From NCBI GenBank assembly GCA_015956445.1, contig WIUZ02000002.1:868001-932000 (forward strand): a stretch of DNA of 64,000 nucleotides, given 5' to 3'. Below are positions 1 through 64,000 of this stretch, in pieces. The notes beneath the pieces were generated by a model, which did no database searches, was not told the origin of the DNA, and saw only the letters and a program-made list of their open reading frames with translations. The stretch is from Thelephora terrestris. Its lineage: Eukaryota > Basidiomycota > Agaricomycetes > Thelephorales > Thelephoraceae. The position numbers were made by a program, and so were the translations under genes. Position 1 is the stretch's first letter, and each line of letters starts with the position of its first letter.

Positions 1-760
1 GGGACGCCTAAAAGGGACAACAACAAACTATTATCCATCAATAACCCAAAAAGGATAAAACAAACTCTCAACCGCAATTGTGATCCCATCAATCATGAGA
101 AATCCCCATTGTACTCCTATTGACATCATTTCTATTGTTCCCTTTATTGTCGGTCATCCTAAGTCCTACTTCCATGACTCATTTACCCTGCCCTAAACTG
201 CGCACAGACCATGTTGACTCGTTTTTGACTAGTTTTATGATTACTAAGCACGTAGAGGATTGGGTATATATGGAAGAGTGTTTGCTCCTTTTTTCCCCAT
301 TCTCAATCTCTTCTGTATTCTTCTACCAACTGCTCAATACACAAAGTAAGCTGAGGAATCCTCCTCGCGCCTTACTCTTACTGACTCATTTAAGCAGGAA
401 TCATTCTGCTAGTGTATGTTCAACGCACCAAATTCCTTCCCCTCTACTAGTCCTCTCCCAAGACCTATCATTCTGGACATTCAAAGATCTGTCTAGGAGT
501 ATAAACTCATCAGGAGTCTTCAAAGCAATAGGACCAGTGGTTTATTAGTACGCCACCCCTATTATTGTCCTTTCTCAGCCCTTGACGCCAGAGTTATCAC
601 TCCTCCTTTCCTTCTCAGAGCAGACCACCAATTCCTGTGGAAATCCACTGTTACTGGTAGTGTACTCGCCACAGTTTATTTTAGTATAAGTCCCGCCTTC
701 CAGTTTCCAAACCCACAAGTTCATCTGACTACCAACGTTCATACTCATTGTCCTGCCCAT
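1..760 (+). mobile_element. TGT unit group 4, partial (left edge of window)
   Basis: This is LTR-like sequence matching the promoter and U5-like half of the group 4 units at 47.8-48.5 kb and 53.7-53.9 kb. It has GAAATCCCCAT motifs near 100, a TATA box (GGGTATATATGG) near 264, a pyrimidine-rich leader and an AATA-rich stretch near 330. The antisense gene half would lie left of the window. Similarity fades near 760. It is a broken fossil, clearly diverged from the other group 4 copies and therefore probably an older one. Confidence 0.6.
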
Positions 761-864
761 TTAAGCACACATCTGGAGCACCATCAACTCAAGGACAATT
801 GAGTCTGCGCATCCTGGGCTCTGCCGCTCGTCAGCCCTGTATATTATTATGTAATGATCACCAT

Positions 865-985
865 GTCCCCACTGGGCACAGTGGATTCACATGGCCAGGC
901 ACATTTTGAATGTATTCAAATTTCCCCCAACATTGTGATCACTTCAGCATGTACCAACTGGATATTTGACCCCTTGCTCCCAGTG
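865..985. repeat. CACTG MITE end fragment
   Basis: The sequence matches the right end of the MITE at 32333-33111, sharing the segment around ACATGGCCAGGCACATTTTG and the terminal ...CCCAGTG. Only about 120 bp survive, so this is a deletion derivative. Confidence 0.6.
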
Positions 986-1139
986 AGTACCATTTTGCTA
1001 GTCCAGGTACCACCTGTTGCTTATATTGTTGATCAATACATCAGTTACCCATTCTCCCTACACTCTACCTACTGAGTTAAGCACTGAGCACTGGTATTGA
1101 TCTCTCATGGGAAGGAACCCACAGATTCCACCCCATCAC

Positions 1140-1268
1140 TTCTCCCATACCATTGACATCACATACCATCATGTATCTCCTTCGACCATCACATACCACT
1201 GAAACATCACATACCACCATAAATCATCATAAATCATCACATATCAACATTAGCCACCACATACCATG
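1140..1268. repeat. Low-complexity CATACCA/AATCATC repeats
   Basis: Short degenerate repeats of ATCACATACCA and AAATCATCAT type run up to the solo LTR at 1273. No coding signal is visible. Confidence 0.5.
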
Positions 1269-1272
1269 AAGG

Positions 1273-1913
1273 TGTCACGAATCCACTTCTGGGAACAAAA
1301 GATCAGCCAGGTAGTTAATGAAATTTGTGCCATCAAGACCCACCAAGCAGCCTGAGGGCAGTAAGTGGTTCAGCAGGAAATGAGAGAGTGTCAAGTGATC
1401 AGAAGATGTCAGGTGATCAGAAAGTGTCAGGTGATGGGAACATGATCAAGGCTATGTGTGGAAACCCATCATGTGACTTATTACATGATTTGTTGCCCGA
1501 ACAAACAAGGCCAAAGATAGATGACCAAATAGTAACAAATAGTATTATGTGACTTGTTGGATGGGAATATATATAAGGAAAGGTATCTCAGACCTTTCTC
1601 TTTTCCCACCCTCAATCTTCTTTGTAATCACTATCATTAGTTTCAATATATCAGAGAGTATAAATCATACTCCATTCTCACCCTTCTATTCATTTGATGG
1701 GCAAATCAATTGCCTGAAGAGTGAACCCTCAATAAATCCCCAACATCTTCTCATTGGTTACAGGTACTAACCAAGAGAATAAACCCCTCTATTCCCACAT
1801 ACATCTCCCTCTGCCCCTACATACTACCTCCCTAAACATCTCCTCCAACCCCCTTTCCATCCCCAACACTGATCCTCTGACATCAGAACAAGCTTAGGCT
1901 GGTAACCCTGACA
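1273..1913 (+). mobile_element. Solo LTR, 641 bp, related to group 4 ends but lacking the antisense gene
   Basis: The element starts TGTCACGAATCC and ends GGTAACCCTGACA, with GAAGG on both sides (1268-1272 and 1914-1918), a 5-bp target duplication. A TATA box (ATATATATAAGG) lies near 1566, followed by a pyrimidine-rich start region, as in U3-R-U5. Its termini resemble group 4 units (TGTCACGAATACG start, ACAACCCTGACA end), yet it is only 641 bp and has no antisense gene. It is therefore a conventional-size relative of the giant units. No internal region is present. Confidence 0.8.
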
Positions 1914-2838
1914 GAAGGTTCTGGATGGTGCTATCTAAGTCAGGTATCCCCAGGTACCATCACATGCAGATTGTCAAATTTGTCAATGCATGATATTCCC
2001 TGTTCAGTTGATTGCCTTTGTTCATTTCAATGGATTATTTCCAGCCCAAGCCACTGTGTCTTGTGAGGCTTGTGAATATTTTTGGGGCTGGACACTTACA
2101 ACCAATTGCTTCTGTGCCTCGAGTAGCTCATTTTGAACACTCTGAAACATCACATCCAGTTCAGGGGGCACACAAAGAAACCATTGTGCTTGGGACTCAC
2201 ACCTATATGAAATAGATGATATGTGCACCATAAATGTGAGGGCAGAACCCATATGTGACAAATTGCTTCAATTTCATCCAAAGAACTGCTCAGGTCTGGA
2301 GGAATCATCTTCTGCTCGTTTGGAATATGATCAAATAATTGATGCAATTGATTGAAGCATGGTTCTGTTAGGCCAGAAACAGTGTAGTGGCATTGAATGT
2401 AGCGTTGATGAAAGAAGTAAAGTTGCAGATGAAGATAGCTGCAAGGACAAGGAGGAAACCAATAATGATTGCAGAAGTATTTATGTGCAAAAACATTGGG
2501 GGTAGGTGAGGAATGAGGGGGAGGAGAGCATGCTGGATTTATAAACCCCATCACCTACAACTAGGGGGGGGCAGCCCTCACACAGGGACTTCAAAGTATA
2601 TGGTGGCTGAGGTACACAAAAATTCTTCCCACACGCACAATGAGACCATGTCGCACGAAACCTTTCACCATGAAACTCACCCATCACTTCACACAAAACC
2701 TGTTACTCATCTTGCATGTGTTGTCCCCCACATTGCACAAACACCCATACTCCTCCTGAGGGGGATTCCTGCCTTTGTCTGACCAGATCCAAAGGTATGC
2801 AATCTGCTCTGTCAGTTTGCATGCCACATAGAAGTAGT
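1914..2838 (-). other. Unassigned sequence with possible minus-strand exon remnants
   Basis: Several minus-strand frames are open (2022-2261, 2150-2554, 2481-2696). One contains a glutamine-rich stretch (ELLEAQKQLVVSVQPQKY) that reads like real coding sequence, and another is rich in Cys, His and Tyr. No frame is long and I recognise no family. It may be the remains of a spliced host or transposon gene. Confidence 0.25.
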
Positions 2839-3465
2839 CACTGGGGGTGAGGGGTCACTTACCTAGCAGTTACATTGTGATTATGTTGTGGTTTTTAAAC
2901 AATGTGTCCAGCCTGTGGCCAGCAGGTACATGCTGAGTTTTTTTTACAAAGCATCCATCAATGTGATCACAATGTGGCCAGAGGGTACACTTTGATCACT
3001 TTTACAAAGTGCCCATAAATTTAATCACAATGTGTCCTGCAGGTCCATGCAGGACACATTGTAAAAGTATTCATCAAAGTGGCCGCTGGGCCTGTTGTGA
3101 AAAAAGCCAGGGGTTTCTTTCACAATATATCCTACTGTTTATCTGAGCCACTCATTGTGAGTTCTTTCAAAAAGTACCCAGCAATGTGACCACAATGTTC
3201 CCAGGGGGTTCTTAATTTTTTTACAACAAACTCTCAAAGAAACAGTTGAGGATCTGGTCAAATACTTTGTGGACACATTGCTGGGTACTTTTTGGAAGAA
3301 CTCTCAATTAGTGGTTCAAACACACAGTAGGATACATTGTAAATAAAATTGTGAAAGAAACTCTTGGTTTCTTTCACAACAGACCCAGTGGCCACTTTGA
3401 TGGATACTTTTACAATGTGTTCAGCATGGACCCACAGGGCACAGGACAGACGGTGGTCACCCATG
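2839..3465. repeat. CACTG-type foldback MITE, diverged
   Basis: It begins CACTGGGGGTGAGGGGTCAC and carries an imperfect inverted repeat. Segments such as the CTGAGCCACTCATTGTG block near 3145 recur inverted after 3250. The right end resembles the ATGTGTTCAGCATG... end of the MITE at 32333-33111 but is degraded. It belongs to the ACAATGTGWCCA-rich MITE subfamily. Confidence 0.55.
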
Positions 3466-3888
3466 ATGACACACTAAAAGAAGACTTTTTGATGACATCA
3501 TCTGGAAAAACTTGAGTGGCTAAGCAAAGCAATCTGATCGGTATTTGATGTTATTGGAGTGCTAGCCGCGTTATTGCAAATAGCTCAAATAGTGGTCCTG
3601 CTATGTGAATAATGCTACTGTAGCTAGATTGCGGTTTGGGAGTGACGGTATACCGTTCAAATCACAAGACCTTAGTGTTACGATAGACCCCGAATAGCAA
3701 CTGATTTGAACGCTCATAGGTACAGCTAGCTCGCTCATTTTCAAACACAGGATGGGTTTGCAAATCAATATATTCAGAGTTGGGGTCAATTATTCGAACG
3801 ATTCACTACATTAGCATGGTTTTCGAACGCAAAACATGTGATGGGGGTCAAATCGGCATGAGATCCGTGTTCATCATACTTGGTTTGG
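3466..3888. other. No gene seen; possible 3' flank of the neighbouring minus-strand gene
   Basis: AT-balanced sequence without a convincing frame. Because the gene at 3889-6055 ends here on the minus strand, its 3' UTR may extend into this stretch. Confidence 0.3.
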
Positions 3889-6055
3889 TCAATACCCCTG
3901 GGTCAGGGCCCCCGATACTTTGGACGATAGTTTGTTCCTGTGCAAGTGGGCTTCAACAATCTGAATAAAAGGTCTGACAGGAAAGGCGTACATTGTCCCC
4001 TTGTAAATGTTCAAAAGTGCTCGTGCGAGCTTTTGGCTCCCATTCTTCGATACTCTAACTTGCTCAAACGAGTGAAGATGTCCAGCGTAACGGTCTTCCT
4101 GTTTTTTCTCGAAGAATTGCATTTGCGCCCCTTCGACCACCTCCCTAAGTGCAACCTCAATCTATTGATCACCTTGTCTTAGCCACGACCCAGACATTAA
4201 CGAGGGTGGCACATGGAGCACTTACCAAGGTTGCTGCCAATGCTGCCATTGGTTTGGGGATCTCTCCTCCGTGTTCTCCGGTCGGGACCTGGCTCTCGAG
4301 GGAACTGTCGCATCTGAAGAAATAGGCAAGCATAAACAACACCTCCTGGCGTTGATATGGTGCAGTGCTGTCAGGTGCACCCTATTGATTGTGAATGGAA
4401 CACGGTTGAAGATGTTAAACCTCAAGACTTGTGCATCTACTCACCTTGTTTGTGGTCCCAGAGTGGAATGCATCTTGGTCCAAGAACGTCGCCGCTTTTG
4501 CTGCTTTTTCAGTGTCCGAGCCCAATAGCCCATAGGAAGACTTGGCCATCATCTTTGCCCTCATTTTCTCTCAAACTTTTACCTTTGTAGGTGATCCAAC
4601 TAAAGCTCTTGCCACATTCAATGTGGATTGACGAAAGCCGCTCCATCGGTTTCGAATCTGATGAGCAACCGTCAGTAATTGGGATGAGTGCCGGGTTGAA
4701 CTGGCAATCACCATAGACAATAGGCAGTAGAAATAATTGATGTCAACTCCCACCCGTTCTCCCACCGCTTTGATGACTTGGTTGTGAGCCCTTGCGGAAA
4801 GCTTGAACTTGAGCACATTGACTAGCCATCGTTTTTGTTGGTCGACATCTGGCAAGAATTGATCAGGAGGAGATTGGAATTAGCCCGTTTGACGACAGCG
4901 CTCAGGCAGTTGTTGAATTTGGTTGTTTGGCTGGTTTGTTTGTAGCTCCTGTTGTCCTCCTGCACCAGGTCGGTGAACCCCGGCCAAGCTAAGACGGGCG
5001 GTACAAATCCCATGCTTCCGTGGTTGAGGAAGAGGTGGGCTTGCGGGTGAGCACTGGCTTTCATGCTGAAATTGGGCATATTTGCGGGTGAGTCCTCTGG
5101 TTGTTGAAACGATGGGCCCAGGGCAGGGACCTGATGAAACAGATAAATGCTGACATTCGGTTTTGTACCACAGCCGTGCACCTCCCTGATGATACACTCT
5201 GCTCATTTTCCACCCTACCCACAAGTAAGCCCTCTGGCGCAAGAGATAAGAGGAGACAGAAACATTCACTCACAGTTGGCCTGACCACAGGACTCTCGCT
5301 GTTGTCACAGTCATTACCAATATCATTCTTTCCCCATTGTTCAGTGACTCTGGCCGCGGGGACTATGGTAGTGGCGGGGAGCTTGATTGATGTGGCACTA
5401 CGTCACAAGAGTTCTTTCGCCATAAGAAAATCTCCATACCTCGTTAGCCAGCTGAATTGCGTTCAGGAGCTCATCTGCTTCATCACCGCTCGGTAATGGT
5501 GAAGTGGCATCACCTATATGCTGGGAGTTGCTTCGCATTCAAATCTCTCGTAGTGCTCACAAACCATCGGTAGTGCGGTTAGCTGTGTCATCCTCCTCAT
5601 CCTCAGAGTCTGAAGAAGCAGCAGGTCGTGCTGGTGTCCTTCTTATGCTGGCCTTTGATTTGTTGGTTTTTTCTGCGACCCAAAGCTCAGTACAGTGAAC
5701 ATAAGTCCATGATTATTGGTCACACCACCTTGCCCTATGTTCCTGCCGCCAGTGTCAATTCCATGGTTTCCTTGGTTACATCACCTGGAGGATCTGTCTG
5801 CGTCACGTTCAAACCCCTTCTGTTTGAGCGCTTGGTCGGTTGATCCACGGGAGGTAAGTCTTTGGCCTTTCGCTTCTGTGTCACTATAATAATGTGAGTA
5901 AAGGAGCCTCAGCGCGCAACGATGCAACTACTAGCTTTCACAGTGGTGGGCTCTACCCCTTTATCTTTTGATCTTGTACCCATACGGCGGGCAGAAGAGG
6001 CAGATTCTGTCGCACTTGGGGGGCGTTGTTTGCACGACTGTTCTTTGGGTGGCAT
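3889..6055 (-). CDS. Multi-exon hypothetical protein with charged N-terminus (tentatively DUF6532-like)
   Basis: The likely start is the ATG at 6055 (MPPKEQSCKQRPPSATES). A basic, low-complexity first exon runs to about 5909, followed by exons with lysine-rich (KRKAKDLPPVDQPTKRS) and acidic (SSDSEDEEDDT) patches near 5880-5580. Structured parts follow: 4855-4580 (KRWLVNVLKFKLSARAHNQ), near 4495-4440, 4385-4215 (near GEIPKPMAALAATL), and 4145-3889 (LARALLNIYKGTMYAF). Good GT-AG introns separate the last exons, for example donor GTGAGTAGATG near 4444 and donor GTAAGTGCTC near 4225. The order of disordered charged N-terminus then a helical C-terminal domain resembles agaricomycete DUF6532 proteins, from memory only. 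Function is unknown. It is the only gene here with host-like architecture and no visible transposon context, though it abuts the Plavaka gene head-to-head. Confidence 0.45.
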
Positions 6056-6989
6056 GGGAAGGGGAGGAGGGCTGGCAACGAATGCGGCATGTGTTCCCGG
6101 TTTTAAGGCTCGCACGGACCAGGACCCAAAAAAATCAGGTACAAAAATGATTCTGAAATTATTCACCCCCCTACCACTGACTTATTTTCCCATCGCCTTT
6201 TCCAGCCTTTTCCCCACCACAATGCACCAAACAGCAAAGCATCTATGCCCTGGATGTGGGCGATTCTTCCTCCCAGGTGGCTACATGAACCATCTAAAGT
6301 TTACCCGTGACCCCCGCTGCAAATCTGTTTGAAAATTGGTTTTTCAACACACCTCACCTTCTCAAATTTTGAACACTCCCATAACCGCCCAACCTTCAGT
6401 CACTCCCTCCTCTCCCATCCCCGGGCCCTCACGCACACCTGAAAACCTTGACCCAGATGTGGAGATGTTGGATAGTGGGAACGAGAACCAGGACCATCTT
6501 CCGATGGATTTGGACATTATCCCACCATCGCCAAGCCAGTCGATTGAGTCCGATGGCAATGGTGCAGTTGAGCAAGGTATTTTTGACAAGTCATTTGCCG
6601 CACGTCCATGCCCTCATCATTAGTTCAGACACAGACTTGGATTTCAGCTCAGACTCGGACTCTGAGTTCGGGTCAGACGCAGACTCCAATTTGTCTGATG
6701 GCAATGGCAGTGAGACCCACCGATCATGCAGTCAGGAACAAATCACGCTGTCTGGTAAGTCACTTGGGTCTTGGGTCTCAGGCAATCAAAAAATCATGCT
6801 AACAACTGTCAGGAACATGGTATTTTTAAACTTTTTATAACACGCTCTTTCTTCGAACTCTTCTTACCCTTTCTTATGTTTGAATGTTTCACACTCCTTA
6901 TCCTTCACACCAATCATTCCAAACACACACACTCGCGTACTATTCCCAGCGAATCCACAACGAGCTATACAAGTGCTATCATCGTCCCA

Positions 6990-8722
6990 TCAGAAATTGA
7001 CTCTATCTACGGCAGGCCTAAAGGTCATCAACTGTCCATCCCGGAGATCGTAGTGCTGGCCCCTCCTCGCAAGGACCTCCCCGAACATGGTGTCACCATC
7101 TTCGGCACTCAGCTGAACGACTAGTTCAAGCCGATAGGAAGAGATGCCTTCGAGCGGACCGATCAGCCTCCCAGATGTCACCGAACTGCTGAACACCTGG
7201 TCCCACATCTCCATCACCGGGTGATTGCTCGACAGCACTATCGACGTAGTCGGCAAGCGACCCTCCGTCTCCCTCATCGGACCCCTGGGTGGGATCCTGC
7301 CTTGCGAGGCAAAGCTGGTGTCGGAGTTGGATCTCGGACTCGACCTGTCGGTAAGGACGGTGGACCCAATATCGGAATCCTCGCTCCTCACCTCGACCAG
7401 ACTGGTCACCATCCGACTCGACTGGCCAAGGGTAAGGATTAGCCGATGCGGTCATACGATGAGCAGGACGGTGTCGAGAGTGTTTGCATCGTTGCCCCTT
7501 AGTCACCGGACGTACCTCGGCGACCCTCGGAGCATCTTCAGCTCGGTCAACCTCCATGACCTCATCCTCGATCTTCACCAACTGGTGGATCGGCTGCAAA
7601 ACGCAGCGCCCACAGTTCTCTTTGTTGGAAGCGGCCAAAGTGGAAGCCGGAGTCGGAACGGGAACCGAGTTCTCGATCGGAGGCATCGCATAGGACAACA
7701 GGTTAGGCAATGGGAGTACCACCTCGTCGGCGTACTCCAACTCGAATGGAACATCGGCTGTCCCCTAACCAACCAATTTGGGACCCTCCTTACAGTTACA
7801 GGTCTTGTCCTGTAAGGACTCGACCTGCGCAGTTAATACCGCCACCACGTTCTCGAGTTCTTCCGTCTAGAAGAAGGTCTTTCAGTTATTGCACAAACTG
7901 CAAAGGCTGAAAGACGACCTTTTCATCTCTCCTGGCCAACGCCCCCTTAATGTTGTTGTCTCGAACCTTCAACCCGGCGATCAACTCCTGATGGTTGGCG
8001 ACCATTGCCTCCAACGCCTCGTTCGTTCCCTGTTGGAAGGCTGCCAAGGTCTCCTTCATCTGAAGACCCTCCGCTGACAAATGAAGGACGTCTGCCTTCG
8101 CCTCCTTCACTTTGCGCTCCAATCGTTCAACCTAGGCAGTCTGATTAGTCGAGAGTCATACTCGAATATTCAGACAGAAAACCTACCCGGCTTTCTCCTT
8201 CCCGAACAAGCAACCACAAGAGACTAGTGGAAGCAGTGGCGTGGCGGACAGCCCTAGGAACGGTCGCTCCGTGTTCCAGCAGGTCCTGATCGTAGATTCC
8301 CCTTTGCAGGGTGTACCAGAGCTCTTTCTTGATTGGATGCTCCAGCTCCCCGAACCTACCCCTCATCTGGAAGGCTACCTTCTCGGCGATTATGGTACGA
8401 ACCCAAAGCTCGTCATCCCAGGTCAACCCCATCAAATGTGGGATGGTCTCCCTGAGACGTTCGGCGTCCACTTCCGTGACGACCTCCAAGATCTAGAAGC
8501 TGTTAGCCTGACATCAACGCCTAAAGAACGTGCCTCTACCTAGAGGAAGGCGTTAGTGCAAACACACGAAGCTCTAGTTCTCCCCCATACCTGGTCATCA
8601 GTGGTATAGGGAGTCCCCGCCGCACAGGCATAGGTCTTGCGATTGGCGGCACGATGGTCAATGCGAGAGATGGTGGAGATGCCGTTGGCGACTTTGTAGG
8701 TATGGTTGTTGGGGAAAGACAT
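6990..8722 (-). CDS. Antisense gene of group 2 unit N1: coiled-coil protein, function unknown
   Basis: Start at 8722 (MSFPNNHTYKVANG), with a TATA box about 70 bp upstream (CTATAAGAAGG near 8790). Several exons lie between short introns: a small basic first exon (8722 to about 8590), a DELW...MRGRF...GIYDQDLL domain (8489-8145), a coiled-coil exon (8122-7886), and a long acidic, proline-rich tail ending near 6990 (MTFRPAVDRVNF). The same domain order occurs in the group 1 genes, with shared DELW, MRG and GIY signatures, so the two groups are homologous. No enzymatic motif is visible. It is a gene of a retroelement fossil. I cannot tell whether this copy is functional. Confidence 0.6.
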
Positions 8723-8787
8723 GTTGGTAAGATGATGGGGAAGTTGCTGGTGTTGCTGATCAAGGATGGCTCCAAGAAGACGTCCTT

Positions 8788-9676
8788 CTTATAGCCTAGA
8801 TCGGTGATCCTTCACGTGACCTACCTCGACGAACCTCATTGGTCCGGGTCACATCAACTTCCGCCACTGTACCATCATCGTTGGCTTACTACATCAAGCT
8901 GACACCTCGGCCTGCGGGACGGCCTTGGAAGAACTTCGTTCCGGAACGCCTAGAACGCGCGCGCACTAAAAATAGGTCTCATGACCTTGACGACCCCTTT
9001 ACGAACCCCCTTTACGACCCTGATGACTCATTTATGACATCATGATAATGACCAACCCTGGACCCTGGAACACACACGTGGGCACAGGGTATCAACATTT
9101 GGACACTGTGCTTCTACTCGGATAGTACCCCTATCTGATCTGGTTGTGCTTTGGAAGCAGAGTAGGCCCGAGCCGAGAACGGCGGCCGAAGAATATAATC
9201 CCTGGTGCCACTTAGGAAGAACGATATTCCCAGGTGCTATGCCTAATCAAGACTAGGTCTGATCAAGCGATTACGGTTGCAACTCCCAGGTTACTGCCTG
9301 TCCGTTGATATCATACCACCTACCGACAACAAGGGATGTGTAGAGTTCCTTCGATCTCTAGCCAACCGCAGAAGCTCAGAGACGGTGCTCACCTGACCCT
9401 TGGGTGTGGTCTAGATTCAGGTACGAACTTTCATGACCCATGCCCCTATTTCTTTTAGGACTAGTGTTATCTTTACCCCTATGTTTCATGCGGACATTTC
9501 TTATCTTTTATGCAATCCTTCACACACTAGTAAGGCCCTTTGTCCTTTAGTCTCCCACGCGTCCCCTTGTTCGCTTCCCTTACTTAGCATTCTCACACTC
9601 CTTATCTCCCTTTGTTCTGGACTTGATAAGGGTATATTAGGGTATTGACGTCATGACCACTCCTTTAGTATAAGTA
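8788..9676. promoter_or_regulatory. Divergent promoter pair of unit N1
   Basis: A minus-strand TATA (CTATAAGAAGG, about 8788-8796) precedes the antisense gene. A plus-strand TATA (AGTATAAGTAG, about 9667-9676) precedes the LTR-type leader. The sequence between, including GGCCGTCCCGCAGG-type GC-rich blocks near 8910, holds no gene. Copy N2 has the same arrangement inverted (13277 and 11701-11714). Confidence 0.5.
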
Positions 9677-11749
9677 GCAACTGTGGCTGTATCGTAGTAC
9701 CTTAGTTTTGTTACCTCAGGAAATCCTCTGCCCTTCTCAGCCCAGTTGCAGTTAAGGCCAAGTCAGAGTTTCTTGTTTGATCCAAGACACCCCCATCTGC
9801 TCTCCCTCCCGCTCTGCGCGTCAACTGCGCCTCGTAACTATAGACTCCCAGCAGTCATATTAGAACACCTCGAGCGTCCAGTCGATCAACTGGTGGAGTC
9901 ATCAATCCTGTTGTAGGGATCAACCCTTGCGTGTTAAACCGAACGAAGTGCGGTTTAGGTTGGGTTTCTCTTTAGGATTTCGACCTGACTTGCAGTGACC
10001 TCGGACAACCTACCGGAAGAATAGAGACGTGATCGTTCTCTCACAAGCTAGTTGGACTAGTGAGTACTCTGCAGAGTCGGCTCAGTGCACTGGTAGTTGT
10101 TGGGGTAGAGTGGCCCTGACAACAACTACTAGCCATCCAGGACTCATCACCTGGCAGATCAAGCAACAAACCTTATGCTGTGAAATTTGGCGGGAGAGCA
10201 GGAGAAGCGGTGAGGAAAGATGATCAACATCTGGCATATGGACAATATTCCCAGGACCTTCAGGGAGTAGACATGCCAAGCGAATGGGCGCCATTCTCAA
10301 CCCGCATGGATTGGGAGGTTGCACATTGGGCAAAACTGCGAGGGCCAAGCTCGACGGCGTTATCGGAGCTCTTAGGAATCAATGGGGTATGTTGTTATCA
10401 TGTCTTCCTCCTCTCCCTTGTTCTGATGCCAGCCCGCATTGTAGCTTGCAAACAAACTTGGTTTATCGTTCTCGACTGCTGATGAGCTCAACCGGGTCAT
10501 CGACAGGAAGCTCTCGAACAGACTTCCGAAATTTGTCCAAGAGGAGCTTACACTTGCTGGCCAGACCTATGAGTTTTACCACCGGGACATAATTCAGTGC
10601 ATTCGTGCCCTCTACGGAGACCCAGAGCTGGCTGGATTACTTGCATATGTGCCAGAGAAACATTTCACCGGGCCAGATAAGAAAACACAAATTTACTCTG
10701 AGATGAACACAGGTAAATGGTGGTGGACACGCCAAGTATGAGTTTTATATGTTGCGGTAGTCACGTGCCTAAACTAACATGATGTGGTACAGGTTGAACT
10801 CGAGGATGAGTTTGGTGGGGTGACAATCATTCCACTTCTTATCTCCTCAGACAAAACTCGGGTTGTCATGTTTGGCACAAAGTCGGCATACCCAGTGTAC
10901 CTCACAATTGGGAACATTCCGAAGGAACTCTGTCAGAGACCATCACGGCGCACTCATGTCCTCCTTGGCTACGTCCCAACAACTTCCCTCCACCATGTTT
11001 CAAGTACTACCTCTCATCGTAGGATGGTCGCAAACCTCTTCCATTATTGTATGTCCCGGATGCTCGCCCCACTGGAAGACCTGGTTAAAGCTGGGCCAAT
11101 TGAGATGACAAGTGGCGATGGGACCGTGCGCCGGACCTTCCCCATTTTTGCATGCTTTGTTGGAAATTACCCAGAGCAGGTGCTCGCTTCTGGGTGCAGT
11201 GCTGGGGACTGTCCTTGGTGTCCTGCAAGACGACTGGAGCTGGAAGACTTTTGTCAGGGCCACTCTACCCCAACAACTACCAGTGCACTGAGCCGACTCC
11301 GCAGAGTACTCACTAGTCCAACTAGCTGTGAGAGAAAGATCACTTCTCTATTCTTCCGGTAGGTTGTCCGAGGTCACTACAAGTCAGGTCGAAATCCTAA
11401 AGGGAAACCCAACCTAAACCATACTTTGTTCGGTTTATCAAGCAAGGGTTTATCCCTACAACAGGATTGATGACTCCACCAGTTGATCGACTGGACGCTT
11501 GAGGTGTTCTATACAATGATCGCTGGGGCTCGATAGTTACAAGGCGCAGTTGACACGCAGAGCGGGAGGGAGAGCAGATGGGGGATGTCCTGTGTTCAAA
11601 CAGAAAACTCTGACTTGTCCTTAACTGCAACTGAGCTGAGAAGGGCAGAGGATTTCCTGAGGTAACAAAACTAAGGTACTACGATACAGCCACAGTTGCT
11701 ACTTATACTAAAGGAGTGGCCATGACGTCCATACCCTGATATACCCTTA

Positions 11750-12473
11750 CACTGGGGGCAGATCCCTACCTACCCGGCAGGCAAAATGAGGGCTTTTTGA
11801 GAGTTTTTCAACAATTTACACAGATTTTACCCAGTAGGTTCATTGTGAACAAATTCAAAACTTACCCACCACTTTGCCCTCAATTTGATCGGCAGGTAAG
11901 TCTTGAAATTGTTCTCAACAAGCTCATCAGTTTGCCCATGAGGTACTTCTTTGACAAAACTCTAAGAGTTCTTTCACAAATTGCACAAAATGTGTCCACC
12001 ACATCATCTGAGCCACTTGCCCAAAGTTCTTTCACAAATTACCCGCAAATTTGCCCACAACATGTTCAATCATGTACACAGTGGGATTGTTGACAGTTTG
12101 TCAAGAAATTGAGCATATTAAGAGTTTGTTGTGATTACATCAAAGAAAACCTGGTGAGTATGTTACTGAGTATGTTGTGAGCAAGTTTTGAAAGAACTAT
12201 TGATGAGTGGCTCAGAGCATGTGTTGGGCACATTTGGTGCAATTTGTGAAAGAACTCTTAGAGTTTTGTCAAGGAAGTACCTCATGGGCAAACTGATGAG
12301 CTTGTTGAGAACAATTTCAAAACTTACCCACTGATCAAAGTGTGGGCAAAGTGGTGGGTAAGTTTTGAATTTGTTCACAATTAACCCACTGGGTAAAATC
12401 TGAACAAATTGTTGAAAAACTCTCAAAAAACCCTCAATTTGCCCGCTGGGTAAGTAGGGGTCTGCCCCCAGTG
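11750..12473. mobile_element. CACTG foldback MITE (724 bp), TSD TTA
   Basis: The element runs CACTGGGGGCAGATCCC...GGTCTGCCCCCAGTG with long inverted arms of about 300 bp. TTA flanks both sides (11747-11749 and 12474-12476). Copy N1 has the uninterrupted target (...CCCTTATCAAG..., complement near 9630), which confirms the boundaries. CACT ends with a 3-bp duplication fit the CACTA superfamily. It is non-autonomous. Confidence 0.85.
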
Positions 12474-14572
12474 TTATCAAGTCCAAACAAAGGGAGATAA
12501 GGAGTGTGGGAACGCTAAGTAAGGGAAGCGAACAAGTATGACGCATGGGAGAATAAAGGACAAAGGGCCTTACTAGCGTGTGAAGGATTGCATAAAAGAT
12601 AATGAATGTCTGCATGAAACATAGGGGTAAAGATAACACTAGTCCTAAAAGAAAGGGGGGGATGGGGTCATGAAAGTTCGTACCTGGGGATCACACCCAA
12701 GGGTCAGGTGGAAACCTCTCATTGCTTTGTGCAATTTTCGAGCAGCTCTGAGATAAGGGACCATGCATCATCTCTTGTTGTCTGTAGGCGGTAACAGCAT
12801 CACGGATTAGTGGCAACCTCAACGTACGTCCGAACATGAGGAGGTCGGGCCTAGACTCATGGGACATGAGGGATTACAGATTCGCCAGTGTTTCATGCTA
12901 GCGGCTACTTCCACATTCGCTTGGCTAAACAAAAGGAGTCTAAGGCACTCCTTCCGAACAACGGCAATTCCTTCCTCCGGTTAGGAGACTGTGATGTGAC
13001 TGTCCACGTGTGTGATCAGGGTCCAGGGTTGGTCGTTATTGTGATGTCATAAATGAGTCATCAGGGTCGTAAAGGGGTCGTCAAGGTCATGAGACCTATT
13101 TTTAGTGCGCGCGTGTTCTAGGCGCTCCGGAACGCAGTTCTTCCAAGGCCGTCCCGCGGGCCGAGGTGTCAGCTTGATGTAGTAAGCCAACGATGATGGT
13201 ACAGGGGTGGAAGTTGATGTGACCCAGACCAATGAGGTTCGTCGAGGTAGGTCACGTGAAGGATCACTGATCTAGGCTATAAGAAGGACATCTTCTTGGA
13301 GCCATCTTTGATCAGCAACACCAGCAACTTCCCCATCATCTTACCAAAACATGTCCTTCCCCAACAACCATACCTACAAAGTTGCCAATGGCATCTCCAC
13401 CATCTCTCGCATTGACCGTCGTGCCGCCAACCGCAAGACCTACGCCAATGAGGCGGGGGTTCCCTACACCACCAATGAACAGGTGGGGTGGAGTTTGAAA
13501 TAATGTTGTGATATTTCTAACTCTTTCCCAATTAGATCGTGGAGGTTGTCAAGCAGGTGGACGCCGAACGTCTCAGGGAGATGATCCCACATTTGATGGG
13601 GTTGACCTGGGACGATGAGCTCTGGGTCCGGTCCATGATCGCCGAGAAGGTGATCTTCCAGATGAGGGGTAGGTTCGGGGAACTGGAGCATCCGATCAAG
13701 AAGGAGCTCTGGTACACCCTGCAGAGGGGGATCTACGATCAGGACCTGTTGGAGCACGGGGCAACTGTTCCTCGGGCCGTCCGCCATGCCACCGCTTCCA
13801 CCACGCTGTTGTGGTCGCTCGTTCGAGAGGGGGAAAGCTGGGTAGGTTTTCCGTTTGGATATTCAAGTATGACTCTCGACTAACCAAACTGCCTAGGTCG
13901 AACGTTTAGAGCGCGAGGTGAAAGAGGCGAAGGCAGACATTCTTTGTCTGTCTGCTGAGGGTCTCTTGATGAAGGAAACGATGGCCAACTTTCAGAAGAG
14001 GACGAACGAGGCGTTGGAGGCGATGGTCGCTAACCATCAAGAGTTAGTCGCCAGCCTGAAGGTTCGGGATGTCAACATTAGGAAGACCTTAGATACAAGG
14101 GACGATCGCCTGGATAGGCACTCGAAGAAGATTGGGGATGAAAGCAGCAAGGTATGCCGCTTTCATCATTCTCTTTGTGAATGATAAAAGCTGACATTCC
14201 CTAGATTGATGAACTCAAGGATTTAGTGTTCGTGTTGACAGCACGGGTCGATTCCTTGCAGGACAAGACCTGCAACTGCAAGGAAGGTCCTGTGTTGGTT
14301 GGACAGGGTACGGCCAATGTTCCGTTCGAGTTGGAATACACCGACAAGGTGGTACTCCCATCGCCTAACCCGTCGTCCTACGCCACGCCTCCGATCGAGA
14401 ACGTGGTTCCTGTTCCAACTCCGGCTCCAGCTTCTACTTTGGCCGAGTCCAACAAGGAGAACTGTCGGCATTGCCCACTGTGGCCAATCAGTCAGCTGGT
14501 GAAGATCAAGGATGAGGTCATGGTTGTTGACCGTGCTGAAGATACTCCGAGGGTCGCCGAGGTACGTCCGGT

Positions 14573-15295
14573 CACTGGGGGCAGACCCCTACTTACCCGG
14601 CAGGCAAATTGAGGGTTTTTTGAGAGTTTTACAACAATTTACTCATATTTTACCCAGTGGGTTCATTGTGAATAAATTCAAAACTTACCCACCACTTTGC
14701 CCTCAATTTGATCAGTGGGTAAGTCTTGAAATTGTTCTCAACAAGCTCATCAATTTGCCCATGAGGTACTTCTTTGACAAAACTCTAAGAGTTCTTTCAC
14801 AAATTGCACAAAATGTGTCCACCACATCATCTGAGCCACTTGCCCAAAGTCCTTTCACAAGTTACCCAGAAATTTGCCCACAACATGTCAATCATGTACA
14901 CAGTGGGATTGTTGAGAGTTTGTCAAGAAATTGAGCACATCAAGAGTTTGTTGTGATTACATCAAAGAAAACCTGGTGAGTATGTTACTGAGTATGTTGT
15001 GAGCAAGTTTTGAAAGAACTATTGATGAGTGGCTCAGAGCATGTGTTGGGCACATTTGGTGCAATTTGTGAAAGAACTCTTAGAGTTTTGTCAAAGAAGT
15101 ACCTCATGGGCAAATTGATGAGCTTGTTGAGAACAATTTCAAAACTTACCCACTGATCAAATTGAGGGCAAAGTGGTGGGTAAGTTTTGAATTTGTTCGC
15201 AATTAACCCACTGGGTAAAATCTGAGTAAATTGTTGTAAAACTCTCAAAAAACCCTCAATTTGCCTGCCAGGTAAGTAGGGGTCTGCCCCCAGTG
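14573..15295. mobile_element. CACTG foldback MITE (723 bp), TSD GGT
   Basis: A near copy of 11750-12473 (CACTGGGGGCAGACCCC...GGTCTGCCCCCAGTG). GGT flanks both sides (14570-14572 and 15296-15298). The group 2 paralogue near 45380 shows the empty site. Similarity to the first copy along the whole length suggests recent activity. Confidence 0.85.
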
Positions 15296-15942
15296 GGTGG
15301 TAACATGGCAGTGTTGTAAACGCTCGCGACGCCGCAACAATCATTGCATGGCTCCCTCAGCTTACCCATACCCTCGTCCAGTTGAGTCGGATGGTGACCA
15401 GTCTGGTTGAGATGAGGGAGGAGGATTCATATCGGGTCAACCATCCCAACTGACAGGTCGAGTCGGAGGTCCAGCATGTGATGATTTCGCCGTTTACCCC
15501 CTTTTAATTCCTTTTATTTAACGCCTCATCACCACTAAGTCAGTTGGTGCCCTGCCCTAAACAAGGCAGTAAACTGTTTATTATGCCATATGCCCTATGC
15601 CTAACGTTTCAAAGTCCAATACGTGGAACGTGCTACTAGTCAAGATACCCCAGAAGACCCGAGGTATAATACGTGAACATGTACCAGCGAACCTTCATAC
15701 GAAGATTCCCCCTACCTGGCCCTCTGTTGCCCCTGGACGACTAGTAGATATTCAGGCTACCGGCAACAAGCGATGTATTAATAAGTGTCGCGCGTTGACC
15801 TCTCGCAGAAGTCAACCAGCTTATTAATCTGACCCTTGGATTGGACTTACGAAAATCATTATGCTTTACGACTCATGGATCATGCACAAAAAGACAAGAA
15901 AGAAGATCAATTCCAAGGAAGTCCAACAGTACAAAAGAGTTA

Positions 15943-17150
15943 TTAATCAATATCTCTGCAAATCCTTTGTACTATTTCCAAGGCCAACCTCACCAACTCC
16001 TCGTTCAACCAGTTCTGCTCCCTAATCTCGTTTGGATCCACGTCCGACAAGTCATCATAATCTGGAAGCTCCGTATCAGAGTTCGGTTCACTATCAGGAA
16101 CGAACTCGGTGTACGGGTCATACTCCAAGGCAGGCCATTGACGACGACTACCCCAAGGAATAGACACGAACTCAGGACGAGGGGTGTCCCTACGGACAAC
16201 TCCCAAGTTCTGGTAGAACTCGTTGCTCCCAATCTCAATGACCTCATCATCAACAGGAACTAACCTGTTCTCGTGACGGACCAACAAACGAGCGGGTGGC
16301 GACTCGGCCCAATTAGGAATTATCGGTGACCAGGCCCGATGCAGAACCTCCAACTCTTCCTCTTCAACTCGGACCTCCGGCTCGTTGCACCTCCTCTGGA
16401 GATCCTGGACCTCTCCGGTCAACTCGGAGACACGACGAGTAAGGCGGACCTAAAGGAATAGGGTTAGAAGATAACAAAAACCTTCAACCCCTACCCCTTA
16501 CCTTATCGTCCTCCAATCCTCCGGTCTTAGTAACCAGAGCCCGGACCAAGTCTTTAAGAGTGGCCAACTCTCCCTTCAACAAATCAATGTCGGCGCCCTG
16601 CCGAACGATACTATCTTCCTGTCCATGGATAACCCCTTGCATATCCTCTTTCCAATTCTCCAGAGCTTCTATCTTCTCGCGACGACCATCAATGCGCTCG
16701 TTGACATGAGCCACTTCATCCATTAACATGGACCCAACGTTCCCCGTATGAAGAATGCTGGCCTCCAACACGGAGTTGAAGGTTTCGTTGGCCTCAGTCA
16801 CGAACTCGACACCCCTATTGAGGAGTTCATTCGCATAAGGGTTAGTCTTGATGCGCGCCAACTTGCACCGAGACACCCTTCGAGCAGCTTGGAGAAAGTC
16901 CCTGAAACCTAAAAGGAGTTAGTTCGCTTTCCTAAAATCGGAATGCGCAACCAGACCCCCCACCTAGATCAGAGAACCCTTCCTTAGGGTCGGCGGTGGC
17001 GGTGCTGTCCATAACAGATCCCAAAGTAGGATAAGGGCGGGAAGGATCACGACGAGCGTGGGAGAAGCGGTCGATGTTGAAGTTACTCTCCTGGACAGGA
17101 GAGTAGGAAGTAGAGCGGCGGGTGGGAACACGAGTTTGAGCACAAGGCAT
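15943..17150 (-). CDS. Antisense gene of group 3 unit H: coiled-coil/acidic protein, function unknown
   Basis: Start at 17150 (MPCAQTRVPTRRSTSYS), ending at 15943 (VQRICRDID). About four exons with short introns: a basic Arg/Ser-rich first exon, a helical exon (about 16870-16510, with LLNRGVEFVTEANETFNS), a short linker exon, and an acidic tail (16440-15943, with DDEVIEIGSNEFYQN and ELPDYDDLSDVDPNE). No catalytic motif. The gene's TATA region is where the hAT-like element landed, so this copy has probably lost its promoter. Close paralogue of 40283-41548. Confidence 0.6.
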
Positions 17151-17219
17151 GTTGGCTGTGCGTGTGTAACAAAGGAGGGTTTGTTGGAAGACCAGTCATC
17201 CAACCCCCTTTGGTTATAT

Positions 17220-20200
17220 CAGCAGCTGCAGCCCAGTCAATATAAATATTAAGCTACTAAACATGACTACATTTATAAAGGCCCATGTTAGATCTGACAA
17301 TTACAATTATTATGCTATGGCTCAGCTGGCTAGCCATTGCCTCGGTTCAGTGGCCAGGTGGGATCTGCTGCCTTGGGTCTGGAGGGGTGATGGATTGATG
17401 GGACAGATCCACTCTTCTGGGTTCTCACCTGGGGCTACTGGTGGGGTTCCAAATGGGGTAATGTGCTTACATAATGAAAAATAAATGACTGCCAATAATT
17501 TCAAATAATTCCATAAAAATTCCAAAAAATGGTAGAAGTTTCCCACGGCCTCTGGAAAGGACAGAAGGAAGAAAACAACCACTGGAGATTTCCAATCAAG
17601 ATTCCCAAAAAGGAAATATTGATAGCTTATATAAGCAATAATATGAGCTATTTTTAGGATGGGATTTCCAAAAGAGAAAAATTTGATAGATTACATAAGC
17701 AGATCATGTGACTTATTTGAAGCAGCATGGGAGTAATTTTGACAGCTTATGTAAGCAGGTCATGTGGCTGATGAGGTAAGTGAGTCATGTGACTTACCAA
17801 AAAAGGAAATTTCCCTTTTAGGAAATAGTTTCCAAAAAAGGAAATTTCTTTTTTAAGAAATTATTTCTAAATAAGGAAATTCTATTTTAGGGAATAATTT
17901 CCAAAAAGAGATTATTTTTAGAACATTATTTTCCAGATTTTTTTTAAAAGAATGATCTCTAAAAATAGAAAATTTAATAATTTGCTTCAAAACCAAAAAT
18001 GATTTTTTTTGGATGTCTTGATGATGCACATAAAAAATGCCTTTGAATAAAATCAGGTTTTTCATTAATTCAGAGAAGTTACACATGTGTGTAACAACAC
18101 CAAACTTATCTGTCATTTTTATCACCTAATAACACATGGTTCTGGTTTGTGGTCCAATTATCCTAACCTAAACCTATCTTAACAAAAATATAAACCTAAG
18201 TCTGTGCCTCACTTGATCCTAGCCCTAATTTAATCCTAAACCCAAACTTGATCCTGAACCTAAACCTAACCCTGTTCTAAACCTAAACCTAGCCTTAAAC
18301 CTGCCCCAAACCTAAGCCTAAACTTAACCCTGCCCTAAACCTACCCATGCCCTAAATCTAACCCTAGACCCAACCATAACCATAACCGTAACCGTAACCG
18401 CAACTGCAACCCTAAACCTAAACCTAGACTAAACCTCAACCTAGACCTAACCTAGCCCTAGGCCTGACCCTGGCTCTAGCTCTAGCTTTAACCCTGCCCC
18501 TAACACTCATCCCAGCCCTAGCCCTAACCCTTGAGCCACAGGAACAAATGAGTTAGGCTGCAGGAATACAATGTGAACCACAATTACCCACACTATGCAT
18601 CCAACTACCACTTAGGTACATCCATCTGCTAGACCCACCAGCTAGTGGGCCTACAAGCCCACAGATTCATACACATGTAGATCCACAACCAGTTTTCTGA
18701 CCAAACCCAACCACAAACCTCACTCCATATTGTACAGAATACTGTGACTTGGGCAATGTGGACAAAAGGCTGGCCACAAGCAGATTGGGAACAAACTACC
18801 ATGTCATAGGTCTACGGGTTTGTAGGCCTATGAGTTTATGGGTCTAATCAAGTAGATGAACTTTCCATCTGTCCACATTGCCCCAAGTCACAGTATTCTG
18901 TACAATATGGAGTGAGGTTTGTGGTTGGGTTTGGTCAGAAAACTGGTTGTGGATCTACATGTGTATGAATCTGTGGGCTTGTAGGCCCACTAGCTGGTGG
19001 GTCTAGCAGATGGATGTACCTAAGTGGTAGTTGGATGCATAGTGTGGGTAATTGTGGTTCACATTGTATTCCTGCAGCCTAACTCATTTGTTCCTGTGGC
19101 TCAAGGGTTAGGGCTAGGGCTGGGATGAGTGTTAGGGGCAGGGTTAAAGCTAGAGCTAGAGCCAGGGTCAGGCCTAGGGCTAGGTTAGGTCTAGGTTGAG
19201 GTTTAGTCTAGGTTTAGGTTTAGGGTTGCAGTTGCGGTTACGGTTACGGTTATGGTTATGGTTGGGTCTAGGGTTAGATTTAGGGCATGGGTAGGTTTAG
19301 GGCAGGGTTAAGTTTAGGCTTAGGTTTGGGGCAGGTTTAAGGCTAGGTTTAGGTTTAGAACAGGGTTAGGTTTAGGTTCAGGATCAAGTTTGGGTTTAGG
19401 ATTAAATTAGGGCTAGGATCAAGTGAGGCACAGACTTAGGTTTATATTTTTGTTAAGATAGGTTTAGGTTAGGATAATTGGACCACAAACCAGAACCATG
19501 TGTTATTAGGTGATAAAAATGACAGATAAGTTTGGTGTTGTTACACACATGTGTAACTTCTCTGAATTAATGAAAAACCTGATTTTATTCAAAGGCATTT
19601 TTTATGTGCATCATCAAGACATCCAAAAAAAATCATTTTTGGTTTTGAAGCAAATTATTAAATTTTCTATTTTTAGAGATCATTCTTTTAAAAAAAAATC
19701 TGGAAAATAATGTTCTAAAAATAATCTCTTTTTGGAAATTATTCCCTAAAATAGAATTTCCTTATTTAGAAATAATTTCTTAAAAAAGAAATTTCCTTTT
19801 TTGGAAACTATTTCCTAAAAGGGAAATTTCCTTTTTTGGTAAGTCACATGACTCACTTACCTCATCAGCCACATGACCTGCTTACATAAGCTGTCAAAAT
19901 TACTCCCATGCTGCTTCAAATAAGTCACATGATCTGCTTATGTAATCTATCAAATTTTTCTCTTTTGGAAATCCCATCCTAAAAATAGCTCATATTATTG
20001 CTTATATAAGCTATTAATATTTCCTTTTTGGGAATCTTGATTGGAAATCTCCAGTGGTTGTTTTCTTCCTTCTGTCCTTTCCAGAGGCCGTGGGAAACTT
20101 CTACCATTTTTTGGAATTTTTATGGAATTATTTGAAATTATTGGCAGTCATTTATTTTTCATTATGTAAGCACATTACCCCATTTGGAACCCCACCAGTA

Positions 20201-20437
20201 GCCCCAGGTGAGAACCCAGAAGAGTGGATCTGTCCCATCAATCCATCACCCCTCCAGACCCAAGGCAGCAGATCCCACCTGGCCACTGAACCGAGGCAAT
20301 GGGTTCACCTGACCAAGACGATGGATCAGATATCTGCTCACGAAGCAACAATGTAAATGTGGGATTAGACATGACCATTTAAAAAGGTTGTGTCCTTTGC
20401 AAACATGAATCAATATATTTTTTGGGCTGCAGCTATT
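17220..20437. mobile_element. hAT-like giant foldback element with telomere-like repeats
   Basis: Ends are CAGCAGCTGCAGCCCA and its near complement TGGGCTGCAGCTATT(G). GGTTATAT occurs on both sides (17212-17219 and 20438-20445), 7 or 8 bp depending on how the shared G is assigned. The empty site is seen in copy I near 40218. Most of it is a palindrome (about 17335-20301, centre about 18820) with arms near 1.48 kb and few mismatches. No transposase is encoded. CAG...CTG ends and an 8-bp duplication point to hAT mobilisation. Confidence 0.75.
17335..20301. repeat. Near-perfect 3-kb inverted repeat with interstitial telomere-like arms
   Basis: The left arm opens with CCATTGCCTCGGTTCAGTGG and the right arm closes with its complement. 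Inside, 18165-18540 is CCTAAACCTAACCC-like and 19100-19475 is the TTAGGTTTAGGG-like complement. The spacer is about 18765-18876. Outer arm parts are rich in AAAAAGGAAATTT and GTCACATGA motifs shared with the foldbacks at 45664 and 56911. Open frames within the arms mirror each other and are not genes. Confidence 0.8.
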
Positions 20438-23202
20438 GGTTATATACCAAATGCCACGCCCCCTTCACGACTCAGGAGTTGAGTCATCCTTTCTATTGTT
20501 TACTGCGCATGACCCACATGACATCATATGCCCCTATTTCTTAGTCATATGCTCCCCTTTTGCCATTGGCTGTTAGTCAGTCATACCCACATTCCTTCCG
20601 AACATTCCCATGATACGTCATGCTTTGTAACTGCTTTATAATGCTCTCAAATTGCTATTGGCCGCCACACTTTTGTTTATCAGCTGATAATTTGTAGCAT
20701 TAGTCACCACGTAACGCACAGACCATGCAGTGCTGTGCACGGACCATGTTTGTCTGTGTTTGTATCATTAATGTAGTTACATGTCACTGTCACGTCACAA
20801 ATCTAAGTAGTATATATACTCAGAGTAGTTTAGCTTGTACTCCTTAGATTTGTTATCATCAGACTCTCCGTGACCTCTACTGATGTGTGCTTAGAGCAAG
20901 AGTGCCTGAAGACCCTTGTCTCCTTCTTTCTCCTTCTCTCCAATCTAGTCTGTGAAGAGATTTCCGATATCCCTGGGTTTGCAACAAGGGGATTACTGTG
21001 TGTTTGACCCTTGAGTGTGAAAGGTTTGGATAGCAAGAGTGCTATTGAACTGTAGAGGTCGCGTCGGCCTGACACAGCATAGGCACCTCACCTGACTCGC
21101 AGTACAGGATCCCAGCCAGGCCTCTGATGAGGGAGACAGAGGGTCACTCTTCGACTACGTCGACAGCGCTGCCGAGCAGTCACCCGGTGATGGAGATGTG
21201 GGACCAAGTGTTCCGCAGTTCGGTGACATCTGGGAGGCTGATTGGTCCGTACGAAGGCATCTCTTCCTATTGGCTTGAACTAGACATTCAGTTGAGCGTG
21301 GAGGACGGAGACGCTATGTTCGGAGAGATCCTCGCGAGGAGGGGCTGGTTCTTCGATCTCCGGGATGGAACACTGATGACCATGAGGCCTGCCGTAGATA
21401 GAGTCGACTTTTGACAGGACATTGATAGCACCGTATATAGCCATGTTGTTCCGATTTGCCGTGAATGGATTGTGCGTTGTGTGTGTTTTGAATGATGGTT
21501 ATGAAGGATAAGGAGTGTGAAGCATTCAAAACATAAGAAGTGGTAAGAAGAGTTCGAAGAAAGAGCGTGTTATAAAAAGTTTAAAAATACCATGTTCCTG
21601 ACAATTTTAAGGAAGATTATCAATTTCGAGACCTTGCAGAAATTTTGGAGGCGTTGTCCATTTTCAAAGACGATCCCGCTGGCTACAGCGCTGCCTGTTC
21701 CAAAGCCGGGATAAAGCCCATCGTCCACCCCTTCTGGCAGAACCTCCCCTATTCAGACATTTACCTTGGAATTACCCCCGACATTCTCCACCAACTCTAC
21801 CAAGGGGTTATGAAGCACCTCCTGTCTTGGGTTACAACTGCCTTCAGAGAGAAAGAAATCAACACTCGTTGCCGGTGCCTCCCCCCAAATCACAACATCC
21901 GAGCATTCTCTAAGGGAATCACGTCCCTTTCACGGGTGACTGGAAAAGAGCATGCCGATATGTGTCGCATTCTTCTTGGGCTAGTCATCGACCTTAAACT
22001 CCCAGGCAGCACTTCCCCAATTTCCCTCATCAGCGCTATTCGCTCACTTCTTGACTTCCTCTACCTTGCACAATATCCCCTACATACCTCCGAAACCCTT
22101 CGACTTCTGCATGAGTCACTCGAACGATTTCACGCAAACAAACACATCTTTGTCGACCTTGGTATCCGTAACGATTTCAACCTCCAAAAGCTGCACTCCC
22201 TTGTTCACTATGTCAATTCCATCAAATTATTCGGGACTACTGATAATTATAACACAGAGTACACAGAACACCTCCACATCGACCTGGAGAAGGACGCGTA
22301 CCGGGCAACAAATCACAAGGATGAGTACGCACAAATGACAGCCTGGTTGGAGCGAAGGGAAAAGATCCTTCAGTTTGAGAGTTATCTCAAATCACGTCTC
22401 AACACCCGACCAACAATTCTCCTCCAATCCACGGACATGGCCTACAATGGGTCCCTTACCTTGACGAAGTGGCCATCAGCCCGGGCGGTCGACTTAGATT
22501 GCATCACCAACAATTATGGTGTGAAGTTTTTCCGAGAAGCCCTCCGCCACCACATTGTCCTTGCACGACACTCTGGCCCACTGCTCACAAGGAATCAAGT
22601 TGAATGCCAGATCCTGTACATAAACCTCCCCTTTACAACCCTCTCTGTGTTCCATAGGCTCAAATTCACTGCCCCGGGTGACACAACCATGGCAAAATGT
22701 GTCACCCTGGACTCGATTCATGCCCGGCCACAATTGCTGACAAAGAAGGGGAAAAAAGTTCCAGCCCGCTTTGACACGGTCCTCTTGAAAGTTGGTTCAG
22801 GTGAGGAAGTGGGCATGCAAGGTGCGCTTCACGAACTCTCGCGGCTCACACTTTGCTCAACGTATGTACAAAGGTTACCATGTGGGCCAGATTCGAGTAA
22901 TCTTCACTCTGCCAGCTGGTGTGGATGGTGTTTCAACTGAACCACTCGCATACATCGAATGGTTCTCCAAGTTCACAACTCCTGATCCAAATCACCAAAT
23001 GTTCAAGCTGAACCGAAGCCTAGATGGCGGGGAGCGGGTAGTGAGTATTGACCCTGTGTCAACAATTCAGCGAAGCGCCCATCTCTTCCCAAAGTTTGGC
23101 CCAGTTGTGCCAGAGGGGTGGACTTCAAATAACGTGCTCGAGAAGTGTAGCACCTTTTATCTCAACCCATTCACGGACCGACATATGTACTTTACCCTCT
23201 AA

Positions 23203-24337
23203 TACTTACAATGCTGGCCATCTCATGTGGCGTTATGAATATTCTAAGCCTCTCGTGGCGGTCAGAAAATTGATCAATGTTCATATGTTAAAGATCAGTG
23301 CTTCGGGAGGAAGCCACGGCTCGTGGTGTTCTTCCAAATCGGATTGTGGAATCCTACTCCTCCGTATCATCTCAAGCAGTCACCAGTGATGTTGAAAATT
23401 ACTCTCAGTTCTACTAGCAAAGCGATCATGCGGTTATCCAGTAGGGGAATATATAAATTGGGCGTACATTGCCGTCTTGATAGCTTATTCAAACGGTGAA
23501 CTAGCCACAAAGCCTTCGGAGTCCGAAAGGTCAAAGATGGCAGTTAGAAGGTCGGGTCCTCGGTTCAGAGGCGTGAGCCTCTAGGGAATCTGCGGGAAGC
23601 GAATGAACAGCGAGAGGGAAAGTCGGGATATGAACGGGAGAACGAGGCAGAAGACAATGGGAAAGCCAGAGAACGAAACTACCGATAACAAACAAAGGGA
23701 AACATCGGGATACGTCAGGACAACAGAGTCAGAAATCGGGACACCAGCGGGACACGAGAGACCAGAGGGACGACAAGAACGAGGGCGAGACGACGAGGGA
23801 ACCGAAGGGAGGACCGTAGCAACGATGCTAGGCCTCAGAAGAGAGAGAGAGGGAACACTGCTGAGTGATTGCTTGGTCTATCGAGTACAGGAGTCTTTAT
23901 ATACACTACTGGGGACTCTGAGAACGAAGGAACCAAAGGGAACGAACCAAAATGATGTCAAAAGACCTAATGACGTGTCTATGACATAGGGAAGGCAAGG
24001 GATTGAAGGAAACAGCGAAGGAAGGGAATGTGGTTGGAAAGTGAACCAGAGGGAGGCCTAGAGTCGAGAGCGGAGCGATCGATCGAGACGTGATCGGGAC
24101 GCAGGGAATGGAGATAGGGAAATGTAAACTAAAGAAAAAAGACGTGGTGGAGAGTCGGGAAATGGTCGAGACATGATCGGGACTGGTCGGGACGTAATTG
24201 GGACAAGGTGTGAGGGAAGAAGAGTCTGAGGGAAACTATCTACTGGGGAATGCAGGTCGCAGGTCTAAGTAGCAGGTCAAAAGGGGAAACATCGGGAAGT
24301 CGCGAGGGAGAATAGGGAGAGAGGGACATGTGGCGAA
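23203..24337 (-). repeat. GGGA-rich LTR-like sequence (family 5), partial
   Basis: After the Plavaka stop, a purine-rich strand (GGGAAAGC, CGGGAC, GAGGGA) shares blocks with 38.9-39.6 kb, such as ATGACATAGGGA and CTCTGAGAACGAAGGAA. On the minus strand a TATA box (GTGTATATAAAGACTCC near 23900) is followed by a pyrimidine-rich leader, as in an LTR promoter. Ends and target duplication were not found, so identity is tentative. Confidence 0.4.
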
Positions 24338-25176
24338 GTGAAGGGACAGGCGAATCCTCGCTCAAGCTTGAATGCAGTCGCAATGATGAACAGTTTTTGC
24401 AGCGTGGTGAAGAAACCCTCGTTCAACCAAAATTGGACCACATACGTGGTGATTAAGTGCCAAGCCGAAAATGGTGTCAAAGATGTTCTAACCATTCACA
24501 CAAAAACCGTGCCATCCAAGCCCATAACCTCAGATAGCAGCGTCCAGGATGACCCCACCAGAGATCACCAAGAAGAAGGTTCATCAAACAAGGTGCACAA
24601 AAACCCTGTATGAGAAGAGACGTACTGCGGATGTTGTTGACAACCTTGCCACCAGTATAGGACTGCGTCATGGGGACAAACACGGGCAAAACATATAGGA
24701 AGGTCACCAGGTGACTATCCATCACCCTCACCAAAGTTGTTCGGTGCTCATGTTGAGCATTTGAACGTACAAATGAAAGCTGCAATTCCAGCACCGCCTC
24801 ATGGTGCCACTTCAGCTCGGGCAGATGGAACCGGAGAGAACAAGAAAGTAGTTCAACAGCCCATGGCGGAAACTACTCCGAGGGCGAGGAAGTTGATGCT
24901 AGAATGGACAGTCGGTGAAAGTGCGCGACCAAGACAAATCGGAGCACCACTTGTCGAATCACGCCAGATTCTCAACGATGCCTGACAGGAGCTTATTCCC
25001 AAGGATTGTTGATTCCCATAGCGCCAACGTGAGCCGAATTAGGGCTGAGACTTGGCACTGATATCGCGCATTTGAATTTCAAGCACCCACTACCAATTCT
25101 GGAAGGAGATTGATAAGCGCCGGACATAGCGATGGATTATCCCGCGTAGGGCCACATAGCATCGCTTAGTCCTGAT
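24338..25176. other. Unassigned sequence, ambiguous open frames on both strands
   Basis: Plus-strand frames (24338-24613 and 24737-24985) and a minus-strand frame (24794-24477) overlap, and none resembles a family I know. The Tc1/mariner element begins at the right boundary. It may be a fragment of a host gene or of a retroelement. Confidence 0.25.
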
Positions 25177-25178
25177 TA

Positions 25179-25738
25179 CTGCCGTTTGCGAAATAGTTGG
25201 CAGGCGCAAGTCGCGCCGATCACTTTCTTCTAACTCTCACTGTACCCACAAACACGAATAACTCTGTGCATACTCTACCTCTCATAAAATACTTCGTCTC
25301 CCCTTTATCTTGGGTCATCAGGCTAGGGCATAGCACCAGCAATTGCCTGTTAATCTCGAGTTTTGACGTGCATATTGCCACGTCTCTGATCACCGCTCTT
25401 TCCACTCGGAACACTCATATCTTTGCCGCATCGAAATGCGGCGGGTCTTGGTTAGTAAATATCTTATTCAGGACATGTCCCCAAGGTCTCACAGCCTCCT
25501 CATGCGGCAGGACTCCACTGCTCCCCGACAACTGTCAAGACATCCACTTCTCACCCCTCTCACTGAACTTGCATCCCCCTCTCGCATTTTTGGACCGGTC
25601 ATCAAAGCGTACGTGTTACACTACCAAATGGCATCCAAGGAAGTGTTTCTGTGCATTTTCGGGGGGTCTATGTGCTCCCTGTTGGCACAAGCTACCATTA
25701 TTGATCGGTGCTCTCCCTGCCAGCTATCTTCATTTTCC
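25179..25738 (+). repeat. Left terminal inverted repeat of element J
   Basis: Matches 30812-31368 in inverse orientation with only scattered differences. The match ends just after CCAGCTATCTTC. A long frame spans the arm (25197-25796) and reappears in the other arm, but it has no domain and simply follows from the inverted duplication, so I do not call a gene. Confidence 0.85.
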
Positions 25739-25799
25739 TCATGCAGTGTCTCATATTTTTGTCATGGAGCCATGGCGGCTGATAAAGTATATCTAGAAA

Positions 25800-26996
25800 A
25801 TGAAAGGAAAACCGGTTTCAGAAGACGTAGGATGGATCGTGGTGAATATGAAAGCCAAAGGCTTGTCAGCGAGCGAGATCTCAGATTATACCATGGTCTC
25901 AGTCCGCCAAGTCTACCGGATACTAGGCCGATACGACAGGACTGGTAGGGTTGTTACAAGACATGAGGTAGAGACACGTGGCCGCTCACGAAAACTACTT
26001 TTATCTGATTTCGAGGCTTGTTGATTCGCGCACTTGTCTTTTGTGCTATGCTGACTAAAACCCTATCATAGTTCATCCTAGGGCTTGTTCACAATGGATG
26101 TGATATTTTCCTGGATGAAATACAACGCAAACTGTTAGAGGAATATGGATTAGGGATGTCCCTCTCTGGGATCTGGCGGTCACTTCGACGTTCGGGTTAT
26201 AGTATGAAGAAGGTTGATACCAGTCTCTGTGTTTGATAGGGAACCAATTGCTCACATTATTTCATGAGGTTATGCGGCCAGCAATTGAACGCAATGAGAT
26301 GAAGCGGAGTCGGTACATTCAGAAAATCAATGCATATACTCCTGAGCAGCTTTTCTTTGTTGATGAAACATCATGCGACCGTCGGACGGCAAGTAGAAGC
26401 TATGGGTGGGCAAGAGAAGGTGAATGGGCATCACGCCAAACTTTCTGTGTGCGGGGTAAACAATACATCCCCTGAGCTATGACCTATAGTATATGTTCTG
26501 ACTCAATGTACAGCTATTCCCTTCTACCTGCTCTATCCCTTGATGGAATCCTCTGCCTAGACATCATTGAAGGGTCCTTCAATGCTGCACGATTTGCACA
26601 ATTTATTGATGGACTCCTCTATGTCATGAATCCTTATCCTGGACCTAACTCTGTGATCGTGATGGATAACTGCAGCATCCATAAGGATCAGACAATCATT
26701 GAGATGATTGAAGAACGGTATCCTTATATCTCTATCATCACAGCACTGATTCAATGGCTGACAGTGGAATGCGGGTAGTATTTCTGCCCCCCTACTCCCC
26801 TGACCTCAACCCAATTGAACTGGCATTTTCAGCCATCAAAGCACACATCAAGCGAGAAAACAATCCAATTCTTATTTCTATGAGAGACAACCCTGACAAT
26901 GAAGGGGATGTTTATGCATATCTCAGTCAGGCTGTGTGGTTGGTAACTTGTGCAGACGCAGAAGGGTGGTTTTGTCATTGTAATTACATCATCTAA
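25800..26996 (+). pseudogene. Tc1/mariner DD34E transposase
   Basis: Cuts and pastes the element at TA sites. The start at 25800 (MKGKPVSEDVGWIV) opens a helix-turn-helix region (GLSASEISDYTMVSVRQVYR). Probable introns are 26020-26081, 26213-26268, one near 26460-26520 and one near 26719-26765. The DDE catalytic domain shows FVDETSCDRR (first Asp), VIVMDNCSIHKD (second Asp) and YSPDLNPIELAFSAIK (Glu). With the last intron removed, 34 residues separate the second Asp and the Glu. The C-terminus (AEGWFCHCNYI) is typical of fungal members. The frame around 26473 contains a stop that none of the intron choices I tried removes, so this copy may be inactive. Confidence 0.75.
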
Positions 26997-29014
26997 TGGT
27001 ACACCACACTTCAAGATATCTTACAGTGGTTCATCCAGTCGATGCAACATTTGCTACATCATCACGTGCAAACTGTAACAGAAGAGTTGCGGTGGCCCAA
27101 TTCATCCCAGGACAAGCCTCCATGAGCTCATTCCTGTCTGTGAAAATTTGAGCCTCTGGGACCAGATGGTGAACTCGAGTTACTCCAGAATCAGTGAGCT
27201 TTCCCAAGAACTGGCCAAAGTTATGGTTGTCGATGTTTCGGGGACCGTGATCAAGGCTCTCGAGCCAAGCATCCAGTTTTGGGTAAACAGCAGGGTTATT
27301 GAAAAAGATGGGAACAGATGATAACTTGGGTCGTTTTCGAGGAGAGGATGACTGAGATTGAGACCGAGATTGGGAGCGAGAGTAAAGACGACTGGATGAG
27401 TTATTCTTGATGAATTCCATGAGCAGTAGTTCGCTGGTTGATGTGGAAGGAGCGAGACCAGAACCAGTAGTTGGCTGTTTTGTTAATGCCCTGACAGATG
27501 GTCGTTGCTCAATTTGTAAGGATCCAGGTGGATTGTCGAGTGTTGCATGCCCAGCAGTCTATGATAAGTAAGTCATAGTATGGAATGTAGCAATGGGGAC
27601 ACAAACTATCATTGTAGACCATATGCCCAGATCACCATGCGAGAGGGCCTTGTGATCAGTGTCAGATACAGCATAGCATAAGCGCGAATGGGTGGGGCAT
27701 GTATATCGTGATAAGAGAACACTCAGGTGTTCCCCAGCACCCTTTTCGGATGGCTCGTCTTCTTCCTCCAGAGGTCCCTTTGCTAAAGCATTTTTCTTGG
27801 ATAATCAACAAAATCAGGTTTGTGAAGGAGAAAGAATATATACACCTATACCTTTCCCTTCATGACAACTGTCTTCTCATGAGTCTTCCTGCCCGAGTCA
27901 ACAAGTATCACCCGAAAAACATCCCTGGATTTTCCCTTCTTACCCTTCCCCAACGAATTCCCTCGTTCACAAATCTGGGTCACAGCATCATCCTTCATCC
28001 TGATAAATGCTGCAGGTGTACTGAGGATTTGTGGGACTTCGCGTTGAGGGTGCGTTGAGAACTTGTAGCCAAGCTTCAGATCCTTGATGTAAAGAGTCAT
28101 CGCAGTGCACATCTCCTCCTGGAACCCGACCCAAGAAATCAAACTCGGAAGAGTGATGCTATCCACCATACCACCTTCTGCAGGATAGTCGAAGATAATA
28201 TCAATACCTGGTAATATGTGAGTAGTGTTTTCTCGTATCAACTTGACTTGCCTCTTACCATCGGTTGTGTCAGGGTTGTGGGCCTGCTTACTGTTTGTGG
28301 GGCGCTAGAGGATTAGAGGACGGGTGAGGTGTGTCGGGTCTAACTTGGAAGGGGGTTCCGGGGGTGGAAACGAGAGGAGGAGGTATATCAAGAAAGAGAG
28401 GTGACTCTGTCTGATAAGGGTGGACGGGTGAGTGATAGTCTTGGCAGAACTGATTGAGTTGCTGCACAAACGGTTCGAAGTCTTGGTTGCTAAGGTGTTC
28501 GAAGTTGACGAGATATTCTATAACCGAATAAGGTAATTCAGTTGGTATTTCCCACCAAAGAACGATAATAGCAGGGGAGTGGGTATGGATATTAGTAGTA
28601 AGATGGATTCATGGGCTGGGGAAATAGAATGCCGGACTTATACTGAAATAGACAGTCGCTAAGACGCTTTCAGTAAAGTCGGAGTTCCAAAGGAACTGAT
28701 GACCTGCGCCCAATAAGAAGGGAGGAGTGGTGACTCCGGCGTCGAGGGCTGCAAAGGGTCGATAGTAAGGGAAGTGAGTGAGTAAACCGGCGGTTCGGTT
28801 TACTTGAAGACTTCTAATGAGTTTATACTCCCAGATAGATCTCCTAGCGTCAGGGACGACTGGTCACTGAACTGGGCTTGTAGAGGGGAAAGGGTTGGGG
28901 GCGTTGAACATACACTGGCAGGAGAATTCCTCAGCTTACTTTGTTTATTCGAGTTGTGGGTAGAGGAGTACAGAAGAGATTGAGAATGGGGAAAAGAAGG
29001 AGCGAACGCTCTTC

Positions 29015-29440
29015 CTTATATACCCAAGCCTCTACAGGAGTCATTATTCTACTGCGGACCAAACAGGGATCAACATGGTCTGTGCGTAGTTTAGGGTAGG
29101 GTAAATGAGTCAGGGAATTGGAACTTTAGACCGGCGAATGATGAATGTGAAATAGGGGAATAATAGCGAGTGAGTCATTAGGAGTACAATGGGGATTTCT
29201 CACGTTTCATGGTAGTAATAGAAGGCTAGTGGGGATTTCCCATGATCGATGGGGATTTCTTTCGTTTCATGGTAGCAATAGAAGACTGATGGGGATTTCT
29301 CATGATCGATTGGGATTTCTCAGGATTTAATGGGATCGTGATTGGGGCTGAGGATTCGTTTGTCCTAATTGGGATTTAAATGGATAATGGTTCATTGTCT
29401 TCCCCTTTCGTCGTCCTATTGAGTTAGTCGTATATAATCC
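29015..29440. promoter_or_regulatory. Bidirectional promoter with tandem GAAATCCCCAT motifs
   Basis: Between the leftward TATA (about 29015-29023) and rightward TATA (29430-29438) lie five to six copies of GAAATCCCCAT (as ATGGGGATTTC), spaced about 25-45 bp with CATGAAACG-type spacers (29188-29335). The same array stands at 47885-48035 and 52660-52800. It looks like an activator-binding array shared by two divergent promoters. Confidence 0.55.
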
Positions 29441-29530
29441 TGGGGATTATTGGTCTTTTTCCTCCCATCGTCTCTTTTCCCTTCCCACAATTACCACTAC
29501 CACCCTCTCCTCTAAACACCCTCTACTACT

Positions 29531-30440
29531 ATGTCTGCCTTCGTTGCCAACAACGCTGCGCTCAACGCTGCCGCCATCCCCTTTGACTTCTCTCCGTCCT
29601 TTGAGACGGACGCTCCCTTCAATGTGGAGCAACACCTATGCGATACCCCCGCCAACATTGCTCATGACAATCAGGTAGCCGTGAATTTCCTGACCGCTCA
29701 CAATGCCCCTGCCGAGTTCTGGGAACAAGCCAGGTATGAAGACCCCAGGTCTTCTAGGCCTCGTGTTGAAGCTGCTCACTCTGGAGCCGTACTTTTGTTG
29801 GACGCTATGGAGAGGGAGAGAGAGGATCGGATTGCGAAACTGGAGAAGCGTGTGGACCTCATGTACGTCATCGTGAATAGTCTGAATGATGACTTCTCTC
29901 ACTTTGCTTTGGAACATTGGGGACCTTTCCAGGCATCTCTCTTCCGATATTTCGGACATCAATGTCGGGGAGCTTATTGCACCGACCCCCCTTGCAAGTC
30001 CCCAGTCATCCCTTCGCCGCCACCAGGATCAGGGCGTTCCTGTCCCTCCATCCCCTCCCTGGAGTCCTGTCCCAGTTTGTCAGATGGTGGAGAGGTCCCA
30101 GAAGAAGAAGAACCGCAAGAGTCCGATGACTCATTCTGGTCAACGTTGTCGTCCCTCCGACAAGTCACGTCAGGTTCGGATGAAGTTGAAGGTGGAGGTA
30201 GCGAGTCTTCAGGACCGCTATGGGTTCGCGTTAGTGAGCGAGGCGTTGATGGACGTGAAGCGGGAGATGCATGAGAGTCTGTTTCACGATGTGTTGGGAT
30301 GCAGAGAGTGTTGGCAAGACCCGGTAACTCAGGTTTACTCGTACTGTCCTCAGAGCGTACACAACCCTCACCACTTCGCTCATTGTTGCCCGTTTCCCCA
30401 GGACTGTACTTGTGACGTAGATCCTTTTGTCCTGGTTTAA
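29531..30440 (+). CDS. Antisense gene of group 4 unit: two overlapping long frames, function unknown
   Basis: The first frame starts at 29531 (MSAFVANNAALNAA) and runs to 30274. It has a helical N-terminus (VAVNFLTAHNAPAEFWEQ), a short coiled coil (EREREDRIAKLEKRVDLMY), and a Pro/Ser/acidic tail. A second frame is open from 29886 to 30440 and ends in a Cys/His-rich segment (LGCRECWQDPVTQVYSYC...DCTCDVDPFVLV). Both frames recur open in the copies at 46799-47696 and 48611-49520. How they are expressed cannot be told from sequence alone. A TATA lies about 95 bp upstream. No family recognised. Confidence 0.6.
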
Positions 30441-30811
30441 GTTTGTAATATTTGTTAGTTCTCTTTGTACTATTATTACTACTACGAATAAGACCAATGT
30501 CTTGGATTATCTGTGTGATTTTGAACAATATGTCACGTGTTCGTGACAGGTTGGGCGTTCACCCGGAACATCATCATTATCTTCCTCTTCAGAGGAAGAA
30601 TCCCTAGCACGCTTCCGTTTGGTGAGGCGCGTTGGTGTGACGTCGGCGTGTATCTCTTCGTCGGTCATTGAGAGCTCCTCAGCATCTTCTTCCATGCTCT
30701 TCCTGGTTTTTTCAATGGTTTTATCATTTGCCGGCCTTCTCTTGTTTTTGTTATTCCCCATGTTGATCTGTGACAATTCCGTGTGAGAACAATGAAGCTG
30801 AGATTAGAGAA

Positions 30812-31368
30812 AACGAAGATAGCTGGCAGGGAGAGCACCGATCAATAATGGTAGCTCGTGCCAACAGGGAGCACATAGACCCCCCGAAAATGCACAGAAA
30901 CACTTCCTTGGATGCCATTTGGTAGTGTAACACATACGCTTTGATGACCGGTCCAAAAATGCGAGAGGGGGATGCAAGTTCAGTGAGAGGGGTGAGAAGT
31001 GGATGTCTTGACAGTTTTCGGGGAGCAGTGGATTCCTGCCGCATGAGGAGGCTATGAGACCTTGGGGACATGTCCTGAATAAGATATTTACTAACCAAGA
31101 CCCGCCGTGTTTCGATGCGGCAAAGATATGAGTGTTCCGAGTGGAAAGAGCAGTGATCAGAGACATGGCAATATGCACGTTGAAACTCGAGATTAACAGG
31201 CAATTGCTGGTGCTATGCCCTAGCCTGATGACCCAAGATAAAGGGGAGACAAAGTATTTTATGAGAGGTAGAGTATGCACAGAGTTATTCGTGTTCGTGG
31301 GTACAGTGAGAGTTAGGAGAAAGTGATCGGCGCGACTCGCGCCTGCCAACTATTTCGCAAACGGCAGT
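30812..31368 (-). repeat. Right terminal inverted repeat of element J
   Basis: Inverse of 25179-25738, ending CGCAAACGGCAG followed by TA. The high arm identity suggests recent insertion or gene conversion. Confidence 0.85.
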
Positions 31369-31370
31369 AA

Positions 31371-31585
31371 TCGCTTGAGTTTCTCCAGATGATCTGTTGT
31401 CCGAGGGCTCCACATCATTTCCATCCCTCCTGTCTCTGCTTCAACACGTGTCTCATTCTGCTCGTAATTTACTGCTTGAGGGGGAAATACCACTTCCCTC
31501 ACCCTTACCTTTTAACTTAGTTTTTTTTAAATATAACACAAAGGATTCATGACAATGATGGATAAAAGAAAAGACATATGGCAGT
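31371..31585. other. Short unassigned spacer between element J and group 1 unit G
   Basis: No frame or repeat is recognised. The five bases before 31586 (GCAGT) are repeated after 35251 as the target duplication of unit G, so this spacer was once joined to 35252. Confidence 0.4.
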
Positions 31586-31841
31586 TGTCAGCGTGCTGAA
31601 TTTTACCCTCTTTTTACACCATTTTCACACCCAACTTTCGCTCACTTTCCTTACCTATACCCCTTTCTTATCTTATCAATTCCCCTTATCACGACTCCCA
31701 CGTCATCCAAAAAGGCACAGATGATGACACAGATGATATTATATTGGGCGCATCCACGACAAAGACACGAGACGACCAACCGACGGAGTTGAATCCGCAC
31801 GGACTCTATGGACGAGGACTAAGGCGTACAAACCCTAGTCA

Positions 31842-34329
31842 TCAAGACCTGGTCTGCCAGTACTCCTCAGCACTGGCAACCTTCTCCTCCTCCGTCCCCT
31901 CCGAGGCACTCTCGACAGTTTCCTCATCGACCATCTCGACAACCCGAGCTTCCTCCAGACGATGAGCCACGGCCAGCTGAACTTCGGCGCGAAGGCAGTT
32001 CCTCGCTGAATCAACCATAGTCTGATCCTGAGTCCTCTGCGCTGACCACCCTTCCACTCTCTCGGTCAGTTGAGTCACCAGCCTCACAGCCTCCGCTGCA
32101 CGCAGGACCGTCGAGAGCGTAAGGTTCATCAACTCGTTCACGTCGACGGACTCTACCGGGATTAGCTCGCCGCAATCCAGGCGACACTGCAACATCGTCG
32201 CGTCGGAATAGGACGGTGGACTCGATGTCTCCTCCCTGTCGGACGACGTTGGGACTGCTGGGGCACATTCGATGGGCTGGACGGCGAGCACCGTTGTAAG
32301 GGACCCATCGATGAGCACGAATGGAACACTGTCACTGGGGACAAGGGGTCAAATACCTGGTGGGTACATGCTGAACACATTGTGATCACAGTCAACAAGT
32401 GATCACAATGTGCCCAGTGGGCAAATTTTGATTGTGATCACAATGTACCCATCAATGTGATCTCAATGTGCCTGCTGTGCACATTTTAATTTCTTTCACA
32501 ATGTTCCCATCAATGTGTTCTCAATGTACCCAGCTCATTACATAATGGTTTCTTTCACAATGTTGTCCACAATGTGTCCAGCATGTGGCTGAGCCACTCA
32601 TCCAAACTTTTTTCACAAAGTACCCAGTGATGTGTCTAGAATGTGTACAGCCATACACATAGTGATTTCTTTGAAAGTTCATGGTGAAATTGAACAATAT
32701 TGAGATTACATTGTGATTACTTCAAAAAGAACCCCCTGGGGACATTATGGACACATTGCTGGATAATCTTTGAAAGAAGTTTGAATGAGTGACTCAGCCA
32801 CATGCTGGACACATTGTGGACAACATTGTGAAAGAAACCATTATGTAATGAGCTGGGTACATTGAGAACACATTGATGGGAACATTGTGAAAGAAATTAA
32901 AATGTGCACAGCAGGCACATTGAGATCACATTGATGGGTACATTGTGATCACAATCAAAATGTGCCCACTGGGCACATTGGACTCACATGGCCAGGCACA
33001 TTTTGAATGTATTCAAATTTCCCCCACTGGGCACATTGTGATCACTTGTTGACTGTGATCACAATGTGTTCAGCATGTACCCACCAGGTATCTGACCCCT
33101 TGTCCCCAGTGTATCCATGCACCGGAGAGATTGAAGGAGGTGGAACTGGAATGGCCACCTCATTCTCCCCTGCGTACTCCAACTCGGGTGAACTACTAAC
33201 CGGGTTGACCACTGTTTCCTCGGACGTCTCACAAACAACCTCCTCCCCGCCATTGGTATGCACCGGCATGTGGTACAAACCGCCAGAGGCTGGCAAAGCC
33301 ATCCTGTCCGGAATCGACTCGTCCTCAGACTCGTCACGGACGGCCGCCACCGAACGAGTGCGGCAATGGCACAACCGCTCGCTCATGGATTCGACCCGAG
33401 CACCCAGCAGGGGCAAAGTGTCGTCCAACGTATCAACCTAAGAAGTGGAATGAGTTTCCTCCGACAACTACGGAGGAACATCACGCCAACCTTGGTGTCC
33501 AACTCGTTCAAAGCCCTTCTATGACGATTGAGCCGTCGGTCGACCTCAATCAAGTCCCTCTGTATGGTGTCGTCTCGTTCCTTCAGCGACTCGACCAATT
33601 GGTTGTGTTCCTCCTGCATCGCCAGCATCTCACTCTTGAACGTCACACAAAGCGTATCGTTCATCAAGAGGAGAGTCTTCTTGGTGTCTAGCATCTCCGA
33701 GTACACCCTGCGAGCATCGTCCTTTGCTTCCTTCACCTCGCGCTTCAAACGTTCATTCTACAAAAGCCAATCAGTGTTATCCCACAGGCGGGATGCACAG
33801 ATCGGCTCACCGCTTTCTGTTCTGTCCGCAATAGGAACCAGAGACGGTGACCAATGGCTGCTGTGTAGTGTTGAGAACGAGTAGCTCCAGGCCACCTTCC
33901 TTCGCCATTTCCCAGGTCGTAGATTCCCATCCGCAGAAGACCCCACAACGCTGACACCACAGGAGTCTCCCACGGCATGCGCAGCTCAGTATTGAAAGTC
34001 ACCCCACGCATTGACTCTTGCAGCTTGTGGTCGATCAAGTTGTGAAACCACAACTCGTCATCCATGGTCAAGTACTTGGGAGGATTGACAATCGTTGCCT
34101 CCAGTTGACGAGCATCCACCTGGTCGGTGACTGCAAAGATCTACGAATGCGATGTCAGTTGACGCCAACAACCAGCGTACGCATGACAACGCGCCTCTCG
34201 ATAACTGGGGTACGCCACACTGGGAGCAGGAAGAAAGTATCCCTTGTTTCCTACGGATCGTGGATCCGCAGACTCGATGGTAGCAGTGCTGTTCTCAGCA
34301 CGGAAGACACGATCAGAGATCATGGGCAT
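31842..34329 (-). CDS. Antisense gene of group 1 unit G, interrupted by a MITE
   Basis: Starts at 34329 (MPMISDRVFRAENSTAT). Exons by short introns: first exon to about 34190, a DELWFHNLIDHKLQ...GIYDLGNGEG domain (34119-33790), a coiled-coil exon (about 33756-33500, KREVKEAKDDARRVY), then a long acidic exon from about 33437. The MITE at 32333-33111 splits this last exon, and the tail (EGTEEEKVASAEEYW) ends at 31842. Homologous to the group 2 gene. No catalytic residues. Fossil gene with an insertion. Confidence 0.6.
32333..33111. mobile_element. CACTG foldback MITE (779 bp), TSD TGT/TAT
   Basis: Runs CACTGGGGACAAGGGGTCA...TGACCCCTTGTCCCCAGTG with long inverted arms rich in ACAATGTG. The flanks, TGT and TAT, are a 3-bp duplication with one difference. 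The empty site is seen in the group 1 copies at 50430 and 60590. Fragments of this subfamily occur at 865, 2839 and 35960. Confidence 0.8.
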
Positions 34330-35251
34330 GGTAGGATGAGTAGTTGGTTGGTGGGAATGTTGGTTTAGGAAGAAGGGAGTTGATGGATCCATCGGCCGGT
34401 TCGCACTACGCTTTATCTGACCATCTACAGCGCTCGCGCCCTATTCACCATTGGATTGGTCCATTGTTCCACCAGTCCAGACCCCTCATACACTCGCCTC
34501 GACATTCAAAACCCACTTGGTCCTTTGTTGTCCCAATCGGACGAGTTGACGCGTCGTCCTTCTATTTGTCAGTCTTCGCATGTGATATTGTTCTTTGTCA
34601 TTCCTTTCCCACACGACGTCATGACCCCTTTCTCGTTTTCCCACGAACCCTGACCTGTTAGTCATTCCTTTGTTATTTCTATTCTATGTTCCAGGCCGCT
34701 TACTGTTCTGGCTTACTCTCGGCCCTTCTTTGCTCCGATTTATTATTAGATAGGGTTATCTCTGTCCTGGCCACTCTCCTATATAAGTACCAGTAGAGTA
34801 GCTGTGGATTCCCCATCTTTGATATCTCGGGAAGTCCTCTTCTCCTTGCAGCATCGGTGTATTTGCTGTAGGCCACTGAAGAGCTTATCGAGTACCTCTT
34901 TGAACACGTTCGCTCTCCTCTCTCTCTCGGCCTTGTATCAAGAATCGGCGAACGCACTTACGAAAAGGAGTTCCTCGTCGCTCTCTTGATCAAGCACCAG
35001 TTTGAGGCGCCATCCTCGGGCTCTTAAATCTGCCCTCCAACGACGGTAGGGATTTGTCAGATAGAGGCTTGGCACTCCTGCTGTGAATTCGGACAACCTA
35101 CCGGAGAACGCTCGTCCATCGTGTTTTGTACCACGTAGACTTTGGGTGGATATAGGGAAGTTGTTCCCCCTTTGCCCCATTGTTTCTTGTTGGTTGGAGT
35201 CGTGACTCACCAACAGCACTGGTACCTGAAGGGCGAAGAGTGGCCCTGACA

Positions 35252-35959
35252 GCAGTGCACCTGTGTCATTATGTTTTCCTCTCGCCAGGTCTCACTTGCC
35301 CCCGACACACCCACACCAAGGTTTCATTCCAACCCAGTATCCCCCAGGACCCCAAGCCATGCAGCCTCTCATCATCCACTGAACCAGGCTCAGTTTGGTG
35401 CAAGACAGCCATTGCAAGACAACAAGATTTTTGTCCCATTCAGGATTGCCCTGCAAGAGGCCAAAACCCTTGTCACATTCATCCACAAGCCCTGCCATTG
35501 CCAAGGAAAATTTGTTCCGATTCCCTAGTAAACTCTTGATGGTCTCCATCACAATCTTTACTGATTCCCGACAACAGCTCTTGCAACAGCGATGGAGAAC
35601 TGGTCCCCCTGGCAAAGCTGATAGATTATGTCAAGAGCAATGGCTGGGATACTAATCCCAATTGCTTTTGTTCCATCCGGAATTAAGAATGAGTTGCAGC
35701 CCTCTATATCCCAAGAAAAATGTCTTCCCCAGCCTACGGTCAGATGAGCCTTGTTTGCCCCAAGTCTGAGTGCCCTTATTATGGTACATTTCGTACTTTT
35801 TAAATTTCAGAATATTCACTGATGACATATGTATAGTAAATATTCAAGAAATGTATGACAATGCAAAAACCTGCCAAACCCTTCTTAGCGTTGAGGTTAA
35901 TGGTAAGGATGCCAACCTTGATAACATGGAACAGCTACTAACTTTATTTTTCACTAGCG
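35252..35959 (+). other. Unassigned, one possible short exon
   Basis: A plus-strand frame (35271-35528, with KIFVPFRIALQEAKTLVTF) reads like coding sequence and begins after a plausible splice acceptor (CTCGCCAG near 35286). Nothing longer connects to it and no family is recognised. AT-rich sequence follows to about 35940. Confidence 0.25.
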
Positions 35960-36022
35960 ATTGCAGTGACCACAATGTAATCACAATGTACCTGGTGGGT
36001 ATATGGGCCCTTGCCCCCAGTG
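35960..36022. repeat. CACTG MITE right-end fragment
   Basis: ACCACAATGTAATCACAATG leading to GCCCTTGCCCCCAGTG matches the right end of the 32333-type MITE. The left part is missing. Confidence 0.5.
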
Positions 36023-37500
36023 TTAGCACATCCACTTCCTCTTGCGTGATGTCTTTGATGATGGTGCAGAGGGGGTTGGTCTTTCTTGGTGACCTTTGTC
36101 TCTGGGACTGGGGTTGCAATGGTGGGGTTGGTCTCCATCTTGAGGGTGTTTTTGATGATATCTCTGATTTTGATGATCTCTTTTCTTTTTTTCATCCTAC
36201 CTCCGTAAGCTTTGTAGATCAGTACCTCGGGCTTTGGGTTGGCTATCCACATCAGTCACTGGTCCTGGTTGAAGTTCCCCAGTGATCGCTCCATGGACCA
36301 ACCGTGGATGTTTAGGGGATTGGGGGTGGGGATGTCAACATAGGTGAGGGTATCTAGGACCCTGGTGTCTGTGTTGGTCTGAGCGGGTTCTTTGTCAGGG
36401 CTGGGAGGTTTGTGTGTGGTCTTCACATATATGTTTTGGTTTTTGTTGTCCATATTGGAGAGCTGGGCTTCTTCTGGTGTTCTTGTGGGCACACTGGGGG
36501 CAAGGGGACCTGGAATTGGTGATTACATCTTGATTACATGGTGAGCTCAGGTGCACTTTCCAATAATCGTAATTGCAGATTCCAAGTTGATTATGTTTCA
36601 AATTTTACCTTGATATTTAATCCAACCAATGTTCACCAATTCCATTTGAAATGTTCTCAACAAATGTTTCTGGGATGTTTTTGACACATCGGCAAAAATG
36701 ATACTCCAATGTAATCAACATGTTTTTCAATTGTCCAAGATGTAATTCAGACATGCTCAAAAATGTGAGATGTTTTCACAATGTACCCACTGGGCACATT
36801 CAGGAAACATTGCTTGGGAAAATTTTGAGGAAATTTCAAATGGAGTTGGTGGACATCAGTTAAATTACATGTCAAAGTAACATTTGAAATGTAATCAACT
36901 TAAAATCAGTGATCACAATTATTGGAAAGTGGACCTGAATTTACCATGTAATTAAGATGTAATCACCAATTCCAGGTGCCCCTGCCCCCAGTGGCATGCA
37001 GTAAGTGGAAACAAGTGTGGGGGGTGGATGTTGGCTTGGGTTGGGGCTTTATGAGGTAGTTTGTTGAGTGGTACACGTTGTGGGTGTTTGGGGGGTGGTT
37101 TTCTTGGGGCTTGGTTAGAGTTGGTTGTGTCTTTTTTCATGAGGCTGCGGGTTAATTTGTTGGGTGTTTTGTGTACTTGTGGGTGAAGTTGGGAGGGTGT
37201 GATTAGGGCAACGTGAGGGGGGATGGGTGCATGCATTGGGAAGTTTCGCTGGCATGAGGTTGGGTTGGGTCGCTCTGGTTGTTTTTTGATGTGGCCCTGG
37301 CATTGCATGTGTTGTGTTTTGGTCATCTTGGGGGAGTAGGGTGATGTCTGTTCTAGTTGTGAGGATCTGGTGTGTTGTTTCACTTTGTGCTAGGGTGGTT
37401 TGGTGGACCAGTGTGTCTCAGACTTGCGCTCCCTTGCCCCGTGGATGCATGGGAAAATTCGACCAGGTAGTGGTTGTGGATCAAGGGCCCTGTCTGACCC
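36023..37500 (-). pseudogene. Unidentified Lys/Pro/Asn-rich gene remnant split by a MITE
   Basis: Reading leftward, 37383-36997 is a basic proline-rich region (PRKPPPKHPQRVPLNK, THPQVHKTPN-like). The MITE 36492-36993 interrupts, then 36491-36260 continues (EEAQLSNMDNKNQNIYVK) and 36252-36030 gives IYKAYGGRMKKRKEIIKIRD followed by basic and His-rich sequence. Removing the MITE and one copy of its GCA duplication joins the parts smoothly. At least one stop separates the last two parts. Composition recalls a nucleic-acid-binding ORF1 of a LINE, but that is only a guess. Confidence 0.35.
36492..36993. mobile_element. CACTG foldback MITE (502 bp), TSD GCA
   Basis: Runs CACTGGGGGCAAGGGGACC...GGTGCCCCTGCCCCCAGTG, with GCA on both sides (36489-36491 and 36994-36996). 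Arms share GATTACATCTTGATTACATG. It is the same subfamily as 55374-55874. Confidence 0.85.
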
Positions 37501-37865
37501 CAAATCTTATCTCTTAGTTGCTGAACGTTCTATTCCTTTGTTAATTTGCACCTTATTTGAGTGAATCTGAGTAAACTCAATTACCAGCAAGTATGAAAAA
37601 ATATGTATCAAAAATTTGGACAAGCCCAAGTAATCAAAATCAGTGCAAATAAATGCAAATACACCTAGTTGCCTTTTTTACTAATGCTTGTATTGCAGGT
37701 GTGGCACAAAGGCTCACTTCTAGGAAAGGTAGCCACATATTGTGAAGAAGCAAATGTACTTTCCCATTAAATCTTTTTGTATGAGAACAAAATCCCTTTG
37801 CAAGAGTTAGACCCGATGCAAGAATTGCAGGATCTCAAAACAAGATTACACAGGTGGATTTCCCT
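37501..37865. other. No feature recognised
   Basis: AT-rich sequence. A CRCGTKAH-like string near 37697 faintly recalls a zinc knuckle but is isolated, so no gene is called. Confidence 0.3.
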
Positions 37866-38268
37866 CAGCAGTACTTATTAGATTCTCTGAGGGGGGCATT
37901 TGCTCATAGAATTTTAAAACTTTTTATAGGGGAGGCCAGGACCCAGCTGACCAGGCACTGGTGTTCCAAATTAGGCAGGTGCCAACGGTGTGCATGACTC
38001 AGAAGAGTGGATTGTTCATATAATAGAATTTAAAAAATGCAGGAAAATTCCCATGGGTATCAGGGAGAGCAGAAGATAAAAAATATACTGTGGAAAATTT
38101 CCTGCATTTTAAAAATTTTATTATATAAGCAATCCACTCTCCTGGGTCATCCACACTGTTGGAACCTGCCTAATTTGGAACACCAGTGCCTGGTCAGCTG
38201 GGTCCCGGCCTCCCCTATAAAAAATTTAGAAATTCTATGAGCAAAATGTCCCCCTCTTATACCCAGTG
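37866..38268. mobile_element. Small hAT-like foldback (about 400 bp)
   Basis: Begins CAGCAGTACTTATTAG, the same end as giant foldback D (45664). Arms pair around about 38077 (GGACCCAGCTGACCAGGCAC near 37938 with its complement near 38190). The right terminus is not clear. It looks like a minimal relative of D without the telomere-like arms. Confidence 0.6.
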
Positions 38269-38554
38269 TCCTTGGCACACTTGTTGACACTGTCTATAGA
38301 TGTGAAGGTCAAGCAGCCCCCTATAAGCACTTCACTTATAATTTAGTTTGGAAGATTCTTTATTCAGACACCCACGAAGAGCTTTTGGGCAGTGATAGGT
38401 GTTTGAACAGCGACGGAAAGCCTCCAACCATTTTTAAAGACATTTTAGACATTTATAGAAAGCTTTCAGCCATTCATGAAGACCTTTTTTCCACTTGTAT
38501 TGTTCTAGTGGTGGGTCTTCTAGTTCAATTGTATTCATGAAACTCACAGGATAC
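38269..38554. other. No feature recognised
   Basis: AT-rich spacer between a foldback and a MITE fragment, with degraded repeats of CATTTTTAAAGACAT type. No gene. Confidence 0.3.
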
Positions 38555-38710
38555 TATAAAGTAAACCAGAAAACATGTGTAAACTGTAAGTAAATTCAAA
38601 TTTTACATTTTTCTGGTTTACTTTACGTGTACTTACATCCTGGTAAAATTCCGAGTATTGTTCAAATTAGCCAATCAGGAATATCAACAGTAAACTGGTG
38701 AACTGTGGCT
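38555..38710. repeat. Fragment of the TTTACTG-rich MITE family
   Basis: GTAAACCAGAAAACATGTG and neighbouring TTTACTTACAGTTTAC-type strings match 63720-64000 and 42200-42400. Both ends are lost. Confidence 0.5.
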
Positions 38711-39599
38711 ATGAGGGCTAAGGTCCGATGGGGAGAAGATGGGGTGCCCTGTCAATGTCGATGAAGGTGGTCCTTGGTCATACAATGCCTCCTAGCTCCA
38801 TAGGGACACGTAGGGAGGAATGGAAGGTGAGTATGGAAAGGTAGAGATCAGCAGGGAACTGTAGAGAAACATAGGGAATGTCAGGAACATTGGGAGATGT
38901 AGGAAGATGTAGATGACAAGAGGGAACTAAAGATAACTAAAGATAACAGAAAGGAATCAATGAAACAGATGAGGGAATGACAAGGGAAAACTTTGGGATG
39001 ACAACGAGAACTTCGGGAGGTTGGGATCTTCGGGATGACGACAGGGCGCTAGAGACGACGACGAGAACGCAGGGACGCAGGTATGACAATGAGAATGATA
39101 GGGAAGACGAGGGAGACTATAGGGAGACGACAATGATGAGAGGAGAACAATAGGGAGAGGAAAAGCATGGAAATCAGTCCCCTGGATTGGTCTCTTGTGA
39201 GTCTATCAAATACAGAGGCTTTATATACTACTCTAGGAGGCTCTGAGAACGAAGGAATCAAGAGGGAGTGAACCAAATGATGTCAAATGAACCAAATGAC
39301 AAGTCCATGACATAGGGAGGGCGAGGGATTGAGGGGAACAACCAAGAAAAGAGATGTGGTTGAGAAATGAACCAAAAGGAAGTGATCGAGCACAGAGATT
39401 AAGGGATCAAGGGGATGGTGCAGGGAGATGTCGCGAAGGTATAGGGAAGTTGGAAAAAGATATAGGGAGGGGTCGCGAATGGGTAGTGTTGGGAGAGATA
39501 TAGGGAGGTCGGGGTAGCAAGAGATAGGGAGCATAGAAACACGTCGGGAGGGTTGCAAAGTATTGGGACGAATAGGTTAGTATAGGGAATGTCAGGCCG

Positions 39600-42013
39600 A
39601 CGCGACCTCTACAGTTCAATAGCACTCTTGCTATCCAAACCTATCACACGCAGGGATCAAACACACAGTTATAACCCTGTTGCAAACCCAGGGATATCGG
39701 AAGTCTCTTCACAGACTAGATGAAAGAGAGGAGAAAGAAGGAGACAAGGGTCTTCAGGCACTCTTGCTCTAAGCACACAGCAGTAGAGGTCACGGAGAGT
39801 CTGATGATAACAAATCTAAGGAGTACAGGCTAAACTACTCTGAGTATATATACTACTTAGATTTGTGATGTGACAGTGACATGTAACTACTCTAATGATA
39901 CAAACACAGACAAACATGGTCCGTGCACAGCACTGCATGGTCTGTGCGTTACGTGGTGACTAATGCTACAAATTATCAGCTGATAAACGAAAGTATGGCG
40001 GCCAATAGCAATTTGAGAGCATTACAAAACAGTTACAAAGCATGACATAGTCTGGGAATGTTCGGAAGGAATGTGGGTATGACTGACTAACAGCCAATGG
40101 CAAAAGGGGAGCATATGACTAAGAAATAGGGGCATATGATGTCATGTGGGTCATGCGCAGTAAACAATAGAAATGATGACTCAACTCCTGAGTCGTGGAA
40201 GGGACATGGCATTTGGTATATAACCAAAGGGGGTTGGATGACTGGTCTTCCAACAAACCCACCTTTGTTACACACAGCCAACATGCCTCGTGCTTCTACT
40301 CGCAATCCCACTCGTCGTTCTTCCTCCTACTCTCCTGTACAGGAGAACAATTACAATATCGACCGCTTCTCCCATGCTCGTCGGGATCCGTCCCGCCCTT
40401 ATCCCACCTTGGGAGCCGTTATGGACCGGACCGCCACCGCCGACCCTAATGAGGGGTTCTCTGATTTAGGTGGGGGCCCTGCTTGCGAATTCCAATTTAG
40501 GAAACCAAGCTAACTCCTTTTAGGTTTCAGGGACTTTCTCCAAGCTGCTCGTAGGGTGTCTCGGCGCAAGTTGGCGCATATCGAGACTAACCCGTATGCG
40601 AACGAACTCCTCAATAGGGGTGTCGAGTTCGTTACCGAAGCTAATGAGACCTTCAACTCTGTGTTGGAGGCCAGCGTTCTCCATACGGGGAACGTTGGGT
40701 CCATGTTAATGGATGAAGTGGCTCACGTTAACGAGCGCATCGATGGTCGTCGCGAGGAGATAGAGGCTTTGGAGAACTGGAAGGAGGATATGCAGGGGGT
40801 TATTCATGGACAGGAAGATACTGTTGTTCGACAGGGGGCCGATATTGATTTGCTGAAGGTAAATGTGGGGTCGGGAGATAATTGACTTTTCTAACCCAAC
40901 ATTTTCCTTCTAGGGAGAGGTGACTACCCTCAAGGACTTGGTTCGGGCTCTGGTTACCAAGACTGGAGAATTGGAGGATGATAAGGTAACGGGTAGGGGT
41001 TGAAGGTTTTTGATATCTTCTAACCCTATTCGTTTTAGGTTCGCCTTACCCGTCGTGTCTCTGAGTTGACCGGAGAAGTCCGGGATTTCCAGAGAAGGTG
41101 TAACGAGCCAGAGGTCCGAGTCGAAGAGGAAGAAGGGGAAGAGGTTCTGCATCGGGCCGGGTCGCCGATCATCCCTAACCGGGCTGAGTCGCCGCCTGCT
41201 CGTTTGTTGGTCCGTCATGAGAACAGGTTGGTTCCCATTGATGACGAGGTCATTGAAATTGGGAGCGACGAATTCTATCAGAACGTAGGAGTCGTCCGTA
41301 GGGACACTCCTCGTCCTGATTTCGTTTCTACTCCTTGGGGTAGTCGCCATCAATGGCCTGCTCTGGAGTACGATCCGTACGCCGAGTTCGTTCCCGATAG
41401 TGAACCAAACTCTGATACGGAGCTTCCAGATTACGATGACTTGTCGGACGTGGACCCGAACGAGATCCGGGAGCAGAACTGGTTGAATGAGGAGTTGGTG
41501 AGATCGGCATTGGAAGTAGTACAAAGGATCCGAAGAGATATTGATTAGATAACTCTTTTGTACTGTTGGCTTCCAATGAATCTTCTTTCTATTTTGTCTA
41601 TTGCACGTGATCCATGAGTCGTAAAACATAATGGTTTTTCATAAGTCCAATCCAAGGGTCAGATTGATAAGCCGGTTGACTTCTGCGAGAGGTCAGCGCG
41701 CGACGCTTATTAATACATCCCTTGTTGTCGGTAGCCTGAATATCTACTAGTCGTCCAGGGGCAACGGAGGGCCAGGTAGGGGGGATCTTCATATGAAGGT
41801 CCGCCGGTACATGTTCATGTATTATACCTCGGGTCTTCTGGGGTATCTTGACTAGTAGCACGTTCCACGTATTGGACTTTGAGTCGTTAAGCATAGGGCA
41901 TACTGTATAATAAACAGTTTACCGCCGTGTTTAGGGCAGGGCACCAACTGACTTAGTGGTGATGAGGTGTTAAATAAAGGGAATGAAAGGGGGTAAACGG
42001 CGAAATCATCACA
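39600..42013 (-). mobile_element. TGT unit group 3, copy I, complete and uninterrupted (2414 bp)
   Basis: Starts TGTCAGGCCGACGCGACC and ends GGCGAAATCATCACA. GGGAA flanks both sides (39595-39599 and 42014-42018). The LTR TATA box (complement of GAGTATATATACTAC, near 39845) fires leftward, and a plus-strand TATA (GGTATATAACC near 40217) precedes the antisense gene. It looks whole and is the reference for group 3. Confidence 0.85.
40283..41548 (+). CDS. Antisense gene of group 3 unit I: four-exon coiled-coil/acidic protein
   Basis: Start at 40283 (MPRASTRNPTRRSSS), 66 bp after a TATA box. Exons are 40283-40469, 40525-40858, 40915-40985 and 41039-41548, with clear GT...TTTTAG or CTAG introns of about 55 bp. 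Exon 2 is helical (NELLNRGVEFVTEANETF, MLMDEVAHVNERIDGR), exon 3 a short linker, exon 4 acidic (DDEVIEIGSDEFYQN, ELPDYDDLSDVDPNE) ending KRIRRDID-like. No enzyme motif and no family recognised. All exons keep frame in this copy, so it may be expressible. It lies antisense within an LTR-like unit. Confidence 0.7.
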
Positions 42014-42195
42014 GGGAAGGGAGTAGTGAGGTGAAGGGAGATATACGAATATGTAGGGAAGTATAGGGATGCATAGGGAGGGGTAGGGAGGTGTAGGGAA
42101 TAGAGAGATGTCACAAAATGTTGCGAAAGCGTCGCGAGGGAAAGGGACGTAGGGAATGTTGCCGACAAGTACTTTAGAGAATGGAGGCATGTCAC

Positions 42196-43047
42196 CGGTT
42201 AGGTTTTTTTTCTAATTCACTGAGTCCAGCAAACCATGATCAAATCATCACAGGTTTTCCCAGTTTGCTTGACATGTGTTTGAATTTACTAAAAAAAAAC
42301 TTGCAGTTTATTGACAATGACACATCCAGGTAAATTTTCAAGTATTTTTCAAATTGACCAATCAGGGATGTTTTCAGTAAACCATGATCAAGCCACTCAG
42401 CAAATTGAAAACATACTGATTGGGCAAGTGGCTCAGTAAATTGCTGGTAAATTTGTTCAGTAAATTGTGGATTTTTCCAAGGTTTACCTAATGGGGAAAC
42501 TGTGGTCACATGACCCAGTAAACTGTAAATATACTGACACAGTGGGCATTGGGGTAAATTCCGATCCAGAAAATGCCCTGTTTATGACCCAATTAGGTCA
42601 AATATTCCCTACATTTTCCTTATTAGTTTACTGCCCAAAAATCTTTAGTAATAATAACCGGAAAATATCAGGAAAGTAGTCAAATATTCCAGTATGGAAT
42701 ATTGTGGTAGGATGCACCTGATTGGCCCACAGTGCAGAATATTTCAGATATTCCATTTATAATCCAAAGTATATTATGTTCAAATTTCGTGGTATTTAAT
42801 AGGTTAGAAAATGTACGGAAAATTTGACCTAGTTGGGCCATATACCGGGGATATCCCGGGTCGGAATTTACTCCAATGCCCACTGTGTGAGCACATACTG
42901 AACCCAGTAAATTGCAGGTAAATTGTCTCAGTAAATTGTGAATTTGCTTTGTGCTTGCTAGGCAAGTATTTCACTAGGTTCTTTTTCCATTTACTTGTGA
43001 TTTACTCACAGTTTACTGACTCAGTAAACCAACCTCTTCCCCTAGTG
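42196..43047. mobile_element. TTTACTG-rich MITE, left end degraded, carrying a second MITE
   Basis: The right end, GACTCAGTAAACCAACC...CCCCTAGTG, mirrors the start of the element at 63292 (CACTGGGGGCAGGGGTTGG). The interior repeats GTAAATTG and CAGTAAAC. The left end near 42196 is eroded. Interrupted by the MITE at 42538-42887. Confidence 0.65.
42538..42887. mobile_element. CACAGTGGG MITE (350 bp), TSD TGA
   Basis: Runs CACAGTGGGCATTGGGGTAA...TTACTCCAATGCCCACTGTG, with TGA on both sides (42535-42537 and 42888-42890). The empty site is near 63440 in the related outer MITE. A different subfamily from the CACTGGGG elements, with the same 3-bp duplication. Confidence 0.8.
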
Positions 43048-43375
43048 ACATGAACTCTGGCTTGTCAACTCGGGTGCCACCGACCACATGACCCCCTACG
43101 GTACCAACTCCAATGAATACATGACACTCATCAACTCAAATAATCGGGTCATTCTCGGTGACAGCACTACAAAACTTGAAGTTCTCGGAAAAGGCACCAT
43201 CAAACGATGGGTCAAGACAACTCCTGGGACTTGTTGTAAACTGGTTCTCAAAGACATCCTTCATGTCAAGGGACTCAAGGGTTGGTTCCTTTCCACATTC
43301 CGTTTCACCAAAATGGGATTCACCATCATACTATCGGAGAACTCTGTAGCAATCTCCAAAGGAAAGTCCCGCATC
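43048..43375 (+). mobile_element. Ty1/copia pol fragment (protease region)
   Basis: The translation around LVNSGATDHMTPYGTNSNEY, followed by GKGTIKRWV and LKDILHVKGLKGWFLS, is the copia aspartic protease region upstream of the integrase. Only about 110 codons survive between a MITE and a group 4 unit. It is an old, broken fossil with no LTR attached. Confidence 0.75.
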
Positions 43376-44316
43376 TGTCACAAACATGTGACATGTTGTG
43401 CAAAATCACACAAGTCATACAAGATATTCATCTCATTCGAAATAATAGTACAAAGCAAAAACAACAAATCAGACAAGGAGGAAAGGATCTACTTTACAAA
43501 CACAGTTCTGATCTATGGGACAACAATGGGCGAAGTGAAAGGGATTATATACAAACTGAGGACAATAAGAATACTCTCTCGATACCGGATCCACCCAGCA
43601 GTCCTGACATCCCAAGACATCATGCTCCAGTCCATCAAACATATCCCTCCTCACTTAATCTAGTCCTTCACTCACTAGATCGAACCCATACTTGTCCTGC
43701 AGACTCGCCACCTCCAACTTCAACCACATGTGAACCTGGCGGGCCTTGCTCAACAGACAACACCGCTGTCCAGGACAAGTCATTGGACTCTTGCGACTCT
43801 TCTTGGTGGTCCTCTCCACCATTTGAAGAACTGAAGCAGGACTCCAAGGAGGGGATTGAGGGAGAGGAATCCCTTGATCCTGGCGGTGTCGGAGGGACGA
43901 AGGTGGAGGGCTGTGGCATGTCACAGCACCTGACTCCTCTGCAGTCATGACCGAAGTATCAGTATAAAGATGCCTGGAAAGGTCCCCAATGTTCCAGAGC
44001 AAAGTGAAAAAAGTCTTCATCAAGACTTCCAAACATGACATACATCAGGTCCATCCTCTTCTCCAACTTAGCAATCCTCTCCTCCCTCCCTCTCTCCATA
44101 GCATCCAAGAGGGGCGCATGCCCAGTGTTCATGATGGTCCTGTTGGGATCATCGTATCCAGCCTGCTCCCAAAAGTGAGGGGGAGCCTGGTGTTGAGTGA
44201 GGAAGTTGATGGCAACTTTATTATCAAAGGCAATGTTGGCAGGGGTGTTGTACAAGTGGTTGTCGACATCATAGGAGGTAGTGGCCTCATAAGGGGAGGC
44301 AGAGACAAAAGGAGTA
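43376..44316 (+). mobile_element. TGT unit group 4, copy L (visible left part)
   Basis: Starts TGTCACAAACATGTGACATG, with GCATC before it (43371-43375). It is inserted in the copia fragment and interrupted at 44317 by group 2 unit K, so the remainder lies right of the window. The antisense gene occupies 43469-44311. It is the outermost group 4 copy of the nest and the most diverged from A and B, hence probably older. Confidence 0.75.
43469..44311 (-). pseudogene. Antisense gene of group 4 unit L, partial and broken
   Basis: Similar to the gene at 29531-30440: helical segment (INFLTQHQAPPHFWEQAG), coiled coil (RGREERIAKLEKRMDLMY), proline/acidic tail and Cys-rich end (QDCWVDPVSREYSYC). The N-terminus is cut off by unit K. 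It has a few breaks and is not expected to be functional. Confidence 0.6.
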
Positions 44317-44337
44317 TGTCAGGAACATGGTATTTTT

Positions 44338-44690
44338 TGTTGAACCGGAGGTCTGTGCCCGGCAACGGGTCAACCGGCTCCACCGCTTCGTGCGAGAGCC
44401 GACGCCGGAGAGCGCTGAATAAGCGACCCGAAGGGACGGTGTCACATCAGTGACCCGGTCCATCGGTATGACGCACGCGTGCCTTAAGCCGCCGCACGGA
44501 CCATGCATCAGTCACACTGCATAGATGTGACGATAATAGAGTAGATAGTATATATACCCCTCATGTGTCCATAGATAAATCAATCGCTTCTCTCCCTCTC
44601 TCTCCCACTTGCACCACTATATCTAATCCTCTCAGGTAAGAATTAGAGTACGCCATGTAGTAGTATAGAATACACTCTACCTGCTCAACA
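44338..44690 (+). mobile_element. Solo LTR, 353 bp, copia-like
   Basis: Runs TGTTGAACCGGAGG...CCTGCTCAACA, with TTTTT on both sides (44333-44337 and 44691-44695). A TATA box (AGTATATATACCCC near 44549) is followed by CT-rich sequence. The empty site is in copy N1 near 6830. No internal region. Conventional LTR size. Confidence 0.8.
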
Positions 44691-44861
44691 TTTTTAAACT
44701 TTTTATAACATGCTCTTTCTTCGAACTCTTCTTACCATTTCTTATGTTTGAATGTTTCACACTCCTTATCCTTCACACCAATCATTCAAAACACACAAAC
44801 ACGCATACCATTCCCAGTGAATCGTAACAACATGGCTATATACGGTGCTATCAACGTCCCA

Positions 44862-45663
44862 TCAAAAGTCAACTTGATCTACGGCAGGCCTCAAGGTCAT
44901 CAGCTGTCCATCCCGGAGATCAAAGAACCGGCCCCTCCGCACAAGGATCTCTCCGAACATGGTGTCCCCGTCTTCCGCACTCAACTGAACGCCTAGTTCA
45001 AGCCGATAGGAAGAGATGCCTTCGTACGGACCGATCAGTCTCCCAGATGTCACCGAACTGCGGAACACCTGGTCCCACATCTCCATCACCGGGTGACTGC
45101 TTGGCAGCACTGTCGATGTAGTCGAAGAGCGACCCTCTGTCTCCCTCATCGGAGGCCTGGGTGGGATCCTGTACTGCAAGTCGGGTGAGGTGCCTAAGCT
45201 GGACCTCCAACTCGACCTGTTGGTTGGGACAGTTGACCCGGTATCGGAAGGGTCTTCTCGAACATCAACCAGACTCGTCACCATCCGACTCAATTGGACG
45301 AGGATAAGGATTAGCCGAGGGAGCCATGCGGTGATTGTTGCGGCGTCGAGAGCGTTTACAACGCTGCCCCTTGATCACCGGATGTACCTCAACCACCCTC
45401 GGAGTATCTTCAGCCCGGTCAACGACCATGACCTCATCCTCGATCTTCACCAGCTGGCTGATCGGCTGCAACAGGCAGCGCCTACAGTTCTCCTTGTCGG
45501 ACTTGGCCAGAGTAGAAGCTGGAGCCAGAGTTGGGATGGGAGCCTCGTTCTATACCGGAGGCGTGGCGTAGGACGATGGGTTGGGAGATGGGAGTACCAC
45601 CTCATCGGTGTACTCCAACTTGAATGGAACGTCGGCTGTACCCTGTCCAACCAACACAGGACC
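44862..45663 (-). pseudogene. Antisense gene of group 2 unit K, 3' part
   Basis: Carries the C-terminal exons of the group 2 gene (PRPPMRETEGRSSTTST, QPISQLVKIEDEVMVV), ending at 44862 (DQVDF). Foldback D cuts off the upstream exons. Its divergence from N1 and N2 is modest. Confidence 0.6.
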
Positions 45664-46379
45664 CAGCAGTACTTATTAAAATGATTAAGACTTTGTGATG
45701 TTTTGTCTTAAAAGTGAATGATTTTTCTCATGAGTTCCTCAATGCCCCCAAGGGGGCAAATTTTACTCATAGAGTATTAATCAAAATTATGGGGGGACTA
45801 GGACCCAGCTGACCGGGCACTGGTGTTCCCAATTAGGCAGGTGCTGATGGTGTGGATGACCCGGGAGAGTGGATCGCTTATATAATGAAAAATAGACTGT
45901 GGGAATTTCCAATCAAAATTTTCCCAAAAGGGAAATTTTGATGGCTGATATAAACAGGTCATGTGACTGGAAAAAGTGGGTGTTGATTATGTTATCAGGT
46001 CATGTGACCGACCAAAAAAGGAAATTATGCGCTAGAAAATTCGGAAAAATGCCAGAAAAATCCTAAAAAATTCCCACAGGTCTAGAAAGTGCCCAAAATG
46101 GTAAATCAATTCCAGAAATATCCAAAAAATTGTTTTTCTGGCTGGAAAAATCAGGAAAAAATCCGAAAAAATTCCCAAAAATTCCAGAATATAGATTATT
46201 CTTTTTAAAAAATTTTTGGTCTATTGAATAGCCCATAATTCCAATATTAATGTATTTTTTGCCCAAAAAATTCATAAAAATCCCAAAAAATAAAAACAAA
46301 AATAGGAAAATACAAATATATCTATAACATTCATTACACCATGAAGTAAAGACCAGTTTGTGGTCATAAACCAGCCCTA

Positions 46380-46690
46380 AACCTAGTCCTGGACCTAACC
46401 TAACCTAACCTAACCTAACCTAGCCTAACCCTAACCCTAACCCTAACCTAGACCTAAACCTACACCTAACCTAACCTAAACCTAACCTAACCTAACCTAA
46501 CCTAACCCCAAACCTAACCTGCTCTAAACCCAGCCTGCCCTAAACCTAACCTAGCACCAAACCTAAACCTAAACCTAAACCTGAACCTAACCTGCCCTAA
46601 ACCTAACTCTGACCTGGCCTAGTTCGGTCTTATCTTATCTTATCTTATCTATCTTATCCTGTCTTACCTACCCTAGACCAAACCTAACCT
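46380..46690. repeat. Telomere-like CCTAA array, left arm of D
   Basis: Tandem CCTAACC and CCTAAACC units with some CCCTAA, then a TCTTATCTTATC tract (46630-46660). The complement is at 62030-62460. Confidence 0.85.
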
Positions 46691-46798
46691 GACTGTCACA
46701 AACACGTGACATGTTATTCAAAATCACACAGATAATTCGAGACATTGGTCTTATTCGTAGAAATAGAAGTACAAAGAAAGCTAACAGATATTACAAAC

Positions 46799-47696
46799 TT
46801 AAACAAGAACAAACGGATCCACGTCACAAGGACAGTCCTGAGGATACGGACAACGATGAGCAAAGTGATGAGGATTATGGACGCTCTGAGGACAATAAGA
46901 ATACACCCGAGTTACCGGGTCTTGCCAACACTCCCTGCATCCCAACACATCGTGGAACAAACTATCATGCATCTCTCGCTTCACGTCCGTCAACGCCGCA
47001 CTCACTAATGCGAACCCATAACGGTCCTGGAGAACCGCCACTTCCACCTTCAACTTCATCCGAACCTGACGTGACTTGTCGGAGGGACAACAACGTTGAC
47101 CAGTACGAGTCATCGGATTCTTGCGCTCCTTCTTCTTCTGGGTCCTCACCGCCATCTGACAACTCAGAACAGGACTCCAAGGAGGGGATTGAGGGAGAGG
47201 ACCTCCCTGATCGTGAAGGTGGCGGAGGGATGATGGGGGAGTGGGGAGCTGTGTCGGTGCAGTAAGCTCCGCGGCATCGAAGGCCGAAGTACCTGAGGAG
47301 AGACTCCTGGAAAGGTTTCCAATGTTCCAAGGCAAAGTGAGAGAAGTCTTCGTTAAGACTGTTAACGACGACATACATGACATCCATCCTCTTCTCCAAC
47401 TTCAGAATCCTATCCTCCCTCTCCTGTTCCATCGCATCACTCATTGGAGTGACCCCGGGAGCCCATCGACGAGTACGGTTGGGGTCTTCATACCCAGCCT
47501 GTTCCCAGAACTCGGCAGGGGCGTTGTGAGCAGTCAAGAAATCGATTGCGACCTCGTTGTCATGAGCGATATTGGTGGGGGAGTCGTATAAGTGCTGCTC
47601 CATGTCGTAGGGAGCATCCGTCTCGAAGGACAGGGAGAAGTCGAAGGGGGTGGCAGCGGCGTTGAGCAAGGCGTTGTTGGCAGCATAAGCAGACAT
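46799..47696 (-). CDS. Antisense gene of group 4 unit A: two overlapping frames
   Basis: Start at 47696 (MSAYAANNALLNAAAT). A first frame of about 243 codons runs to 46965 and a second, open 47383-46799, ends in the Cys/His-rich segment (CRECWQDPVTRVYSYC). The domain order is that of 29531-30440. A TATA on this strand lies near 47795. Both frames are open over their full length in this copy. Function unknown. Confidence 0.6.
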
Positions 47697-47790
47697 GATT
47701 GTGAAAGGGTGACTTGATAGGGAAAGCTTTAGTGGTGTGGGTGGGAAAGGAAAAGAGACGATGAGAGGAAAGAACCAGTAATCTCCCTAG

Positions 47791-48200
47791 ACTATATATG
47801 CGACCAAGTCAATAGGAAACCAAAAAGGGAGAACAACAAACCACCACTCATTGAAATCCCAATTAGGGAAAACGAACCCTCAACCCCAAATCGCGATCCC
47901 ATCAAATCCCGAGAAATCCCCATCAGTCTTCTATTGCTACCATGAAACGAGGGAAATCCCCATCGATCAAGAGAAATCCCCACTAGCCTTCTATTACCAC
48001 CATGAAACATGAGAAATCCCCATTGTACTCCTAATGACTTATTCGCTATTAATCCCCTATTTCATTTCGTCATTCGTTGCTCCAAAGTCCCACTTCTCTG
48101 GCTCATTTATCCTACCCTAAACTACGCACAGACCCTGTTGATCCCTGTTTGGTTCGTTGTAGAGTAATGACTCCTGTAGAGGACTGGGTATATAAGGAAG
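47791..48200. promoter_or_regulatory. Bidirectional promoter of unit A
   Basis: A minus-strand TATA (complement of ACTATATATGCG, about 47791-47800) serves the antisense gene. A plus-strand TATA (GGTATATAAGG, about 48187-48197) serves the LTR transcript. Between them, at 47895-48030, are repeated GAAATCCCCAT motifs alternating with CTATTGCTACCATGAAAC-type spacers. Confidence 0.55.
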
Positions 48201-48610
48201 AGCGTTCGCTCCTTTCTTTTCCCCATTCTCAATCTCTTCTGTACTCCCTTACCCACAAAACTTGAATAAACAAAAGTAAGCTGAGGAATTCTCCTCACAT
48301 CTTACTCCTTCTAACCTATTCTAGCAGGAATTCTCCTGCCAGTGTATGTTCAGCGCCCCCAATCCTTTCCCCTCTACCAGTCCCATTCAGCGACCAGTCA
48401 TCCCTGACGCTAGGAGATCTATCTGGGAGTATAAACTCATCAGAAGTCTTCAAGTAAACCGAACCACCGGTTTACTCACCCACTTCCCTTATTATTGACC
48501 CTTTGCAGCCCTTGTGTCACGAATACGTGACATAGTAGCCAAGATCACACAAGTAATTCGAGACATTGGTCTTATTCGTAGTAGTAAAATTACAAAGACA
48601 AACTACAAAC

Positions 48611-49520
48611 TCAAACAAGAACGAACGGGTCTACGTCACAAGCACAGTCCTGAGCAAACGGACAACGATGAGCGAAATGATGAGGATTATGTACGCTCTG
48701 AGGACAGTACGAGTACGCTCGCGTTACCGGATCCTGCCAACACTCCCTACACCCCAACACATCATGAAATAAACTATCATGCATCTCCCGCTTCACGTCC
48801 GACAAGGCTGCGCTCACTAATGCGAACCCATAACGGTCTTGGAGACCTGCCACTTCCACCTTCAACTTCATCCGAACCTGACGTGACTTGTCGGAGGGAC
48901 GACAACGTTGACCAGAACGAGTCATCAGACTCTTGCGGTTCTTCTTCTTCTGGGACCTCTCCACCATCTGGCGAACTGGGGCAGGACTCCAGGGAGGGGA
49001 TGGAGGGAGAGGAACGCCCTGATCCTGGCGGTGGCGAAGGGATGACTGGGGACTTGCAAGGGGGGTCGGTGCAATAAGCCCCGTGACACTGGTGTCCGAA
49101 ATATCGGAAGAGAGATGCCTGGAAAGGTCCCCAATGTTCCAACGCAAAGTGAGAGAAGTCATCATTCAAACTGTTCATGATGACGTACATGAGGTCCACA
49201 CGCTTCTCCAGTTTCGCAATCCTATCCTCCCGCTCCCTCTCCATGGCATCCAACAAAAGGACGGCTCCAGGGTGACCAGCTTGAACCTGAGGCCTAGAAG
49301 GCCTGAGGTCTTCGTATCCAGCTTGTTCCCAGAACGCGGCAGGGGCATTGTGGGCGGTGAGGAAGTCAACAGCAACTCGGTTGTCGTGAGCGATGTTGGC
49401 AGGGGAGTCATACAGATGTTGCTCCACGTCATAGGGAGCATCCGTCTCGAAAGACGGAGTGAAGGCGAAGGGGGTGGCGGCAGTGTTAAGCACGGCGTCG
49501 CTGGCAACGAAGGCAGACAT
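48611..49520 (-). CDS. Antisense gene of group 4 unit B: two overlapping frames
   Basis: Start at 49520 (MSAFVASDAVLNTAAT), with a TATA near 49612 on the same strand. Frame one ends near 48777. Frame two, open 49165-48611, ends in the Cys/His-rich segment (CRECWQDPVTRAYSYC). Closest to the gene at 29531. Upstream regulatory DNA has been pushed 2.9 kb away by unit C. Confidence 0.6.
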
Positions 49521-49701
49521 AGTAGTAGCAGTATTTGAGAGAGGAGAGTAGTAGTGGTGGTTATGGGAGGAGAAAAGAGGCGATGGGAGGAAAAGACCAA
49601 TAATCCCCCTGAATTATATACGGCTGACTCAATAAGAAACCAAAAGGGGGAGACAAAGAATCATGAACCATTCAACGCCAGATTAGGATAAACGAACCCT
49701 C

Positions 49702-52624
49702 TGTCAGCGTGCTGAATTTTATTCCCTTTTTGAACCATTTTTACACCCAACTTTCGCCCACTTTCCTTACCTATACCCCTTTCCTATCTTATCATTTCCC
49801 TTATCACGACTCACACGTCATCAAGGAACACAGACAAGGACACTGATGATATTACATACGTGCGCGCAGCGAAGACACAAGACTACCAAACCGACGGAGT
49901 TGAATCCGCCCGGACTCTATGAACGAAGACTAAGGCGTACAGACCCCAGTTGTCAAGACCTGGTCTGCCAGTACTCCTCAGCACTGGCAACCTCCTCCTC
50001 CGTCCCCTCCGAGGCATTCTCGTCGACTTCCTTGTCGACCATCTCGACGACCCGAGCTTCCTCCAGACGATGAGCGACGGCTAACTGAACCTCGGCGCGA
50101 AGGCAGTTCCTCGCTGAATCGACCATAGTCTGATCCAGAGTCCTCTGGACTGACCAACCCTCCACTCTCTCGGTCAGTTGAGCCACCAGGCGAACGGCCT
50201 CCGCTGCACGCTGGACCGACAAGAGCATAAGGTCGGTTAAGCCGTTCACGTCGACGGACTCCACCGGAATCAGCTCGCCGCGATCCACGCGACACTGTAG
50301 CATCGTCGCATCGGAATAAGACGGTGGCCTCAATGTCTCCACCCTGGCGGACGACGTTGGGATTACTGGGACGCATGCGGTGCGCTGGACGAAGTGCCCC
50401 ACGATAAGGAACCCAACGACGAGCACAGATAGAACGTTGCCCACGCACCGGCGAGATCGACGGAGGCGGAATCGGAACAGCCACTTCGTTCTCCCCCGCG
50501 TACTCCAACTCGGGAGAACTGCTAATCGGATTCACGGCCGTCTCCTCGGACGTCTCGCGGACGACCTCCTCCCCGCCATCAGTATGCGCAGGTGTGCGAT
50601 ACGACCCATTGGAAGCTAAAAAGGATGTCAGTGGACAAGCCAATATGTCAACCGACATCCCACCTATGGGAGAAGCCATCCGATCCGGTACCGACTCGTC
50701 CTCGGACTCGTCGCGAACCGCAGCTACCGAACGAGTGCGGCAGTGACACAACCGCTCGCTCATCGATTCGACCCGAGCGCCCAACAATGGCAAGGCGTCG
50801 TCCAACGTATTGACCTAGGAGTGGCATGAGCTCTCTTGGACAAAGACCAGGAGAAGTCGCACCAACCTTGGTGTCGAGCTCATTCAGAGCCCTTCTATGA
50901 CGGTTGAGCCGTCGGTCGACCTCAATCAGGTCTCGCTGAATGGTGTCGTCCCGTTCCTTCAAGGACTCGACCAACCGGTTATGTTCTTCGCGCATCGCTA
51001 GCATCTCGCTCTCAAACGTGACGCGGAGCGTATTGTTCATCAGGAGCAGCGTCTTCTTCGTGTCCAACGCTTCCGAGTACATCCTACGGGCATCATCCTT
51101 CGCTTCCTTCACTTCACGCTTCAGCCGCTCATTCTACAAGCCTGTCAGTGTTATCCCACAAGCGGGATGCACAGACCGACTCACCGCTTTCTGTTCTGTC
51201 CTCAAAAGGAACCAAAGGCGGTGACCAACGGCTGCTGTATAATGTTGCGAACGAGTCGCCCCCGGCCACCTTCCTTCGCCGTTCCCCAGATCGTAGATCC
51301 CCATCTTCAGAAGACCCCACAACGATGACGCCACCGGAGTCTCCCATGGCATACGCAACTCGGTGTCAAACGTGACCCCACGCATAGACTCCTGTAACTT
51401 GTGGTCAATCAAGTTGTGATACCACAACTCGTCATCTATGGTCAAGTAGTGGGGAGGTCTGGCGATCGTCGCCTCCAGTTGTCGAGCATCCACCTTGTCG
51501 GCAACCGCGAAGATCTACGATGCGATGTCAGTTGTTGCCAGCAAACGGTGACACGTGACGTCGCACCTCGCGATAACTAGGGTACGCCACGTTGGCGTTC
51601 GGAAGGAAGTAACTCTTGTTCTGCACGGAGCGCGGGTCCGCAGACTCGATGGTAGCGGTGCTGTTCTCAGCACGGAAGACTCGATCGGAGATCATGGGCA
51701 TGATGGATGAGTAGTGGTTTGGTGGGATTGTTGGTTTAGGAAGAAGGGAGTTTGATGGATCCAACGACCGGTTCGCGCTACGCTTTATTCGACCATCGAC
51801 AGCGCTCGCGTCCTATTCGCCATTGGATCGGACCATCGTTTCACCGGTCCAGACTCCTCATACATTTGCCCTCAACATTCAAGCCCCACTCGGCCTTTTG
51901 TTGTCCCGATCGGACGAGCTGACGCATCGTCCTCTCATTGGTTCGTCCTTGCATGTGATATTATCCTTTGTCATTCCTTTCCCACGCGACGTCATGACCC
52001 CTTTCTTATTCTCTCACGAACCCTGACTCATTAGTCATTCCTTTATCATTTCAATTCTATACTCCGGGCCGCTTACTGTTCATGCTTACTCCCGGCCCTT
52101 CTTTGCTCCGAGTTATTATTAGGTAGGGTTATCTATGTCCTGGCCACTCTCCTATATAAGTACCAGTAGAGTAGCTGAGGATTCCCTATCTTTGATATCT
52201 CGGGAAGTCCTCTTCTCCTTACAGCATCGGTGTATTTGCTGTAGGCCACTGAAGAGCTTATCGAGTAACTCTCTGAACACGTTCGCTCTCCTCTCTCTCT
52301 CAGCCTTGCGTTAAGAATCAGCGAATGCGCTTACGAAAAGGAGTTCCTCGCCGCTCTCTTAATCAAGCACCAGTTTGAGGCGCCATCCTCGGGCTCTTAT
52401 CTCTGCCCTCAGAAGAAGATAGGGATTGATCTGATAGAGGCTCGGCACTCCTGCTGTGAATTCGGACAACCTACCGGAGAACGCTCGTCCATCGCGTTTT
52501 GGACCATGTAGACTTTGGGTGGATATAGGGAAGTCGTTCCCCCTTTGCCCCATTGTTTCTTGTTGGTTGGAGTTGCGACTCACCAACAGCACTGGTACCT
52601 GAAGGGCGAAGAGTGGCCCTGACA
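49702..52624 (+). mobile_element. TGT unit group 1, copy C, complete and uninterrupted (2923 bp)
   Basis: Starts TGTCAGCGTGCTGAATTTT and ends AAGAGTGGCCCTGACA. CCCTC flanks both sides (49697-49701 and 52625-52629). LTR TATA (CTCCTATATAAGTACC near 52151) rightward, antisense gene 49953-51701. It looks whole as an LTR-like unit and is the innermost, youngest layer of this stack. Confidence 0.85.
49953..51701 (-). CDS. Antisense gene of group 1 unit C: multi-exon coiled-coil/acidic protein
   Basis: Start at 51701 (MPMISDRVFRAENSTAT). Exons: about 51701-51565, 51493-51175 (DELWYHNLIDHKLQESMRG, WGLLKMGIYDLGNGEG), about 51137-50870 (coiled coil KERDDTIQRDLIEVDRRL), and a long last exon from about 50812 (LLGARVESMSERLCHCRTR, acidic EETSEET-like patches), ending at 49953 (VASAEEYWQTRS). 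Introns are short GT-AG. Homologous to group 2 genes. No enzyme motif, and no TATA is evident for this strand. An alternative frame in the last exon is also long. Confidence 0.6.
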
Positions 52625-53274
52625 CCCTCAGCCCCAATCGCGATCCCATCAAATCCCGAGAAATCTCCATCGATCATGAGAAATCCCCATCTATCCTCTA
52701 TTGCTACCGTGAAACGGGGGAAATCCCCATTGATCATGGGAAATCCCCACCTGTCTTCTATTACTACCGTGAAACGTAAGAAATCCCCATTGTACTCTTA
52801 ATGACTCCTTCGCTATTATCCTCTTATTTCATATTCATTCGTCGCTCTGAGAAGTCCCACTTCTCTGACTCATTTACCCTGCCCTAAACTACACACAGAC
52901 CATGTTGATCCCTGTTTGACTGGTTGTAGAATAATGACTCCTGTAGAGGATTGGGGATATAAGGAAGAGCGTTCGCTCCTTCTTTTCCCCATTCTCAATC
53001 TCTTCTGTACTCCTCTACCCACAACCTGAATAAACAAAGTAAGCTGAGGAATTCTCCTCACGCCTTACCTTTCTAACTCATTCAAGCAGGAATTCTCCTG
53101 CCAGTGTATGTTCAGTCCCCCAAACCCTTTCCCCTCTACCAGCCCAGTTCAATGACCAATCGTCCCTGACACCAGGAGATCTATCTGGGAGTATAAACTC
53201 ATTAGAAGTCTCCAAGTAAACCGAACGACCGGTTTACTCACCCACTTCCCTTACTATCGACCCTTTGCAGCTCT

Positions 53275-53731
53275 CGACGCCGGAGTCACTACTCCTCCTT
53301 TTCTCCTAGGAGCAGATCATCAATTCCTTTGGAATTCGGATCTTACTGAGAGCGTCCTTGCGACTGTCTACTTCAGTATCAGTCCAGCCTTTTACTTCCC
53401 CTCTCCACGTATACATCTCACCACTAACATCCACACCCATTCCCCTGCTATCCTCGTTCTTTGGTGGGAGGTCCCAACTGAACTACCTTATTCGGTTATA
53501 GAATACCTCGTCAATTTCGAACGTCTTAGCGATCAAGACTTCGAGCCTTTTGTGCAGCAACTCAATCAGTTCTGCCAAGACTATCACTCACCCGTCCACC
53601 CTTATCAGACAGAGTCACCTCTCTTTCTTGATATACCTCCTCCTCTCGTTTCCACCCCCGGAACCCCCTTCCAAGTTAGACCCGACACACCTCACCCATC
53701 CGCTAATCCTCTAGCGCCCCGCAAACAGTAA
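53275..53731 (+). CDS. Outward frame in the U5-like part of unit B
   Basis: A frame in LTR sense, downstream of the LTR TATA and AATAAA, with ADHQFLWNSDLTESVLAT, HLTTNIHTHSPAILVLWWE and ELPYSVIEYLVNFERLSD, stopping 20 bp before the unit end. The start codon is uncertain and it may be one exon of the LTR transcript. Nearly the same frame lies at 53786-54211 in unit A. No family recognised. Confidence 0.45.
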
Positions 53732-53785
53732 GCAGGCCTACAACCCTGACACCTTGACGCTAGAGTCACTACTCCTCCCTTCTTA

Positions 53786-54211
53786 TTGGGCGCAGACCAT
53801 CAGTTCCTTTGGAACTCCGACTTGACTGAAAGCGTCTTAGCAACCGTCTACTTTAGTATAAGTCTGGCGTTCTACTTCCCCTCCCCACATGTCCACCTCA
53901 CCACTAATATCCATACCCATTCTCCCGCTATTATCGTTCTTTGGTGGGAAATACCAACTGAACTACCTTACTCGGTTATAGAATACCTCGTCAACTTCGA
54001 ATGTCTTAGTGACCAAGACTTTGAACCATTTGTACAGCAACTAAACCAGTTCTGTCAAGACTATCACTTGCCCGTCCACCCCTATCAAACAGAGTCGCCA
54101 CTCTCGCTTGATATCCCTCCTCCTCTCGTCTCTACACCCGGTACCCCGTTCAAGACCCGACCCGACACCCCTCACCCGTCCACTAATCCTCTAGCGCCCC
54201 ACAAACAGTAA
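53786..54211 (+). CDS. Outward frame in the U5-like part of unit A (141 codons)
   Basis: Starts MGADHQFLWNSDLTESVLAT. It has a hydrophobic/aromatic middle (HSPAIIVLWWEIPTELPYS), an acidic FECLSDQDFEPFVQQLNQF segment and a Pro/Thr-rich tail (PPPLVSTPGTPFKTRPDTP), and stops 20 bp before the unit end. Conserved with 53275-53731, with mostly conservative differences. It would be read from the LTR promoter, not from the antisense gene's. Function unknown. Confidence 0.5.
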   Translation: MGADHQFLWNSDLTESVLATVYFSISLAFYFPSPHVHLTTNIHTHSPAIIVLWWEIPTELPYSVIEYLVNFECLSDQDFEPFVQQLNQFCQDYHLPVHPYQTESPLSLDIPPPLVSTPGTPFKTRPDTPHPSTNPLAPHKQ

Positions 54212-55373
54212 GCAGGCCCACAACCCTGACACTGACATAGTCAACTTAACCTAGTCCACCACAGATCACCCAACCTAACCTAAAGTGGTCCACCTGACCC
54301 AGACTGATGCGGCTTGAGTTTATCTCTTCTAATCAGCTGTTATCTTATCTGGCCTTAATCTAAATACCCTAGCTAACCAACATTTAACCCAACCTCACCT
54401 GGCTCACCAGCAAGTAACTGCGCTACAGGAACACACCCTGAGCTGCACTATCCCATATCTGTCAGGGCCACTCTTCACCCTTCAGGTACCAGTGCTGTTG
54501 GTGAGTCGCAACTCCAACCAACAAGAAACAATGGGGCAAAGGGGGAACAACTTCCCTATATCCACCCAAAGTCTACGTGGTCCAAAACGCAATGGACGAG
54601 CGTTCTCCGGTAGGTTGTCCGAATTCACAGCAGGAGTGCCGAGCCTCTATCCGATAAATCCCTATCTTCATCCAAGGGCAGATATAAGAGCCTGAGGATG
54701 GCGCCTCAAACTGGTGCTTGATCAAGAGAGCGGCAAGGAACTCCTTTTCGTAAGCGCATTCGCCGATTCTTGATACAAGGCTGAGAGAGAGAGGAGAGCG
54801 AACGTGTTCAAAGAGGTACTTGATAAGCTCTTCAGTGGCCTACAGCAAATACACTGATGCTGCAAGGAGAAGAGGACTTCCCGAGATATCAAAGATGGGG
54901 AATCCTCAGCTACTCTACTGGTACCTATATAGGAGAGTGGCCGGAACAGAGATAACCCTACCTAATAATAACTCGGAGCAAAGAAGGGCCGGGAGTAAGC
55001 ATGAACAGTAAGCGGCCCGGAGTATAGAATTGAAATGATAAAGGAATGACTAATGAGTCAGGGTTCGTGAGAGAATAAGAAAGGGGTCATGACGTCGCGT
55101 GGGAAAGGAATGACAAAGGATAATATCACATGCAAGGACGAACCAATGAGAGGACGATGCGTCAGCTCGTCCGATCGGGACAACAAAAGGCCGAGTGGGG
55201 CTTGAATGTTGAGGGCAAATGTATGAGGAGTCTGGACCGGTGAAACGATGGTCCGATCCAATGGCGAATAGGACGCGAGCGCTGTCGATGGTCGAATAAA
55301 GCGTAGCGCGAACCGGTCGTTGGATCCATCAAACTCCCTTCTTCCCAAACCAACAATCCCACCCACCAACTAC

Positions 55374-55874
55374 CACTGGGGGCAGGGGCACCTGGAATCA
55401 GTGATTACATCTTGATTACATAGTGAGTTCATGTTCACTTTTCAATGATTGTAATCGCCGATTCCAGGTTGATTACATTTCAAATGTTACCTTGACATGT
55501 AATCCAACCAATGTCCACCAATTCCATTTGAAATGTTCTCACCAAATGTTTCTGGGATGCTTTTGACCTGTCGGCAAAAATGATACTGCAATGTAATCAG
55601 CATGTTCTTCAATCGTCCGAGATGTAATCTAAATGCGCTCAAAAACATGAGATGTTTTCACAATGTACCCACTGGGCACATTCAGGAAACATTGCTTAGG
55701 AACATCTTGAGGAAATTTGAAATGGAGTTGGTGGCAACAGTTGGATTACATGTCAAGGTAACATTTGAAATGTAATCAACCTGGAATCGGTGATTACAAT
55801 CATTGAAAAGTGCACATGAACTCACCATGTAATCAAGATGTAATCACTGATTCCAGGTGCCCCTGCCCCCAGTG
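55374..55874. mobile_element. CACTG foldback MITE (501 bp), TSD TAC
   Basis: Runs CACTGGGGGCAGGGGCACC...GGTGCCCCTGCCCCCAGTG, with TAC on both sides (55371-55373 and 55875-55877). It sits 12 bp upstream of the antisense gene's start codon. Empty site in copy C near 51710. Same subfamily as 36492-36993. Confidence 0.85.
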
Positions 55875-57739
55875 TACTCATCCATCATGCCCGTGATCTC
55901 CGATTGTGTTTTTCGTGCTGGGAACAGCACCGCTACCATCGAGTCCGCAGATCCTCGGTCTGTGCAGAACAAGGGATACTTCCTGCCGAACGCCAATGTG
56001 GTGTACCCTAGTTATCGCGAGGTGCGACGTCACGTGTCGCCGTTGCTGGCAACAACTGACATTGCATTTGTAGATCTTCGTGGTTGCCGATAAGGTGGAC
56101 GCTCGACAATTAGAGGCAACAATAGCCAAGCCTCCCAGCTACCTGACCATGGACAACGAGTTGTGGTACCACAACTTGATCGATCACAAGCTGCAAGAGT
56201 CGATGCGGGGGGTAACGTTCGACACCGAGCTGCGCATGCCATGGGAGACTCTGGTGGCGTCTGCGCTGTGGGGCCTTCTGAAGATGGGGATCTACAACTT
56301 AGGGAATGGCGAAGGAAGGTGGCCTGGAGTGACTCGTTCGCAACACTACACAGCCGCTGTTGGTCACCGCTTGTGGTTCCTTTTGAGAACGGAACAGAAG
56401 GTGGTGAGTCGGTCTGTGCATCCCACTTGTGGGATAACACTGACTGGCTTGTAGAATGAGCGGCTGAAACGCGAGGTGAAGGAAGCGAAAGACGACGCTT
56501 GCAGGATGTACTCGGAGGCGTTGGACACCAAGAAGACGCTCCTCCTTATGAACGACACTCTTCGTGTGACATTTGAGAGCAAGATGCTGGCCATGCGGGA
56601 GGAACACAACCGATTGGTCGAGTCGTTGAAGGAACGGGACAACACCATCCAGCGGGACCTAATCGAGGTCGACCGACGGCTCAACCGTCATAGAAGGGCT
56701 CTGAACGAGCTTGACACCAAGGTCGGTGTGTCTTCCCCTGGTCTTTATCCGAGGGAACTCATTCCGCTTCTAGGTTGACACGTTGGACGATGCCTTGCCG
56801 TTGCTGGGTGCTCGAGTCGAGTCCATGAGCGAGCGACTCTGCCATTGCCGCACTCGTTCGGTAGCCGCGGTTTGTGACGAATCTGAGGACGAGTCGATTC
56901 CAGACAGGATCAGTAGTCCTTATTAGATGTAGATGCACATTACCACGGTATCTCGTATTTGTGCAATCTAGCATGCGGTAGTTTGTGCAATGCTTTAGGC
57001 ATTGCAATTGGGCCTGCAGGTTGTGCAATGCCGACGATATGGTACTACCGGGTGACTGGGTCAGCTTATATAAGCCAGTCATGTGATTTTCCCAAAAAGG
57101 AAATTTTTATGGCTGACATAAGCAGGTCATGTGACTGAAAAAAGTGGATGTTGCTTATGTAATCAGGTCATGTGACCGACCAAAAAAGGAAAGTTTTGAT
57201 GGCTTACATAAGCGTCTCAAAAATGCTTTTGGAGGGGTCTTTCCTAAAAAGGAATTTCCTTTTTAGGAAATATTTGATGGATTACCAAAAAAGGAAATTT
57301 TCCTTTTAGGAAATACTTTCCAAAAAGGGAAATTTTGATGGCTTACATAAGCAACTCAGAAATGCTTTTGAAAAAAATTTCCTAAAAAGGAAATTATATG
57401 CTAGAAAATTCGGAAAAATGCCAGAAAAATCCTAAAAAATACCGAAAAAATTCCCACGGGTCTGGAAAGTGCTCAAAATTGCAAATAAATACCAGAAATA
57501 TTCAAATAAATCATTTTTCTGGCTGGAAAAATCCGGAAAAATTACCAGAAATTCCAGAATATGTGTAAATATTTTATAAAAATTATTCTCATTTTTTTTG
57601 TTCATTAAATAGCTTGTAATTTTGATATTAATGTATCTTCTGCTCCAAAAAATTAATAAAAGTTGTTAATTACAAATATATTCATAGTCTTCATTATATC
57701 ATAAAATACAGACCTGTTTGTGGTCATAAACTACCCCTA

Positions 57740-58090
57740 TAACTGGTCCTAGACCTAACCTAACCTAACCCTAACTCTAACCCTAAACCTAAACTTCAAC
57801 CTGCCCTAAACCTAACCTAACCTAACCTAACCTAACCTAACCTAACCTAACCTAACCCTAAACCTAAACCTAAACCTAACCTAACCTAAACCTAAACCTA
57901 AACCTAACCTAACCTAAACCTAACCTAACCTAACCTAAACCTAACCTAACCTAAACCTAACCTAGTACAAAACCCAAACCTAAACCTAACCTGCCCTACA
58001 CCTAACCTGGCCTAGTTTGGCCTTATCTTATCTTATCTTATCTTATCTTATCATGTCTTACCTAGCCTAAACCTAACCTAACCCAGCCTA
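57740..58090. repeat. Telomere-like CCTAA array, left arm of F
   Basis: Tandem CCTAACC and CCTAAACC units, then TCTTATC repeats (58023-58050). The inverse is at 59000-59345. Confidence 0.85.
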
Positions 58091-58999
58091 GCCTAACCTG
58101 ACATAGTCCACTTAACCTAGTCCACCACAGATCACCCAACCTAACCTGACCTAAAGTGGTCCACCTGACCCAGCCTGATGCAACTTGACTTGATCTTATC
58201 TAATCAGCTGTCATCTTATCTACCCCTAATCTAAATACCTTAGCTGACCAACGTCTAACCCAACCTCACCCAGCTCACCAGCACATGACTGGGCCACAGG
58301 AACACACTATGAGCTGTACCATCCCATACCCTGTATCCAACTGACACTCAAGCACAACAACTGTGGTGGACCTACAAGCCCACAGACCCACAACTTTAGA
58401 CTGCTCACTCAGTGGAGACATCTGTTATCCAACCTCACCCATGTACTGCTCTCATCCTGTGTTCTGTGCCGGACCCCAACTTCACCACAACTCAAGATCA
58501 GCCGGGTGGCTGAACCTATAAGCCAGATTGATATAGACCACCAGTTGTGCATCCCTGGATTGGTAGGCCTGAGAGCACATGGTCCAGCCAGGTGGCTGAA
58601 CTTGAGTTGTGGTGAAGTTGGGGTCTGGCACAGCACACAGAATGAGAGCAGTACATGGGTGAGGTTGGATAACAGATGTCTCCACTGAGTGAGCAGTCTA
58701 AAGTTGTGGGTCTGTGGGCTTGTAGGTTTACCACAGTTGTTGTGCTTGAGTGTCAGTTGGATACAGGGTATGGGATGGTACAGCTCATAGTGTGTTCCTG
58801 TGGCCCAGTCATGTGCTGGTGAGCTGGGTGAGGTTGGGTTAGACGTTGGTCAGCTAAGGTATTTAGATTAGGGGTAGATAAGATGACAGCTGATTAGATA
58901 AGATCAAGTCAAGTTACATCAGGCTGGGTCAGGTGGACCACTTTAGGTCAGGTTAGGTTGGGTGATCTGTGGTGGACTAGGTTAAGTGGACTATGTCAG

Positions 59000-59345
59000 G
59001 TTAGGCTAGGCTGGGTTAGGTTAGGTTTAGGCTAGGTAAGACATGATAAGATAAGATAAGATAAGATAAGATAAGGCCAAACTAGGCCAGGTTAGGTGTA
59101 GGGCAGGTTAGGTTTAGGTTTGGGTTTTGTACTAGGTTAGGTTTAGGTTAGGTTAGGTTTAGGTTAGGTTAGGTTAGGTTTAGGTTAGGTTAGGTTTAGG
59201 TTTAGGTTTAGGTTAGGTTAGGTTTAGGTTTAGGTTTAGGGTTAGGTTAGGTTAGGTTAGGTTAGGTTAGGTTAGGTTAGGTTAGGTTTAGGGCAGGTTG
59301 AAGTTTAGGTTTAGGGTTAGAGTTAGGGTTAGGTTAGGTTAGGTC
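59000..59345. repeat. Telomere-like TTAGG array, right arm of F
   Basis: Tandem GGTTAGG and GGTTTAGG units preceded by GATAAGATAAG repeats. Exact or near-exact inverse of the left-arm array. Confidence 0.85.
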
Positions 59346-62029
59346 TAGGACCAGTTATAGGGGTAGTTTATGACCACAAACAGGTCTGTATTTTATGATA
59401 TAATGAAGACTATGAATATATTTGTAATTAACAACTTTTATTAATTTTTTGGAGCAGAAGATACATTAATATCAAAATTACAAGCTATTTAATGAACAAA
59501 AAAAATGAGAATAATTTTTATAAAATATTTACACATATTCTGGAATTTCTGGTAATTTTTCCGGATTTTTCCAGCCAGAAAAATGATTTATTTGAATATT
59601 TCTGGTATTTATTTGCAATTTTGAGCACTTTCCAGACCCGTGGGAATTTTTTCGGTATTTTTTAGGATTTTTCTGGCATTTTTCCGAATTTTCTAGCATA
59701 TAATTTCCTTTTTAGGAAATTTTTTTCAAAAGCATTTCTGAGTTGCTTATGTAAGCCATCAAAATTTCCCTTTTTGGAAAGTATTTCCTAAAAGGAAAAT
59801 TTCCTTTTTTGGTAATCCATCAAATATTTCCTAAAAAGGAAATTCCTTTTTAGGAAAGACCCCTCCAAAAGCATTTTTGAGACGCTTATGTAAGCCATCA
59901 AAACTTTCCTTTTTTGGTCGGTCACATGACCTGATTACATAAGCAACACCCACTTTTTTCAGTCACATGACCTGATTATGTCAGCCATAAAAATTTCCTA
60001 AAAAGGAAATTTTGATGCCAAAATCATTTTTGAGTTGCTTATGTAAGCCATCAAAACTTTCCTTTTTGGTCGGTCACATGATCTGATTACATAAGCAACA
60101 TCCACTTTTTTCAGTCACATGACCTGCTTATGTCAGCCATAAAAATTTCCTTTTTGGGAAAATCACATGACTGGCTTATATAAGCTGACCCAGTCACCCG
60201 GTAGTACCATATCGTCGGCATTGCACAACCTGCAGGCCCAATTGCAATGCCTAAAGCATTGCACAAACTACCGCATGCTAGATTGCACAAATACGAGATA
60301 CCGTGGTAATGTGCATCTACATCTAATAAGGACTACTGACAGGATGGCTTCCCCAATAGGTCGGGATGTCGGTTGACATACTTGACTTGTCCACTGACAT
60401 CCCTTTTAGCTTCCGATGGTTCGTACTGTACGCCGGCTCGTACCGATGGCGGGGAGGAGGTCGTCCGCGAGACGTCCGAAGAGACGGCGGTTAACCCGGT
60501 TAGCAGTTCTCCCGAGTTGGAGTACACGGGGGAGAACGAGGCGGCCGTTCCGGTTCCGCCTCCGTCGATCTCTCCGGTGCGTGGACAGCGTTCCATTCGT
60601 GCCCGTCGATGGGTTCCTTACAACGGCGCTCGTCGTCCAGCCCATCGCATGTGCCCCAGCAATCCCAACGTCGTACAACAGGGTGGAGACATCGAGTCCA
60701 CCGTCTTATTCCGATGCGACGATGTTACAGTGTTGCCTGGGTCACGGCGAGCTGATCCCAGTGGAGACCATCGACGTGAACGGATTAACCAACCTTACGC
60801 TCTTGTCAGTCCAGCGTGCAGCGGAGGCCATTCGCCTGGTGGCTCAACTGACCGAGAGAGTGGAGGGTTGGTCAGCCCAGAGGACTCTGGATCAGACTAC
60901 GGTCGATTCAGCGAGGAACCGCCTTCGCGCCGAGGTTCAGCTGGCCGTCGCTCATCGTCTGGAGGAAGCGCGGGTCGTCGAGATGGTCGACGAGGAAGTC
61001 GACGAGAGTGCCTCGGAGGGGACAGAGGAGGAGGTTGCCAGTGCTGAAGAGTACTGGCAGACTAGGTCTTGACGTCTAGGGTCTGTACGCCTTAGTCCTC
61101 GTCCATAGAGTCCGTGCGGATTCAACTCTGTCGGCTGGTCGTCTTGTGTCTTCGTCTTGTGGGCGTCCATATAATATCATCAGTGTCTTTGTCTGTTTTC
61201 CGATGATGTGTGAGTCGTGATAGGGAAATGGGTAGGATAAGAAGGGGGGTATAGGTAAGGAAAGTGGGCGAAAGTTGGGTGCGAAAATAGTTCGAAAAGA
61301 AGTTAAAATTCAGCACGCTGACAATATCCTGTATCGAACTGTCACTCAAACACAAAAATTGTGGTGGACCTACAAGTTAGTGGACCCATAAGCCCACAGA
61401 CCCACAAGTATAGGCTGCTCACTCAGTGGAGACATTTGTTATCCAACCTCACCCACGTACCACCCTCACCCTGGATTCTGTGCCAGACCACAACTTCACC
61501 ACGGCTCAAGTTCAACCACCTGGCTGAACCTGCAAGTCAGGTTGATAGACTGTTGGTTATGGATCCATGGATTTGTAGACCTGATTGTACATGGGTTTAG
61601 CCAGGTGGTTGAACTTGAGTTGTGGTGAAGTTGTGGTCTGGCACAGAATCCAGGGTGAGGGTGGTACGTGGGTGAGGTTGGATAACAAATGTCTCCACTG
61701 AGTGAGCAGCCTATACTTGTGGGTCTGTGGGCTTATGGGTCCACTAACTTGTAGGTCCACCACAATTCTTGTGTTTGAGTGACAGTTGGATACAGGATAT
61801 GGGATAGTGCAGCTCAGGGTGTGTTCCTGTAGCGCAGTTACTTGCTGGTGAGCCAGGTGAGGTTGGGTTAAATGTTGGTTAGCTAGGGTATTTAGATTAA
61901 GGCCAGATAAGATAACAGCTGATTAGAAGAGATAAACTCAAGCCGCATCAGTCTGGGTCAGGTGGACCACTTTAGGTTAGGTTGGGTGATCTGTGGTGGA
62001 CTAGGTTAAGTTGACTATGTCAGGTTAGG

Positions 62030-62460
62030 TTTGGTCTAGGGTAGGTAAGACAGGATAAGATAGATAAGATAAGATAAGATAAGACCGAACTAGGCCAGGT
62101 CAGAGTTAGGTTTAGGGCAGGTTAGGTTTAGGTTTAGGTTTAGGTTTAGGTTTGGTGCTAGGTTAGGTTTAGGGCAGGCTGGGTTTAGAGCAGGTTAGGT
62201 TTGGGGTTAGGTTAGGTTAGGTTAGGTTAGGTTAGGTTAGGTTAGGTTAGGTTTAGGTTAGGTTAGGTTAGGTTAGGTTAGGTTTAGGTTAGGTTAGGTT
62301 TAGGTTAGGTTAGGTTAGGTTAGGTTAGGTTTAGGTTAGGTTAGGTTAGGTTAGGTTAGGTTTAGGTTAGGTTAGGCCTAGGTTTAGGTCTAGGTTAGGG
62401 TTAGGGTTAGGGTTAGGGTTAGGGTTAGGCTAGGTTAGGTTGTCCAGGACTAGGTTTAGG
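62030..62460. repeat. Telomere-like TTAGG/TTAGGG array, right arm of D
   Basis: Tandem GGTTAGG and GGTTTAGG units, including a run of about five perfect TTAGGG units near 62395-62427. This is longer than the matching left-arm array (46380-46690), so the arms have expanded unequally. Confidence 0.85.
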
Positions 62461-63112
62461 GCTGGTTTATGACCACAAACTGGTCTTTACTTCATGGTGT
62501 AATGAATGTTATAGATATATTTGTATTTTCCTATTTTTGTTTTTATTTTTTGGGATTTTTATGAATTTTTTGGGCAAAAAATACATTAATATTGAAATTA
62601 TGGGCTATTCAATGAACCAAAAAAATTTTAAAAAGAATAATCTATATTCTGGAATTTTTGGGAATTTTTTCGGATTTTTTCCTGATTTTTCCAGCCAGAA
62701 AAACAATTTTTTGGATATTTCTGGAATTGATTTACCATTTTGGGCACTTTCTAGACCTGTGGGAATTTTTCTGGCATTTTTCCGAATTTTTTAGCGCATA
62801 ATTTCCTTTTTTGGTAATTTTTGCCAAAATAATTTCTGAGTTGCTTATGTAAGCCACCAAAATTTCCTTTTTTGGTCAGTCACATGACCTGATAACATAA
62901 TCAACACCCACTTTTTCCAGTCACATGACCTGCTTATATCAGCCATCAAAATTTCCCTTTTGGGAAAATTTTGATCAGAAATTCCCACAGTCTATTTTTC
63001 ATTATATAAGCGATCCACTCTCCCGCGTCATCCACACCATCGGCACCTGCCTAATTGGGAACACCAGTGCCCGGTCAGCTGGGTCCTAGTCCCCCCATAA
63101 TTTTGATTAATA

Positions 63113-63291
63113 CACTGTAGGAAAAGATTAGGTCGATTTTCAACCAAATAATATTGACCGAATATCGGTCGAAAATCGACCTAACCATTTGGTCGAAAAA
63201 CCGTGCTATGCCACACTGGGGTTCGGTCGGTTTTTGACCAAACCCACGTCACCTGGGGTTGATGGTCTGATGTCGGCTAGGTCGGTATAAT
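63113..63291. repeat. CACTGTAGG element, probably partial
   Basis: Begins CACTGTAGGAAAAGATTAGG and contains inverted GGTCGATTTTCAACC / GGTCGAAAATCGACC motifs. It interrupts the right end of foldback D and runs into the MITE at 63292. The opposite end is unclear. Confidence 0.45.
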
Positions 63292-64000
63292 CACTGGGGG
63301 CAGGGGTTGGTTTACTGAGTCAGTAAACTGTGAGTAAATTGCAAGTAAATGGAAAAAGAACCCAGCCAAATACTTGCCTGGCAAGCACAAAGCAAATTCA
63401 CAATTTACTGAGCCAATTTACCTGCAATTTACTGGGTTCAGTATGTGCTCAGTATGTTTACAGTTTACTGGGTCATGTGACCACAGTTTCCCCATTAGGT
63501 AAACCTCGGAAAAATTCACAATTTACTGGACAAATTTACCCACAATTTACTGAGCCACTTGCCCAATCAGTATGTTTCCAATTTGCTGAGTGGTTTGATC
63601 ACAATTTACTGGACTCAGTAAACTGGAAAAAAACCAAACTGGTTTACTGACGACATCCCTGATTGGTCAATTTGAAAAATAACCGAAAATTTACCTGGAC
63701 GTGTCATTGTCAGTAAACTGCAAGTTTTCTTTCAGTAAATTGGAAATACACGTCAGGTAAACTGGGAAAACACGTGACGATTTGATTGTGGTTTACTGGA
63801 CTCAGTAAATCAGAAAAAAACCTAACCAGTTTACTGACGATGTACCTGATTGGGTAATTTGAAAAAAACTCGAAAATTTACCAGGACGTGTCTTTATCAG
63901 TAAACTGCAAGTTTTCTTTCAGTAAATCGCAAATACACGTAAAGTAAACCAGAAAACACGTAAACTTTGAATTTACTTACAGTTTACACGTGTTTTCTGG
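63292..64000. mobile_element. TTTACTG-rich CACTG MITE, runs off the window
   Basis: Starts CACTGGGGGCAGGGGTTGG and continues with GTAAACTG / CAGTAAATTG repeats to the window end. Inverse of the family at 42196-43047. Confidence 0.65.

Follow-up and report, generated by a model that had tools for sequence, protein, structure and literature searches.

Giant, mostly solo LTRs carrying a spliced antisense gene in Thelephora terrestris, most probably from self-priming Ty3/Gypsy chromoviruses

The analysed stretch of the Thelephora terrestris genome (64,000 nucleotides, here called the window) contains ten units with both boundaries assigned, of four families (A to D), which are nested inside each other and also broken up by other insertions:

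6807..10121, + strand: unit A1, solo giant LTR of 3315 bp, duplication ACAAC; family A is a chromovirus LTR
11252..21603, - strand: unit A2, family A LTR broken by unit B1 and palindromic insertions, flanks ACTTT/ATTTT
15477..21074, + strand (sense): unit B1, within A2 and itself interrupted at ~17220-20435, duplication CAGCA
28268..30548, - strand (sense): unit C1, 2281 bp, duplication GGTTG
31586..35251, + strand: unit D1, carrying an inserted palindrome, duplication GCAGT
39590..42013, - strand (sense): unit B2, 2424 bp, duplication GGGAA
46694..54231, + strand: unit C2, broken by C3, duplication CTGAC
48515..53751, + strand: unit C3, within C2 and broken by D2, duplication CCTTG
49702..52624, + strand: unit D2, 2923 bp, within C3, duplication CCCTC; family D is a chromovirus LTR
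54460..61323, - strand: unit D3, broken by a large palindrome and other insertions, duplication ATATC

A preliminary description of the window had assigned to these units TGT...ACA ends, 5-bp target duplications and no pol, and the observation was confirmed. When the ten units listed above were checked, identical 5-bp flanks were found in nine, the exception being A2 (11252-21603), where four of five bases match. Families B and C are represented here by five units, each with TGT...ACA ends and a 5-bp duplication, as are two further units in C45, and none of the 144 integrase core matches listed genome-wide falls in the window. Two of the earlier boundaries were corrected (39600 to 39590 and 46695 to 46694), and the unit starting at 28268 was found to end at 30548. 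The motif TGTCAGG occurs 28 times in the window, whereas 100 shuffled sequences averaged 11.69 occurrences (sd 3.39) and none reached 28.

The expectation that two such units would flank gag-pol elsewhere in the genome was borne out for families A and D but not for B and C among the 150 exon places scored for each. In a full-length copy of family A the flanking units are identical at 3300 of 3300 positions and enclose an internal region of 5996 bp with gag and pol, the whole bordered by the duplication CTGCC, while the corresponding copy of family D has units identical at 2932 of 2934 positions (two differences), an internal region of 5829 bp with gag-pol and the duplication GTTTT. Internal integrase regions lying in the right sense between same-strand unit pairs were seen eight times for A and three times for D. 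Pfam matches above cut-off were obtained in both families for RVT_1, RT_RNaseH, Integrase_H2C2, SH3_Tf2-1, Chromo and zf-CCHC, while rve is above cut-off in A (34.5 vs 32.6) and below it in D (27.5). The chromodomain (PF00385) follows the integrase and scores 60.6 bits in A and 45.7 bits in D. Families A and D are LTRs of Ty3/Gypsy chromoviruses, and the two-unit copies around gag-pol rule them out as DNA transposons.

An LTR-type TATA on the sense strand, as proposed earlier, was located in both families and the following features were assigned:

9669..9676, + strand: TATA-like box of the A1 sense promoter
9703..9714, + strand: predicted R start of A1, a 12-base complement of the primer site that follows the 5' LTR in the full-length copy
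52153..52160, + strand: TATA box of the D2 sense promoter
52188..52198, + strand: predicted R start of D2, 11-base self-priming match

The predicted self-priming matches lie just after the 5' LTR (12 bases in A, 11 in D) and place the predicted RNA start 34-35 bases past the TATA box in both families. The sequences involved differ between A and D, yet are complementary within each. Equally good matches were obtained in 2 of 2000 shuffles for A and 8 of 2000 for D, and in 3 of 793 other internal windows of D.

On the opposite strand the U3 half of the units carries a spliced gene, for which the following models were made:

8783..8796, - strand: TATA-like box of the A1 antisense gene
8591..8722, - strand: A1 antisense exon 1, family dN/dS 0.11
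8188..8492, - strand: A1 antisense exon 2, 305/306 bases aligned, dN/dS 0.07
7919..8131, - strand: A1 antisense exon 3, coiled coil, dN/dS 0.04
7218..7866, - strand: A1 antisense exon 4, end of the model approximate, dN/dS 0.14 in the first part and 0.27 in the later part
6992..7144, - strand: A1 antisense last exon (tail), dN/dS 0.21, 0% stops in one frame among 32 sequences
29531..30437, + strand: C1 antisense gene, approximate exon pieces 29531-29731, 29795-30145 and 30180-30437
40283..41545, + strand: B2 antisense gene, exons 40283-40468, 40526-40858, 40914-40985 and 41039-41545
50413..51701, - strand: D2 antisense gene, exons 51567-51701, 51185-51514, 50867-51133 and 50413-50814 onward, plus a further 3' exon

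In families A and D the U3 is 2.5-2.9 kb long and the gene lies within it, its stop preceding the LTR end. The antisense gene announced in the preliminary description proved real at the codon level in all four families; dN/dS is 0.04-0.19 in 14 of the 15 exon pieces (B E4 from one pair only), the fifteenth, D E4a, having no second ungapped copy and hence no value. In a six-frame control of 13 pieces the minimum falls in the predicted frame, with values of at least 0.73 in the four frames other than the predicted one and its mirror. The splice sites are almost invariant, GT-AG being conserved in 31/31, 35/35 and 38/38 copies of family A. Among the best-scoring places no stop was found in 125 of 150 for A, 142 of 150 for B, 131 of 150 for C and 146 of 150 for D, and the A1 copy itself has one premature stop in exon 4. 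No TATA box was seen upstream of the antisense ATG in D. The antisense genes are protein-coding and under purifying selection.

In the database gene model of A, part of exon 4 is translated in an unselected frame (dN/dS 1.12). Simultaneous use of two frames in the last exons of A was considered and rejected, each stretch having one selected frame (0.27 vs 1.12); the corresponding frames in the last exons of D gave 0.70, 0.51 and 0.72 from three sequences only.

The antisense genes had been divided into four homology groups, but three are found instead, since the A and D proteins are homologous over ~280 residues (E 4e-32) while no relation of B or C to these two, or of B to C, could be detected. 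Protein searches, each scoring the 8000 candidates with most words in common, gave no homologue in the protein collection outside T. terrestris except a single weak metagenome match (P0072, E 6e-4), and none came from Pfam above cut-off, from PHROGs or from PDB sequences. All other matches are from T. terrestris, comprising 71 clusters with 257 member sequences for the A protein (members may repeat one protein from several sources) and clusters of 51, 9 and 1 members for D. No family was matched by the exon pieces of B and C. AlphaFold2 modelling gave a mean pLDDT of 48.8 and a pTM of 0.23, the confident part being limited to a helix at residues 125-242, and the antisense protein appears as a long coiled coil with disordered flanks.

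Among known systems, the LTRs of Tf1-type elements are much shorter; unlike them, the LTRs of A and D measure 2.9-3.3 kb and hold a spliced antisense gene in U3. In MMTV the sag protein gene is located within U3 on the sense strand, with no known antisense promoter; it shares the location of the T. terrestris gene but differs in strand. According to PMC4600332, Tf1, Tf2 and Tj1 resemble A and D in having a Ty3/Gypsy pol with SH3_Tf2-1 and a chromodomain and a 5-bp duplication, and in elements of the Tf1/sushi type the primer site pairs with the 5' end of the element's own RNA, while in A and D a candidate primer site matches the predicted 5' end. Antisense additional ORFs are described in PMC7264820 for Grande (gene23), RIRE2, Retand, PvRetro13 and the Botrytis element Boty (brtn); like the genes studied here they are conserved in most copies, of unknown function and without known homologues. 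They are, however, situated between pol and the 3' LTR and are lost from solo LTRs, whereas the T. terrestris gene is intron-bearing and part of the LTR; the text of PMC7264820 contains none of the expressions "Intron", "in the LTR" and "within the LTR". As regards hbz and asp, PMC10186651 describes an antisense promoter in the LTR and, for hbz, splicing and a nuclear regulator as product, but their coding regions are mostly outside the LTR, and HBZ is a bZIP protein, a domain absent among the Pfam matches of P0007 and P0073. No precedent was found in the literature searched for a spliced antisense gene inside an LTR that is retained in solo LTRs.

Families B and C, which account for 6 of the 12 units originally listed, are by analogy probably LTRs as well; the label leans on their ends, 5-bp duplications and common layout, since the best 150 exon places scored for each (of 257 candidates for B and 394 for C) yielded no convincing pair of units accompanied by an integrase at the spacing expected. 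One pair of family C units (C17), separated by 13.5 kb, surrounds an integrase match in the same sense, but at 2.95 kb from the gene compared to the expected 7-7.8 kb. Two further candidates were rejected: a full-length C element guessed from three pairs ~10.2 kb apart, whose internal-stretch ends have no element in common, and a B element with a short internal region, suggested by two neighbouring units at a distance of 2.8 kb that turned out to have individual duplications (TACAC and GATGT). These separate duplications, together with the lack of convincing full-length copies among the scored places despite selection on the genes, would suit LTR-only passengers, parasites without a coding internal region spread by proteins of A, D or other elements. 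We consider this unlikely, as full-length copies are rare in A and D too (eight and three), so that recombination to solo LTRs and extinction fit the same counts, and only the best 150 of 257 and of 394 places were scored. It is equally doubtful that the LTR is a mobile gene, each solo LTR continuing to produce its protein once gag-pol has gone, with hundreds of solo copies forming a dispersed helper pool of trans-acting protein for full-length elements and B and C as its passengers.

The prevalence of single units, the only form seen in B and C, and the 7-base inverted ends in A could also suggest DNA transposons that end in short inverted repeats (TGTCAGG...CCTGACA) and duplicate 5 bp of target, the antisense gene being a transposase or helper. 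The identical or nearly identical pairs flanking gag-pol in A and D, the one duplication around the whole element and the predicted self-priming site make this highly improbable, and Pfam shows no transposase family in the A and D antisense proteins. A host-captured gene serving the host, its solo LTR copies maintained as a dispersed family, would explain the many open frames at the best-scoring places noted above and why private changes still have dN/dS below 1 (A 0.29, B 0.13). Shared changes are nevertheless more constrained (A 0.12, B 0.02), as expected if copies decay after insertion, and matches are confined to T. terrestris save for the weak P0072, so that this origin is very unlikely. 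Finally, an antisense transcript from U3 would be able to pair with the 3' portion of the genomic RNA and could function as RNA (dsRNA, silencing or interference with the sense promoter), as discussed for plant elements in PMC7264820; given the codon pattern, with the selected frame set against at least 0.73 in the non-mirror frames, RNA as the sole function is barely credible, but an RNA role may exist alongside the protein.

The units are thus most probably giant LTRs, mostly solo, of self-priming Tf1/sushi-type Ty3/Gypsy chromoviruses with a complete spliced antisense gene in U3. Lying on the strand opposite to gag-pol, this gene would form a full cassette that starts from a promoter region of its own, contains short introns and reaches its stop codon within the LTR. 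The sense RNA that is replicated would hold only the complement of the gene, and its introns would therefore not be removable and would escape splicing. The gene would be copied intact into both LTRs, and recombination between them, deleting gag-pol, would leave a complete expression cassette in the solo LTR. Because selection is strongest on differences shared among copies and weaker on private ones, a trans-acting role of the antisense protein on behalf of the element is most likely, its function, perhaps transcription regulation, anti-silencing or nuclear steps, being a guess.

Antisense placement within the LTR would be a simple route by which an element with an RNA replication intermediate can keep an intron-bearing gene. 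Solo LTRs, normally taken as regulatory debris, would become carriers of selected protein genes, which would account for a block of T. terrestris "hypothetical proteins" otherwise mistaken for species-specific genes, and functional tests would be opened in the yeast models of Tf1-type elements.

Self-comparison of the window revealed several nested repeat families, with the giant LTR-like units beginning at the following positions.

Giant LTR-like units in the window (start positions)
Family A: 6807, 11252, 44317
Family B: 15477, 39590
Family C: 28268, 43376, 46694, 48515
Family D: 31586, 49702, 54460

The 5-bp target duplications reported in the preliminary description were upheld, with identical flanks in nine of the ten window units tested and a single base difference in the tenth. 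Outside the window, perfect duplications were found in 10 of 12 family A copies examined; of the two exceptions, one forms the left end of a full-length element, and the flanks of the second are unlike.

Other insertions in the window
10784-11359 and 21645-22940, + strand: fragments of a Plavaka-type transposase (PF18759)
11749-12474, 14573-15295, 32331-33115, 36492-36993 and 55374-55874: palindromic foldback elements (~500-785 bp) with CACTGGGG as ends or near-ends, several within the LTR-like units
17219-20436: 3.2-kb insert in the family B unit at 15477..21074, of which a single palindrome makes up almost the whole (97.9% over 2.98 kb); target duplication of 9-10 bases, TTGGTTATA(T)
57098-59999: second near-perfect palindrome (2.9 kb, 97.8%), in the family D unit at 54460..61323
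61324-61800: 477-bp palindrome beginning directly at the end of the same family D unit

Among 40 family A places scored out of 475 candidates, two have the same orientation and are separated by 9.3 kb. The full-length family A element in this stretch consists of 5996 bp of gag and pol between two 3300-bp units, identical end to end, with CTGCC at both outer sides, while that of family D has 5829 bp of gag and pol between two 2934-bp units with two differences, flanked on both outer sides by GTTTT. RVT_1, RT_RNaseH, Integrase_H2C2, SH3_Tf2-1, a chromodomain and a zinc knuckle exceed the Pfam cut-off in both elements, and rve exceeds it in A and falls under it in D. A genome scan for rve (150 of 155 candidates scored) gave at least 144 matches, and when these were compared with the best-scoring 150 antisense-exon places of each family, integrase matches between same-strand units at matching spacing were found in at least eight cases for A and at least three for D. 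No integrase match at this spacing was found for B or C among their best 150 exon places each; a same-sense rve does occur within one pair of C places separated by 13.5 kb, but at a different distance. Two-unit copies flanking gag-pol, proposed as a check in the preliminary description, were within these places found for A and D and not for B and C, and the units of families A and D are LTRs. At L041 (G000:C23:1036800-1046700) two family A elements form a tandem pair with one LTR common to both, the exon places being spaced 9310 bases, twice.

Just past the 5' LTR of family A, bases 3–14 form the complement of the LTR sequence at position 2882 of 3300, and in family D bases 3–13 that of the sequence at position 2490 of 2934; the two sequences are unlike each other, yet both find their complement in the element that carries them. 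A TATA box is located 34–35 bases ahead of the complementary site in A and D alike, the window copies also being located. Matches as long were obtained with 2 of 2000 (A) and 8 of 2000 (D) shuffled LTRs, and with 0 of 793 (A) and 3 of 793 (D) other windows of the internal region. A predicted primer site complementary to its own LTR resembles the Tf1-type self-priming arrangement described in the consulted excerpts of PMC4600332, and from the position of the match the predicted RNA start would give a U3 of 2881 bp (A) and 2489 bp (D).

When aligning 14 A copies, changes were found to concentrate at every third base in five antisense-strand stretches, with the phase shifting between successive stretches. 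Pooled pairwise dN/dS of the antisense exons, leaving out copies with indels, was 0.04–0.14 (A), 0.06–0.11 (B), 0.07–0.19 (C) and 0.07–0.11 (D), with values for all but one of the 15 exon pieces (the exception, D E4a, has no pair, and B E4 has a single one). For the 13 pieces with at least three sequences, the predicted frame is the lowest of six (0.04–0.19, at most 0.7% stop codons); the mirror frame gives 0.12–0.36, with stops in 12 of the 13, and the remaining four frames at least 0.73. GT-AG is kept at three A introns (31/31, 35/35 and 38/38 copies), at two B introns (5/5 and 7/7, the cut at intron 1 being shifted by one base) and at D introns 2 and 3 (8 and 7 copies), the donor of D intron 1 differing in one of nine; these counts for A, B and D may include the same place twice. 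The proposed antisense-strand gene is confirmed at codon level in families A to D, its predicted frame being lowest in dN/dS, and at the introns compared in A, B and D GT-AG is kept nearly throughout. Some database gene models use another frame for family A exon 4 (e.g. antisense 2642-2900 of the A locus L026), which with dN/dS 1.12 shows no sign of selection, the continuing exon frame giving 0.27. A TATA-like box is located 73 (A), 66 (B) and 100 (C) bases upstream of the antisense ATG, and none was found ahead of that of D. Variation across the A LTR is low, ~1–5% per phase, at antisense 1-720 (the predicted RNA-start/U5 end) and at 1081-1440 (the putative antisense promoter), and reaches 13–18% in the spacer in between (721-1080).

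In A, dN/dS is 0.29 for private and 0.12 for shared changes, and in B the corresponding values are 0.13 and 0.02, a contrast which fits genes under selection in the active element and decaying after insertion. Exon 4 of the A copy at 6807..10121 is interrupted by one premature stop, and 125 (A), 142 (B), 131 (C) and 146 (D) of the 150 best-scoring places, lists biased toward intact copies, are stop-free.

The four homology groups suggested earlier did not stand, as the A and D proteins align over ~280 residues (BLASTP E 4e-32; hhalign 99.2%) and only those of B and C match no other family significantly. The first three introns are at matching places in the A and D genes, and between these families pol is 63% and gag 29% identical. 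A profile search gave 74 proteins among the matches listed, all from T. terrestris, and the single match listed beyond this species is a weak one to a metagenome protein (P0072). The only confident feature in the predicted model of the A protein is a 118-residue helix (125-242), the rest being of low confidence.

Excerpts of PMC10186651 describe hbz and asp as driven from the 3' LTR. None of the excerpts consulted puts an antisense gene within the LTR, and among the open-licence papers listed by full-text searches no report was found of such a gene that is both spliced and located in an LTR.

In the mechanism proposed, the sense RNA would start at R and prime itself, and would hold the antisense gene as its complement only, so that the introns would go unrecognised and survive replication, the gene being copied into both LTRs. 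Recombination between the long LTRs would delete gag-pol, and the unit left behind would retain the entire gene and both promoters. The antisense protein probably works in trans on behalf of the element, and may serve in LTR regulation, in anti-silencing or in a nuclear step.
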